A DNA stretch of 64,000 nucleotides, taken from NCBI GenBank assembly GCA_947462335.1, contig OX381717.1:47287523-47351522 (forward strand), given 5' to 3'. Positions 1-64,000 of this stretch are shown here, piece by piece (the stretch's first letter is position 1; the number at the start of each line of letters is the position of its first letter). The stretch is from Harmothoe impar. Taxonomy: Eukaryota; Annelida; Polychaeta; Phyllodocida; Polynoidae. The notes below the pieces were generated by a model. The model made no database searches. It saw nothing but the letters and a program-made list of their open reading frames with translations, and was not told the origin of the DNA. The translations under genes were made by a program, and so were the position numbers.

Positions 1-720
1 GTACCTCACCCCATGTGTGTTCATAGTCAAGATGACTGCTTCATGTTGTTACACTTATTATACATAGTAATTCTATAATAGTTATAGCAGAGATCTAATA
101 TTAACATCACTAATAACCTGATACTACAATAAATAAAAACCCTGACTCTCCTCCTTAACCAAGTGATTAAATGCATAGAATGATGGATGGTAGAGGGGTG
201 ATGGGGGGGGGAGCCTGCAAATGACTCCAAATAAGGACTGGTGTCCATATCTCTTAGTCTACACCTTTCATGGTCAATATCCTAGACGTAAGACAAGAGA
301 TAATTATTTAATTCGATTCTCTGAGGTGTTAAATAAATACTCTGAACCCTAAATGTTATTGGAGCCAATAATAAACCCTGCAAGTAAATCATGGGGCGGG
401 GTAGGTAACCCTGATACCTCATTTGCAATGCTAAAGATCAGATTTTGTCAAAGACGGGCCTACATGCAACATCTGAGGGTGCTGCTATAATATTTAGATA
501 TATGAAAATATAACATAGGCATGGTGCTTGGTAGATCTATGCCATCCCCTACATGGGGTAAAGGGTAAGTTGGTAGAACCTAATATCAAACTTTGAGGAC
601 AGATGAATACATCTGTTGATATTAAACCAAATATTGAACCCAAAGTTGACTTGAAGTACAGTATTCCTCTACCAGCTGTAGTAGATACACCTACCAGGGT
701 GATCTCAAGGACCCAGCTCA
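1..720. other. Unassigned AT-rich stretch
   Basis: No gene, TIR pair or tandem repeat was found by eye. Open frames here are short and show no splice-bounded coding pattern. Confidence 0.4.
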
Positions 721-733
721 CTCATTTCTTTCA

Positions 734-761
734 TTTTTTTTTTTTTTGGGGGGGGGGGGCC
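734..761. repeat. Poly-T / poly-G homopolymer junction
   Basis: A run of about 15 T is followed directly by about 13 G. Similar G or C runs recur at 885-900, 8295-8308, 13851-13869, 19809-19825, 20650-20660, 34513-34527 and 46510-46526. Several of these sit at or near the ends of TIR elements. Run lengths may be affected by assembly. Confidence 0.8.
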
Positions 762-870
762 CTCTTTTAACCACACCACTGTCCCACTCCCAGGCATGAT
801 ACATACCATGAGAGGCAATGCTGTGCACTGTGCCACATGGAGGGAGGGTTGGGCTGATGGTTGTATTGAG

Positions 871-1208
871 TAATATGGAGCCGAGGGGGGGGGGGGGGGG
901 ATATTTCATGGCTATTAGGTTGGGGTGAGGGTGGGGATGGGATGGAGGGGTGTCATAGGGGGTGGTTAACAGGAACAGGGAGCCCTCAAGAAAGGTTCAA
1001 ACTATTAGACAGGTCTTATGTTAATACATTATTTCAGTATAGGGTAATATAGAGGCGAAGGGGGGGGAAGAGTTATCTGATGGCTATTGGTGCATGCTGG
1101 GAGGGGGGAGGGGGGTCATAGAGGGGAGTTAACAGAAAGAGGGGACCCTCTAGAAGGGTTTAATCTGCCTGATTAGGTGTCCCAAGGATCTTTTATGGCA
1201 GTATAGGG
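871..1208. repeat. Two-copy direct repeat, period about 174 bp
   Basis: The unit starting TAATATGGAGCCGAGG at 871 recurs as TAATATAGAGGCGAAGG at 1045. Both copies continue through G-rich sequence, 'GGCTATTRG', 'GGTCATAG..GG', 'GTTAACAG' and 'AGTATAGGG'. Both have drifted and differ in G-tract length. No coding potential is seen. Confidence 0.65.
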
Positions 1209-2016
1209 ATGCGATTGTAAGGGAGCAAATGCCTTCAAAATAGCTGATTTATCGGTATTTTACCGAGGACGAACTACCTCCCCAGAGCGGGAAACACCTC
1301 TATAATCACAACAATATGACTTTAAATGGTCTCTTTGGGTCCCATATGAAGGTTTCTGACCATTTTCATGAAGTCATGATTTGATTTTAGAAGGAATCTG
1401 AAAGCCTGAATTTGGGCTGTTTTCTCACTATTTGGCGGATCTTCGGACCCTATGTACGGGGGGGTCAGGGGGGTCCGAAAAAAATATTTTTGTGATTTCC
1501 TGTGTTTTTGGACCCTAATGCATAGTTTGAGCCTGTCCCCGAAGAAAAGTAGATTTATCACCCCCCCCTAGACTAGAGGTGGCGAAGAGGTGGGTAAATA
1601 GCCCGATCAACCAATTCACCCCTACACCTGACACGGAGGGCTGCTAACTATTTGTTTATACTGAGATAAGCCTGATCCTATAAGTCTCCATTACTAGGAT
1701 TGCTTCATTATGAGGCTAAAAGGGGAGATTCTGTGAATTATGCATCCGAATGTGAACGGCTATCTTTCTCCCTTATTGCCCAGTCAATTGTATAACGTAT
1801 ACCTATTTAGCATCAATATGTAAAATAATTTAATGATCTATCTCCCTCTTTTTCTAAATTATTAATTTCTCTTCTAAATGCAGCAGTCAGATTGATTAAA
1901 TGAGGCAAAGAGTTCACCACCTGCCAATTACATTAAAATTGTACAATGGAAACAATGGAGAATGTACAATGTATACTTATACCCTGTAAAATAATGTATT
2001 CAAGCAATTATGACAA
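1209..2016. other. Unassigned intergenic stretch
   Basis: There is a G-rich patch near 1440-1475 and C-rich patch at 1560. No TIR pair, splice-bounded exon or tandem array was recognised. Confidence 0.35.
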
Positions 2017-2385
2017 TCCGTACAGGAAGCCATACAGGAAGCCTTGCAGCCACACAGGATGCTATTGTGGAAAGCCACACAGGAATACAAACTTAAAGCC
2101 ATATGTAAAGCCATATAGGAAGCTATACAGGAAGTCACATGGGAAGCCATGTGGGATAGCCATACGAGAAGTCATATGGAAATTCACATGGGAATCCATA
2201 TGTACAGCCAAATTGAAAGGCCGTAAATTATGCAGAAGCCATATGGGAAAGCCACATGGAAAAGCCATATGGAAAAGCGTTACGTGGAGCCATAATTAGG
2301 GGAAGCCATATGGAAAGCATTACAGGAAGCCAATGAAGCCACACTGTAACATATATGGGAAGCCATATGGGAAGAAATAAGGGGG
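2017..2385. repeat. Degenerate minisatellite, about 12-bp AAGCCATATGGR unit
   Basis: The motif AAGCCATAYRGR is repeated about 25 times with variable spacing (examples at 2027, 2098, 2110 and 2307). It stays open in one frame on plus (repeats of KPYRK) and in others on minus. That is a by-product of the repeat period and not evidence of a gene. Confidence 0.75.
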
Positions 2386-2524
2386 AAAACCACTTCTGGG
2401 GTAAATCTAGTAGAGAACACGACAGGCTGATTATGTGTGTGGAATTCGCATTGTATATGTGACAAGTTCTGTTTCTGTCATGTTCTATCATTTGCTATAT
2501 AGTACAGTGTAAAATCTTCGACAG

Positions 2525-2700
2525 TGATTAGGAAAGAAAAAAATTGACAGAAGGAAGGAAGAGCAGTCTGTTGGAGACAGAAACAAAAAGAAAGAAAGTC
2601 TGATAGTAAAAGGAATAAAAGAACAATGTAAACAAAGATGGAAAAGGTGAAAGGTAAAAGGGAATTGAAGAAGGAAATCGATTGAAGAAAGTAGAGCCAA
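2525..2700. repeat. Purine-rich (GA) tract
   Basis: The plus strand is almost entirely A and G with sparse T and C, a simple-sequence-like strand bias. No unit period is fixed. Confidence 0.5.
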
Positions 2701-2716
2701 ACAAGCTTAGACTATA

Positions 2717-2861
2717 CACTATTAGAAGTAAATGTAGCTGTGCAGTATAATTTACTGTAGTTTAACTGTACCTTCTACAGTCTTAGTTTGCAAGGTGAGC
2801 GGATATATACTGTTGGTTTACGGTGTAAAAGGACGTATTTGGGGTTTCACTATTTACAGTG
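2717..2861. mobile_element. TACACTGT-family MITE, copy 1
   Basis: The ends read CACTATTAGAAGTA at 2717 and TTTACAGTG ending at 2861, and both are flanked by TA. The left end closely matches the left end of the larger element at 16164 (CACTGTTAGAAGTAAG). The interior has CTGTA/TACAG motifs as in the other copies. A 2-bp TA duplication suggests a Tc1/mariner-like or similar transposase. No coding sequence is present. Confidence 0.65.
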
Positions 2862-3121
2862 TACATATCCAGTATATGTACTGGATCCTTAATTCCCTGG
2901 AGGTGTGTTAATACGCGTTGTCGTCCCGGCGCGTGTTAGACACGTGCAACTTTGACACTTTTCATTTCAGGAATGTGCCCGACGGGGCTCCCCCTTTAGG
3001 CAGAGTCAGGAACTAGTGGAGCTGGCAGAACAATTAGTAATACCCACAAGGCAAGTGACAAGCTGTTTCCGGTGCCAATTTACCCCATAATAATAGGTCC
3101 CAGGTTCTGTTTATACAAGAA

Positions 3122-3332
3122 TAACCCTTTGAAGGCTGCATAGTGTTTTAATCCGCAATGCCCTTTTTTCAAAATCAGTTTGAAGTAGCTCTGCAGTGCG
3201 GCATTCATGCATTACTTCAACAAAAGATTCCCTCTCTAAGTGACCAGTTTGATACCTGAATATAGTTGAGGCGAGTTACTCGCAGGTCATGTATTTATAC
3301 AGTAAAGCACTATGCGGCCATCAAAGGGTTAA
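3122..3332. mobile_element. FB1 foldback MITE copy
   Basis: The left TIR reads TAACCCTTTGAAGGCTGCAT and the right end reads GCACTATGCGGCCATCAAAG then GGTTA. The interior palindromes are worn, with remnants such as GCGAGTTACTCGC near 3271. It belongs to the family best preserved at 15513-15773. Confidence 0.75.
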
Positions 3333-3394
3333 CAAACCATAACTTCTACAACACAACACCCTCCTCCCTACCATTTACATCAATTTGGCGCTAG

Positions 3395-3640
3395 TTTAGG
3401 TGAACTTCCGTTTAGACCGGAAGTCTGTTTTCTGTAATAAGGCCTATGTAAAAGATTGCCCTTGTCAGAGACCCTGTCGGGCCTTTAGTGCAGAGGCTAT
3501 ATCACTTCGGACAGATTATTAGTATCATGGGCTTCACCAGCTAGCTACCTTGGTGTATGGTCTGGGCCGTGCAACGCCATTTTGTTCGACGTTGCCAGTA
3601 CTGTTGGCTTCTGAAGTGAGATCGCATAAATGTTCCTAGA
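3395..3640. promoter_or_regulatory. Weak ETS/CpG-containing region
   Basis: An inverted pair of ETS-like sites (ACTTCCG...CCGGAAGT) lies at 3402-3423. Several CpGs follow near 3548-3595 (GGGCCGTGCAACG, TTCGACG). This could be a promoter fragment, but no first exon with a convincing donor was found. Confidence 0.2.
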
Positions 3641-4017
3641 ATAGTCAAGTTTCAAGACTGGAGATATTGGCTGCTAAAGGGAATTTTGGTTGATAAATGA
3701 GTGGATTCGAGCCGTGGGGTAGGGGATCAGATATTGTAGATCTTTCAGAGATTAGAACCCTTAAAGTCCTTTACCCATGCTTTTCTCACACAAAAATACT
3801 CACACTATGTACCATGAACTTTATTTTTCCCACCACCCGAACCCATCACACCTCGTCCTTATACATCTCTCAGTGGACACAGAATATATTAACATTGATA
3901 AGTGGTTATCAAGGTTTTGTTCCCACTGGGCTGGACCCTTCCCTATGTTAGTACCAGTATAGGGTGTCCGGGAACTGGAGTGACTACAGAGCAGTAAAAC
4001 GCAATCCATGTTGACAG

Positions 4018-4249
4018 ATTAGCCCAATAAGGGCCGTGTAGTGCTTTATCACCATGATTCATGAATACAGATTTGGTAAATCTACTCACCAAGACTGCAT
4101 TTACCAGAACTGCATTCATGCATCTTGTTAGGTGTTGGTATGCTGCGTGAATGTAGCTCTGGCGAGTATACTCACCAGGGCTGTATGAATGCATCCTGAT
4201 GTTAAAGGGCATAGTGTATTAAAACACTATATGGGCCTTAAAGGGTTAG
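4018..4249. mobile_element. FB1 foldback MITE copy
   Basis: The left end AGCCCAATAAGGGCCGTGTA and the right end ATGGGCCTTAAAGGGTTAG match the family TIR. A palindrome around GGCGAGTATACTCACCAGG lies near 4157-4178. Near the right end, an extra small inverted repeat (CATAGTGTATTAAAACACTA) is visible. Confidence 0.75.
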
Positions 4250-4329
4250 CAGACACCTTTTAACTGCAGTCCAGATTATGATAGAGTACCAGGAAGGGGT
4301 GTATCAACGTGGAGCACCCAGCTAGCCTG

Positions 4330-4565
4330 TTAGCCCTTTAAGGACAGCATGATGGCTTTATGTGCCTTTTGTCATTTAGATTCACCAGTAAATGCAGCGC
4401 TGGTGCATGGTTTATAGCAGGTGTTGCGTTTATACCGACCCTCTGAGAGTGTAGCAACCCTGATGCTGCAATAGGTGGTTATTTGCCACTGCTGCATTTA
4501 TGCATCATGCCAAGAAAAGCCTGTGTACAATAACACAATGTGCTGCCCTGAAATGCCTCTTAGGC
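4330..4565. mobile_element. FB1 foldback MITE copy (diverged)
   Basis: It starts TTAGCCCTTTAAGGACAGCA and ends near TGCTGCCCTGAAATGCC. Family core words (AATGCAGC, GAGAGTGTAGCAACCC, GCATTTATGCATCATGCC) appear in the expected order. Confidence 0.6.
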
Positions 4566-4829
4566 AAGTGGTGAACTAGATTTAGGATAAACCACAGTGC
4601 CACTTGCTATGCAGTATGCAGACCTCCGATTTTGTTTCTTCACCCTACGCCTTCCCACCTCAAAAATATTTTGAAAAATGTATTATACCATTATATCGGC
4701 CTCAGGCCAGGGAATGGTGTTTTTAGGTGACTTGACACCTTCCTAGCAAAAGAGAGATTATTTTTGGCCAATTTTGTAGGCTAATTTAAGGTTAATTTGA
4801 TGGTCCACATCTCAGGCCATCGTCTACAA

Positions 4830-4946
4830 GTCAGAAAAGTGTCAATTTTTGGGCCTATTATAGTAAACTTATTTGTCATAACTTCGACCTACCTACCCTA
4901 GTTTTTCAGACCCGAAGCACCCTTTTTCGGCCTAAGCAAACTACTG
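4830..4946. mobile_element. Diverged end of a GGCC-ended element
   Basis: The sequence CGACCTACCTACCCTAG, followed by TTTTTCAGACC and ending TTTTTCGGCC, resembles the right end of the element at 47717-47977. The left end could not be placed. Confidence 0.35.
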
Positions 4947-5811
4947 CATTTTGATGCTCCAACCGTCACTCAATCCTACCCTAAAGTTTATTTTCCCTTT
5001 TAACGAGATTGAATCCCAAACAGTGTAGGATTTAAAATTGCATTTTAAATCCTACATGTCGGCTTACTAAGTTTTCCTAAACCTGAGATTTAAAAAAGTC
5101 AAGACTGATGTTAACATTGATTGCCAAGAAGATTTGAAAAAAAAAGAACATGTAAACCCTCCAGTATATGCCTATTACACCAAATCTACTTCAATTTGCT
5201 GGTTCTCAGCCTTCGAGATTGTATTGGGACCAATGACTCCAAGGAACCAGCTCCGAAATGTCGTCTGCTTTCTTAAATGAACTAAAAACAAACAAACAAA
5301 ATATTCACTGCCTCCTGTCAAGGACACACAAGGGTCTGAGTGGGATTTAATGCCAATTAAAAACTCGTTAATCCACACTTAATCTCCATTAAAATTAATT
5401 ATAACCGATTATTTTTGTTTAAAAAGCTGTGTCCCGACTGGAACTGGAAGTGGCAGGCAAAATATTGTCAAGATGATTTAAGGGGCGATTTGTTCTGGAA
5501 TTGTCAAGTTGGGGCTAATTCATGTTTGTTAAGCTTATTTTAAAGCAAAGATGCTTGATTTTTATTATCATTATTATGGATGAGACTTGCTAATGAATGT
5601 ATTTATTTATATAGCGATGGAAAAGGAGTGAACCTGTTCCCGCGACCTTTGTGTTTACACTGGAACAGGTGATCTTATGAGATCTTGGCTCTGCTCTCTG
5701 AAGGTAACTTGAAGGTAAGTTATTTCTCGCAAGATATGGTGTATGAGAATCTGGAATCCAATGAAATTTCTTGAGAGATTCCACAGACAGAACTATCATG
5801 ACCGTAAATAC
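4947..5811. other. Unassigned AT-rich stretch
   Basis: Short A runs and AAAC repeats occur near 5285. No TIR pair, array or splice-bounded exon was recognised. Confidence 0.35.
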
Positions 5812-6209
5812 GGGATAGCTCTCCCAGGTGAGAGGACAAACGTTTAGAGCATTATCTTAATCTTAAATCTTAATATCCTAATTCAGTGTCTTGTTTTGGG
5901 GCAATGGTGTTTTGTATTGAGACACTGTCAGTTTATTCCCTGGGCTTACAAGAAAAGATAGATTAAGATGGGATTGAAATAGAAGAAAAAGAATTAAGAT
6001 AATTTAAGATAGGATTGAAATAGAAGAAAAAGAAGACAAAAACGGGGGTTGGGGACATACTAGATAGTAATAGTAACACTTTTAAGGTAAGGTGGCGACC
6101 TCTAAGCTCAACTTCAGGTACTATAAAGTCAAGACAAATAAGATCATCTTAATAGTCTGATTAAGATAACATTCTAAACAATCGTCCTCTCACCTGGGAG
6201 AGCTATCCC
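5812..6209. mobile_element. 398-bp TIR element, GGGATAGCTCTCCC ends
   Basis: The left end reads GGGATAGCTCTCCCAGGTGA and the right end is its reverse complement (TCACCTGGGAGAGCTATCCC). This is a TIR of about 35 bp continuing into AACRTTTAGA. The interior holds repeated TTAATCTTAAATC motifs and a two-copy repeat of about 38 bp (GATTGAAATAGAAGAAAAAG at about 5971 and 6008). It contains no transposase frame, so it is non-autonomous. Internal motifs resemble the 162-bp element at 51826. Confidence 0.8.
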
Positions 6210-7622
6210 ATGCGTGCACCATGACCGCGCTAGCGGAGCAAATTATCGCTAGGCACAGTCCTGTATGCATTTTCAAAGAGTCCTGGTAATAAAAACGTTG
6301 GGAGGTTGTAGCATCACGTAACTTACCCACGGTTAGCAATTTTTTTATACAGTTAGCAGTTGGATGGTTGCGTGCCAAGTTTTTGAATTTATAAAGTATT
6401 TTATTCACCAAGTGATTTTCAAAATACAGTATACATTTCAAAAGATGAGAAACATTATCAGATGTTACAGGAATGCATGTCAGTAATCGGTGTTCGTTTA
6501 CAGTCTTATCTGTAAGTGCTCAAAATACAAGTATCATTTTACAATTAACATACAGGTTAATCGGAAATTGTTGTATCCGGCTTTCATTAGATCATATAAA
6601 TATTTATCGCAGTGTATATCAATTTCACAACTAAATTGACAGTATGATGACTCATTTATAATAATACAGAGTACTTTGATTAATACCATGAGCTCTACGG
6701 TTAGCTCTAAGTGAAGTTACTACATTTAGCAGGATTGACACACTCAGCGGTTGTACACCCCCTCTAACATAGGCCTATTTAATATATAGATACTAAGATA
6801 TTAAATAAAAACATAACTAGTGGGCATAACAGGATGTGTGCCCATGAGTAAACCGTTGTTGGTATCCACCACAAACCTATATGGTGGGTACCATCAAAGT
6901 TGCAGGTGTAGTTTGATATTTTTATTTGACCATAGTATCATAGCAAGTGGCGCTTCTCATTAAAGGTTCACAAATGAGATTCAGAAATCATGTCGACAAA
7001 ACAGAATAGTGCATTAAAGCAATATGCTACCCTTAAATAGCTCAAGTCTTCCTGTGCCAAGCATCAGCTGAACAACACTCCAACTGCTATCTATATATAT
7101 ACTAGTTACTTCTTCTCCTTCCCATACAATCTATCCCATCTCTATGTGGTTATCTGCCTGATGGAGGATCTACTAATGAGTATGTTGAGAAGCCTGTTTG
7201 ATTGGATAGCATCCTGAACAGCTCCGTGTAATAGCAATCACTGCCAACACCTAATGGTGGAAGCCGGCTGGCGCAATTACAACATAGATATCTGGGAACT
7301 GTTTCAAAATATGCAATTTCTTTTTAAAATATAACTATTGGTTGGCAAAAAAAAGGAGGGTACAAATGTATTTACTTTTGCAATTTTATTTTTGCACAGC
7401 ATCTTGGGAGGGCAAAGGAAAAATACCTGAAAGTAAATATTAGGTTTAATTGAGTGTAAAACAATTTAGGGAGATTCGATGAATACTTTGGGTTGACTAC
7501 CTTGCAATTGAAGATTTTCTCTATGCTATTTTCCAGGGTGGCACCGGTGATCAAATCTATGAGGTAATGTAGAACTTACATTACTATACTTTTGCCAAGA
7601 CAGATATTCTTGCATTTCCCAT
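6210..7622. other. Unassigned stretch
   Basis: No TIR pair, satellite or convincing exon was recognised in about 1.4 kb. Open frames are short and AT-rich on both strands. Confidence 0.35.
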
Positions 7623-7702
7623 AACATATGTGGCGCGATGTGCGAAAAGGGCCATTAGCACAGGATGTATGGGGGCCCTTTTCCCAGTGCATGTCACATA
7701 AT
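7623..7702. mobile_element. About 80-bp hairpin MITE (ACATATGTGRC ends), copy 1
   Basis: The two halves are near reverse complements: ACATATGTGGCGCGATGTGC then GAAAAGGGCC on the left, GGCCCTTTTCCCAGTGCAT then GTCACATAA on the right. A second copy is at 10892-10972. The element is almost entirely stem, so its transcript would fold as one hairpin. Confidence 0.7.
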
Positions 7703-7871
7703 CATAAAAAAATATTTTTATCTGTGATTATGCAACGCCTCCCGGTGAGTGTCCTGGTAAGGAGTAATGACTGGTGCTTCCCCCTGTTGGTTATCCGTTA
7801 TCCGTTACACTAACACCCCGCCTCAAATGACGTGCTGATCATATGACGTAATACGTCATATCTGTGGGTCA

Positions 7872-8114
7872 ATTTAGCTCTTTAAGTACCACATAGCGAT
7901 TTAATTTCCTCTGGTCCTCTGGTGTCATGATACATGAATGCAGCCCTGGTGAGTCTACTCTCTACTTGCCAGTGCAGTATCCATGCATCTCGCCAACACT
8001 TGGGGAGTGCATAGCATCAGCATGATGCTTAAATGCAGCATTGGTAAGTTATCTGCTAAGGCTGCATTCATGCATCATGATTAATAATGGCAATTATACA
8101 TGTAAAGAGGTAAA
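7872..8114. mobile_element. FB1 foldback MITE copy
   Basis: It starts TTTAGCTCTTTAAGTACCAC and ends GTAAAGAGGTAAAA. Core words TGATACATGAATGCAGCCCT, GGTGAGT and GCTGCATTCATGCATCATGA are well kept, so both internal palindromes remain recognisable. Confidence 0.75.
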
Positions 8115-8526
8115 ACCCTGGTGGACAGTACAATATAACGCCTCCTAGGCCTGTGTGAAGAAAACTTACACCAGTGGCTGTGTCTAATTATTATTCATTT
8201 CTGTAGTGCAATGGTACTCTGCCCTGGCCTTTATTCAAGACCATGGCACATTTTAAGACCAATTAATTGAGGGAGTGGTCAGTATATTTCAATGGGGGGG
8301 GGGGGGGTATTTGCAGGGGTCAATGAATTCCGATTCCTCTAGAGAGAAGCCAAAAAATGTCACTCCCCTCTCCCCAAGCCCCACCCCACCCGTTGTTTAG
8401 AAAAAAGACCACTCCCTGAGCATGCCCATATCATATATCAAAGTGCCATCCAATCTAAAAGCAAAGACGCCTCCTTATAAGTTATAGTAAAATTGTAACT
8501 TCCATAATACCACACTCATCCCTTCT

Positions 8527-8640
8527 CAGGCGTGTGGCATTGCAGCCTGTTGACGGTCCGATCGCTTCTCACGGGCAAGAAATCCAAACCGAGAGTGAGC
8601 TGTTCCGCGGCCTAATCAATCTTAATTACTAGCGACGATT
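8527..8640. other. GC-richer open patch, possible terminal exon
   Basis: The plus strand has a splice-acceptor-like CATTGCAG ending near 8549. A 28-codon open frame follows (beginning PVDGPIASHGQEIQ) and ends in TAG near 8631. The opposite strand is also open, so strand is not decided and coding status is weak. Confidence 0.15.
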
Positions 8641-8755
8641 TGATTGGATGAGATGCCATGCTGGAGTTTTTGTTTGTTTACACGGTGCTTTAACACGGTC
8701 TCTGTCACCATGTGTCATGTCTACTATGTTCAACTATGGAAGCAACTACTGAGTT

Positions 8756-8853
8756 TTAAAGGGACAATATTACCACTCACAGTTAACCACATAGCAGACT
8801 AGAACAGTACTAAAAATGTGAATGGTACATGCTTGGTGATTATACAGCTTTAA
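8756..8853. mobile_element. MITE2 (about 97 bp), copy 1
   Basis: The left end TTAAAGGGACAATATTACCA pairs with the right end CTTGGTGATTATACAGCTTTAA. The interior word GACTAGAACAGTAC is shared with the copy at 23438-23534. A further half-copy (ATAAAGTGGCATTCTCACC) begins at about 8870. Confidence 0.7.
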
Positions 8854-9800
8854 CCCTATAATGGTGCTATAAAGTGGCATTCTCACCGAGCGAATCCCAC
8901 TCACAATTATAGTACTGAAGGCAAATTGGGGACCTGAAAACTAGTTATTTTCTATCTAATTCTTTAATATTGACATTGTGAGGGAAGCACTTGGAGTAGA
9001 GATTAACCAAAGATACCACTGTAAAGCTCTTTTGATCCTATAGTTACTACATCCGTTTCCCAGTAGCTTGAGATAGGTGGATGGTGTATATCAGGATATA
9101 TATCTGGATAAATATTTCAAAAAGTTCCAATAAATAGTGAGATTAATTTGGCGATATGGAAAGTAAAGTTAACTTTCTTTTTATTTTAAAGGTATACCAT
9201 TTTAGATGTAAAGAGGACACATCGGGGATTATTTATCTGTAAAAAATGTTAAATTCCGATAATTATGAAGTTTTATACAACCTTTTGAAGTCAGAATTTG
9301 AAACGAAATAAATCTGTTTTTAATGCATAAATTGAGACTTTGAGACGTCCCCCTTATCTGATTACAATTAATGTTAAAAGCTGTATATTAGATAACCTCC
9401 CTATGATCTGGAGGTTACATGACACATTGTTTACAAATCTATTTTATATTACAGACCTACAGTTGCACATGATTCAAATCATTACACATAAGGGTCCATA
9501 TAGTACAACTTCACTACATATATTTATGTCTATGCCATTTATATGTTTTAAATACATGAAATAATGGAAAATGGAGGAAAATGACAGAAAAACGCTAAAT
9601 TCATCACAATTCAGGCAGACATGTTGATAAAGCCCTTATTTTCACATAAAAATGTTAATATTCAATTTATTTCTTCAATTCTATATACTTGAAATGATAT
9701 TTTGTTAGTTTTCTTTAGTTGCTTAGAAGTGTCTATGTATATTCCCTCGCTTAAAACCTTTACAAAACTGGATGGGGCCCAAGTCCACTATATGCCTTCC
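8854..9800. other. Unassigned AT-rich stretch
   Basis: Apart from a MITE2 half-copy at about 8870-8930 there is no recognisable repeat or exon. The sequence is A/T-rich with short open frames. Confidence 0.35.
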
Positions 9801-9804
9801 TGAC

Positions 9805-9900
9805 CTCGTGTGGTGAGAATGCCCCTTTAATGTGTTATGCCCATTTGTCATGATTCAGTGCTGCATTTATAAATTATGCCAACCCTACCCAGTAATTTAG
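9805..9900. mobile_element. Fused fragments of MITE2 and FB1
   Basis: TGGTGAGAATGCCCCTTTAA at 9811 is the right end of MITE2. It runs into FB1-like words (GTCATGATTCAGTGCTGCAT, AATTATGCCAACCCTAC). Both are fragments. Confidence 0.4.
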
Positions 9901-10028
9901 GGTAAGCTTGGGCAAGCCGTTGGCATATATATATATACCAAAGTCAATCCAATAGGGTTGAACATGTCACTAGTCCTGAACGTTCACTATTCTTGAGAAT
10001 CGCCCGTGTCTCCCCGGGAAATACATAC

Positions 10029-10147
10029 GTTTCTAACTTGTGTGATTCTTGAGCTCTGTTTGAAGGGTATGCTTTGCCCTTTCCCGGCATGATGGTTAAA
10101 TAAATTACAGCCCCGAATACAGCCCAGAGGGCTCTCCTCATCGTCAT
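10029..10147 (-). CDS. Candidate first coding exon with signal peptide
   Basis: The minus-strand frame starts with ATG at 10147 (a second ATG is at 10141). It runs 39 codons and reaches a strong donor-like GTATGT just below 10029, leaving the exon in phase 2. The peptide begins MTMRRALWAVFGAVIYLT: a short basic n-region, then a hydrophobic stretch of about 15 residues, then a polar region (KGKAYPSNRAQ). That is the layout of a signal peptide with cleavage plausible after KGKA, so the product would be secreted. The reading frame continues 39 codons past the donor without homology I can name. No downstream exon was located. I do not recognise the family. Confidence 0.35.
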
Positions 10148-10524
10148 GCATATATTTTGTACCACATGTTCTAATGAGAACACTTGTGGAAAATATTCAT
10201 GAGCCCCTGCTCGCGTTATAACGTGTGCTGTTTTTTTACAAGGAAAACACGATATCGAAAGTTGTTCTGTACATTCATATACACCATACCGACTCTACTG
10301 GGAAGACTTCGCCTAGGCTGGATGAATTCATTTTAACAACAATGACAGGAAATTATACTGCATGAATGGTTAACCGCTATTCTGGCGTTAAATGGTTAAG
10401 GATTTTGGCGAATGAAAAGAGTGCACTCTCATAAATCATAACAGTTTAAAGACCAGTTGATTCCATGTTATTGCCAAATTACACATTAACTGATTAATTT
10501 AAAAGCAAGTGAATGGAAAGTGCT

Positions 10525-10624
10525 CTAGTTGTTTACTGCCTCAGTGCTTCTGTTGGCTGTTTTCAGGAATATTGTTTCGTGATTGTGAACATGGAAAGTT
10601 GTTTCTAAACCCCTGGTCTCCTCG
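10525..10624 (-). CDS. Candidate terminal exon, unknown product
   Basis: A good minus-strand acceptor (TTTGTATTGCATTTACTAG) precedes one completing base and 32 sense codons ending in TAG at 10525. The peptide starts EETRGLETTFHVHNHE and is polar, with no domain I recognise. It could be the last exon of the minus-strand gene whose inner exon lies at 12825-13045. The phases do not join directly, so at least one exon would be missing between them. Confidence 0.2.
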
Positions 10625-10891
10625 CTAGTAAATGCAATACAAACGGAATACATACAAGAGACACCATTTGATATCTGAATCACTAGAAACAATGAAATTG
10701 GAAAGAAAATATTGGATGCTGCACTGCTTTTTTTCAAATATAATATTTTGGAAAAAGTATACACTTTATTTTAGGAAACCAATATTTTAGTATTTCATGA
10801 ATCATGTCTGGCATTCATATGAAAGTTTGCATGAGAAAAGTCACAGGCTGTATGCAATAGGTCCCACAAAGGGGCCGACCTTTAACATAGC

Positions 10892-10972
10892 AAATATGTG
10901 ACACATTCTGCAAAAGGCATCTTAGTGCAGGGTACACTCAGGTCCCTTTTCCTAGTACATGTCACATATGTT
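10892..10972. mobile_element. About 80-bp hairpin MITE, copy 2
   Basis: The ends ATATGTGACACATTCTGC and GTACATGTCACATATGTTA are inverted repeats, and the arms contain AAAAGG and CCCTTTTCC. It matches the copy at 7623-7702 in length and arm layout. Confidence 0.7.
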
Positions 10973-11326
10973 ACCATTGAGAATCGGCGTCATTTGACTG
11001 CAGTACAAGTCGATGAGAAAATAATGTGTATAACGAACACAATATTCATTTAATGATCCACCTCCAAACACAGCGCACAAAAAGTGCTGACATGGCATAT
11101 TAGACAAACCCATTTTCCGCTCCCCATCATACCATTTAGTTGTCATTAACCCAATATAGTTTAACCCTCCCATTTGAGCTGTATTTGCTATGAAACAATC
11201 TAGTGAGCATGGCCATAAAAACAACCATAAAATGCTTGGTGGTAATTGGTTACAGTTCCCATGAGTTTCACTATTACATGTACATGTGGTGGCCGATAAG
11301 AGACGTTGGGTCAGGCGAAACCACAT
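10952..11326 (-). CDS. Hypothetical open frame, 124 codons, unrecognised
   Basis: This is the longest ATG-started frame here outside simple repeats. It begins MWFRLTQRLLSATTCTC and includes a Cys-rich middle. Its last codons run into the hairpin MITE at 10892-10972, so the C-terminus would be transposon-derived. That argues for chance or decay. No conserved motif was recognised. Confidence 0.12.
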   Translation of the reverse strand: MWFRLTQRLLSATTCTCNSETHGNCNQLPPSILWLFLWPCSLDCFIANTAQMGGLNYIGLMTTKWYDGERKMGLSNMPCQHFLCAVFGGGSLNEYCVRYTHYFLIDLYCSQMTPILNGNICDMY

Positions 11327-12065
11327 ATTGAGTAAAAGCTAGTTATCATTAGGAGGGCTTTGGGTCATCCACATTTTCACATAGATGCCATTTGCTTTAA
11401 CATAACGACCGATCCTATTAATGTGAAGGGAATATGGGAATATTCACTTCATGATAGTTCCTTCTTTATGACATTTAACTGTGTGTTTTTTCGGTAATGG
11501 TCCAAGGGAAACATATAATAGATGAATAAAAGTATTAAACTCTCTTGTTTTCTTTGTGTCTCTTTCCAATTTCAGATTTTATTGATTAAAGGCTTATTAT
11601 TGTTGCCAATATTGTCTGTTACTGTGATTGCATGAGTTTTTTCAGACTTTACCTCTATGTGTGTTGCATTGGGTATGTGGAACGGAGGTTTAATAATATA
11701 GTTCCCAATTCACGCAAACATCATTTTGAGAACTTTTAAAGAGTTTTAAAATGATTAAAATCGCTACCATAGAACAGCTTTTTAGGTGATCATTATAGTT
11801 GGAACGTCATAAAGGTTTCTCATTAATCTCAGTAATTGGAGGTGATAAAAGAAGCCTGAAAAGTGATCTTTGACTGGTTTCTATCCATTATAATCCAGTC
11901 TAATGTTATAATTTATCTCTTTGAATCAAGAGAGTATTTTAGCTCATGGATTTATTTAACACTTGACTTGAGCAGATTCAATAAAAGGGGCAGAATCTGA
12001 GTAGAACGTGACAGGGTCCAATCACGGAATCCATAGAAGCAGTCAAAACTTAGAAACCCTTTATT
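11327..12065. other. Unassigned AT-rich stretch
   Basis: No TIR pair, satellite or exon was recognised by eye. It may be intron or intergenic. Confidence 0.35.
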
Positions 12066-12290
12066 GGCAGGATAATGCTTTAATGCACTCAGCATATCGC
12101 TTTAATGCATTTTACCCTTGATCCATACATCATGCTGATCCTACGATTCCCATATACTCCTGAAGCATTGGCATGATGCATCAGTGCAGCACTGGTGAGA
12201 TATTTATCGGGGCTCGATGTATTATATATGAAACAAATGAACTTGAAGTCTTGAGCATCATGCTGTCTTTAGATGGTTAATGGTTTCCCA
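12066..12290. mobile_element. FB1 foldback MITE copy (diverged)
   Basis: The right side carries CATCATGCTGTCTTTAGATGG then TTAA, a worn TIR. Inside are GGCATGATGCATCAGTGCAG, CACTGGTGAG and CTCCTGAAG in family order. Confidence 0.55.
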
Positions 12291-12824
12291 GGCCCTCATT
12301 TGAGCTGCCTATTTGTGCAGACCAGCTCTGGTGTGAATGACTCTTGTGATACCATCTAATTATTTGATAATTAATTGCTAACCAGCAAGGAAAGGGTTTG
12401 TTTGAAAAGTGCCAGATGACTAGATGGGAAAGGTCGAGTGTAAAGCTAGGCCGTATTGATAGAGCTAGGAAGTTTGACTTTACAGGCTCCCTGTATTCAA
12501 ACTTCCAAACAGCAACATTTTTATGTTAATTCCCTGCTTAATTCAACTTAGAGTATCATATGTATATAGGGCATGGGTCTCAATTAGATGGTATAGGGTG
12601 ATTGTACAAGCAGCATTCTCCAGTATGATAATGGAGGCTTACAGACATACTTATAAATACGATCAACATATTGGTTTGAAAATAGTTTTATTGTCTTCCA
12701 CAATTTGATAGAGTGATTACAGACAATCTATCACATAGTGTAGTATCACATTGTATTTTTACCCATGGACGCATTCATTGGAAAAGACATTAGCTCGGAC
12801 TCCACTGGGGCGACACAGCTATAC

Positions 12825-13045
12825 CTGCGGAACAGGGCGTTCTGTTCTCAAAATTTCGCCCTGTTTTGCTATGTGTAGAACTTCAATGCAGAGCATGTCT
12901 GGTATGAAATTGATGAAGGCTTTGTGTACATATTTCTGGACGATTCCATCCCTCAGTCCAGTACACATAACCACCGGTTGCACATACATGTACCAGCCGC
13001 AGCCTGTAGTTATGCTCAGGGCAATAGTCTCAGCATGGAAGGTGG
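12825..13045 (-). CDS. Candidate internal exon of a multi-pass membrane protein
   Basis: Reading minus, an acceptor-like TTATAAATAG is followed by 2 bases and 73 sense codons. The exon ends exactly at a donor (CCGCAG then GTATAG), so it closes in phase 0. In-frame stops lie just outside both splice sites. The peptide starts TFHAETIALSITTGCGWYMY and later reads KYVHKAFINFIPDMLCIEVL, two hydrophobic segments separated by a charged loop (TGLRDGIVQK). This suggests a membrane protein of unknown family. The acceptor lacks a long pyrimidine tract. The opposite strand is also open, which lowers confidence. No sure neighbouring exon was found. Confidence 0.35.
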
Positions 13046-13152
13046 CTATTTATAAATACACACCAGATTCCACGTGTCAGAAAGGTGCTACATGGCAGGG
13101 GTGGGACAGGTGGAATGCTTCTCGTCTTTGTGAGAAGAGGAGACTATCGAAT

Positions 13153-13272
13153 CTAACAAGAATACGTTATTTTACGTTAAAATAACGTTTTAAACGTTAT
13201 ATAATCTTATGCCACGATAAGGGGCCATAGAGAAACGTTATATTACGTTGTATAACCTTTTTTGTTCACTGG
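13153..13272. mobile_element. MITE3 (CCCAGCTAACAAA...AACGTT) copy 1
   Basis: The interior ACGTTATTTTACGTTAAAAT, TTATGCCA, RTAAGG and AGAGAAACGTTAT match the copies at 48856, 53350 and 61907. The left end is degraded to CTAACAAG and the right end reads TTTTTTGTTCACTGG. Most of it is short AACGTT palindromes. Confidence 0.7.
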
Positions 13273-13326
13273 TTAGTTACATGAAGAAACATCTTCCACT
13301 GGGTAGTTACATGAAGAAACATCTGA
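13269..13326. repeat. Short direct repeat (about 31 bp, two copies)
   Basis: ACTGG(T)TAGTTACATGAAGAAAC is followed by ATCT and repeated immediately. The first copy overlaps the right end of the MITE3 copy. Confidence 0.7.
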
Positions 13327-13481
13327 GACACCAAACTAATGTTATATCATGAATTAGCATCATGATCACAGTCATAGTTTCATCAGTGAGGATTGATTTA
13401 TTTGCCATACTACATGGGATAGTATGGTATAAGAGACAGGCTTTATTGCTATGCTGCATGGCATCTGATAAGGGAGAAATG

Positions 13482-13552
13482 GCCGTACCAGTAGCACGTA
13501 GGGATTTGAGTACCCGAAGATTGGGGTTCAAAATCCTCTCTTTAAAAATGAA
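13482..13552 (+). other. Weak tRNA-like (SINE head) candidate
   Basis: An A-box-like TAGCACGTAGGG lies near 13493 and a B-box-like GGGTTCAAAATCC near 13526. The spacing is acceptable for a Pol III promoter. No cloverleaf closes convincingly, so this may be chance. Confidence 0.15.
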
Positions 13553-13850
13553 GCAGGATATTCACTAAGACCATACTGTATATACATAATAAACGCTTTT
13601 GATGAGCTCATCCTTCATTTTGGTATATATACAGTTGCCATCACAACATGTTATATGAGCTACTTCCGACCAGTTTTGTAAAGGTGAGTAATATCATGAG
13701 GTCGAGAAGGACATCGGCAGTGGCTCACGACAATCTGTCCAAACGATCGGTTTCATCCCGAAAGGTGCTCGGCTGTATCACACCACCCGTCACCAAAGTT
13801 TGATGCAATCCAAGACACCAAGAGTGGAGAAACTGAGAGCTTGTTTAATG

Positions 13851-14612
13851 GGGGGGGGGGGGGGGGGGGCGGTAACTGGCTCTTTGAGGGTAGGTACCAA
13901 CTGTGAAACTACAGCCCCTACTATTTTCTCATTTGACAGCCTAGTCTATATAAAAAAAAATTCACGCTGCAGGACATTTGGTTCTGCAGAAATAAAATTA
14001 TCTTTTTGTAGGTCCGGCTTTATTTTTGCAGGCCCGGATATTGGCGTGCGGTCTTTAAGATTTATTAAGTATAAAGCAAGTGTTCATACTGATAGTATTA
14101 CATGTATAGGGTTCCTCAGTATGCTACAATAATATTCATCCTTTTAATATATAAATTACTGAAGAAAATTAGAGAAAATAGTCAAGCTTTCTGCTTTATA
14201 CTGTAGAAACCTTAATAATGGTACAATTTACAAGCCGTGAAAAATGGCATGTATGCAGGGATCTCTGGATTACAGCCTGACATTCGACCCGCAGGAGCAG
14301 CCTTTCTGCCGGACCGGCAGGCGTTTTGCTGGCTATAGCCGGTGTCCGGCAGGATTTCGTATAGACTGACAGCCCCTGGAAAATGTGCATTATTTTAACA
14401 GCCCCCTATATTCTGAAATGCAAAGGATCTGATTATTCCTGAATCAATCATGACAGCCCCTGGTTATGTACTTTCCAGTTAGTGACAGCCCCTAATCTCT
14501 GGCTTTTACGTAATTGACAAACACTTTTTTCTTTCTTCCACACGGTCACAGCGACAGCTTTTCAAGTAGTTACCACAGTTGGTACCTATTCCTATACTGA
14601 GTACCCCCCTGG
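13851..14612. mobile_element. Possible TIR element with G-tract ends
   Basis: A run of about 18 G then GGTAACTGG...TAGGTACCAACTGTG (13891-13905) mirrors CACAGTTGGTACCTA (14574-14588), followed by GTACCCCCCTGGG. The inverted ends are about 40 bp and roughly three-quarters identical. The interior repeats the word ACAGCCCC at 13911, 14370, 14398, 14453 and 14486. No coding capacity was seen. Confidence 0.45.
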
Positions 14613-14765
14613 GATACTCTCTTTGTCGGTTGGGTACAGCGAAGTACTTTTTGGAGGCTGTGTATTCCAGGTTTGAGTGATCAGCAAGGTTTTTGAAGCA
14701 GACACCTAACTGGCATTGTACCAGAATATACACTAGCTACATGATGGGAAGTTAACCACCTATAA

Positions 14766-15030
14766 CCTCACCTGTAAGGTCCGCATAGTGCTTTAAAGTG
14801 GCGTGCCCTTGGTCGTCATGATGCATAAATGCAGCCCTGGCGAGTCTACTCGCCAGGGCTGCATTCATGCATCATGACGACCCTTCAGGAGTGTATCGAT
14901 CCATCCTGTAGTGTCGGTATCATGCCTCAATGCAGCACTGGCAAGTTACTCACCAGGGCTGCAGTCATTTATTATTACTACAAAGGTCATATTCTGCATC
15001 AACTAATGTACTCTGCGGCCCTTAAAGGGC
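14766..15030. mobile_element. FB1 foldback MITE copy with near-perfect core hairpin
   Basis: The TIR remnants CCGCATAGTGCTTTAAAG (left) and CTCTGCGGCCCTTAAAGGG (right) flank two palindromes. The first is a 31-bp stem: arms 14815-14845 and 14848-14878 around a 2-nt loop, with a single mismatch. A spacer with CCTTCAGGAGTGTATCGA follows. The second, worn palindrome (CAGCACTGGCAAGTTACTCA and onward) comes after it. Confidence 0.85.
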
Positions 15031-15512
15031 CGGCTCCCTCACCCCAGCCTATTATCACTCCTAGCAAAAAGCTGTTTCTAATACATAGGTGTCTCTGTCT
15101 GCTATGTCAGGTCATCCAGGTAAAAATGTTCAGAGTTAGAACATACTGATGGTATATCGGTCAAGGAAACTGGGTCTTCCTGAATTGGCCCTTCCCTTTG
15201 GTAGACACACAATCAACAATGTATTTTCTCTCCAATTTTTTATATATTTAATTTTTGTTTCTCTTCAATTGCACTCTTCCTGTCTATATACCTATTGTCC
15301 CTGTCCTCTTTCCCTAGCTCTCTTCAGTCTCTCCATTCAATATCTCTCTCCTTTTCTCTCTACTTCCATATCAAATCAGGAAATGCAGTAAAACACCTTG
15401 TGAAAAAGGAATTACTACGCATTGCGCTACAGATGACAAAATGATTGCCAGATCGTATCCCTCATCACTTTCCTAAGGTGATAAGATGTAGGAAAGATAT
15501 GCTGATACCCAC
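15031..15512. other. Unassigned, pyrimidine-rich 15230-15370
   Basis: A C/T-biased patch is seen on plus. No exon or TIR pair was recognised. Confidence 0.35.
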
Positions 15513-15773
15513 CAGCCCTTTAAGGGCCGCATAGTGCATTACTGTGTTATTCCAATTTTTGTCATGATGTATTCATGCAACACTAGCGAGTCTACTTTCC
15601 AGGCCTGCATTCGTGCACCATGCAGACCCCTTTTGGGAGTGTATCAAACCCTTAGGGTCGACACGATATATGAATACAGGGCTGGCTATAGTAGACTCGC
15701 CAGGGCTGTTCCCGCATTGAAATATTATGACGACATTTTTACATTAAAGCACTATGCGGCCCTTAAAGGGTTA
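15513..15773. mobile_element. FB1 foldback MITE, best-preserved full-length copy (261 bp)
   Basis: The left TIR AGCCCTTTAAGGGCCGCATA then GTGCATTA pairs with the right TIR TTAAAGCACTATGCGGCCCT then TAAAGGGTTA. Inside, palindrome I (TGATGTATTCATGCAACACT and its partner), the spacer hairpin (GACCCC...GGGTCGACA) and palindrome II (GGGCTGGC...GCCAGGGCTG) follow in order. There is no open frame of note. It must be moved in trans, if at all. Confidence 0.9.
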
Positions 15774-16344
15774 GATAACATGTCTGGCTGTCTCCTGGTC
15801 TCACCTGGAGGGTATCAGTCACCCTATATACTTGTGTCCCCCACCTGGATTGGTGTAGGGCAGGGAGGGGGGTCTCCTTTGCTCCACTTAGTACTCTATA
15901 GCTCTTATCGTTAACTGGGTCTGACAGGCCGCACGAGTCAGAATATCAGGGGTCTGATTCAGAACGACTGCTGTATCCATCATTAAAAAAATTGTCAAAA
16001 ATGCTGCGGAGTATGAAATTTCAACTGGCCTAGAGCACTTGCCAGCGGAAAATGAATGGATACCAGACTGATAATAATGGGCCTGGAAATGTTAGTCACT
16101 ACGGACTACGTTTCTATAGTCACGTGAACGTAGAAAAAACGGCTATACCTAGTTAGTCACCTACACTGTTAGAAGTAAGTAGTGTTCCTGTACACCAAAT
16201 ACTGGGGGCAACTTAGGTTCCAGTAGATTGTGCTGTAGACCTACAGCAAGTGAGCTTTTGTATATTGACAGCACTATGTACTGTACAGGGACAGCAGAAT
16301 CTTCTGTTACTGTACAGCAAAATTGATTGTAAATCATAGTCTGA

Positions 16345-16540
16345 AGGTCCTGGGTTCACCTCCCAGTGCTGGTGACATCTTTAACCATCCATGTGAGGGA
16401 AAAACGAATTTTAGGTGGATGTAGGTGAAACAAGAGAAGTGGCTCCACCAAGGATTGAACTCACCACCTGTGGTGTTGGAGACAGGCACTGATCCATTGC
16501 GCCACAGAGCCTGTGTTACAAACATTCATATTGGGATATA
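16345..16540 (-). mobile_element. tRNA-derived SINE, copy 1
   Basis: The minus-strand head at 16511-16441 reads GGCTCTGTGGCGCAATGGAT and later GAGTTCAATCCTTGGTGGAG then CCA. It shows an acceptor pair (GGCTC/GAGCC), a D-arm-like GYGC pair around AATGG, and a B box. The 5' part strongly resembles metazoan tRNA-Arg(UCU), while the anticodon region is altered. The body (ACTTCTCTTGTTTCACCTAC) follows. It ends with a second T-arm-like hairpin in reverse orientation (CTGGGTTCACCTCCCAG on plus, at about 16352). Confidence 0.75.
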
Positions 16541-16569
16541 TCTCTACTCTACTTCTCAACTGATTAATA

Positions 16570-16790
16570 ACAATTTGTAAAGGTCTTGGATTCGCCTTCC
16601 GGTGCGGGTGATATTTCTAATCATCCATGTGAGGGGAAAACAAATTTTAGGTGGATGTAGGTGAAACAAGAGAAGTGGCTCCACCAAGGATTGAACCCAC
16701 CACCTGTGGTGTTGGAGACAGGCGCTGAACCATTGCGCCACAGAGCCGGTGTTACAAATGGTCATATTGGGATATAAGCTACCTCTGCCA
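16570..16790 (-). mobile_element. tRNA-derived SINE, copy 2
   Basis: The head at 16747-16677 (minus) keeps a better D-arm (GCGC/GCGC) and B box GGGTTCAATCC. The body matches copy 1 closely. The two lie head-to-tail with about 30 bp between, and both are followed on plus by CATATTGGGATATA. This suggests the SINE plus flank was duplicated, and argues against two independent insertions. Confidence 0.75.
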
Positions 16791-17214
16791 TGTCTGTATT
16801 AAATGAGCTACAGCCTTGTTGCTAAAGATCCCTGATGAGAGGTGGCTAGACCTAGGATCGATCCCACGACCTCTTGTGTACATATTACGGAGAAAAGTAC
16901 TGTAGATCTACAAGTCACTGCCATAACCTGCATCTACAGTAACAGAATTGTACATGTACAGTAGAATTTGCTGTATTATGATTTACAGCTAAAGCACTGT
17001 ACACTTACAGCAAATTTTGCTGTTCACGAACAACAACTTTTTACAGTGTATGTCTAATGTAAGTTAGTCATATAGTCAACCTATAGTCAGCCATTAAATC
17101 GGCTGATTTGGGCTATATAGTCAAGTGACTATGAATTTAATGGTTTCATGGTCTAAAGTAGTCACTATGACTAATAGATATAGTCAATAATGAGAAATAA
17201 GCGAAAGGCAGGTC

Positions 17215-18800
17215 AAGGTTCAGAAGGGTAGAGCAAGGCAGAGCAAGGCAGAGTAAGGCAGAGCAGAGTAATAGAAAGTAGAGCAAGGCAGAGCATGGCA
17301 GAGCAGAGTAATGTAGAGTATAGTAGGGTAGATCAAGGCAGAATAAGGCGGGGCAAAATAATGTAGAGCAGGGCAGGGCAAAGCAAGGCAGAGCAGAGTA
17401 GTAGGGATAGGGCAGTGGAAGGGACAGGCTAGGATAAGGCATGGCAGGGGACAGGCTAGGATAGGTAGGGCAGGTGACAGGCTAGGATAAGGCAGGCTAG
17501 GGGACAGGCTAGGATAAGGCAGGCTAGGGGACAGGCTAGGATAAGGCAGACCAGGGGACAGGCTAGGATGAGGCATGACAGGGGACAGGCTAGGATAGGG
17601 CAGGGCAAGGGACAGGCTAGGATAAGGCAGGACAGGGGACAGGCTATGATAGGTAGGGCAGGTGACAGGCTAGGATAAGGCAGGACAGGGGACAGGCTAG
17701 GATGAGGCAGGCCAGGGGACGGGCTAGGATAAGGCAGGACAGGGGACAGGCTAGGATGAGGCAGGCCAAGGGACGGGCTAGGATAAGGCAGGCCAGGGGA
17801 TGGGCTAGGATTAGGCAGGGCAAGGGACAGGCTAGGATAAGGCAGGGCAGGGAACAGGTTAGGATAAGGCAGAGTAGGGGACAGGCCAGGCTAGGGCAGG
17901 GCAGGGGACAGGCTAGGATAAGGCATGACAGGGAACAGGCTAGGATAGGTAGGGCAGGTGACAGGCTAGGATAAGCCAGGCTAGGGGACAGGCTAGGATA
18001 AGGCAGGCTAGGGCACAGGCTAGGATAAGGCAGGCTAGGGGACAGGCTAGGATAAGGCAGGGCAGGGGACAGGCTAGGATGAGGCAGGGTATGGGACAGG
18101 CTAGGATAGGGCAGGGCAAGGGACAGGCTAGGATAAGGCATTAAAGGGGACAGGCTAGGATAAGGCAGGGCAGGGAACAGTTCAGGATAAGGCATGACAG
18201 GGGACAGGCTAGGATAGGGCAGGGCAAGAGACAGGCTAAGATAAGGCAAGACAGGGGACAGGCTACGATAGGTAGGGCAGGTGACAGGCTAGGATAAGGC
18301 AGGACAGGGGACAGGCTAGGGTAAGGCAGGCCAGGGGACAGGCTAGGATAAGGCAGGCCAGGGGATGGGCTAGGATTAGGCAGGGCAAGGGACAGGCTAG
18401 GATAAGGCAGGGCAGGGAACAGGTTGGGATAAGGCAGGGTAGGGAACAGGCCAGGCTAGGGCAGGGCAGGGGACAGGCTAGGATAAGGCATGACAGGGAA
18501 CAGGCTAGGATAGGTAGGGCAGGTGACAGGCTAGGATAAGACAGGACAGGGGACAGGCTAGGATAAGGCAGTGCAAGGGACAGGCTAGGATAGGTAGAGC
18601 AGGGGACAGGCTAGGATAGGCCAGGGAAAGGGACAGGCTAGGATAAGGCATGGCAGGGGACAGGCCAGGATAAGGCAGGCCAGGGGACAGGCTAGGATAA
18701 GGCAGGCCAGGGGATGGGCTAGGATAAGGCATGACAGGGCACAGACAGGACAAGGCCTGGCAGGTGACAGGTTAGGATAAAGCAGGGCAGGTTACAGGCT
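17215..18800. repeat. Minisatellite, about 26-bp GACAGGCTAGGATAAGGCAG unit
   Basis: Roughly 55 to 60 units of GGGGACAGGCTAGGATAAGG then CAGGNCA, with 19-27 bp variants. A 200-bp lead-in uses a shorter GCAGAGCAAG unit (17220-17420). Long frames on minus (LPYPSLSPA repeats) and plus (ARIRQ repeats) come from the repeat period and not from selection. Confidence 0.9.
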
Positions 18801-19261
18801 CCTGTGTAAGCCTATTATGCTGTGTCAGTCTAGACATACACTGTTCATGTATTTCTATGTTATCAAAATTTGAACAAAATACCCTGATTACTCTATCAAA
18901 CATGAGAACTCATGCACCCTAGAACATCTCAAGTTGTCATAGACAACTGTCACATAACATATAACAAGCAGGGATGTCTATAGAACAGTGGTTTAGGAGA
19001 GGATTTGCCTACCTGAAGTCCATGGACCATTCAAATTTGAATCCCAACTGTTTCCTGTGCACACATTCCTGTGACATCATCAATTTGTGTGATCCACATA
19101 TAGTCACTACTGACTATCTTATGACTAATATGTGACTAAGTTGTATAGTCCCCTGACTACGGGGGTTAAAATATGATGGTATAGTCACTACTGACTATAG
19201 GTATTATTATCAGTGCAACTGGTGGTCAAACTCAATTTATTGGGTATTGCATAAGAAGGAA

Positions 19262-19302
19262 TCGTTAAAAATATATATTATATATATATAATTATATACC
19301 GG
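19262..19302. repeat. AT dinucleotide-rich microsatellite
   Basis: ATATAT runs with interruptions extend over about 40 bp just outside the composite element. Confidence 0.7.
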
Positions 19303-20003
19303 TATATGAATTACATATCATTGGATGTTCTATCAAAAATATTTAAAGAAATCTTAAGAAGCAAAACCAAAGTGTTTAATGAGCTATTAGTATTAACATC
19401 CTCAACAAACTGGCCCTTCAAACAGGTTAAATTATTTTGAAAGGGTATAGAAAATGGACTAGAATCTCGATAAAAGGCATGGAATAACATTTTTTATACA
19501 GCTACAAGTGTATCCAGGCAGTATAATTATTGATACCTATATTATTAAGCCATAGCCAATGAAAATAATGGAGATGATCAGGCCAGACATACGATTATTA
19601 TGGGAATATTTAGTATAGTATGTTCAATGTAAATATCATTTATTTTTCAACCTTTGAAATTATATTGAAAAACTTCATACTAGTTTAATGGCCATCCTCC
19701 TGGTTTTACGTTTTGGCAATAATGGTCTCAGATGTTACTGATCATTTTTTCCATTAGAATACATGGGAGCTAAATGATGGAGACGTCGCATGAGTAAAAT
19801 CAACCAGCACCCCCCCCCCCCCCCCACACACACACACATCCCATCTTCACCACCTGCTCTAGAGGTACAAGAAATAACATCATAATCTGGGCCGACTTCC
19901 AACTGTGAGCCTTCTGGGGATCTGCCAAACCCCATCATGTTTTAAGCGTCTAACGTGTCTCAGGCAAAAGACATTATCTCCAAATGCCAGATACATTATA
20001 TCG
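19303..20003. other. Unassigned stretch with C17/(CA)n at 19809-19840
   Basis: Only a homopolymer C run followed by CACACACACA was recognised. No exon or TIR pair was seen. Confidence 0.35.
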
Positions 20004-20258
20004 GGCCAAAAAAAAGTTTCATGTTACATGTCAGAAAATCTAGAGTAGGTAGATCGGTTTTTCTTTTAAACTTAGCCAGAAATTGACTCCTGAACTGCGA
20101 CACCAACTCCGGGACCATCACATTGGTCTTTTAAAATAGCTCCATAATTGCCTAAATTAATTAAGATATTAACTGAAATATAGGTACAACTTTCTAGGAT
20201 CGGCCCTGTTTTGCTAGGTATTGTCGGGCAGCCTGAAACACACATTTTCTTTTAGGCT
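20004..20258. mobile_element. GGCC-ended element (about 255 bp), copy 1
   Basis: The left end GGCCAAAAAAAAGTTTCATG and the right end CCTGAAACACACATTTTCTT then TTAGGC are inverted repeats in degenerate form. Subterminal CTAGAGTAGGTAGATCGG and TAGGATCGGCCCTGTTTTGC are shared with copies at 24416 and 47717. No coding sequence is present. Confidence 0.65.
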
Positions 20259-21049
20259 TACAAAAAAAATTAGAGTGGTGTGAAGGCCAAAAGGATATAG
20301 GAGAAGACGAGGAAGGTTTATTACATAATATACAACAGGAAAAGGTGACTTTGCATAATAAAATTTTGTTAACACAGTTTCCAGCAGATCATATTATATC
20401 GGTGTAATTTCTACATAATAGATATAGCCCTCAACATAATGCAAACCCCCGGTGCAAACCCCACTCCCTTTTATTACAAGATGGTTACCCTAAGGCCTAT
20501 CAATGTACTTGATGGTCAACTTAGAGACTGGTCATTATTCTAATAACAGGGGTTGGTGGATTTGAGGATCAGCCTCTAGAGGGGAGGGAGGGCAGGACAA
20601 TTTTCAACAATAGAAGCCTGTGCGTTACAAAATGTCGACCTGTCTCAAGGGGGGGGGGGGGTCAGACGACTTTTCAGACAGCATGTTCTTAAATAATGGC
20701 CACTCAATGCAGTTATACAGGCCTTGTTATTTTAGCAACACCCTACATGAGTGTTGCAACACGTTGACTTTTGTCAAACGGTCGGTCTGAATGAATCTAT
20801 GTAACAAAGCACATGTACAAATAGTTTGGGAACTCTACAGATCTATTCAATGCTTAGATATATTTGTAGGGTCATTTCCGGGGTGTATATGTCTGTGTGT
20901 GTGTCTGACTAGTGGTGAATCTACCCTATGTGTAGCAATGTGATAAAGCATAAAGTCAGAAACTAGACCAGTTGAAGGGGCAAACTAACATATTTTATAT
21001 AGTGTCACATGAAGACTATTACTGGTAAGACAGATTAGAAGTAAACCAA
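20259..21049. other. Unassigned stretch
   Basis: A G12 run is at about 20650 and GT repeats near 20890. No TIR pair or exon was recognised. Confidence 0.3.
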
Positions 21050-21252
21050 CACTGCATTAATGAACAATTCGATTTAAGCAACTTTGAGTAAAACCTAAAC
21101 TTGATTAAGGGCATTTTTAGGCAACTTTAAACACATTTGATTTTTTTTCCTGGATTAAAGTTGCTTAAAGTTCCTTCAAGCTGCTTAAGGAAGGCCATTG
21201 ATCAATTTTAATTTTTGATTTAAGTTGCTAGAATCGGACGGCTCATGCAGTG
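21050..21252. mobile_element. CACTGCAT-ended MITE (203 bp)
   Basis: The left CACTGCATTAATGAACAATT then CGATTTAAGCAACTT pairs with the right AAGTTGCTAGAATCGGACGG then CTCATGCAGTG. The flanks are CAA and TAA. The interior repeats the word TTAAAGTTGCTTAAAG. The ends resemble those of the larger CACTA-like element at 37440-38837. Confidence 0.7.
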
Positions 21253-21335
21253 TAAATCACCTTAATTTTGAAACACAAGTACATGCATGGTGATATTCCA
21301 TATCATTGCTAGAACTGATTAAGAACATTGACCTG

Positions 21336-21384
21336 TAAACTATGATAGTGTCAGTAATAATATCACTGACACTATCATAGTTTA
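21336..21384. repeat. Perfect 20-bp inverted repeat hairpin
   Basis: The arms TAAACTATGATAGTGTCAGT (21336-21355) and its exact reverse complement (21365-21384) flank a 9-nt loop. The arms have no mismatch, which is unusual among the worn palindromes nearby. The stem is too short for a typical animal pre-miRNA, and no terminator context applies. Confidence 0.9.
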
Positions 21385-21550
21385 TATTATGATGCTGTAT
21401 AAAATACTCGTAGCCCACCACAATGATTAGTACTCAAATTGCTTGTATGGAAACTATAAATTGTGAGATTATGAATCACTGGTCTTATGTCTTCCACTAT
21501 AGTAGCCAGACTCACATTACACTGCTGAATTTACATAGAAAGTCAATAAG

Positions 21551-22253
21551 CAGGTTGGGGCCGAGACCATGTTATTAGAACGTACTAAATACATAGTACA
21601 CCCTTTCCATTGGGTCTGTACCAAGATCATGGTACTGTGCATCATCTTGGGCTGTACCATAATATTGGTACACCTGATGTGTTCACTGGACCATGACCCC
21701 TGCTCATGCAGGTAAATGGGCCAATCACAGCCCAGTACTCATGTACATAACCTGTGGTCACTGGACTGTGACCCTTATCTGTGCATGTAATTAGTGGGGT
21801 CACTGGGGTCATAGGTGGGAATAGGGAAACCACTCTACTGTTCCATACTTATATTTACATTATATGGCTTATTTACTACATTATCAAACATCACTAAGTT
21901 AAAACAAAAACGTCATTTTGTGGGCCTTTATCTATGGTTTCATCCTGTGGGTTTATTTACATTAGCAGATTTAACAAAAAATTAGCAAACTGATTTTACT
22001 AAACATTTACTGAAGGAAAATATGCAGATAAAGCCATTTCTTAGATAATATTCCGATTTTAGTTATGAAAAAGGTTGCATACATCAATTATAGACGTCTG
22101 CTTCCTATGGTGGTGTCAGAATTAAGCATTTTGGCATGGAAATATGAGAAAAGTGACAATAAATGAGTGTACCAAGTTCTTGGTACACCCTGTGTTCTCA
22201 GGACTGTCAGTAAATCTTAGGGCGTACTAAGAAACTGGTCAGTCTCCAACCTG
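21551..22253. mobile_element. 703-bp TIR element with 5-bp target duplication
   Basis: The ends CAGGTTGGGGCCGAGACCAT and CTGGTCAGTCTCCAACCTG are inverted repeats. They are followed inward by ACGTACTAA / TTAGTACGC-type motifs. The direct repeat ATAAG flanks both ends (21546-21550, 22254-22258). The interior has palindromic GGTACCAAG/CTTGGTAC words and a GGTCACTGG repeat near 21685-21800. It encodes no transposase and so is non-autonomous. Confidence 0.8.
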
Positions 22254-22271
22254 ATAAGCAGTCTATATTGA

Positions 22272-22503
22272 CTTAACCCATTTAACTATCTAAAGCCATT
22301 AATTCCTCAATGCCATATGCTCATGTGTTGTCTTGATACACAAAAGGAGCTGCATTTGTGCATCAAGCAAAAGACATATAAGAGCTTTTAACCCAGTAGG
22401 TTATAGGCATGCTGCATTTGTGAGTTTCTTGACGATGCCGATTTTATGCACCATGCCTGCTGACAGAAGAGCATAGTTAACCATGCTGCCTTTATAAAGG
22501 ACC
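22272..22503. mobile_element. FB1 foldback MITE copy (diverged)
   Basis: It starts TTAACCCATTTAACTATCTA and ends CATGCTGCCTTTATAAAGG. It has GCTGCATTTGTGCATCAAGC and GCATGCTGCATTTGTGAGT inside. The palindromes are only partly retained. Confidence 0.5.
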
Positions 22504-23437
22504 ATACAGAACTGATCTATTAGCCAGTTAAATAGAGAGGCTCAAGAACATTGAAGATCATCAGAACTTGATCTGAAGTAGGGGAATGAGGTACTAGTGA
22601 AGCGACATTCTATCCCCTAGCCACACATAACCACAGTGTTAAATCTCCATTATGATGATATAATAGGCATCTAAAGACCCCCATAGCCTCCCTCCCCATT
22701 CTATACATGGAGGCATAGACGGTGGATTCCTCCCTCTATAGCTAAGGCCAAAATTATTTGGGTTTCTAGTAACCTGGCTTGAAACAACAGCCCCAGGCTG
22801 GCCCGTTGTTTTCTTTTTTTGTTTTTTTTTCCTTTTCCACTTTTTTAGGGTCTAGTTTTAGGATTTCGCTCTAATTTCTTAGAACTAAAACCAGCATGTT
22901 TCAAAAAGAAGAAGAAAATAAGACGGCCGGTCGGCAGAGTTTTACTAAACCTAGTCGGGAGACTAGCAACAATTCATTTTTTTGGCTTCACATATAGCTT
23001 ACCCTGGCAGAGCCATACTGGGATGAGCATTTACAACTCTCCCAAGGGATCTCATGTTTATGGTCTATGGTCTGCCTTTCATGCAAGTTTTTATTTTTGA
23101 ATTTTGATTTTCTTTTTCAACTACCGGTATGTCACTGACTGTTCCCTATACTGTAGGGAGTCATTCGTTTCAAATTTAGAAATAGACTTTATATTTTATG
23201 GGGCCTTTTTCCTAAACTTCCAAAATCTGTTTAACTCAAATCTATAGGCTATATATAGTTCTCTATTTCCACTACCCAACATCGGCTTTCAAATTAAATC
23301 TTTTGGATTGGTGAGGGAGAGAGGGGATATGCTCTGATGGTCCCCAAATACAAACTACAGAATCTTGCCATTATGATTTGCAGTGCATTTTTGTAGGGTC
23401 AATCACCCCCAATCCGAAAAGCGGAGATGATTGACTC
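22504..23437. other. Unassigned stretch
   Basis: A T-rich patch is at 22810-22850 and a purine patch at 22903-22925. No TIR pair or exon was recognised. Confidence 0.3.
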
Positions 23438-23534
23438 TGAAAGCTTCAATCTCACCAGCAGCATGCCATATTCAATATCTGACTAGAACAGTACAAGAAA
23501 ACAATTTAGACCCTTGGTGAGAATGCCGCTTTAA
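23438..23534. mobile_element. MITE2 (97 bp), copy 2
   Basis: The left TGAAAGCTTCAATCTCACCA pairs with the right TTGGTGAGAATGCCGCTTTA then A. It shares GACTAGAACAGTAC with copy 1 at nearly the same offset. Confidence 0.7.
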
Positions 23535-23599
23535 TGATAACATTCTCTTTATGATATTAGTCTAATACAAGAAACTTACATCAATTGCTTTGGATAACA

Positions 23600-23748
23600 A
23601 AAAGTCCTGATGATGCAAGAATGCAGGCCGCAAAAGTATACATGATGCCCTCCTGGTTTGACACTCCCAATGGTTCGCCATGATGCACTGTGAGTTACTG
23701 ACGACAAATGCAGTTTGAGACATAATGCTGCACCAAAAGGGTTAGACT
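23600..23748. mobile_element. FB1 foldback MITE, partial
   Basis: Family words GATGATGCAAGAATGCAGG, CATGATGCAC and AAAAGGGTTAG appear in order. The left TIR is missing. Confidence 0.45.
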
Positions 23749-23881
23749 ATGTATTTAAGGCCTGTATACCAAGTACTAGTTGTGGTTCACATCCACCAGA
23801 GGCTTCAATGTAAGAACTAGACTATAGGTCTGTTACGGTGAACCTGGTAATATCTTATCTTAAGTGGAAATTCACTTGCCC

Positions 23882-24000
23882 CACATTGTAAGCAGTAATT
23901 GTAGGTACACAGTAGAATCTAAGTTTTATAGTACTATAATGTTGATTTACAGTAGATTCTACTGTATACCTACAAAATAGGCAACCAACGTTTAACAGTG
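23882..24000. mobile_element. TACACTGT-family MITE copy
   Basis: The ends CACATTGTAAGCAG and GTTTAACAGTG flank the internal palindrome ACAGTAGATTCTACTGTA and its partner GTAGGTACACAGTAGAATCT. The TA flanks are lost. Confidence 0.6.
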
Positions 24001-24280
24001 CATGCTAGCCACAAGCTCCACCCAAGCTCGACCCAAACCCATTTCAAGCTTGCCGCACACTCACCCCAAGGCTGGCCGAAAGCTCGACCAAAGCTCGGGC
24101 TAATGCAGACGGCAGGTTCACCACAATATCGACACAAATTTGACACAAGCTCACTAAAGGCTCACCCCAAGACTCGCCAAAGTACTCTGCCTCCTCCCAA
24201 AAAAAAACTCACTTCAAGCTCCTCCCCAAAAACTCACTCCAAGCTCCTCCCAAGCTCCCTTCATCCCAGGACATTGAACT
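24001..24280. repeat. Degenerate 11-12-bp CAAGCTCCACCC minisatellite
   Basis: CAAGCTCSACCCA words repeat about 20 times with drift. A similar array, with CAAAGCTCCACC as the unit, lies at 44935-45185. Confidence 0.65.
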
Positions 24281-24415
24281 GAATCAGCGTCGGCACATCA
24301 ACTCAGATCAACCACCAGTCAACGCCTATTTAATGTTGTTTGGCCAGTGGGCAATCTCTTCTTATAAGCTATAAAGCCCTCAGCTCCTCCCAAGCTCATC
24401 CCAAACTTAATGATT

Positions 24416-24667
24416 AGGCCAAGAAAAAAGATGTGTTGCAGGCGACATGGTCTGGAAAATGTAGTATGGATAGGTCAGATTAATTTTTATTTCAGGCCTC
24501 AAAGGTACCCAGAAATTGATTCACAAACTGGGCACCATTGACTCTACAATAGCAACAGAATGGCCTAATACTTACTTTTAATTAGACACAGATTTCTAGG
24601 GTCGACCCTGTTTTGCTATAGGTATAGGGCCGTGGTAAACTGAAACACACATCATTTCTTTTTGGCC
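24416..24667. mobile_element. GGCC-ended element, copy 2
   Basis: The left AGGCCAAGAAAAAAGATGTG then TTGCAGGCGACATGG pairs with the right ACTGAAACACACATCATTTC then TTTTTGGCC. The subterminal CTAGGGTCGACCCTGTTTTG matches copy 1. Confidence 0.65.
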
Positions 24668-24767
24668 TAACACTACCTTGACAGTAGCAGACTGTCACAG
24701 TGTCATCGTCATACCAGGAGAGATGGGGGCTATGAACTCCTAGTGACAGATGAAGAGCGAGTGCTGG

Positions 24768-25010
24768 GCCGCCGAGTGGTGGCGGGAGAGGTGGGTGGGT
24801 GGTGAGGGAATGAGGGATGAGGGCCGGGGGTGAGGGTAGGGGACGACCAAAACAAGCCGGCACCAGACATGATACGGTTATCACACAGTAGCAGGGCACC
24901 TAGGGGGCGCCATAGGGCACGTACGGCAAAAACACACACTTGGAGGGTGGGTTTGGGGGGGGGGGGATGGGGGGGTGGCAAGGGGAGCAGGTTATGGTAG
25001 GGAGGAGAAG
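24768..25010. repeat. G-rich low-complexity region
   Basis: GGGTGGGTGGTGAGGG and a G12 run near 24956. Strong strand asymmetry and G-quadruplex-like runs are seen. Confidence 0.6.
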
Positions 25011-25680
25011 CACATGCTTATAGGGGACAGCTCAGGGGAGGGGGCAGCTCAGAGAAGAGGGAGCAGATCATGATGTGGGGCAGCAGTTAGGGGGGGCAGC
25101 ACAGGGGAGGGGGAGCAGCTTAGGGGAAGGCGGGCAGCTTAGGGGAGGGGGAGCAGCTCAGGATGTAGGGGAGCAGCTCATGGATATGGGAGCAGCTCAG
25201 GGTTATGGGAGCAGCTCAGGATGTAGGGGAGCAGCTCAGGGTTAGGGGGCCGCTCAGGGTGGCAGAGCAGCTCAGGGGAGGGGGAGCAGCTCAGGATGTA
25301 GGGGAGCAGCTCATGGCTATGGGAGCAGCTCAGGGTTATGGGAGCAGCTCAGGATGTAGGGGAGCAGCTCAGGGTTAGGGGGCCGCCCAGGGTGGCAGAT
25401 CAGCTTAGGGGAGGGGGAGCAGCTCAGGATGTAGGGGAGCAGCTCATCGATATGGGAGCAGCTCAGGGTTATGGGAGCAGCTCAGGATGTAGGGGAGCAG
25501 CTCATCGATATGGGAGCAGCTCAGGGTTATGGGAACAGCTCAGGATGTAGGGGAGCAGCTCAGGGTTAGGGGGCCGCCCAGGGTGGCAGATCAGCTTAGG
25601 GGAGGGGGAGCAGCTCAGAGGAGGGGGAGCAGCTCAGGTTTAGGGGAGCATCTCAGTGTATGAGCTGCAGCTCAGTGAGG
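25011..25680. repeat. Minisatellite, about 20-bp GGGAGCAGCTCAGG unit
   Basis: About 33 copies of GGGGAGCAGCTCAGGDTNTA occur. A higher-order block with GGGTTAGGGGGCCGC and GGTGGCAGA recurs at about 25240, 25372 and 25562. Open frames through it are repeat artefacts. Confidence 0.9.
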
Positions 25681-25775
25681 GGTGTCAGGAGTGTGGGGGT
25701 GTGAGGGATGTGAGAGTGTGAGAGGGGTGAGAGGGATGTGAGGGGTGTGAGAGGGGTGAGAGGGTGTGGGGGTGT
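25680..25775. repeat. GTGAGRGGTGT simple repeat
   Basis: GTGAGAGGGGTGAGAGGGTG-like words run over about 95 bp directly after the previous minisatellite. Confidence 0.6.
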
Positions 25776-26150
25776 CAATAGTGATATGAAGGGGGCAGGC
25801 CCAGCTAACAATAGGCTAGGAACGTCTATATATAGTACAATAGATGAGGCATGCTTTATTATTGAAGGGAGGGAGCCAGAGGGCAGGGGACCATTGATAG
25901 GACAGGGGTATTCACATCATCAAAGGGTTTCATTGGATGAGGACTGTTGCTGTTTCTGGTGCCAGTGGGTATGTTTACTAGTATGACGTCCATGCCTATG
26001 TGTGTGATGGGGGGGGGGGGGATAATTCTAGACTTTGCTGACTGGGTCGATAGATGAATAATCAAATGACTTCAGAAGTTAGTTTCCATGTCCCTGCCTG
26101 TAATACATTAATTAATATGATAGTTTCCATCCTTCGGAAAGGTAATAATT
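25776..26150. other. Unassigned stretch
   Basis: A G13 run lies at about 26010. No gene or TIR element was seen. Confidence 0.3.
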
Positions 26151-26154
26151 TGTT

Positions 26155-26275
26155 TTAATGCACCCTATATAAGGCATTTTGTGGGCATGATGCATGAATG
26201 CCCCTAAATGCATGCATGCACCATATCGAGGGCTGGTACACTCCTGAAGGTTTGCCATGATACTGACAATAAAAC
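26155..26275. mobile_element. FB1 foldback MITE, partial
   Basis: GGGCATGATGCATGAATGCC, ATGCATGCACCATATCGA and ACTCCTGAAGG are in family order. Both TIRs are absent or unrecognisable. Confidence 0.4.
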
Positions 26276-26785
26276 CTTGCATAGGGGGATACTAAACAAG
26301 CCTGGGCGTGTTATCACAGCAATTTAAGCCAGAAAGAGTGACATAACGACAGATTATAGTGATCAAAATCCATGCCCATTCCCATAATATTCCTCATTAA
26401 AAAGTGAAAAATAAACAACCCCAGTCTACTCCCCTAGTCGTTGAGTCAGAATAGGCCGTTAGAGTAGCCAGAATGACTGAATTCACAGAGGCACAATACA
26501 ACCATCAAGGTGAAAAAGATATGCAGATTTGTCCTGATTTGAAGTGAACGGCGTGAACGAACTGCATTGTGAGAATGCCAGGGATTTGTTATTTCAAGCA
26601 CGCAAGTCAGCAATGGTGGAGGGAATGTTCAACTGGGAGAGGATGGAATTCCATTAATGTGGTAGCGTAGGCTGACTGTCCAATTTAATTCTACTAGAAT
26701 ATGTTATACAGTTGTACTTTAATTTCAATAGTATGCATTGATTTCAAATTCATAGCCGTACTAGGATATCTGAATATTGGTATAT

Positions 26786-26930
26786 CACAGTGTAAAAATT
26801 TGATGCTTTTTTGTGGGTTTATAATATTATAATCAATTGTAGATGTACAGTTGAGTGTATTGATACAGAGTAGAATCTACTGTAGGTGTACAGTTTAGTA
26901 AATGGTATAAATTATTTATAGTACATTATT
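26786..26930. mobile_element. TACACTGT-family MITE copy
   Basis: The left end CACAGTGTAAAAATT is followed by GTAGATGTACAGTTGAGTGT and the core AGAATCTACTGTAGGTGTAC. The right end is worn (TTATAGTACATTA). Confidence 0.5.
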
Positions 26931-27463
26931 TGATTTTGAAATATCAGTCATGCGCCATTACATCTGCATGTATGGTTTTCATTGAGTGCTTCTTAGATAC
27001 ATTGCGTTTGGCTATTGACAGTTTTGATGAGTTTTCATTTCTTGAAATGTTCATAGATTCTTTTATTGAATTTGGCGTCATGGCATCAGTGCCTACCCTG
27101 TAATATAGGAGTACGGTTTGTAAAGAATCAACTGCATTATTAAAGGTGCATGTAGTAAACATGCCATGGCTACCTCTAGATACCATTAACACCTTGCTGC
27201 TAACATTAAAAAAGAAATTATAGGATGGAAATTTTAAATCCCAATGCTAGTATGTGCTACCATACCTCATTAGGACTGTCCATTGTCAGATTGTCTCTTA
27301 ACTGTATTTCAGATGTAGATACATCTATTGAGCACACATACATATACACCCCCTTCCCCATGCATCCTTTACACCTCCCTCTTCCTAGCAGCCTCCTCTA
27401 TAGTCCAGCAACGCAAATCTGATTAATGCCAATGCAATTTGCATTTGCCTCACCAAGGTCCCT

Positions 27464-27696
27464 TTAGCCCTTTAGGGGGCTCAAGGTGATTTTATGTCCC
27501 AAGCCCTTTGTAGTGAGTTCTGATGATACACAACTCGAGGTGACTTGTTAGGGCTTCATCCATGCCTTGTGCCAACCCTACAGGATTGATACACTCCGCA
27601 AGTGTCGGCATGATGCATGAATGCATCACCAGTTCATTTTCCCTATCTGCTGCATTCACGCATCACAAAAGTATCACATAGTTCTTTAAAGGGTTA
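27464..27696. mobile_element. FB1 foldback MITE copy
   Basis: The left TTTAGCCCTTTAGGGGGCTC pairs with the right TTCTTTAAAGGGTTAAA. The spacer CAACCCTACAGGATTGATAC then ACTCC and GTCGGCATGATGCATGAATG are well kept. Confidence 0.7.
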
Positions 27697-27884
27697 AAAG
27701 CCTGGGGCCATTTTAGCATACTATAGTGACAAAATCAAATTGGCCGTAATGAAGAATTCATTCTGCCGCCCGCGCCAGGTATCTACTTTTTACGACACTG
27801 AGCTGTTGCCATCAGTCGGCTCGTAATGAGGTGTAGATGTAAATTACCGCAGCTACTCGTGTTCTAGGCTGTACCACATGGGAC

Positions 27885-28112
27885 TAAAGGCCCATTGCTG
27901 TAAAGACCCAATTCCAATAAAAGGCCCGATTTTATTTTCAAAAAGGCCTGATTCCCCCAAAAGGTCTGATTCTACTAGAGCGCCCTGTTCCACGAAAGCG
28001 CTCAATTCCACTAAAGCGCCCGATTCAACAAAAAGGCCAAATTTCGCAAAACAAATACTTATTCCGCTAAAGTCACCAATTCCATCAAAAGGCCTGATTC
28101 CATCAGCGCCAT
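27885..28112. repeat. 20-bp AAAGGCCCGATTCCACTA minisatellite
   Basis: About 11 units of AAAAGGCCYGATTCYACTA with drift; variants carry CGCCC instead of GGCCC. Confidence 0.8.
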
Positions 28113-28383
28113 ATGTGTTTTGCTTTTACGAGCGGTAAGTGATGCATTCGACAAATGGGAAAGGCCCTCGTTGGTACCTGGGTTCAGGCCATTGATTGAG
28201 TCATCAGTGATCATGGAGAAATGCTGGTTACAGCATGATTATTTTGCAGGGTACGATGAGTACAGACAGGGTCTGAGAGTATCACCTCTCTTGTAGCGCA
28301 TAAATATCTTGTGCAATGTGCTGTCATATTGTCAATGGCAAGCTAAGTCCAATCACAAGGACTTCTGACACATGAGTGTCTCT

Positions 28384-28496
28384 CACTGTAAATATTTAAC
28401 CCGAAAACTTCATCTTTTCTACTGTAAATCTACCAGTATATACACTTTAAAAGTACCATGGATTCTACTGCTCATCTACACTGACTATGAACAGTA
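28384..28496. mobile_element. TACACTGT-family MITE copy
   Basis: CACTGTAAATATTTAACCCG starts it and GACTATGAACAGTAA ends it. Internal TTCTACTGTAAATCTACCAG and GGATTCTACTGCTCATCTAC match family subterminal words. Confidence 0.5.
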
Positions 28497-28927
28497 ATCT
28501 GCCTTTTGGTTTCTGCCTTCTGCCTTTAAGTCACTTTAACCAATTTTCCACCATAACAGAATTCGGCCATAATATTGCTCATAGGATATCCATAGGGAGG
28601 GGGGAAATAAGAATTAAAAATAACACTATATTCTTTGAAAATTTCATCGGGCTTCCCGTCAGACCATGCAATGCTTTTCTGGTCACTTTTCGGATCCCTT
28701 TCCAACTGCTTCTGTGGAAGATCATCTTAAGACGGTCACTTAGGACACTCATATATGCCACGTCCACCTCATTTTCTGTCCCCCGCCACCAAGTTAACCT
28801 CCACCAACTCTTCACAATCCTGTCCCATTTATTTCACTGGCCACGAGGCCCAAGAAAATGGGTCTTAACTTGGCTGTAAGGGCCTGGCTGTTAGTTCTCC
28901 ATAGTGCCAAATCACCATTTTGGCTCT

Positions 28928-29224
28928 GTTAACCCTTTATAGGTGGCATGATGCCTTAAGGTTTCTTGTTAATTTGTTGTCATGATGCAGTACAGCAGTG
29001 CTCGCTAGCACTGCATTTGTGCATCATGTTGATCCCGTGGGAGTGTATCAAGCGCATAGGACCAGCACCAGAAAATTACTCCTATCATTTTACGGCCCAG
29101 CATAATGATTTACTTCAGTATTCCCTTTATTTTCAAGATGCGAGTGCTTCATTCAAGCATCAATCTGACCCTTTAAGAATGTATCAGCAGAGTAAAGCAA
29201 TCTATGCTGCCCTTAAAGCATTAG
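28928..29224. mobile_element. FB1 foldback MITE copy
   Basis: The left TTAACCCTTTATAGGTGGCA then TGATGCCTTAA pairs with the right CTATGCTGCCCTTAAAGCAT then TAGG. GCTCGCTAGCACTGCATTTG then TGCATCATG is the palindrome remnant. Confidence 0.65.
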
Positions 29225-29347
29225 GATATGTGTGACAGTGTCTGGGATGTAGTGACAGAAAGCCAATCATTTCACGTTTCACATTTATTGTCAGCTGAAT
29301 TCAGGTTTACCTCAATGATAAAATATACTCATTTAGATGTACTGCTG

Positions 29348-29612
29348 TAACTCTCTTGGCCATTGGTTGTCATACTGCATGAATGCAACCCTGACAAGTC
29401 CACTTGCCAGGGTAGTATTAATGCATCATGCTGACCCTTTGGAAGTGTATCAACCCCTTATAAAATGTTATGGTCGACATGATTCTTGAATGCAGACCGC
29501 CATGACACTAAGTTAATGCAGAGTTGGTGTTTTACTTAATCACACTGCATCATGACTACAGATGAACTTGGGGCCTCGAAGCATCATACCTCCATAAAGT
29601 TCATAAATGGTT
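29348..29612. mobile_element. FB1 foldback MITE copy
   Basis: TACTGCATGAATGCAACCCT..GACAAGTCCACTTGCCAGGG and TAATGCATCATGCTGACCCT retain palindrome I and the spacer. The end CATAAATGGTTAG is a worn TIR. Confidence 0.6.
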
Positions 29613-30034
29613 AGAGAGGTGAGAAAAGGGGAGAGACTAAACTGGACCCGGCTTCGGACCACTGACAGATATATACAGTAACTATCCCTGGGGCCCACCA
29701 GGAATGTAAATCACCTGCTGTAGAATAGACGGCCATCCTGTCATTTAAGACAAAGTGAGGCTTGACCAGGCAGGACCTATGCCAAAGTCAATTTGGCTTT
29801 AGGGCATTTTAAGAAAATGTAATACTTGTTTCTCATCACTGAGCTATAAAACATATGACAATGGCACTTTTATTTTACTTTCTTATATACTGAGGGCCTA
29901 ATGAGTAGAGACATAATTATTGGTTCTCTATGAACTGAATTCCTATTTTAGGATATCCTATGATTAGTTTGGTAATTTTCAATAGTTGGAAGTATGTACT
30001 ATTTAGGCCTATTTATCCTATAGGATTGCTGGTA

Positions 30035-30920
30035 CACTGCAAAAAAGGTGCTTAAACATGTTTAGGTCTAAGCATGTTTAAAGTCTTAACATGTTACTAG
30101 GTTTGTGTTTTTTGAATCCTTCTGTTTAGGAAAAATACTTTTATTCTAAACACCTAAACATTCATGTTGAATATGTTTAGTATGGAGAATTGGTGTTTAG
30201 GATGTAAACATGTAGTGTTTAGATCATAGTATATTAAACACATACCAGATGGCAGCTCTGTGGTTGACTGTAGATTCTACAACCACAACCAACATTATTG
30301 CTGTTCTAAAAGTGCTAAAAACTGAGTAACTTAATCCAAATTTCATGGGATACAAAAGGATAATAATACACATGGTAGGATTCAAGGGTAGAATGCTACT
30401 TCACGATGATCACTATGCAATAAAGCTACATCTGCTACATAGACACCTCTTTTAAGGACTCTAAGAATGGATAAAGCATTATTTTCCCTAAAGGTCTGTT
30501 GTTTTGACACAAGGTTGTGTCTGTGTTAAATTTGAGGCCTATGTGAAATAGTGATGCATTGGCTCATGGGGGGGGGGACTGCTAGAAGTCTCTTCAAGAC
30601 ACTATATATAAATGGAAATAAGATAAATTAGGAATTTATTCAAATATCAGTATCTAAACATAATAATAATCTACATGTCTCTAGACACACCACTTTCATC
30701 CTTAAACATTTGACATATAAACACAATAATAATTTTGCTAAACTCTTGAATTCTAAACACTTCATTCTGCTAAACACATTGGTTTAAACACATAAATTTC
30801 TAAGCACTTAGCTAAACATATTATTGATCTAAACATGTTTAGGAACATATTGTGTGGACAAATACGGGGCAGGATTGTGTTTAGGATTGTGTTTAGGATC
30901 TAAACACCTTTTTTGCAGTG
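30035..30920. mobile_element. 886-bp TA-flanked element, CACTGCAAAAAAGGTG ends
   Basis: The left CACTGCAAAAAAGGTGCTTA and the right CTAAACACCTTTTTTGCAGT then G are inverted repeats with TA on each side. Subterminal arrays of TTTAGG/CTAAACA (30052-30240 and 30655-30905) are in opposite orientation at the two ends. The corresponding region of duplication copy B has no such element. No transposase frame was found. Confidence 0.85.
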
Positions 30921-31231
30921 TACTGATAGCTTTAATTTGATACTAACTTTGCCAATTATGTTTATGTATTTTCATTAAAAATTGTACAGATAGTTTTATT
31001 AAAATTTGTGACATGTGCGATAATTTCCTATAGGCCTAAATGCATCATTGCCGGCAATATGTCGTCTTTGAGGAAACCTTGTATTTGCATAGGTCATTTC
31101 CCTTACACAACTTGAACATTCCCATGGATTATATTCCCAATAACGTGACAGACAATCAGTATCTAATAAAACATTGTTTATTGAATCCGGCAAATGTTAG
31201 CTTCACAAAGTGGTGTAAATTGACACTATAT

Positions 31232-31431
31232 TAAGGTTATCATAATGATGTATGAATGCACCTCTCACCGATACTGCATTTAATATGATGCTAATAGTAT
31301 TATGGGGTTGACACATTCTGGAAGAGTCCTCATGATGCAGGAATGCATCCCTGGTGAGTAGAGCCCATGTATCATGATGAGAAAAGCCATAGTAGATTAA
31401 AGCCTTAGAACTGTGGCCCTTAAAGGGTTAA
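31232..31431. mobile_element. FB1 foldback MITE copy
   Basis: GATGTATGAATGCACC, GGGGTTGACACATTCTGGAA and GATGCAGGAATGCATCCCTG then GTGAGTAG occur in order. The right end GTGGCCCTTAAAGGGTTAAA is intact. Confidence 0.65.
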
Positions 31432-31907
31432 AATATATGTGGAATGCATTGTCAACGCCACCTGTAGGCTTTCCAGGCGCCAAACCCATAAATGGTTATA
31501 TAAAGCCTCCTCTTTGTAAACATCCGCACACCTGTAGGTGATGAGGTTATTCCAGGGGTTAAGCTCCTAATGCTCCCTGGGCAGACACATGACATTGGGT
31601 TAGGCGATGGGAATGAGAGCTGCTATTGTAGGAGATGACATAGGGGTATTTCTTAAATTCAATATGGGATATGAGAGGTTCTTAGTGGCCACATGGGTAA
31701 TTAAGTGACAGTGAGCATGGCCAGATGTTAAATTTTGCATGCACCATGGGAACCCCAATCCAGGGTCTCAGTCCCAATGGAGACTCATTGGTTGGTTGCT
31801 TGCCCATTTATTCCTCTAGCCATGAAGCCAAAGAAAACAGGTCTTAACTTGGCCATAAGGGCTTGAGTGTTAGTTCCCCCAAAGTAATCATAATTATCAC
31901 CATTTTG

Positions 31908-32013
31908 GCTGTCTTAGAAGACAGCAAGTTGCCTGAAGGTGTCATATTCATTTGTTGTCATGATACCTCAAAGCCTTGAGGCATCATGCTTTCATGAAGT
32001 TCATAAAGGGTTA
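31908..32013. mobile_element. FB1 foldback MITE, internally deleted
   Basis: TTGTTGTCATGATACCTCAA, GCCTTGAGGCATCATG and the end ATAAAGGGTTAAGG are family words. It occupies the place of the larger FB1 tract at 28928-29612 in duplication copy A. Confidence 0.45.
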
Positions 32014-32668
32014 AGGATGTGAGAGAAAAAGGAGAAAAAGGGGACCACTGACAGATATATAGTTACAACCCGTGGGGCCCACTGGGAATATAAAGCACCT
32101 GCTGAGCAGATAAGCACCCTGTCGTTTTCCACAAAGAGAGGGTCGAATGGATTATGCAAAAGTCTACTTGGGTTCAGGCCACTTCTAAATAAAGATTGTT
32201 TCTCATCACCTAGCTATAGAAAATATTATTACTTTACTCTAGGCTCTGCAGGAAAATTTTAGTAATTAGGACTTAAGTTATCGGCAAAAGTTTGATACCA
32301 ACTTTTCAATAGGCCTTTAAATGTCAATTGGTTATAAAAGAATGTTGAAAAAGGGAAGAGAAAATCCCAACTTTAGAAGGATTTTGTGAAGCCTGTGCTA
32401 AGATGAGAAACACACTTTTTTGGGATGGCCTTATGTATCTAGAGAATCCATGACAACTTTTCCATAATTTCCTATAAATGCATTGCTGAGAATATGTCAT
32501 TTTTCAGGTAACTGTGTAAACTGTGCATAGGTTATTTCCCTTCCACAACTTGACCATTCCCATGGATTATATTCCCAATAACATGACAGTTCCAATCACT
32601 ATCAGATAAAGGATCTTTTATTGAATCTGTCCAATGACATGTTTCCCAAAGTGGTGTAAATTAACACT

Positions 32669-32899
32669 TAAAGGACGTCATCTTGCCTTAATACAACATT
32701 ATGTGTATCATTATGTATGTAGTGTATTATTTTATAGGTTGCCATGAGGCACTGATGCAGTGCCAATGAGGAACTTCCCAGTACTGCATCGGTGCATCAT
32801 GCTGACTCTTCACGATTTTCTCCGCCCCACTTGCCTGGATGCACGCATGCATTATGGGGCAAAGCCCATCAACGCACTATGCGGCCCTTAAAGGGCTAA
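32669..32899. mobile_element. FB1 foldback MITE copy
   Basis: The left CACTTAAAGGACGTCATCTT and the right GCACTATGCGGCCCTTAAAG then GGCTAAC are good TIRs. GAGGCACTGATGCAGTGCCA and TACTGCATCGGTGCATCATG form the palindrome arms. Confidence 0.7.
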
Positions 32900-33037
32900 C
32901 ATATTTTGGAAATGCATTGTCAATGCCATATTGTATAGGTTTGCCCAGCCCATAATGGTACATTCAGCCACCTCTTTGTGCCCATCTGTGATGTGACACC
33001 TGAGGGTGATGGGGTTATTCCTGGGGTTAATCTCCCA

Positions 33038-33080
33038 AGGCCAAAAAATAAAAGTGTGTTTCAGGCGACCCGTACAAAAG
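33038..33080. mobile_element. Solo GGCC-element terminus
   Basis: GGCCAAAAAATAAAAGTGTG then TTTCAGGCGACCC matches the TIRs of the GGCC-ended family. No second end was found. Confidence 0.4.
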
Positions 33081-33340
33081 CAGCGCTTATTAAGCCCTGC
33101 AGAGCATATATATGCAGAGCTGAACAAACGCTTAATAAGTCGTATGTACCCACTGGGTATAGCTGTAATATAGGGCTTACCTTAGCATTTTCCCCATTTT
33201 CTTTTGGAAATGTTGTTCATCCCCGAGCATATCAATGACCTAAATGGCAATCAGATATCAGATACTCATCTCCCATAACAACAATATTCATCCTAATGAG
33301 GGCGCTGCGACTAGTTTGGGTAAAGTGAATTCCCCTCTTT

Positions 33341-33660
33341 ACAAGATGGCGCCGTCACTCCAACTTCCAAGCATAGACTCCCATTGAGCGACCCCCTCTA
33401 CTGTCTCTAAACAGAACTACCCAACACTACCACCAGGGGACACCACCTCCAGCCAGACCACGTGACTTCCGGTCAGACGACATCACCTCCACATGGGAGA
33501 GTTCTACTTCCGGTGGGGCCACATTGATCCCTTGGGCCCAGTGCTGGACGCTGATTGGTCAGTCGTTACAGGAGACGCCGGGGGAGGAGAGACCCGGATG
33601 TGGGAGTGTTGGAGCAGACGACTTTTAGTGAAGGCTGTGTTATTGTCCGTCTCAAGGGCA
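33341..33660 (+). promoter_or_regulatory. Promoter-like CpG/ETS/YY1 cluster
   Basis: AAGATGGCGCC (33342, YY1-like), CACGTGACTTCCGGT (33462, an E-box abutting an ETS site), ACTTCCGGTGGGG (33508) and GACGCCGGGG (33574) sit within 300 bp of CpG-rich DNA. This is the mix usual for a TATA-less housekeeping promoter. Transcription could run right. No downstream exon is secure. A 60-codon frame follows at 33712. Confidence 0.4.
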
Positions 33661-33711
33661 TTGCATGGTGGTACCTAAGGTAGCCTTGAGTCTCTCCGTT
33701 ATTGCTCACAT

Positions 33712-33894
33712 ATGGCTCACTCTACCTCGCCACTATTTACAAATTATTTCATGTGGAAAAACCCTGGTGGAGAAACAAAATCACCATGCTTAAACAAGGA
33801 TCGTCATTCTCCACACCCCAGTGTACCATCTGAATCCGGTCATGTTCTGCACAATGACATCATTAAAATAGCTAATAAGCAAAGTCCTTTTTAA
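33712..33894 (+). CDS. Hypothetical small open frame, 60 codons
   Basis: ATG at 33712 in the context ACATATGGCT opens a frame ending TAA. The peptide (MAHSTSPLFTNYFMWKNPGG at its start) is polar, with no signal peptide or motif I recognise. Its only support is position just downstream of the promoter-like cluster at 33341-33660. Confidence 0.12.
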   Translation: MAHSTSPLFTNYFMWKNPGGETKSPCLNKDRHSPHPSVPSESGHVLHNDIIKIANKQSPF

Positions 33895-33912
33895 GTATAG
33901 AATTAATTAATA

Positions 33913-34092
33913 CCGTATTCGACATAATAAGCGCCCAGGGCGCTTATAAAATTGTTTTTATGACGTTTTTAGTACTTAAGAGTTTAAATGACCCCGAAAT
34001 CGTGCGATTTGACCCTTTGTTCTAGTCTAAAAATGCCTCAAAGAGGAGGGGGGCGCTTATTAGGGGGAGGGCGCTTATTGCGTCGAATACGG
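33913..34092. mobile_element. 180-bp TIR element, CCGTATTCGACATAATAAGC ends
   Basis: The left CCGTATTCGACATAATAAGC then GCCC and the right GGGCGCTTATTGCGTCGAAT then ACGG are inverted repeats flanked by TA. The arms contain GCGCTTAT words. It is related in end sequence to the pogo-like elements at 44501 and 61350. Confidence 0.8.
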
Positions 34093-34329
34093 TAATCATA
34101 TTAACTAAGAGTACTGCACTAAGAATTGCCCTCACCTTCTTTTTTGGGTGGTACTCTATGTTGTATGGCGAAAGCACCGCTAACGAAGAAACTGTCGCCT
34201 CCAACACTTTAAATAGCGGGCAGCCCGTTTATTTACTGTAATTTCCAGTTTAATTGCAGCAGTCTAAAGAGAGCATAGGTCTCATATAATGGCCGTGTTG
34301 ACGAGGGGCCCAGACAGGTAAAATGTACA

Positions 34330-34527
34330 AATCGGGACAAATCGACATGAGCCTAGTGACAAGGGACAAGACCCTTTTCTTAGAATCGACAAATGATATG
34401 GGCATTCCTTAAGTTAAAATCGACAAGTGACATGAGGGCTAATGACAAGGGACAAGACACTTTTCTTAAATTCAACAAGGGACATTGAAATTTCTTGAAA
34501 TCGACAAGTGACCCCCCCCCCCCCCCC
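34330..34527. mobile_element. 'GACATG' element, copy 1
   Basis: Repeated words AATCGACA(A/T)GTGACATG and CTTTTCTTAAAATCGACAAG run to a C15 tract. The same architecture is seen at 47109 and 49679, where ends are clearer. Confidence 0.5.
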
Positions 34528-34789
34528 AGGCCTCTTTGATGAGGGTATTGGAATGAATAACCTAATCTAGGCCTTATTCATAATCTACCATAACCGCAGC
34601 TCTTATAGATATGCACAGATGCTGTCAGGTACTTGAAATGTATTAGTTTGGTGTGCCTAAGCGGGCAATTATGGTACTTTGGTCACTTTGTCATCTTTGC
34701 ATAACTACAGTGTCCGCTAGACTGGACTTAATTTAGCCATTATGCAGCGTTACAATCAACGCCATGAATACGGGCGGCATGTATTAAAA

Positions 34790-35019
34790 CCTGGATGCTG
34801 TTTCTCCACAAATTTGCGGAGGTCAGCAAATTCGCGGAGGTTTGTAAATTTGCTTCCATAAATTTGCAGAGGTCCGCAAATATATATGGAACTCCGTATT
34901 TGTACTATACAACGATTTCCATATATATTTGCGGCCCTCCATAAATATATGGAGAGTGTATTTACGGACGTCCGCAAATTTGCGGATGTCCACAAATTTG
35001 TGGAGAAACAGGACCCTGG
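34790..35019. mobile_element. 230-bp foldback element, GCAAATTTGCGGA arms
   Basis: The left CTGGATGCTGTTTCTCCACA then AATTTGCGGAGG mirrors the right CCACAAATTTGTGGAGAAAC then AGGACCCTGG. Internal copies of TTTGCGGA/TCCGCAAA and ATATATGGA continue the foldback across most of the element. No coding capacity was found. Confidence 0.8.
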
Positions 35020-35235
35020 AAAGGTGATATAAGGGGTTAGCCATACGTGGGCAAGCATCCAAATGGTCTCTTGAAAGCATCAGCGCCAGTAGGTCCACCC
35101 ATCCCATCATAAGTGTGAAAGGATTCCTGGTAACCATAATAATGTTATGGGATAGAAGAACAATGGAATGACGTCACTTTAGTGTGAATTCCTTGAGAAA
35201 TGGCCTGTATGTTAACCAGGCCTTGATCATGTTCT

Positions 35236-35360
35236 TAACCCTTTAAAGACAGCATGATACACCAATGATGCATTATCGATTTTAGTCGTGATGCACTAAC
35301 GCAGTGCTGATGAGTATACCTTACCAGGACTGCATTGATGCATTGGATGCTAATTCATGA
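35236..35360. mobile_element. FB1 foldback MITE, left half
   Basis: TTAACCCTTTAAAGACAGCA then TGATACACCAATG starts it. The palindrome CAGTGCTGATGAGTATACCT and partner ACCAGGACTGCATTGATGCA then TTG follow. The right half is missing. Confidence 0.6.
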
Positions 35361-35577
35361 ATTTGGCATGTAATTGTATGGACCGGGTCAGAGACTGTGG
35401 CGCCAAATCCCTGTAGCGCCCCCTATCGTATTGAGCGTCCCTAGTGACGACACTACCTGCGTCCCTTTGCGCTGCTGCTCCGCCAAGAACTGGCCCACGC
35501 CTCATAAACATATACCTTTAAAAAGGCAACGACTTTCCACCCTAAAAACACTGACTATACACACTCATATAGTATTC

Positions 35578-35685
35578 CCCAGTGGGCACAAAATTCAGTC
35601 CATCGTTGAATCAACATTGCATCAACATTGAATCAACATTGACAACCATTTAACAATGTTGATTCAATGTTCTGTGCCCACTGGG
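35578..35685. mobile_element. 108-bp CCCAGTGGGCACAAA element, copy 1
   Basis: CCCAGTGGGCACAAAATTCA and GTTCTGTGCCCACTGGG are inverted ends. The interior is repeats of TTGAATCAACATTG and its inverse. The copy at 40104-40211 has the same length, and a truncated copy starts at 36462. Confidence 0.85.
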
Positions 35686-35825
35686 TCATATGTATATCTA
35701 CTCTTTATATTTACGGTAGAAATTGTACTACCAATTGTGTTGTGGTTAATAATGTGTAACTGTTATAACACGTTCTTCACAGGATAAAAACTCCAAATAT
35801 ACAAAGATCTTGTCCATGCTATCAT

Positions 35826-35955
35826 TATGTTCAACTGTTGGGAGTGTATCAACCCTGTATGATTCATCAATGTAGTTACTCTCCGCCGCCCCTCGAGTTA
35901 CTCACCAGTGCTGCACTCATTCATTGACAGAAAAAGATAATGCATTAAGCCTTGA
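35826..35955. mobile_element. FB1 foldback MITE, right half
   Basis: TTGGGAGTGTATCAACCCTG starts in the spacer, then CGAGTTACTCACCAGTGCTG then CACTCATTCATTGACA continues through palindrome II. The outer TIR is lost. Confidence 0.5.
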
Positions 35956-36461
35956 TTCACTATTCTAGTGAAGTTAATGACCATAGGCAAATCAATTCGC
36001 CATGGTACTAACTTATACGGCCACTCATTGGTGAATGTGGCACATATATCGTGTTTTGGTAATAAAAAAAACACCAGCATAATTATTAGTGAGGCGTATT
36101 TATGTTTTATATTAATGGATATAAATCTAGCGTCATTAATGCAGTGAGCTTGAAACATTTGCAGATCAATAACAGCTTGATTACTAAAATAATTACTCTT
36201 TCTCTCAAAAGCCTATCATACATTTTAGCCCCCTTGTATAAAAAAAATCAGTCGTCACATCTTGCATTGCTTGTTAACTGTTGGCCTTACATTAATCATA
36301 TGAAACCTCATGAAGCCAACAGCTCAGAGATCAAATATAATGGGATATTTGTTTAAACACAGGGGTTTGTGATAGGATGCCTTCTGGTGTTGGAAATGGG
36401 TTGCAGATGGCCCGAGATAGCCGGAACCCTTCGATAGGGTACCTCTATATTAACCCTTTAA
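35956..36461. other. Unassigned stretch
   Basis: No array, TIR pair or supported exon was recognised. Confidence 0.3.
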
Positions 36462-36555
36462 CCCAGTGGGCACAAAAATCAGTCCAACATTGAATCAATG
36501 TTGAATCAACATCGAATCAACATTCCAATGGCAGTGCATGGTAATTACGTCTTTT
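36462..36555. mobile_element. CCCAGTGGGCACAAA element, truncated copy
   Basis: CCCAGTGGGCACAAAAATCA begins it. TTGAATCAATGTTGAATCAA repeats follow, and the right end is absent. Confidence 0.65.
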
Positions 36556-36731
36556 TCAATGTAAACAGGCAACCTGGGTCATGAAAGCTTTGATATCACA
36601 CAAAAAAAGCTTATATTGAGTTTTTATATCCCCTTGCATACATGTCTCTATCTATTCATGTCATATACAATGGGATAATACAAAACCCATTCTGCCTCCA
36701 CCGAACCCCGATGAGGTTATACCCCAGGGCC

Positions 36732-36961
36732 ACTAACCCTTTACGGGTAGTATAGTGCTGTTATACTTGTCAGAATGATGCAGTACTGCCATTTATGCAT
36801 CATGCCGACACCTCAAGGATGTATAAACCCTGTAGGGTCGACATGAATGCAGCACTGGCGAGTTACTCATCGCCATGGCTGCATCCATGCATCACGTCAA
36901 CAAAGGACAAATAAAAGGTGTATAAGTATTAGTGCACTATGCTGCCTTTAAAGAGCTAACA
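36732..36961. mobile_element. FB1 foldback MITE copy
   Basis: The left CACTAACCCTTTACGGGTAG and the right GTGCACTATGCTGCCTTTAA then AGAGCTAAC are the TIRs. The spacer AACCCTGTAGGGTCGACATG and palindrome II (CACTGGCGAGTTACTCATCG) are well kept. Confidence 0.75.
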
Positions 36962-37439
36962 CCCCCCTGGACTCTACCACTATAGGGTCTGATGACTAGT
37001 GATAGAACCACTGCTTTATTTATACTCAATCACTTCGGGAAATGGAATCTGGCACCTCATGCACTGTAGACTGTCTATTTGTATGATAATCACATAACGA
37101 CTAATGAGTGTTGAGTAACAGTCAGTGTAGATAATCCTTAAGGGAATAATACTTGGCTGAGCAATGAGGGCTGGTTATCCATGGTCAAAGCATCAGGTGG
37201 AGCATTAATTGCCCATGGCTATCTAGCCTGAGTCCTGGCTTACCCATGAACATGTATTATGTCATTCATAGGCACAGGTTCAATAATTCAAAATGTAGGC
37301 TTGGTCATCAATTTACAATGCAAACTAGACCGTTTCCGATGTAAACAAATGGGCGCCCTATCATGGGAGATAGATATAGTCAGTCATAGCTAGCTATAGC
37401 TATAGATTCTATAAAGAGAGTCAACTCATGCATGACTCT
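36962..37439. other. Unassigned stretch
   Basis: A short palindromic patch (CATAGCTAGCTATAGCTATA) is at 37386. Nothing else was recognised. Confidence 0.3.
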
Positions 37440-38837
37440 CACTGCACGAAAGTTGGATTTACATTAGATTTACTTTCACGTAAACATTTTATTTACTTAT
37501 GTTTACGCACATTTACGTGATATTGGTCTGAAAAAGTTAAATGACCTAAACATGTGTTCTACAGACTCAATATACAACGGAACGTCCCTGTTTACGCAAA
37601 CGTAAAATCAAGTAACTATCTAGTTTACCTGCCGATAAAGCCAAGTAAATGTCAATGTAAACCTCATGATTACATGACATAAACCTCATGTTTACAAAAC
37701 ATAAACCTCATGTTTATGTGATGTAAACCTAATGTTTATGTGATGTAAACCTAATGTTTACATGATGTAAACCTCATTTTTACGGGGTGTAAACCTCATA
37801 TTTAGGGGATGTAAACCTCATGTTTACGGGATGTAAACCTCATGATTATGTGACGTAAACATCATGTTCATGTGATATTTACCTGACATAAATCCCAGAA
37901 CAACTGGGGGTATTTCTGTTTTAAGTCTCATTAAATGCCAGGGCTATTTTTCCTGGGATGGTGGGGCATATTTTATTTTCGGGGATTAGGATTCCATCCT
38001 TTGGATAGTTTATCAAATTTGATTCATTGTTATCAGGCAGCTCTTCAGTAGGCAGGGGGTAGGTGCAGGCAGGAGGCAGGCAGGAGGTGTGTTCCCATGG
38101 TCAGACAGCAGTGGACTGAGGAGCTCACACTGCATCCCCATTATATAGGGGGTGCAGTGCTGGTCACGTGACTAGAACGAGACTAGCTCCTGATTGGCTG
38201 AGGGATCATTATTGCATTGACCACCATGGAGTGCATATGGGGAGGCATGAGGTTTACATCATGTAAACATGAGGTTTATGTCATGTAAACATGAACATGA
38301 GGTTTTCATCACATATTGAGGCTGGGGCTGGTAGGGCCGGGAAGGAAGCACTGGGGTGGCTTGTAGCCGGCCCTGGGGCTTGTAGGGCGGGTAGAAAACA
38401 CTGGGATGGCTTGTTGCGGGCTACTGGAGCCCTAGGCCGGGCAAACAGGTGAACTTGTAGAAAAATAACATTTTAAAAGTCTCAGATTAAAACAAATGAT
38501 ACATGTCTAGATGTAAAATTAGCCACAGATGACATTACTGATATGTATTTTGATGAATTATGAATTATTATAAGTTATTGGGATTTACTGGGGTTTACAC
38601 AGGTCAGGAAATATGACATTCGGGTTTACTGGGGTTTACACAGGTCAGTAAATATGGCATTGGGGTTAACTAGGGTTTACACAGGTCAGTAAATATGGTA
38701 TTGGGGTTTTCTAGGATTTACACAGGTCAGTAAATAAGGCATTGGGATATACTTAGATTTATGGAATTTAGTAAAAATTAATATAGTTGAGATTTGCTGA
38801 CATTTCCGTTTTTGTAAATCCATAAACTCATGCAGTG
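37440..38837. mobile_element. 1.4-kb CACTA/EnSpm-like non-autonomous element
   Basis: The ends CACTGCACGAAAGTTGGATT then TAC and GTAAATCCATAAACTCATGC then AGTG are inverted repeats. The 3-bp direct repeat TCT flanks both (37437-37439 and 38838-38840). A CACTG terminus, 3-bp duplication and dense subterminal repeats are the usual signature of CACTA elements. The left subterminal array is GTAAACCTCATGTTTAYRNG (37626-37885), with an inverted copy at 38249-38310. A 41-bp array lies at 38580-38745. No transposase frame was found. A CACGTGAC plus ATTGG pair sits at 38164-38200. Confidence 0.75.
38580..38745. repeat. 41-bp tandem repeat, four copies
   Basis: GGGTTTACACAGGTCAGTAA then ATATGGCATTGGGG repeats with starts near 38591, 38632, 38673 and 38715, inside the right end of the CACTA-like element. 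Confidence 0.85.
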
Positions 38838-39480
38838 TCTCTTTAAAATGCCTGACTCCGTAAACAGAGCAGGTTTGGTGACAAAAATGGACATTTATAT
38901 GGAGTGTCAGGTTAACACTCATCGTTTTCTCATTGTGACTTGCTGCCTCTGTATCTCTGACATGCCTGCATGCATTTTCCCTACATCCCTCACTGCCTCT
39001 GCATTTCTCTAAGCTTCCTATCTGTCTGCCTATATGCCTACCTTCCTCCCTTTGGCCATAGTTGCCAAAGTTCTCTCCCTGCTTGTTTCCCTATCCATAG
39101 GGCCACCCATACACTCTTCTCACTATACTTCCATCTATAGCCCCCCTGCCTATATGCTTATATTCCTATACTACCATAGACCAAGTATATAGACTGGAGA
39201 TAATGCCCCATGCCTGGCATTGTGGTGGGTAATCCTATACCTGCTGCCTGTCTTAGCCAAGCTAAGCCCATGCTTTCAGGATATGACATAGGTCAAATGG
39301 GGCAATACCATGTCCCTGATTGTAAGATAATCGAATAGGGCAGCATACCAAAGTATTGACGAGATCGGTCTTTTGCGAGGTATATGTTGTCTCAGCGGAA
39401 CTAGAGTTAGTCTTAGATAGTCATTCTGGCGACTGCATTGTTCACCATACCTAATACGGCTTGACTGAGACATCAGCCAA
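38838..39480. other. Unassigned stretch
   Basis: C/T-rich patch at 38940-39170 with words such as CTGCCTATATGC repeated loosely. No exon could be supported. Confidence 0.3.
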
Positions 39481-39738
39481 GCGTCCCAGACTACCCCTGG
39501 CCGCTCCCCACTTCCGGGAGCGACTTGTTAGACACCGGAAGTGGCACCATTAACCTCCCCAGTCACCACCAGGTGTCACCCCGCCCCCAGGTCACGTGAT
39601 TTCCGGGAACTACTTTGTGCTGGCGGCGTAATCTGACAACCATCTTCCCCTCTCTGTGAGCTGCTGAGTGAGAGCTAGGGACTACTTTCTTTCTGCTGCG
39701 TTGTGGAGGGATACAGGCTCTGACAGAGCGGTGATGGG
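39481..39738 (+). promoter_or_regulatory. Promoter-like cluster with possible first exon
   Basis: ACTTCCGGGA (39510), ACCGGAAGTGG (39534), CCCGCCCCC (39580) and TCACGTGATTTCCGGGA (39592) lie within 100 bp. This is a dense ETS, Sp1 and E-box arrangement. About 130 bp on, GCGGTGATGGG ends at a strong donor (GTGAGT, 39739), with an ATG at 39734, so a short 5' exon on plus is possible. A second E-box (ATCACGTGACC) is at 39749. No downstream coding exon is secure. Confidence 0.45.
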
Positions 39739-40103
39739 GTGAGTAACGATCACGTGACCCCATGGCTGAGGCGCATGCCCCGGCTGAGTGGAGCAATGGC
39801 CGGAGCACTTCTAGAGTGTCATATCAATCCGCACGCAGCACGAGCAGTGAATGTCTAGTAGGTAGCGCTGCCATTTTTCTTTTGGGAATTTAATGCAGAA
39901 ATTCCCTCAATTTATTTCTCTCCATCGCTTCAACCTTGAAGTCATGGAATCAGAGATTAATATAAGGCCGGTATGATACCTCAAGGCTTCATGTTTATTT
40001 GGTGTAATGATGCACCGGAGATTTATTTATTGGCGTTTTATTAATTGGTGCAACATTGTAACACTTTGAGAGTATATCAGCCTAGTATACTACCCTGCCC
40101 TTA

Positions 40104-40211
40104 CCCATTGGGCACAGACTGTTGAATCAACATAGACAACAGTTGATCAATGTTGATCAATACCCTGTCAATAGTGTTTCAATGTTGAACTAATTTCTAC
40201 GCCCCCCTGGG
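40104..40211. mobile_element. 108-bp CCCAGTGGGCACAAA element, copy 3
   Basis: CCCATTGGGCACAGACTGTT and CTACGCCCCCCTGGG are worn inverted ends. GTTGAATCAACATAGACAAC and GTTGATCAATG repeats fill the interior. Its length equals copy 1 exactly. Confidence 0.75.
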
Positions 40212-40261
40212 CTAAATCTACCCCTATAGCCTCAGGACCTTACCCCTATATAGTAGTGGAT

Positions 40262-40370
40262 CTCTGGCAGGATTAGGACCGGAAGTGTTACTGCGCATGT
40301 GTGTGGGGCGAGACGCAGGGTCATTAGGCGCATGCCCAGTGAATCATGACAGGCCAATAAACGTAGCAGA
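40262..40370 (+). promoter_or_regulatory. ETS/NRF1 motif pair
   Basis: GACCGGAAGTG (40277) and TGCGCATGTGTG (40292), then GCGCATGCCCAGT (40328) and GGCCAATAAA (40352), are packed in about 90 bp. They may extend the 39481 promoter region or form an alternative start. A plus acceptor-like TTCATATTCTCACAG follows at 40416-40430. Confidence 0.3.
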
Positions 40371-40517
40371 TTGAGTGTGGCCTCTGCCCCAGGTGCCTCC
40401 TTTCCATTTCTGTTTTCATATTCTCACAGCTCTCAGCGTCTGGCTTCCCCTATAGGAATCAATGGCTCATTCTCTTACCCTCGTGGACACCGCCATCATT
40501 CCCGAAGTCATCATTTC

Positions 40518-40692
40518 CTTAACCCTTTAGGCTGTCTCGTGACCCATGAATGTAACAGTAGTGAGTAGTGCTGCATTTATGCATCATATGGCTGTATGGC
40601 TTGATGCATTCCCAGTGGCTCTGCATGATGCACCAATGATACTGCATCATAACAACAACTTTACGATCTTGATGCACTCCTTACAGGGTTAG
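40518..40692. mobile_element. FB1 foldback MITE copy
   Basis: TTAACCCTTTAGGCTGTCTC begins it. GTGCTGCATTTATGCATCAT and TTGATGCACTCCTTACAGGG then TTAG complete it. The middle is shortened. Confidence 0.6.
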
Positions 40693-41155
40693 AAGTTCAC
40701 TGTGGTCAAGCGGGTATTGCAATAAAAGCGGAGGGTATTACCATTGCTGTTTCTGTTATTTTCTCAATCTGATGATTGCAATCAGTTAAGTATAGAAGAA
40801 ATCCTTTTAGGAGAATGGTCATAAACCTTGGCTCAGCATTGCTGCCCAACAAGACATCTCATCATGTAAGGGGATGGGTGGTAAGTATGTGTGTGTTTAC
40901 TAGGCCACAAATCATATTGGCATTTGGGTATCGTATGACTTGACCAACCAGTTGGGCCAGCTGTTCCATGTGCTTTACTTTTTACAAAAGGGACAGGGTA
41001 TTGTGTTATATACGAGCCAAGTCCTCTCCTGAAGCCATGGACTTACTTTGTGTAATCCGGCCAGCTGGCAAGATTACCTGCCTCAATTCAGTGCTTTTGC
41101 CATGGTTCTCAGTCTATATGTGGTAAGGCCGAGTGGAGTCAGTGGATTGCAGGGA

Positions 41156-41236
41156 ATGAGGGAGGGAGGGAGGGAGGGAGGGAGGGAGGGAGGGAGGGAG
41201 GGAGGTAGGGAGGGAGGGGGAGTGGGGGGGGGGGGG
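41156..41236. repeat. (GGGA)n microsatellite with G run
   Basis: About 15 units of GAGG/GGGA followed by GGTAGGGAGGGAGGGGGAGT and G12. Confidence 0.95.
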
Positions 41237-41371
41237 AGAGATGGGGTATGACAGAGAAGGGGAGTGAGATGGGAGTAAGCGGGCTGAGGATGAAGGAAAG
41301 CATGCAATGAGGGAGGGCAAAATGGTGACTGACAGACTGTAACATTTGAGGCAATCAGACAGGAAGGGTGA

Positions 41372-41402
41372 GGCAGGCAGGGAGGCAGGCAGGCAGGGAG
41401 GT

Positions 41403-41441
<39 letters not shown>

Positions 41442-41463
41442 TAGGCAGGCAAGCAGGCAGGAG
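41372..41463. repeat. (GGCA)n microsatellite
   Basis: GGCAGGCAGGCAGG units with GGGAGGTAGG interruptions. Long frames on minus are repeat artefacts. Confidence 0.95.
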
Positions 41464-41519
41464 CGAAGCATGCAAGCAGGCAGGGTAGATAGAAAGAAGT
41501 TGGATATTTCTAAACATTA

Positions 41520-42985
41520 GTAGGGAATTTCGTTTTTAGGCAAAACATGAAGAACTGTAAGAAATGTGAAAGTTGCTGGTGAGAATTACTCATTAAATTT
41601 TTTCTCATTAGGCAGTATTTAGTAAGAACTGCTTTAGAAACACAGAGATAAAAACCAACCAGAAGCCTTCATCAGCATAGTATTGCAAAAGAAAAAAAAC
41701 ACCTTTTAGTGAAACACCCCCCTGGTCATCTACCACTTCCCTATAAACTGCAATAGTCTGCGGTAGACAGTGCACTGGGAACCTGTCCACGACTGTTATT
41801 GGTTACAGCGCGGCTCGTGACTGCCGCGACGTATCACGCAATCCTATTAGTGCACACATGTGGCCACTTCCTAGTGCATTTGGCTGTTTTTTTGTCATGG
41901 CAGCCCAATAAGGATAAAGAACATTGTGCACAGCACATTCTGTATTTTGCTGTAACTAGAGAAGATTCTTTGATCACTAATTGCCCTAATCATGTGACAT
42001 GAGTTCGTGAAAAGGCACTATTCAATGGTGTAGGAGGATTGCGGGCCCAATATAATGAAAGGGTCCCTATTATTAGGTTATAATATGAAATCCTAAGGGC
42101 CACCAATAAAATCCTAGCAGTCCCCCAATAAAATTCTGACTGCCCACCTAAAAAGCCTAATATCTTGCCAATAACAATATACTTCCTAGAACAATACTAG
42201 AAATACTAAGCATTAAGCACAACATTCACTGCATGAATTTTGTCATTCAAGCAACAATCTGACAGCCTGCAGTAAATTTTCAGAGCCTTATAGATGGATG
42301 GTTGCCATGTACCCTGTCAATTTAAAGAAAAAGCCACATCGCATGTCTCCGACACTTAAATTATCACAATGTCTCCTGTTGATTTTCAGAAAAAGTAATG
42401 TGCTATTTCATTACTCCTGTCGTTGTCACTCAGCGAGATGTTGATTTGTAAGAAAGGGCCATGTCTGAATGATAAGAGCTGCAAATCTGAAGATTATCTG
42501 AATAGTTCCAGATAATGTGGGACAGCATAACAGCCCGATTACACACACAGACATGTCATGAATGTTACATGAATCCTCATCAGCTAAATAGAGTGGACAA
42601 CATGGGGAATAGTACAACCGGTGAATGGCTAAACATTGCACCAGGCCCCTTTTACGACCAACCTAGGCTAGTTAATATTGCCAGGTTGGTCAGTACTGAC
42701 CAACTCACCTTAGTCTTTCCATTTTAGGCCTTTTGAGCAACATTAGTCATATGTTGTTTTGCCTCAGTCATTCTGGAATACCACTTGGTCATGCCTGAAT
42801 GATGTTCCTTTGATCAGCCTGGGATAGCCGCTAAAGACTAAAGGCTGGGGCATTTAGATTATCTGTGTGTATCCGCCGATAATCTGTCAGGCGAAAATGA
42901 TTATATTGTATAATGGTGGAACAGATGAACAACAGCTTTACAACTGATGAGCGGTGGACGTTCAGAGGAGTGCTACTATTACTGA
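41520..42985. other. Unassigned stretch
   Basis: About 1.4 kb without a recognised repeat family. Several short open frames exist on both strands with no splice context worth listing. Confidence 0.3.
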
Positions 42986-43288
42986 AGAAGTAATCAAACA
43001 ATTCAACCAACAACATGTTTTTACTCTTTTGAATGGATTAACACTGTCTTGCCTAGAACCATTTCTACAAGCGCATCCATCATGAAGTATACAAGGTTTA
43101 GTGCCCGTGGTCCATACTGCAAAATTAGTCCTTCCAAAAAGCTTTCATCCAAGATGATTTTCAACACACTTTATGGTTTTGATAAATACTCCTATAGCCA
43201 TTTTTTTGACGGTCACATGGGCAACCCTGTATGGAAGAGTGTAATGATAATCAATGTGATTCCCACGCATCATTGCTTAGCACACTAA
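42986..43288 (+). other. 100-codon open stretch without start, coding doubtful
   Basis: The plus frame is open from a TGA at 42983 to a TAA at 43286, with text such as SARGPYCKISPSKKLSSKM. The minus strand also has a good acceptor (CACTCTTCCATACAG) near 43236. I cannot decide strand or family. Confidence 0.15.
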
Positions 43289-44043
43289 TCGCTCAAACAC
43301 AAGAATGCTCAAATGACATGGACCAAACTGTTTACAAAGCTTTTTAACAAACATGTTGGATACTGTGGATAGCCGCACTGAGTGGGACAAGTTGTCTTGA
43401 AGTATGACAGATGAGCATACACTAGCATACCAAACAGGCCTGAACTATTTGCTTAGGCCTCTAAAAAAGACAGTTGGTTCGAGGTCACCCAACCGACTAG
43501 CATAACATTTAGGACCCTTTTGTTTTTTGCAATTTTGTACATGAAAAACTAATTGTCATCTTTAATTTGTACTGTTCCTATCAGCAAGAAGAAGGTCTGG
43601 CATTTTCTTAACCATACTTTCAATGTTCAAGTATTGTGAAGACACTAGTATAATGGTGTAATCTGCACCTTATCTTTCAAGCCATATGTACCGAAAAACA
43701 ACCTTTCTTATTTGTGTTGCAATGGCCATAATTATGTGTATCTTGCACTCAGCAGGCAACAAGACCTGATAGGAAGAGACTAATAGATTACCAGACTCAC
43801 TGAGGTCAAGTCAGCAGATCGAACTCAGTTGGGGAGAAAATGGAGCAGTTTGGCAAATCCTGGTCTGAGTGGACAGTAACATAGAGGTTGGTTCTTCTCA
43901 CATGGTGGTGCAGCAATTGTAACTCTGGTATATCACAGTCTAGATTCATTATGGTGACCGTTCAGATCCTGCATTAAAGCATAACACAACAGTGCAGTTG
44001 GACCCTATTAAAGGCAGAGCTGATGTGCTATCTTTGCGTCAAG
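43289..44043. other. Unassigned stretch
   Basis: No TIR pair, array or exon was recognised. Confidence 0.3.
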
Positions 44044-44049
44044 CTAAAT

Positions 44050-44122
44050 TAAAGGGTTTGATACACTCCTGAAGGGTCATTATGATGCATGAATGCAGCC
44101 AACCATTCATGCATTATACAAA
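44050..44122. mobile_element. FB1 foldback MITE fragment
   Basis: GTTTGATACACTCCTGAAGG then GTCATTATGATGCATGAATG and CAACCATTCATGCATTATAC cover spacer and a deleted palindrome. Confidence 0.5.
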
Positions 44123-44500
44123 GAGTTGATACCCATGTATATAATATGGGATAACTGAAACCCAGTCAGTTTACAATGCATTTATCCAATCAAACAATGG
44201 AATAATCTTATTACAATGCTATGGTAAAGCCCTGCAGGTGAAGCTATGATCCTCTGGACCCTGCCTTATTTAAGCAAAATGCTCATGTACTGGAGTAAGT
44301 GGACACTGCCACATGTTGGAACAAACTCTGTGACATGTAGTGCCCTCTAAAGCACATCTCAGCAAATCTCGCCAGGTCTCGCCAGGTCACACGAGACCTT
44401 GGCAGTGGATAATGGCCAGTCACCGGGGTGACGTGTACCGGAGTGGTAATTGTCAGGGGTGGTGTGACGCACGAGCAGGCGGGTGGGTGGTCAAGTTATA

Positions 44501-44770
44501 CCGTATTGGCCCATATAAGTGCCCTTCGTAAAAATTTGCATATAAGCCTAACTCGCGTATAAACCGCACCCTTCATTTTTACAAATGGCATAAGCCACAG
44601 AGGGGGTTTGAGAATCCCTAATTTGGTACCAGAGTATATAATATAAACACCCATCTTGTTCACCTTATACACAAGGTTTTCCTGTAGGTACTTATTGATT
44701 TCAATTTCTCTATACCCATGACCACGGCTTATGCCCATTATTTGAGACCAGCTTTTTCGGAACAGTACGG
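44501..44770. mobile_element. Pogo-like TIR element, CCGTATTGGCCC end
   Basis: The left end is TA then CCGTATTGGCCCATATAAGT. The right end GGAACAGTACGGTG is a weak inverted match. Interior words (CATAAGCCACAGAGG, CTAATTTGGTACCAGAG, ACGGCTTATGCC) align with the element at 61350-61537, supporting one family. Confidence 0.6.
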
Positions 44771-44934
44771 TGTCTAGAGTGTCTGCCTGTCACAGTGTGT
44801 CCACAACCATAGACTCGTTCCATTTTTTTACACAGGCTCTGGGGCCAATATTTCCACAAGTGACAACCTGTCTGCCCAACCTCACTGCAGATGTTTTGCT
44901 CAGATCATTAAAATCACGAATCTCCCTAACATCT

Positions 44935-45185
44935 CCCCCAAAACTCCACCTGTGTTTCACCAAAGCTTTACCAAAGCTCTATCAAAGCTTCACCCATTGT
45001 CCACCGAAGCTCCACCAAGGCCCCACCAAAATTTCACCAAAGCTCTACCTAAGAACGCCAAAGCTCTACCATAGCTCCACAAAATAGCCCCAGCAAAGCT
45101 CCAGCAAAACTCTAGCTTAGCTCCAGCAAAGTTCAAGCAAACCTCCAGCAGAGCTCTAGCAAAACTACGGCAAAGCTGGCCATCA
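44935..45185. repeat. 12-bp CAAAGCTCCACC minisatellite
   Basis: About 20 drifted units (CCAAAGCTYTACC, AGCAAAGCTCCAGC). Similar in motif to 24001-24280. Confidence 0.75.
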
Positions 45186-45818
45186 AAGCTACACCTAAGC
45201 CATTGCGATTCCTATTCCATGTCCACATGAGATTTTATGTTCAATCTATTCACTTGCCAGGTATGGTACCTTGATGAACTCTTTCCAAAGCAGGTATAAA
45301 AGGTGATCCACCAAACATCAGAGATCTGGACCCTAGTATTCATTTTCAGGTACACCACCCATTTAGGGCCCGCTTTATGACAACTGATAAAGGGTGCATT
45401 CCACTGGAGGTTATCTCCTCCGTTGACTAAAGTTGGTCGTCCACTGGCTGACGTTTTTCGTTTTTAAGTGTTTAATTTGGGCAAATAATACTCTTACAAT
45501 TATAATTTATTAAACGCAGAATATGCGCGGTGCATTCCTGATAATAATCGTAGCATTCACCCAAATAATAACACTTATTGGCAAAAAAAACACCATTCCA
45601 TTGACTAGTGGGCAAGCTGCTTATGTATCCGTCACCCATGTGTACACTGCGACTTTCAGCTTTGATTGATGGGCAATGAATGAGCATCCTTTAGTCAAAT
45701 CACTCGCAGCTGAATTCTGCCTTACGATGCTCACTCAGGAAATCGGCTACACTTGGTCGAATCATTATTTGCCAGAAAACCAACTGATTTTGAGTTTTGA
45801 GGATGATTTTCTTAAAGT
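45186..45818. other. Unassigned stretch
   Basis: No recognised repeat or exon. Confidence 0.3.
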
Positions 45819-46260
45819 GTTAGGGTAGATTCACCTAGAGTCGGACACATACCTTGAGACGGACACTTGCTTATGTGGATATTAAAGCATATATTGTAAG
45901 TTATTTGTATGTAGATAATAGCAAATTTTAAGCGTTATTCTTTCCAAAAATAAACAATAGAGGTCATCTTGTATATGAATAACCTCAAATGGCACTGTCC
46001 GTCTCAGGATATGTGTCCGCCTCATGGCGAATCTAGTGACTATACATGGGTAGAAATCGACACGCACGACACGGCGACGCGGGGGGTTGTAAAGATCGAC
46101 ACGTGCGACACGGGGGGTTTAAAAATCGACGGACACAGTCAACAAGCCCATAATGCACTAGATAAAATTCGACACTGCGACACGGCACTTTTGCTAAAAA
46201 TCGACACGCCGATACGGTCAAAATTCTAGGCACCCATGTATAGTCACAATCTACCCTAAC
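45819..46260. mobile_element. TIR element with GTTAGGGTAGATT ends (host of a nested insertion)
   Basis: GTTAGGGTAGATTCACCTAG then AGTCGGACACA mirrors the right side TGTGTCCGCCTCATGGCGAA then TCTA and, after the insertion, CCCTAAC. A second inverted pair CCTTGAGACGGACA/TGTCCGTCTCAGG lies inside. Without the nested element the host is about 224 bp. Confidence 0.8.
46036..46247. mobile_element. 212-bp nested element with 6-bp target duplication
   Basis: The ends GTGACTATACATGGGT and ACCCATGTATAGTCAC are exact inverted repeats. AATCTA flanks both sides (46030-46035 and 46248-46253), splitting the host's right TIR. The interior has repeated AAATCGACACG and CGACACGG words resembling the 'GACATG' elements. 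Confidence 0.9.
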
Positions 46261-46384
46261 ATTTAAATTTGTCTAGTGGAAACTAGCCCTTATACTCACA
46301 TATGCCTCACATTCTCAGGGACCTTTGAAGGTCTACCTGTTCTACTTGACACTGGGCTGGACCCTGGCACCTCTCCAACTGTAG

Positions 46385-46480
46385 CCATGGGAGGCCAGGC
46401 CACGTGACCTTTCATGTTAAATACCACACAGACCGCCTAGTGGTGAGGTCCAGAACTAAGATGGTGTCGGATGGGAGGTT
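46385..46480. promoter_or_regulatory. E-box plus YY1-like pair, weak
   Basis: GCCACGTGACC at 46399 and AACTAAGATGGTGTCGG at 46454 resemble parts of the stronger cluster at 33341. No exon follows. Confidence 0.15.
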
Positions 46481-46600
46481 GGTGTAGGGATGTGGGGATG
46501 GGGTGTGTGGGGGGGGGGGGGGGGGTTCTAGGGTGGATGGGAGTGGGGGGGGGGGATTCTAGGGTGGATGGGAGTGGGGGCAGGGGTAGATCAGGAGGTA
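46481..46600. repeat. G-rich low-complexity region with local duplication
   Basis: G17 and G12 runs. TTCTAGGGTGGATGGGAGTG occurs twice (46527 and 46558). Confidence 0.8.
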
Positions 46601-47108
46601 AACGGGTTGAGTGGGAAGATGAGGTTACACTGAATCCCTAAACTCTACTTCAGTAAGGAAATATATCAGTCATCTCAGCAAGTCCATCAGAAGCGAATTC
46701 TAAGGTTTAGTCGATATTATTTATAGTCCCCTTCATAGGTTTTTCTTTATAGATCTACAGTGATAATGACAGGGGTTAATGAGGCAGTATGGATAATTGA
46801 GGGTTTGGTAAAGGTGGTTGTAGAAAGTATACAGTGTGAAAATACAATTGGAAGAGCATGGGCCTGTCTATATATCAAGTGCTTCAGCCCTCATTAATTA
46901 AAACCGGCACTTTTTCAAGACAATGTTTGCAAGTGCAAGTAATCAATTTCAATAGTGCTCTACCTCTGGTGCTCTATGCTTGAATTAACCATTGGTGTCC
47001 TCACATCCTGGGTGCCAGAGGATAAACAGAATTGAGATGTATCTACAACATGCAATGATTAAATCCAGAGTAATTCGCCAATTACATGGCTCTAGACCCC
47101 TAAATTCA

Positions 47109-47295
47109 ATACGGCGACATAGGCATTTCTTAAAATCTACATGCGTCATGAGGCCTAGTGACATGCAACATGAGGCTTAAAAAGATAGTGACATGGGACA
47201 TAGACAGTTCTTAAAATCGACATGGGATATGAGCATTATAGACATGTGACATGGTCATTTCTTAAAATCGACATGCGACATGGGGACCCCCCCCC
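47109..47295. mobile_element. 'GACATG' element, copy 2
   Basis: CATTTCTTAAAATCGACATG-type words repeat about 4 times between GACCCCTAAATTCAATACGG and a C-tract (GGGGACCCCCCCCCC). Confidence 0.6.
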
Positions 47296-47417
47296 CTACC
47301 ATCAAGGGCCCCAATTATTACAGTGGTGCACGATGGTAGGCAGTCTATCAGCCAAAACATGCCTCCAACTGTGTAATCACTATAATTCTCCTGTAACTTT
47401 AATAATAAACATGCCTT

Positions 47418-47539
47418 CCCTCCAGGGCTAATACACCCCTTAATAGTCAGCATGATGCACTAATGCAGCACTGGGGAGTAATTCCAGAAAACAAAATTAA
47501 TGTCGCTTTAAGGCAGCATGCTGCCCTCAAAGGGTTAGG
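47418..47539. mobile_element. FB1 foldback MITE, internally deleted
   Basis: TAATACACCCCTTAATAGTC then AGCATGATGCACTAATGCAG begins inside the spacer. The right end CATGCTGCCCTCAAAGGGTT then AGG is intact. Confidence 0.55.
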
Positions 47540-47716
47540 CTAAACATGTGGTAGGAGGCAGATAGAGGTTGGTAGGATGTGTGTTGTTGGGGTGGGGGGT
47601 GGGGTGTGTATGTGTGTGATGGGGGGTGGAGATGTTAAAGTGCCGTCCATCATCCGTCCAGGTGTCTTCTGTATACACTGATGTGTAGGCGGACATGGGG
47701 AGTAGGTTGGAGATGG

Positions 47717-47977
47717 ATTAGTGAAAAAAAGGTTTGTTTCAGATTACCTGACTGACCCTATCGAAACAGGGCCGACCCTACTTTCTTTTATGCAATTATG
47801 AAGAAACTATTTATATTTTTACTTGTTTGGGGGATCAATTTTAGGTTTACAAAAATTTTGAAAACTTTTTTGTTCAATTTAAGGGTATCGTAGAGGGGCT
47901 TCAAAAGAAAATCCGACCTACCGACCCTAGACTTTCTGCCCATGTTACCTGAAACTAACTTTTTTTTTATTTGGCCT
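47717..47977. mobile_element. GGCC-ended element, copy 3 (inverted)
   Basis: GTGAAAAAAAGGTTTGTTTC then AGATTACC and GGTAGG-type partners at the right (ATGTTACCTGAAACTAACTT then TTTATTTGGCC) are the TIRs. GAAACAGGGCCGACCCTA is the reverse complement of the subterminal block in copies 1 and 2. Confidence 0.65.
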
Positions 47978-48855
47978 TACTGGAGATGGGAGGGGCAATG
48001 TCATTGAGTGAGTAGTTGACTGTGGAAAAGCCAAAAAGGTAGGAAATAAGAGCTATAGCTTTCAGATGAAGTAAAAAGGTAGGCATGAGTGGGAGAGTTT
48101 AAGGATATGCTATTTCCATCCGGTGTGTCCATGTTGTCTTTTTTAGCAAAAGATAATATTTTATATAGGATGACATCAAGGGAAGGAAAGATACGTGATC
48201 ACAGAAAATATAGACGAACATATTTTTAAAATGTATGAGTGAGTCATTCTGCTGAGCTGCGAGTCAATGTGACGATTCGCGGCTCATTCCTGGTGCTTTA
48301 GACATATAAAAAGTTCAACAACAAAAATAGTTCAACAACAAAAATAGTTCGACCCACATACCCAAATTGTTAGCATATGTTGCCTGGAACCCATTCCTTT
48401 TTTTGACCTAATTAAAGAAAAAAGCTCTAGTATTTACACCGTAATTCTTTGAGAGCAAGGGTTGCCCATTGAGACAGCTATTATCAGTGCTTATCTTGTA
48501 CAAATGTAGTACCAAGCATAATCCAATGGCTGCGCACACTAGAAGTCATGCACATTCGGAATAGCAGCAGCTCATATAGACGGTATTGGCGCTTCATTAG
48601 CGTGTCATCGTTAGTCTGGAAGCATTTTAGAATAGTTAGAAGTGGCTGCAAAAGCAACATTAAAAACATCAAATTATTCAAGAGCAGAATTCCTACAAGT
48701 ATATAATGTATACTATTTCATAGACATGCTAGATTTCTATGTACTGCAATTACATCTGTCGTGTAGTTCTTTTTCTAATTTCGTAGAACCTGACTCATCA
48801 CTTAAACCCATTTAGTCTTTATCAAAAAGAGCAACTAATAAAAGACAGCGACATT
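47978..48855. other. Unassigned stretch with a short AACAACAAAAATAGTTC repeat at 48310-48350
   Basis: Two to three copies of GTTCAACAACAAAAATA. Otherwise nothing was recognised. Confidence 0.35.
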
Positions 48856-48987
48856 CCAGCCAACAAATAAACGTTAGTTTACGTCAAAATAATGTTTTAA
48901 AACTTTATATAACGTTATGCCATAGTAAGGAGTCTTGGAGAAACGTTATGAAATGTTGTACATGTATCACGTTTTTTGTTTACTGGG
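48856..48987. mobile_element. MITE3, copy 2
   Basis: CCAGCCAACAAATAAACGTT at the left and CACGTTTTTTGTTTACTGGG at the right are TIRs. TTATGCCATAGTAAGGAGTC matches the interior of the 61907 copy. Confidence 0.8.
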
Positions 48988-49139
48988 TTAATATTACACC
49001 TATGAGACAAACAAAGTACTTACATAAAAATCATATTCTCGATCATTTCCTGACAGGAAATATGGTATTCCACCTTTGGTGATGCCTTGGGAAAATTGCC
49101 ACTTAATAGACAAGCCAAGAGGGAGAGGCACAATTCCCC

Positions 49140-49350
49140 AACTGCTCAGTTGCTATGGAAACACGTGAATGCGCATGGTCAGTTCGGCCATCATTGTTTC
49201 CGGTTTCATTCTGGAGGTCACAAAGCAAATTCTCCCTCCACCCAATATGGCTGCCCAGTGAGACAAAACCACTTCAGTCAAATAGCCTCTCACTAGGCAT
49301 TAAGGCAGCTGGGGGTCTGCCTGATCGTAGTACTGTTGTGACGTCATTAT
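49140..49350. promoter_or_regulatory. Promoter-like cluster with RFX X-box
   Basis: GTTGCTATGGAAAC (49149-49162) matches the X-box consensus bound by RFX factors, which commonly control ciliary genes. It is followed by TGCGCATG (49170, NRF1-like), TTTCCGG (49197, ETS), AATATGGCTGCC (49244, YY1-like) and TGACGTCA (49339, full CRE). Such packing suggests a promoter, but no first exon could be tied to it. Confidence 0.4.
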
Positions 49351-49469
49351 CTCAATCTCTATAAAGATCTCTCATCCCAGTGAGTGTGGGCCAGCTTGGG
49401 GACATCCTGTGGCTGAGGGCGATGGAGGGATTTCCAGACATGTTATAGATCCGTCATTCTCATACATCA

Positions 49470-49470
<1 letters not shown>

Positions 49471-49559
<89 letters not shown>

Positions 49560-49584
49560 CCCTCTCTCTCTCTCTCTCTCCCTC

Positions 49585-49622
<38 letters not shown>
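49471..49622. repeat. (CT)n microsatellite, about 150 bp
   Basis: Nearly pure CT repeats with rare GT and CC interruptions. Confidence 0.98.
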
Positions 49623-49626
<4 letters not shown>

Positions 49627-49678
49627 AGAATTCTCTGCCTGATAGAAATAGCGGTAGGTGAACCCTAACAGACCTTCG

Positions 49679-50070
49679 CAATGGACCTTGGGGGGGTAGA
49701 TGGGGGGGTCCCCATGTCGCATGTCGATTTTAAGAAATGACCATGTCGCATGTCACTAAGGAAAAAGCCATGTCACTAGTGTCACTAAAGGGAAAATGTA
49801 GGGGCACCGTAATTGATACAATTGAGCTCTTGGGGCCGTAGGCCCCAGGAAATTTTTGAAATGTGACTACTAACAAGGACGGAATTTGAAGAAAGAGTTG
49901 GGTAGCATACTTTTCACTAAATGAGAATTTTTCTATTCATGTCACTAAGCCCCATGTCACATGTCGATTTTAAGAAATGGCCATGTCACATGTCACTTAA
50001 ATGGCCATGTCCCATGTCGATTTTAAGAAATTGCCATGTCGCCATGTCGATTTTAGGGGTCGATACCCAT
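49679..50070. mobile_element. 'GACATG' element, copy 3, with 8-bp target duplication
   Basis: The direct repeat GACCTTCG flanks both ends (49671-49678 and 50071-50078). The left end is G-rich (ACCTTGGGGGGG, GATGGGGGGGTCC). The right end reads GGGGTCGATACCCAT. Arrays of CATGTCGCATGTCGATTTTA then AGAAATG occupy both sides, with a unique middle. An 8-bp duplication suggests a hAT-like mechanism. Confidence 0.75.
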
Positions 50071-50078
50071 GACCTTCG

Positions 50079-51225
50079 ATACCGCCTGAATGCACGCTGA
50101 ATGTGAAACATAACTATTTCCCCTATTTATTCCTTCTTTCTTTTCATTATTACATTCGCCTTGTCTCCACGGGAAGCTGTGGATTGTCCAATCATGCCAT
50201 TGGCTCTTTGTGGTCACGTGGGGAAAAAGAGGTCAAGCAATCACCACCAGCAGACGACATCTGGACGTGTCAACTGTATCTATTATCGCCCACGGCCTCA
50301 GGTCTCACAACAGAGAATTGGCTGCATTTATGATGAGAAAGCATCAGGTATTAATCTATACTACAGCGCCATATTCTTATTCTCCGGAGGCTTATTCAAA
50401 GGGGAGACTGTACCCTTTTGACCCTGAGATGAATTATTGAATCATGGATTTCTGGTTTTGATGATGAATCTAGAGCTGTGAGGAAGAATAATCAGCAAGA
50501 AAATAGATTTCCCTGTGTTCCGCCATTCCCACGTTGTCCTTGGTTTTAGTGGGTTCTCACTATATATAACGATTGTCAGCACTTTTGGTGATCGAGTAAG
50601 AATTGTACAGGGCCTTCCATGAATTATGTACCGATACGCACCAAGAGAGGTGGGTGGTACATTCTACGTGGACGACCCCTCTTAATGTGTACAATAGCTT
50701 CAGGGGCTCTGAGGGTTCATTTCTGGAGGAATGGTAAGTTTCAATCATCTCATCCAATACCCCCAATAAGCACCATGGCAGTTGAAGCAGAGCTTTACTT
50801 TTATTGAACAACACAACTGTGTTTAAATATCAATATCATAAATGTGACCTGAGCAAAGCCATTGCATGTCTGCTAACATATACATCATAATTCAAAGGTC
50901 AGTGGCAATGAACTCAAATAAGGTCACAAGCAATTATGGAATTGAAACATCAAGTATGTTTTATCAGTATTTATTCAACGCACACTTAAGTACTTAGTCA
51001 CTCGTATAATATGCCCCATACCACCCTGTGTGATATCGGTGGGATTTTAATCAATATCTAAGTGTAAAGGGTTCTAATGCTTTGTGATTGTGCCTGTTAC
51101 CAGAATGGTTTATGTTTTCTTTCAATCATATGCCATATAGTAGGGGCGTGGGGAGCAAATATTTATTTGAGGGCCAAGTTCATCCAGACTTGATGAGAGT
51201 CTAGATGCAGGACGGTATAGCCCTA
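50079..51225. other. Unassigned stretch
   Basis: A CACGTG E-box next to CATTGGC lies near 50197-50220. No exon or repeat family was recognised. Confidence 0.3.
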
Positions 51226-51433
51226 CACAGAAAAAAGAAAAAGAGTCAAAAGGAAGTCCAGACTGCCCCTGGCCCTTATATGACTCCTTTCGGGGAGCTG
51301 GGATTTATGTGACTCTCTTAGGTTACTCGCTTAGGCCAGCCAGGGAGCCATGTGACTCCCTTTGTCAGCCAGGGCTGCCCTAGAGAAAGGAGTCATTCTG
51401 GAGGCGACCCGGACTCCCTTTCGACTTTCTGTG
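51226..51433. mobile_element. 208-bp TIR element, CACAGAAAAAAG ends
   Basis: CACAGAAAAAAGAAAAAGAG then TCAAAAGGAAGTCC and GGACTCCCTTTCGACTTTCT then GTG are inverted repeats flanked by TA. The interior repeats TATGACTCC/GGAGTCAT words. Confidence 0.8.
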
Positions 51434-51825
51434 TACGTCCATGGCATATGTATCATTAGGATAAATTGGGATGCAAATTGTCCCCGCTACCATCATGTGG
51501 AAGCTGGCACAGGCAGCTCTCGCGAGATGTTGGTTTTGCTCTCAGAGTACAGAGTGTTATTGGCATATATTGGTGTCCAGGAGTGGGGTGCCAACCTAAA
51601 TCTCAGTTCGACCCTCAAAATGTCTCCAAAACGATTCTTCTTCGAGCATCAGACATTTCAGCGAGAGTCAGTAAATACATGCTGAACTCTTCTCAATGAG
51701 TCCAGCATTCCCAGACTGTAATAGAGCCTGCACTCTCTTTTATGACTCCAATAGTCCAGCATTGAATCCTTACCACAGCTATGCAGACTGCAGACGTTTC
51801 CATCTACAGCCACTACTGCTCTTCG

Positions 51826-51987
51826 GGTGTAGCTAACATGAGTGCACAGACAAATTTTCTAACTATATAATCTTAATAAATCTTAAAAAGCAGTGATCTT
51901 AAATCACCTTAACCCTAAGATTATAAATCAAGATTATATTAAGATTATGGTTAGAACATTAGTCCGTGCACTCACATGAGCTACACC
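51826..51987. mobile_element. 162-bp TIR element, GGTGTAGCT ends
   Basis: The left GGTGTAGCTAACATGAGTGC then ACAGAC and the right GTCCGTGCACTCACATGAGC then TACACC pair over about 50 bp. The arms contain AATCTTAAT words also found in the 5812-6209 element. Confidence 0.85.
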
Positions 51988-52075
51988 GTATTTGCACAGC
52001 GTACCCAACCCCCTTCTCACCCCCCCTTCCATTCTCATCCTCATCCTCATCCAGCCTACAACACATCCATATCCT

Positions 52076-52200
52076 CCTTGGCCAATCACCACCAACCTAA
52101 CATGCCAGGACGTCTAACACAGCCTCTGATTGGTCGACGTTGGTCACATGTCACGCGATAGGGCCTGTGATTGGCGGAGACAATGGCCTGGCATGGGGCC
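52076..52200. promoter_or_regulatory. Cluster of three CCAAT boxes
   Basis: GGCCAATCA (52080), GATTGGTCG (52128) and GATTGGCGG (52171), with a CGACG/CACGCG patch between, are spaced 40-50 bp apart. That is compatible with NF-Y binding. No exon was assigned. Confidence 0.2.
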
Positions 52201-52987
52201 TGGAGGGAAGGGCTCAGGTTTCCCAGTCCTCAGAGACTATACTATTATAGGCAGGTCTTTCACACAAGGCAGCACTACCAATCAGTGCTCTACTGTAGGA
52301 CTAACCCATAGCAAAGCCATCTATTGGAGGCTTCCCATGGGATAACTGTCATTATTTCTTAGTTGCATGTTCACATCTGACTTGCTTTATTTGAACCTTT
52401 TGCCTCAAACTGACGACACCGATAACGGAGATCTGACAATTATCTGGACCTGGTTCATAGAAATTGCTTGTTCTGGGTTTGATAGCTGACTCGCAGATGG
52501 GAATCTGTAGATAATCACATTAATTAATGCGCTGCGAGACGAGATGAGAATTAAATCTCTCAGCGCGATGTTTCCAATGTCCTCTGCTAAGAATGAATGG
52601 TTTCACAGAAGTAGCAGAGTGACCAGTTGATGATGCATCCCCACGCTGCCCATTGTATATGGAGGCGAGGGTATAATCTATTTACACTTAAAGGTGCAGG
52701 GTCTAATATCAATTAGTGAGCTCTCCTATATAGTTGCATATTGTGTGTCGGGTGTATTGGTTTATATCAATTATCAAAGTTTCCTATACATATGATAATT
52801 ATATTTTAATGTCATTTTATATAATCATTTCTTTCATACACCAAGCATTGAGTAAAGGCAATACTTTAGGTTTGGCATTGCAAAAAAAGGATGGTTTATG
52901 GACTATAAAATATGGGTCACTATCAACTGGCACTACCCAGTCTCTACTAGTAGATCTGTAAGCCAACGCTGCAGCTGACAACGAATG

Positions 52988-53285
52988 TCTTAACCCTTTA
53001 AGGATTTCTATAAGCAGCATATGTCGTCATAATGTGCCAAAATATGGCTATGAATTATATCAAAAGCACTGCAAAGATACATCATGGTATTGCATCAGGA
53101 GTGTATCAGCCACATAGTGTCAGCACGAAGTATGAATGCAGCCCTGATAAGTTACTTGCAAGGGTTGCATTCAATTCAATTCAATTCAATATTCTTTAAA
53201 GAAAGTGCTTATAAATTTGAAATTAAAATTGGCCTGTATTTTTCTTGTCCCAGCATGAATGCATCACAACACCAAAGGGTATAGC
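52988..53285. mobile_element. FB1 foldback MITE copy in U1
   Basis: TTAACCCTTTAAGGATTTCT starts at the same unit position as the FB1 copy in U3 (57301), after CTGCAGCTGACA / TTGCAGCTGACA. The insertion therefore predates the duplication. It also has an (ATTCA)n expansion at 53168-53190. Confidence 0.7.
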
Positions 53286-53349
53286 ACCATGAAATACTTG
53301 ACCATCCTAAAAGCCTTGGTAAATAGACTAGTCGATAGGGTGGGGATAT

Positions 53350-53423
53350 CCCAGCTAACAAAAAAACGTTATTTTACGTCAAAATAACGTTATAAAATTT
53401 GGTATTTTTTTTTGTTTACTGGG
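53350..53423. mobile_element. MITE3, copy 3 (deleted to 74 bp) in U1
   Basis: CCCAGCTAACAAAAAAACGT and TTTTTTTTGTTTACTGGG are the ends, with AT on each side. U3 has the uninterrupted site GCAGGATATGTCAGCAG at 57564, so it inserted into U1 after duplication. Confidence 0.85.
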
Positions 53424-53821
53424 ATGCCATGCAGGCTGTGGGGATGATTATGGAGACACAGAGAATGAATGATCAGTGCCCCAACTACAGCCAACTCTTC
53501 GTAATAAATGGGAAGGGGAGCCAGGGACAGATAGCGAAGCAGGCATATATGCTGTCAGAAAGGTGTGTGATCCAGGGTGCTCAGAGACTGGAGGGAACAA
53601 AGACAAGTGGGCCTGAAATAGATCCGTAGGGCTTGAATGCTGCTAGTCTCATATTTGCTAATCTAAGGCCTAAGGCAGGTGGTCTGACATCTGTAGAGTC
53701 CAAAGGTGGGTGGCCTAATATCTGCAGCATCCAACTACAAGTGGGTCCCCATCTTGGGGTTGCAGTGGCAGGGGCACTACAATATATGCAGGTGGCCTCT
53801 AGTATGCTACAGGGGCCTCTT

Positions 53822-54082
53822 TAAGAACAACTGCCGAATCTGTCCAAAAGAAATCGTCAATAGTGTCATATTTTGCAATTGACGATGGTATTCCTCATCA
53901 TCTACAGGTGGTACATAGATACCTATTTCTATGTATTTTAATGTGATTTCTTGTGAAAGGGATCTCTTATTATGATCGTCAGACCCGGCTTTTTTACGGC
54001 ACTTTTTACCCGTCGTTCTGAAAGAGGCCCCTGGGCTCAATGAAACTAAGCTGACTGGCCGGAGGGCTGCCAATCTCAACAT
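53822..54082 (-). CDS. Open frame fragment, unrecognised, possibly decayed coding
   Basis: A minus frame of up to 91 codons ends TAG at about 53819. Its C-terminal half lies in sequence specific to U1 and reads like protein (IEIGIYVPPVDDEEYHRQLQ, then ISFGQIRQLF). The FGQ..QLF string loosely recalls the FGQTPxQLF motif of BEACH domains, but the TP is missing and the rest does not confirm it. The N-terminal half lies in the repeated unit and is unlikely to be coding. Confidence 0.15.
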
Positions 54083-54272
54083 ACTCTGTATCCTCTGAAA
54101 TGTACTTTACTTGTAAGTCAGTGAGGCAGCATTTGCAGCTTTACAACAAGTCCACATTTATATTCAATAGCATGTGAGAGTCTGAGTATTGAAAGCTTCC
54201 ATAGAAATTGGCACACCCATATTTTTTTTATGTAAATATTCCACATACCAATGCCACCCACAAAGCAGGCCT

Positions 54273-54677
54273 GACAATTACCAGGACCTGGTTCACAAAC
54301 ATTGCTCATTCCAGTTTGACAGAGGTTTCACAGATGGGAATCTGCAGATAATTACATTAATTAACGCATGGCGAGAAGAGATGAGAATTAAATCTCTCAG
54401 CGCAATGTTTCCAATGTCCTGCACTAAGAATGAATGGTTTCACAGAAGTAGCAGAATAACCAGTTGATGATGCATCCCCACGCTGCCCATTGTATATGGA
54501 GGCAGGGATATAATCTATTCACACTAAAGTGAGTCTGTATAAAATTCTAATTAGCAAGATTTGCTACATATTTGTGACAGGAGTTAGGTCTACATTATCC
54601 ATCAAAGTTTCTTAGAATTATAGTTGTCTGTCAGGCATATCGGTCTACATTAATCACCAATGGCTCCCTGTGCATAT
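54273..54677 (+). repeat. Tandem duplication unit U2 (truncated by a transposon)
   Basis: GACAATTACCAGGACCTGGT, TGGGAATCTGCAGATAATTA, CAATGTTTCCAATGTCCTGC and CAGTTGATGATGCATCCCCA match U1. The unit stops at the left end of the 2.15-kb element at 54678. Confidence 0.85.
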
Positions 54678-55684
54678 CCCAGCAAACTGGGGTGATCCCC
54701 GGCCATGACTGGTGATGCATGGTGACTACTATTTGAGTGATCACACACTGAGTGACAATGCGCCACTGCTGGTGAGTCTCACTCAGTATGGCGACTCATC
54801 ACTCATCTCGCCACTGTGGTGATCACACGCTGAGTGACAATGCGCCACTCCTGGTGAGTCTCACTCAGCATGGCTACATATCACTCATCTTGCCACTGTG
54901 GTGATCACAAGCTGAGTGACAATGCGCCACTCCTGGTGAGTCTCACTCAGCATGGCGACATATCACTCATCTTGCCACGGTGGTGATCACACGCTGAGTG
55001 ACAATGCGCCACTCCTGGTGAGTCTCACTCAGCATGGTGACTCTTCACTCATTTTCCAACTGTGGTGAGCTCACTCAGCATCACCAGGATAATAGCATTG
55101 GAGGTATACTGCTTGTATTTTGCAGAGGGGGAATAGAAGTTGATTTTGATTTCATCAATATTATCACACGTATGGACCAGATTTTTACATGATTATAATC
55201 ATTATGAAAATATGCACATCATGAAAGCCAACAACATGATTTTAGATTAAGATTTAAGACAGAAAATACAATTTTCCTTTGTCTATGGGACTTAACACTG
55301 AAAAGAAATCATATACATTTTACATAGTATATAGACATTGATCAGCCTTGCTCTAACAAGAATAGGAAAGTATGATATCCAATGACCATCATGGTATCAT
55401 ATAATTATGAGTAACAAGTAAGGATTTCAACAGTATGGTAAAACATTCTTGCATTGAGTGATAAAAGGGGAACTTTCTTTGTCTGACCAACATGGCAGCT
55501 CTCACTCAGCATGGCACATTATCACTCACAGTCGCCAACATGGTTCTCACTCACTGAGTGACTAGGCGCCACTCATGGTGAGTCTCACTCAGGATGGCGC
55601 ATGATCACTCACGGTCACACACATCCTGGTTTCCTGAGTTCTGATTGGTCCATTTCAAATTTCCCACCCTTTTTTTTGTTCTCA

Positions 55685-56556
55685 ATGGAAATTTCTAGCA
55701 TTCACAGCAGACAGGCAGAGACTGGCAAGGAGAACAGATGTGAGGTGGGTTGTCCTATAGGGCTCCTAGGGGTTAGGCCATGGGCGCGGCCATGTCCAAC
55801 CCCCGGTGCTTCCTTTGGTTGCCTCTAGATGGGGCCTAAGCCAGGATAGTGATTGCTTCAGTCTGTGTTACCCTGAAGATATGTGAATAGCATTGGCCCT
55901 CAGTAGCTAGGCCTACTCACTGAAGGGCTAAGTCCTGGGAACCACTTCAGACAGAAGCAATAGTAGCCTGCCCTGTGATGTCATAACCCCTGGTTAGCTG
56001 CTCCACCTAGTGGCCTAGGGCCTGTACTGAAGGTTCTGAACTTAGCACAGGTGGTGCTGCTATCAACGGCCAGGTGCCCTATATAAGTCATGGTGAAAGC
56101 TCAGCCATCAGCTGATTGTGAATTCTACAGTAACTGTTCTTGCCTATTTTATGTCTCTATTTTTCTAATATATTCTACATTGCTCTTTTCATAATTATAG
56201 GTAGGGACTGAATTCACTGACTGGAATGGCACATTTATTGGTAAGTTCTATGGTAGTTTTTGGCACTTTCTTTACCTAACTTGTATTGTTATATTCTTAT
56301 ATATGTATAACATAATTGATTAATGATAAAAGTGGAATTTCACTTTCAAAGTAACATTTAAACAGTTTTATAACCTTGCCATGTACACTGTGTTCCTCCA
56401 TAATAATCCATTGTGTTTGCTTATATTCAAACAGACACTCCCAAAAGGACTTCAAGTATTCATCATTGCCAAGAGAAGAAGAGAGTCTGGATGAACAGCT
56501 TAAATGATGTTGTCAATGTTATGAATAAAATACCCCCCCCCCTGCCTCAGTGCTAA
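55685..56556 (+). CDS. Candidate three-exon cassette inside the 2.15-kb element
   Basis: Exon a (55685-55744) runs from ATG for 20 codons to GAG|GTGGGT, phase 0. Exon b (56201-56240) follows a pyrimidine-rich acceptor (CTCTTTTCATAATTATAG) and ends at a consensus GTAAGT in phase 1. Exon c (56435-56556) follows TTGCTTATATTCAAACAG and stays open to TAA. The joined frame is about 73 codons. The b/c part reads VGTEFTDWNGTFID and later KKRVWMNSLNDVVNVMNKIP. An alternative is transcription from the TATA box at 56080 using only b and c, with AATAAA at 56524 as poly(A) signal and a shorter frame. I recognise no family. It may be a captured host-gene fragment. Confidence 0.35.
56080..56086 (+). promoter_or_regulatory. 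TATA box upstream of the cassette
   Basis: TATATAAG at 56080 lies about 120 bp before the acceptor of exon b and about 340 bp after exon a. This is compatible with a start near 56110 that would omit exon a. Confidence 0.35.
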
Positions 56557-57300
56557 TTGGTCAATGTGCCATCCCTGGTGATGCTGAGTGATCACCAGCG
56601 TAGCCATCCCTGGTGATGCTGACTGATCACCAGCGTGGTCATCCCTGGTGATGCTGAGTGATCACCAACGTGGCCATCCCTGGTGATGCTGAGTGATCAC
56701 CAGCGTGGCCATCCCTGGTGATGCTGAGTGATTGATTGTGACACATCACTCAGTTTTATTTCATCTAGCACATTGAGTGAGGACCTCACTCAGGATGGCC
56801 ACGAGTCACCCCAGTTTGCTGGGTGATTAAAATTGCATGTTAAACTTCTTACTGTGAGACGAGATGATAATTAAATCTCTGAATGTTTCCAATGTCCTGC
56901 ACTAAGAATGAATGATTTCACAGAAATAGCGAGCAGTTGTGATGCATCCACTCATTGCTTATTGTAAATTAAGGCTATAAGAGTATAATCCATTCTCAAT
57001 TAGACTGCTAAATGCGCTGGGTCTAATTTAAATTGGCGAGGTTTCTGATAAGTTATAGTTATGTGTCAGGCATAGATTTATCAGTGAGACTGCTTAGCCT
57101 TTATACTCCTCGATACTTAATATTATATCCATTTCTACCCTGCATCCCACATTGAGTTAACAGCAATGATTCTAAGACTTGGCACTGCAGAGAGAGGACT
57201 GTGTTAGTAATGGACCATAATATTATATAGCTCACCATCAACTGGTACTAGGCAGTCTCTAGTAGTAGATGAGGAAGAGTTGCAGCTGACAGAGAATCTC

Positions 57301-57500
57301 TTAACCCTTTATTGACAGCATCCTCATGATGCCCTAATAATACCGTGAGGGTGAGTAACTCCCTGGCACTGCATTGATACATCATGGCATCGCTTCAGGA
57401 GTGTTTAAGCCTCATAGGGTCGGCATGATGCATGAAGGCAGCCCTGATAAGTTACTTGCCAATACTGCATCCATGCATCACAGCAAGTTGCAACAAAGAT
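57301..57500. mobile_element. FB1 foldback MITE copy in U3
   Basis: TTAACCCTTTATTGACAGCA then TCCTCATGATGCC starts it. CGCTTCAGGAGTGTTTAAGC and GTCGGCATGATGCATGAAGG follow. It is at the same unit position as the copy in U1. Confidence 0.7.
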
Positions 57501-58235
57501 CCATAGCACCATGAAGCACCATACCATTTTCTCACAGGTGTGATGAATAGACCTGTTGGGGTGCAGGATATGTCAGCAGACGGTGGGGTTGATTATGGAG
57601 CCACAGATAATGAATGACCAGTACTATAGTCGGTTCTTGGTAATAAATAGGAAGAGGATCCAGAGACTCAGAGATAGGAAAGCAGACATATACAGTGCCG
57701 GACACTATAATGGGAATGCGGTCCACGGTTGTTTGAGGGTGGAGGGCCCAATGAAAGGCTGGCGGGAAATCTGTAGGGCCTAAAGTCTGCTGGCCTTAGA
57801 TTTGCAGGGTCCAACACTGAATAGTTGTGTGGACCACCAAGCAGGTGGTCTGATATCTACAAAGCCAAAAGCAGGCGAACTAAAATCTGCAGGGCCAAAA
57901 GAAGGTGACCATTAACCTACATGGTCAAAAGCTGGTGACCGGAAATCTACATGGCCAATAGCAGGTGGGCTGAAATCTGCAAGGTTTAAAAGAAAACACT
58001 ACCCTAGTTGTATGATGACTTTAATCAATAGTCTTGGTATCAATTAAGAATATTCTAACACATTTAGTTAACCATGAGCTATTATAAGGGAGCACAGGAG
58101 GTTTATCTGCTGCAGCCCATGACGTCACCATTGGGGCAAACACACTGGGTGCTGCATTGTTTAAGCCTGGAGGCAGTGATCAAACTACTTTTGTGGGGTT
58201 CTAATTGGAAATATGTAATCTACAACATCATGATA

Positions 58236-59723
58236 CAGTGAAATCTCGTTATAAGGAGGACGGTTATAAGGAGCAGACGGTTATAAGGAGCACAATTGCT
58301 TTGCCAAAACCTTTTCTATACTTTTCTATAGTAAAAAAACACTGTTAGAACGAGCATTTCTAGACAAAAATCGTTTATAAGGAGCAAATAATTTCAAGAT
58401 ACATTAAAATTCCGCTACAATAAATTTGTTTATAACGAACTTTCTTTGGTCAGAGAATGAATTCAGAAGTAACTACTCTTTGATAATTGCGGCCTTACCA
58501 CACCTACACCCCAACCTATACAGGTGGGTGAGCGCCCAGGACTTCCCTTTGATTTCTGAGCCCCCCTGCCGCCAACCTACCCCCACACCCCGCCCTATAC
58601 AGGTGAGGGAGCACCCAGGGCTTCCCTTTGATTTCTGAGCCCCCCCCCTGCCGCCTACCTACCCCCACACCCCGCCCTATACAGGTGAGGGAGCACCCAG
58701 GGCTTCCCTTTGATTGTTGAGCCCCCCCCCTGCCGCCAACCTACCCCCACACCCCGCCCTATACAGGTGAGGGAGCACCCAGGGCTTCCCTTTGATTGTT
58801 GAGCCCCCCCCTGCCGCCTACCTACCCCCACACCCCGCCCTATACAGGTGAGGGAGCACCCAGGGCTTCCCTTTGATTTCTGAGCCCCCCCCTGCCGCCA
58901 ACCTACCCCCACACCCCGCCCTATACAGGTGAGGGAGCACCCAGGGCTTCCCTTTGATTGTTGAGCCCCCCCCCCCCCTGCCGCCAACCTACCCCCACAC
59001 CCCGCCCTATACAGGTGAGGGAGTACCCAGGGCTTCCCTTTGATTTCTGAGCCCCCCCCTGCCGCCTACCTACCCCCACACCCCGCCCTATACAGGTGAG
59101 GGAGCACCCAGGGCTTCCCTTTGATTTCTGAGCCCCCCCCTGCCGCCTACCTACCCCCACACCCCGCCCTATACAGGTGAGGGAGCACCCAGGGCTTCCC
59201 TTTGATTGTTGAGCCCCCCCCCCTGCCGCCAACCTACCCCCACACCCCGCCCTATACAGGTGAGGGAGCACCCAGGGCTTCCCTTTGATTTCTGAGCCCC
59301 CCCCTGCCGCCTACCTACCCCCACACCCCGCCCTATACAGGTGAGGGAGCACCCAGGGCTTCCCTTTGATTTCTGAGCCCCCCCCTGCCGCCAACCTACC
59401 CCCACACCCCGCCCTATACAGGTGAGGGAGCACCCAGGGCTTCCCTTTGATTTCTGAGCCCCCCCCTGCCGCCTACCTACCCCCACACCCCGCCCTATAC
59501 AGGTGAGGGAGCACCCAGGACTTCTCTTTGATTTCTGAGCCCCCCTGCCGCCTACCTACCCCCAGATATGTCACTCATGGATGCCACACCCCGCCTTGCA
59601 GATCCCCCACCCACCCAAGACTTCCCCTGTGATGTGGGCAGCCAAAATTGGTTACAAGGAAGGTTGGTTACAACGAGCAAATTTGCCTTGCCAAAAGATG
59701 CTCCTTATAACGAGATTTTACTG
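58236..59723. mobile_element. Pogo/Tigger-like element filled with a satellite
   Basis: CAGTGAAATCTCGTTATAAG then GAG and CTCCTTATAACGAGATTTTA then CTG are inverted ends flanked by TA. GGTTATAAGGAGCA words repeat subterminally. The ends match the CAGTNRAACCTCGTTATAAC-type termini usual for pogo-like Tc1/mariner elements. The interior is an 82-bp satellite and no transposase. Confidence 0.85.
58490..59565. repeat. 82-bp satellite, 13 units, inside the pogo-like element
   Basis: Each unit carries CCTATACAGGTGAGGGAGCA, CCCAGGGCTTCCCTTTGATT and a C-run followed by TGCCGCC(T/A)ACCTACCCC. Units are about 80-86 bp, differing mainly in C-run length (5-12) and TTTCTGAG versus TGTTGAG. Identity between units is very high, indicating recent amplification. 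Frames on minus are repeat artefacts. Confidence 0.95.
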
Positions 59724-60073
59724 TATTATGTAGGGCACTTCAGTGGGGTTATTGGGTGCTACTTGTCAACAGAAATCTACAAGCAGTGTCAAAGAAAACT
59801 ACAAGGGGCATCTTGGTGTAGACTAACAGTGCTCTACAGGCAGTACTGGGGTGCGTTTGCCCCAATGGTGACGTCATGGGCTGCAGCAGATAAACCTCCT
59901 GTGCTCCCTTATAATAGCTCATGGTTAACTACATATGTTAGAATACTCTTAATTAATACCAAGACCATCGATTTAAGCCGACATAAAACTAGGGTGGTGT
60001 TTTCTTTTAAAAAGCAGGTGACAGTAAATGAATTGGATCAAATCAAAAGGCCCCTCAAACGAAGGATACAATA

Positions 60074-60645
60074 GGCTCAGTCTCACGACTTTGTAACAAT
60101 TGGATCGTCTTTGACCGGGTGACGTCTTTGACAGGGTGACGTCTTTGACTGGGTGACGTCTTTGACCGGGTGACGTCTTTGACCGGGAAACGTTATTATA
60201 GCATAAATTAGACCTATAGAGTAAAAAATGGGTGGAAAACGCCAAAGGATATTTTCACACAATATGAAAGGAAATTTATTTAAAGTTTGTTATATTTATA
60301 TGTAGGCTCTTTTGCATGCATTGTAGCATAATGTTATATTTTCTTCCTCTGCCCGGTCAAAGACATCACTTTCTATATTATGTGGAATTTGAAGAGCTAC
60401 ACTGTACAGAGTATTATGCAATAACCATTCACATATTTTCTCTAATAGTAGAGATATGGGGAAAAAGAAAATTTGCTTTTTCTAGCCTCCCGGTCAAAGA
60501 CGTCAACCGGTCAAAGACCTCACCTGGTCAAAGACCTCACCCTGTCAAAGACATCACCCGGTCAAAGACATCACCCGGTCAAAGACATCACCCGGTCAAA
60601 GACATCACCCGGTCAAAGACTATCCAATTGTTGTGAGACTGAGCC
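60074..60645. mobile_element. 572-bp foldback element with 18-bp arrays, 4-bp AATA flanks
   Basis: GGCTCAGTCTCAC and GTGAGACTGAGCC are the ends, with AATA at 60070-60073 and 60646-60649. Each arm continues through CAATTGGATcGTCTTTGACC into an 18-bp array: GACGTCTTTGACCGGGTG x5 on the left (60105-60190), and its inverse GGTCAAAGACATCACCC x8 on the right (60488-60625). The middle (60190-60480) is unique. No open frame of note is present. Confidence 0.85.
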
Positions 60646-60920
60646 AATAGCATTGGGCCCTAAAATATGATGGTGGCATTCAAGCACTTCATTGGCACTG
60701 AGTTGACTGTCCGGAGGACTCCAAATCCTAACGCTCTCAATATCCTCATAATTGGACTTTACGTGTGAGTTGGTAAGGCAGCTTCTGCAGCATTACAACT
60801 AGTTGACATACATGTATTCAATAGCATACACTGGCCTGATTGTTGAAAGCTTCCCTTGCATTTTATACTCCCATAAATCTTTGATGAAATTTTGCCTCGA
60901 ACCACTTTCAACAGCAACAC

Positions 60921-61906
60921 AGTTCTGACAATTAGCAGGCCTGACCTGGTTCACAAACATCGCTAGTTCCAGATTTACAGAAGACTCTCAGATGGAATCC
61001 GCAGGTAATTACAATAATTAACGCAAGGCGAGGCAAGATGAGAATTTAATCACTCAGGGCTATGGCAGGACAATGTTTCCAATGTACTCCGCTAAGAATG
61101 AACGATTTCCCTGAAGTAGCAATGCTGCCAGTTGATGATGCATCTACACACTGCCCATTGTATATAGAAGCAAGGATTATCATTTACACTTAATTTTCTT
61201 GGCATGAATAAAGGTTCAGCAGTAACAAGTGCTGGATCTAATCTCAACTAGCAAGGTTTGCTGCGTAGTTATGTGACAGGCACATTTGTCTATATTAATT
61301 AGAGAGGTATTCTATAGTTATAGTTTTGTGTCAGGCAGATCGATTTATACCGTAAAACCTCGCGTATACACTTTGACAAATTATATAAGCCATAGATGAT
61401 GATAGAGGGGTTCTAAACAATGCTAATTTGGTACTGTACCATACTTATAAAAACTCTCACACTAGGTATGTTTGGTATTAAAAAAAAGCGGAGTCTGACT
61501 CGCGTACAAGCCGCGGCTTCTACGTGAGGTTTTACAGTAATCAACAATGGTTTCCTTTACATATAATCATAAAGTCATACTACAGCCACTCCTCAGTCAT
61601 AGATGGAAATGGGAACCACAGACTCAGGAGACTGCGAGGCAAGCACATACGCAATGAGGTCCTGGATACTTCGAGGTTGAAAGGCCCAAGGAAATTTGGG
61701 CCACAGATTTGCACGGCCTAAACACTGGGCAATGGCCTGCAGGGCACAAACGTCAGATCTGTGGACCACGAAGGCAGGTTGCCTAAAACCTGCAGGGCCC
61801 AAAGGCAGGTGGCCTGAGACCTGCAGGGCCCAGAGGAAGTAGGCTCTAGATCTGCAGATCTGCAGGGCCCATGAGTTATGCACTGAAGCAGCCAACCCAA
61901 TGACAT
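60921..61906 (+). repeat. Tandem duplication unit U4
   Basis: GACAATTAGCAGGCCTGACC (60938), AATGTTTCCAATGTACTCCG (61072), CCAGTTGATGATGCATCTAC (61129), AACCACAGACTCAGGAGACT (61614) and 33-bp GCAGGTGGCCTGAGACCTGC repeats (61690-61880) match earlier units. It lacks the FB1 copy present in U1 and U3. Confidence 0.8.
61350..61537. mobile_element. 188-bp pogo-like element in U4
   Basis: CCGTAAAACCTCGCGTATAC and GCCGCGGCTTCTACGTGAGG then TTTTACAG are inverted ends flanked by TA. The interior TGCTAATTTGGTACTGTACC aligns with 44501-44770. Confidence 0.8.
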
Positions 61907-62044
61907 CCCAGCTAACAAAAGAAAAGTTATTTTACGTCAAAATGACATTTAAAAAATTTATATAACGTTATGCCATAGTAAGGAGCCTTAGAGAAACGTT
62001 ATTTAACTTTATAAAATGTTGTATAACGTTTTTCGTTTACTGGG
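61907..62044. mobile_element. MITE3, copy 4, full length (138 bp)
   Basis: CCCAGCTAACAAAAGAAAAG and GTATAACGTTTTTCGTTTAC then TGGG are the TIRs, bordered by AT on both sides. This is the best copy for defining the family. Confidence 0.85.
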
Positions 62045-62134
62045 ATAGGGCTCAGAGGCTGCAGGTTTTGCAAAACTTATAACACTCAAATCGTTAGATT
62101 GTACTGAACAAGTTTTTCACTCATGTCGGTGCCC

Positions 62135-62254
62135 AGTTCCCTCAGCATGGTGTTTGATTGCAGAACTGCCAAGTTACTCGTCAGGGCTACATCCATGCAT
62201 CATGACAATAACGGGATAATCCATCAAAGTTAAGGCAGCCCTTGAAGGGTCTAA
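62135..62254. mobile_element. FB1 foldback MITE, right half
   Basis: TGCAGAACTGCCAAGTTACT then CGTCAGGGCTACATCCATGC is palindrome II. The right end AGGCAGCCCTTGAAGGGTCT then AA is a worn TIR. Confidence 0.55.
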
Positions 62255-62342
62255 AGGGGCAATCTCACCACTCACACTTAACCACGTAGTGGACCAGAAC
62301 AGGACTAGAACTGTGAGTAGGATACGCTCGGTGACACTTTAA
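62251..62342. mobile_element. MITE2, copy 3
   Basis: CTAAAGGGGCAATCTCACCA and CGCTCGGTGACACTTTAA are the ends. CCAGAACAGGACTAGAAC is shared with other copies. Its left end abuts or overlaps the FB1 end by about 4 bp. Confidence 0.65.
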
Positions 62343-62639
62343 GGAATATTGCCTCTAGAGACTTTTATGAATGCTACGTTGCTATATAATTATGTTCTCC
62401 CTTTGCAGCTTTTTCCTCGGACAAGAAAGACAACTTGGTACATCCTACAGTAGAATCCTATCAACTGAGATAGGAAAAGGGCATGGTAAGTCGAACTTCC
62501 TTCACCTCTCGTTCTAGAAAAGTATACATTCTGAACAAGGAGTGTGTTTCAAGGACTGCATTGATAAAAACCATCATCCGAGTGTTCAAAGCTCTAATCT
62601 AATTGCCTCAGCCCACAGAGCCGCACCCACCAGCCTTAG
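62343..62639. other. Unassigned stretch
   Basis: No repeat or exon recognised. Confidence 0.3.
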
Positions 62640-63590
62640 ACTGGTGTCCCGACCACTGGTAACTGCTATACTGATCTATTACCACTTGTATCTGCCATAG
62701 CCACTGGTAACTGCTATATTCACCAGTAATTTCTATACTCACTGGTAACTGCCATAGCCACTGGTAACTGCTATATTCACCAGTAATTTCTTTACTCACT
62801 TGTATCTGCCATAGCCACTGGTAACTGCTATATTCACCAGTAGTTTCTATACTCACTGGTAACTGCCATAGCCACTGGTAACTGCTATATTCACCAGTAA
62901 TTTCTTTACTCACTTGTATCTGCCATAACCACTGGTAACTGCTATATTCACCAGTAGTTTCTATACTCACTGGTAACTGCCATAGCCACTGGTAACTGCC
63001 ATAGCCACTGGTAACTGATATGACTACTAGTAACTGCCATGGCTACAGGCAACTGCTATAACCACTGGTAACTGCCGTAGCCACTGGTAACTACTATTAC
63101 CACTAGGAGTTGCTATGACCACTAGTAGCTTCTATGACTACTGGTAACTGCTATGACCACTGGTTACTGCCGTAGCCACTGGTAACTAGTATTACCACTA
63201 GTAGTTGCTATGACTACTAGTAGCTTCTATGACTACTGGTAACTGCTATGACCACTGGTAACTGCCGTAGCCACTGGTAACTAGTATTACCACTAGTAGT
63301 TGCTATGACTACTAGTAGCTTCTATGACTACTGGTAACTGCTATGACCACTGGTAACTGCCGTAGCCACTGGTAACTACTATTACCACTAGTAGCTGATA
63401 TGACCACTAGTAGCTTCTGTGACTACTGGTAACTGCTATGACCACTGGTTACTGCCGTAGCCACTGGTAACTAGTATTACCACTAGTAGTTGCTATGACT
63501 ACTAGTAGCTTCTATGACTACTGGTAGCTGCTATGACCACTGGTTACTGCCGTAGCCACTGGTAACTAGTATTACCACTACTGGCACCAT
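62640..63590. repeat. 18-bp CCACTGGTAACTGCTATR minisatellite
   Basis: About 50 units of CCACTGGTAACTGCYRTAG, with CACCAGTAATTTCTATACT variants in the first part and CACTAGTAGTTGCTATGACT variants in the second. A higher-order block of about 108 bp repeats in both halves. The minus frame (QWLWQ repeats) is periodic and not evidence for a gene. Confidence 0.95.
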
Positions 63591-64000
63591 ACAATAGCCA
63601 TAGTGGCAGATAAATTCGAGCACCCACTGGGATTCATGTTTTCGTACTGGTGGCTACCAGAGAACCAGAATTCACCACCACTACAGAGCTACTATTATGA
63701 GTATCAGAGGATTCGTTAAGTCTCCAATCATGCTGAGAAATCATTGTTGTTGTTGTTGTGAACTTTTATTTTGGCAAAGTATTCTTATTACATATGAAGT
63801 TTTTCAATGCAATGCCAAGGAGATACTAAAAGACAGAATCTCAATAGTATATTTATATATATATATATTAAAATGCTTGAAATAAATTTTGAATCTAACC
63901 AAGTCAAAGTGTCATTAAGGAGCATCTAACTTTTCTTTGACCTTAAAACTTTCCCTGATCAGAGATGTGGTTGATATCCAAGATAGGTCTGGGGGTCATT
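63591..64000. other. Unassigned stretch
   Basis: A TTG trinucleotide run is at 63743-63760 and ATATAT at 63851-63865. Nothing else was recognised to the window end. Confidence 0.3.

Follow-up and report, generated by a model that had tools for sequence, protein, structure and literature searches.

The window analysed here is a stretch of 64,000 bases of the Harmothoe impar genome (C15:47287523-47351522), in which the interval 14766-15773 had been assigned by the initial annotation to a repeat family, FB1. A single element over this interval was ruled out. It contains two insertions of about 260 bp each, at 14766-15033 and 15512-15774, separated by 478 bases free of FB1. A profile obtained from 7 window copies detected 25 FB1 loci, covering 4,501 of the 64,000 bp (7.0%), and the same profile detected no locus in any of 20 dinucleotide-preserving shuffles of the window. 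The earlier count of about 25 copies was thus reproduced, and the earlier share of about 8%, or about 5 kb, was about right. With a profile from the two interval copies alone, 24 loci were recovered. The 25 loci include a weak tail of six with scores below 30 bits (13.6-28.6). The features of the interval and the other loci of the window are as follows.

14766..15033 (+): copy A of FB1, almost full length; matched by the profile over 14770-15031 with 246.4 bits; 3 mismatches in the terminus 14770-14791 (+) and 2 in the terminus 15008-15029 (-); flanks cctc/ccgg, no longer TTAA
14811..14882: palindrome I of copy A; 35-nt arms 14811-14845/14848-14882, 2-nt loop, 97% complementary; 1.0 paired over the consensus pairs
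14878..14915: central spacer of copy A, the tip of the whole-element hairpin, from the sequence and the consensus fold
14913..14981: palindrome II of copy A, decayed, 0.68 paired
15034..15511: non-FB1 sequence between the insertions, 478 bases, no profile match
15512..15774 (+): FB1 copy B, full length, 219.2 bits; termini 15516-15537 and 15749-15770 exact; right flank TTAG
15561..15628: palindrome I of copy B, 0.58 paired (palindrome II, 0.48; both badly decayed)
3122..3331: FB1 copy, full length, 134.4 bits; flanks ATAA/TTAA
4020..4249 (+): FB1 copy, full length, 169.8 bits; flanks TTAG/TTAG
4331..4553: FB1 copy, 58.5 bits
6979..7041: FB1 fragment, weak, 13.6 bits
7875..8105 (+): FB1 copy with decayed right end, 174.7 bits
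9825..9892: FB1 fragment, weak, 17.6 bits
12055..12279: FB1 copy, strongly decayed, 50.0 bits; fold z = -0.2
22312..22496: FB1 relic, weak, 23.3 bits
26151..26263: FB1 relic, weak, 18.4 bits
27465..27696 (+): FB1 copy, 163.0 bits; flanks TTAG/TTAA
28930..29222 (+): FB1 copy, 53.7 bits for 28930-29186; decayed terminus 29199-29220 with 6 mismatches; flanks TTAA/TTAG
29340..29596: FB1 copy, 85.3 bits
31204..31430: FB1 copy, 77.6 bits
32662..32898 (-): FB1 copy, 55.8 bits; one exact terminus, 32874-32895
35236..35344: FB1 half copy, 42.6 bits
35837..35947: FB1 fragment, weak, 28.6 bits
36733..36958 (+): FB1 copy, full length, 153.1 bits; flanks CTAA/CTAA
40538..40691: FB1 fragment, 32.5 bits
44039..44100: FB1 fragment, weak, 27.9 bits
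47410..47538: FB1 half copy with terminus 47513-47534, 41.0 bits
53078..53173: FB1 fragment in a duplicated block (52532-53159 resembles 56852-57459), 40.8 bits
57302..57524: FB1 copy in a paralogous block, 82.7 bits
62142..62250: FB1 half copy, 48.2 bits

The window is about three times as rich in FB1 as the genome on average, with 10 terminus matches at up to 3 mismatches against 3.2 expected per 64 kb, and 0.01 would be expected by chance. Some of its copies are not independent insertions, because they lie inside old duplicated blocks (28.8-32.2 kb and 52.4-57.8 kb). The blocks 52417-53658, 54037-54528, 56852-57805 and 60689-61193 are related, 68-85% alike and recur every few kb, and two of them contain FB1 pieces. 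The Pfam search of 10 window open reading frames returned nothing over the cut-off. Large minisatellites were also observed at 17405-18800, 25024-25656, 58506-59564 and 62676-63580, with units of 27, 19, 81 and 95 bp, respectively. On the minus strand, a tRNA-like repeat (GGCTCTGTGGCGCAATGG...) at 16500-16800, partly repeated nearby, is probably a SINE; no tRNA was called there by ARAGORN.

Anatomy and predicted fold of FB1

From 149 profile matches in the analysed loci, 46 full-length copies were obtained and oriented by iterative scoring from one seed, the best and the opposite orientation differing by 3 to 61 bits. Because of this single-seed orientation, the symmetry of the 46-copy consensus should not stem from mixed orientation. 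In the consensus, one half is the inverse copy of the other, with 113 of 125 aligned columns identical; it thus has two arms of about 125 bp that are 90% alike, and the whole element is predicted to fold as one hairpin. Each arm carries a palindrome of about 69 bp and 31 pairs, at consensus positions 42-110 and 138-206. The median pairing of palindromes I and II was 0.74 and 0.77, compared with 0.23-0.35 when one arm was slid by 3-5 columns. In 34 of the 46 copies, Watson-Crick pairing was 60% or more in both palindromes (palindrome I was not scorable in one copy). They are not confined to the copies first shown. In the pooled-end consensus, an imperfect terminal palindrome, GCATAGTGC-TTTAAT-GCAYTATGC, was found at bp 14-37; past about bp 30 this consensus is only 45-75% conserved in an ungapped stack.

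The three-hairpin architecture proposed earlier proved right in its parts, since palindrome I, palindrome II and the folding spacer are all present. The limits of palindrome I, given as a 31-bp stem at 14815-14878, were corrected to the 35-nt arms listed above. The preferred predicted fold is different, being one hairpin. For the 17-copy consensus, in which orientation was not controlled, the whole hairpin was predicted at -237.3 kcal/mol versus -162.6 kcal/mol when pairs were allowed to span at most 80 nt. The oriented 46-copy consensus gave -218.2 kcal/mol for the single hairpin versus -149.1 kcal/mol for the span-limited, multi-hairpin form. On these predictions, FB1 is better seen as an inverted repeat over its full length whose arms each hold a palindrome, the three hairpins being a secondary view of it.

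The distance from one terminal inverted repeat (TIR) to the other was 234-254 bp in 8 of the 17 distinct pairs under 800 bp. The remaining pairs measured 151, 216 and 269 bp and, in six cases, 394-648 bp; these six include L063, with a nested element, and L052 and L054, with tandem FB1 units. The element nested within the FB1 copy of L063 (344-735) is another long palindromic repeat, with ends around GGACACATACCCAGTGGGTCCGCCATTTAAAATTTCGC. A body of about 250 bp leaves no room for a transposase, and FB1 is accordingly short and non-coding.

Insertion sites, copy number and the putative transposase

The TIRs of FB1 read CCCTTTAAGGGC at both ends, that is, they start with CCC(T/C), and the ends of the element are CCCTTTAAGGGCCGCATAGTGC. 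The flanks of 128 distinct ends showed T in 56%, T in 83%, A in 83% and A in 77% at positions -4 to -1, and were near-random further out. The commonest flanking 4-mer was TTAA (46 of 128 ends). Both boundaries were readable in 36 of the 46 full copies, with TTAA at 17 left and 16 right boundaries, and the left and right 4-mers were identical in 14 of the 36 against 8.0 expected. A target site duplication (TSD) of TA with an extra terminal R, or of 3 bp (TWA), was rejected because the bias spans all of -4 to -1 (with T at 56% at -4) and stops at -5. Forty-four joined-flank queries for an empty site were compared with the analysed loci and yielded no convincing one, as the two junction-spanning matches both lay among adjacent FB1 copies in L044. 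According to a passage of PMC10813416, TTAA is the usual TSD of piggyBac, and TTAG, CTAA and GTAA are rare. Many window copies have TTAG and CTAA flanks, which is attributed to the age of these copies. The TTAA and piggyBac-type ends were absent from the initial annotation.

The 22-bp terminus CCCTTTAAGGGCNGCATAGTGC was searched in the 1,511,831,793-base assembly. It matched 12,347 times at up to 1 mismatch, with none for the control read backwards, and 75,592 times at up to 3 mismatches versus 7 for the control. With 10 termini corresponding to 25 loci and 4,501 bp in the window, the 75,592 termini scale to a rough estimate of about 190,000 loci and about 34 Mb, or about 2% of the genome. Five arbitrary 5-kb stretches gave a similarly rough value of 1.3% (331 of 25,000 bp), with two FB1 loci, one of only 10 bits, and four of the five stretches without FB1. 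One COX1 of this assembly is 98% identical to an entry labelled Phyllodocida and 93% identical to Branchipolynoe and also to Neanthes entries, which by itself places the worm only to order. L031 (C466, COX1 at 6571-7902) holds a second mitochondrial COX1, 82% identical to that of Paragonimus westermani, the top named matches being digenean trematodes; judged from this sequence, it probably belongs to a fluke parasite that was sequenced together with the worm and not removed from the assembly.

The piggyBac transposase domain PF13843 (DDE_Tnp_1_7) had 10 matches in the genome, five of them with frames over 600 aa. Three loci (L010-L012) are piggyBac elements of 2.8 kb with the TIR TTAACCCTCTGGGCCC, and a fourth (L009) is one of 2.4 kb with the TIR TTAACCCTCTAGTGTT/A, all with TTAA on both sides. 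These elements, which begin TTAACCCTCT, resemble FB1 in the TTAA TSD and the TTAACCCTYT start; they differ in their open frames of 628-671 aa and in the bases after CCCTYT, and their TIRs are not the FB1 ends. None of the 10 matches had FB1 ends on both sides of the transposase in the analysed DNA. For L014-L018, there was no FB1 profile match in L021/L022 (L017 by pattern only), and one pattern match with 6 mismatches occurred in L014. L022 has a one-sided TTAACCCTTATC.

Two candidates, one for the autonomous FB1 and one for a longer element with FB1 ends, were rejected. On contig C441 (L013/L019), the minus-strand interval 4290-11183 (L019/L020) has an open frame of 2,298 aa, composed of an N-terminal stretch, a GD/RD-type repeat tract of about 1,100 residues and a piggyBac transposase domain. 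The FB1 piece at the frame end is a 148-bp single-palindrome copy with two termini of its own (3 and 6 mismatches), no other FB1 match occurs in the 28-kb contig, and the piece appears to truncate the C-terminus of the transposase. The second candidate, C1:22582053-22584515, consists of two separate copies around a coding-looking block.

Terminal palindromes were compared with mononucleotide shuffles at 8 ends in all. The left-end palindrome at bp 15-34 of L010 and L012 (TGGGCCGATTTATCGGCCCA) was equalled in 3 and 1 of 500 shuffles, respectively, and sits where the right end of FB1 has its palindrome at bp 14-37 (13 of 500). The right end of L009 gave a palindrome at bp 19-32 (17 of 500), and its left end was not convincing (48 of 500). 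The left end of FB1 (67 of 500) and the right ends of L010 and L012 (317 and 299 of 500) were at chance. A passage of PMC11707139 describes how, in piggyBac and piggyBat, the C-terminal domain of the transposase binds subterminal palindromes as a dimer, the two ends being different. By analogy with such palindrome-bearing ends and their binding by the C-terminal domain, the data suggest that one such end was duplicated in inverted orientation to give FB1, whose terminal palindromes may be putative transposase binding sites.

MITEs of the piggyBac superfamily are short, non-coding elements with TIRs and a TTAA target duplication. FB1 is very probably an ancient MITE of this type, a DNA transposon that is neither coding nor autonomous. 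The abundant foldback MITE proposed at the outset has been borne out, with TIRs, a 4-bp TTAA target, a length of about 250 bp and tens of thousands of termini in the genome. A piggyBac-family transposase from elsewhere in the genome would have excised FB1 and reinserted it at TTAA sites. The element itself perhaps arose by inverted duplication of a single transposon end. A stronger version of this origin, which we put forward as a tentative and rather doubtful idea, is that FB1 is a "one-end" transposon, made by inverted duplication of a strong palindrome-bearing piggyBac end. On this view the nested palindromes would form arrays of transposase binding sites, and having two strong and identical ends would have let the element parasitize its helper with unusual efficiency. 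If true, two such ends would explain both the roughly 190,000 loci of the scaled estimate and the lack of an FB1-ended helper among those found.

TTAA is also targeted by other superfamilies, such as Kolobok, and superfamilies are not separable by the TTAA duplication alone. Together with the absence of FB1-ended piggyBac transposases among the 10 PF13843 matches, this would speak for FB1 being a MITE of another TTAA-targeting superfamily, with its terminal CCCTTT merely convergent with piggyBac. This alternative is unlikely, however: CCCTT is given in a passage of PMC10813416 as the most conserved motif of the piggyBac 5' TIR, and the piggyBac elements of the same genome begin in the manner given above.

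Decay of the copies and the place of FB1 among known elements

The divergence of the 46 copies from the FB1 consensus (K2P) had a median of 0.212 (21%) and a range of 0.10-0.51. The window copies include three of the six most diverged, and copy A (0.162) is the seventh least diverged. The pairing of the two arms was 0.777 between copies and 0.785 within a copy, the latter value being reached in 8 of 2000 permutations, in which relatedness was not controlled. For the local hairpins, the corresponding values were 0.796 and 0.789 (24 of 2000). A maintained hairpin was rejected: the gain within copies, though real in the permutation test, is below 1 percentage point, and the fold is therefore read as not appreciably maintained. 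The pairing of FB1 decays about as neutral sequence would, and nothing points to selection on the fold after insertion.

The initial annotation had considered FB1 a possible small-RNA source, and these values also bear on that reading, in which FB1 is, or yields, a functional hairpin RNA as a source of siRNA or miRNA. The predicted hairpin of the 17-copy consensus is extreme (-237 kcal/mol, z = -43 versus shuffles), and the best four of the 17 copies fold at -174 to -194 kcal/mol. In L062 on C1, a block that looks coding (450-1760, recognized by eye, with no gene prediction) has one FB1 copy about 50 bp ahead of it and another about 600 bp past its end, so some copies may be transcribed in introns. 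However, the arm pairing within copies barely exceeds that between copies, and the z values of the 17 single copies range from -0.2 to -20.5 (copy A, -9.5; copy B, -13.8), the weakest being close to shuffled sequence. The Rfam search of the window gave three matches below the gathering threshold, all at 34862-34946 and none in FB1. A functional RNA is thus very improbable. In the main reading of FB1 as a piggyBac-type MITE, the deep hairpin would be a by-product of the inverted duplication, with no RNA or DNA structure being maintained.

The tandem arrays L052/L054 (common flanks, 81% over pieces of about 1 kb) and the duplicated blocks of the window might speak for FB1 having spread chiefly by tandem or segmental duplication, like a satellite, with incidental TTAA flanks. 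This can practically be dismissed, since the TTAA profile of the 128 distinct boundaries largely refutes it. FB1 matches also occur on 19 contigs (40 candidates scored out of 3,283), its termini are near equal by strand (38,106/37,486), and the arrays look secondary. These two arrays, on C1 at 9.88 Mb and 10.17 Mb, consist of tandem FB1 units with a non-FB1 linker of about 45 bp (seen in L052) and represent a transposon-to-satellite transition. They were rejected as evidence of a transposing four-palindrome subfamily because their flanks are common to both.

FB1 is old, very abundant, flanked by TTAA and ended by CCC, and its consensus is an inverted repeat over its whole length. As a piggyBac-type MITE, it would since have lost its transposase source, and its copies would now be decaying. 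Full-length inverted-repeat MITEs are known, for example Angel of zebrafish, which we take to be of the foldback type, and MITEs with TTAA and CCC ends are ordinary; FB1 therefore belongs to a familiar kind. Pokey is an element of the piggyBac type, and its MITEs in Daphnia, mPok1 and mPok2, are the subject of PMC4912750. As MITEs of this superfamily they would, by description, resemble FB1 in the short non-coding body, the TIRs and TTAA. FB1 differs from them in that the inverted repeat covers its whole length and each arm contains a palindrome, and none of the PF13843 matches proved to be an autonomous element with its ends. Tm1, a Mutator/Foldback element of root-knot nematodes (PMC3169594), and Angel are likened to FB1 by description, most or all of the element being an inverted repeat. 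They are set apart, again by description, by their other host lineages and, for Tm1, by its Mutator type. Among the literature matches listed for piggyBac, MITE, foldback, annelid and Harmothoe transposable elements, no report of FB1 was found by title and the start of the abstract, and the FB1 end strings matched only literature on Vibrio and Bacillus. Judged from this literature, FB1 represents a new family within a familiar kind, and its palindrome-within-arm design is somewhat unusual.

By the rough scaling, FB1 accounts for a couple of percent of the Harmothoe impar genome. The long hairpin-forming DNA that it supplies at high density matters for repeat masking, assembly, and any small-RNA or RNA-editing work in polynoid worms. 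Furthermore, as open-frame piggyBac elements with partly analogous ends are present in the same genome, FB1 can be set beside them when asking how a piggyBac end is recognized.
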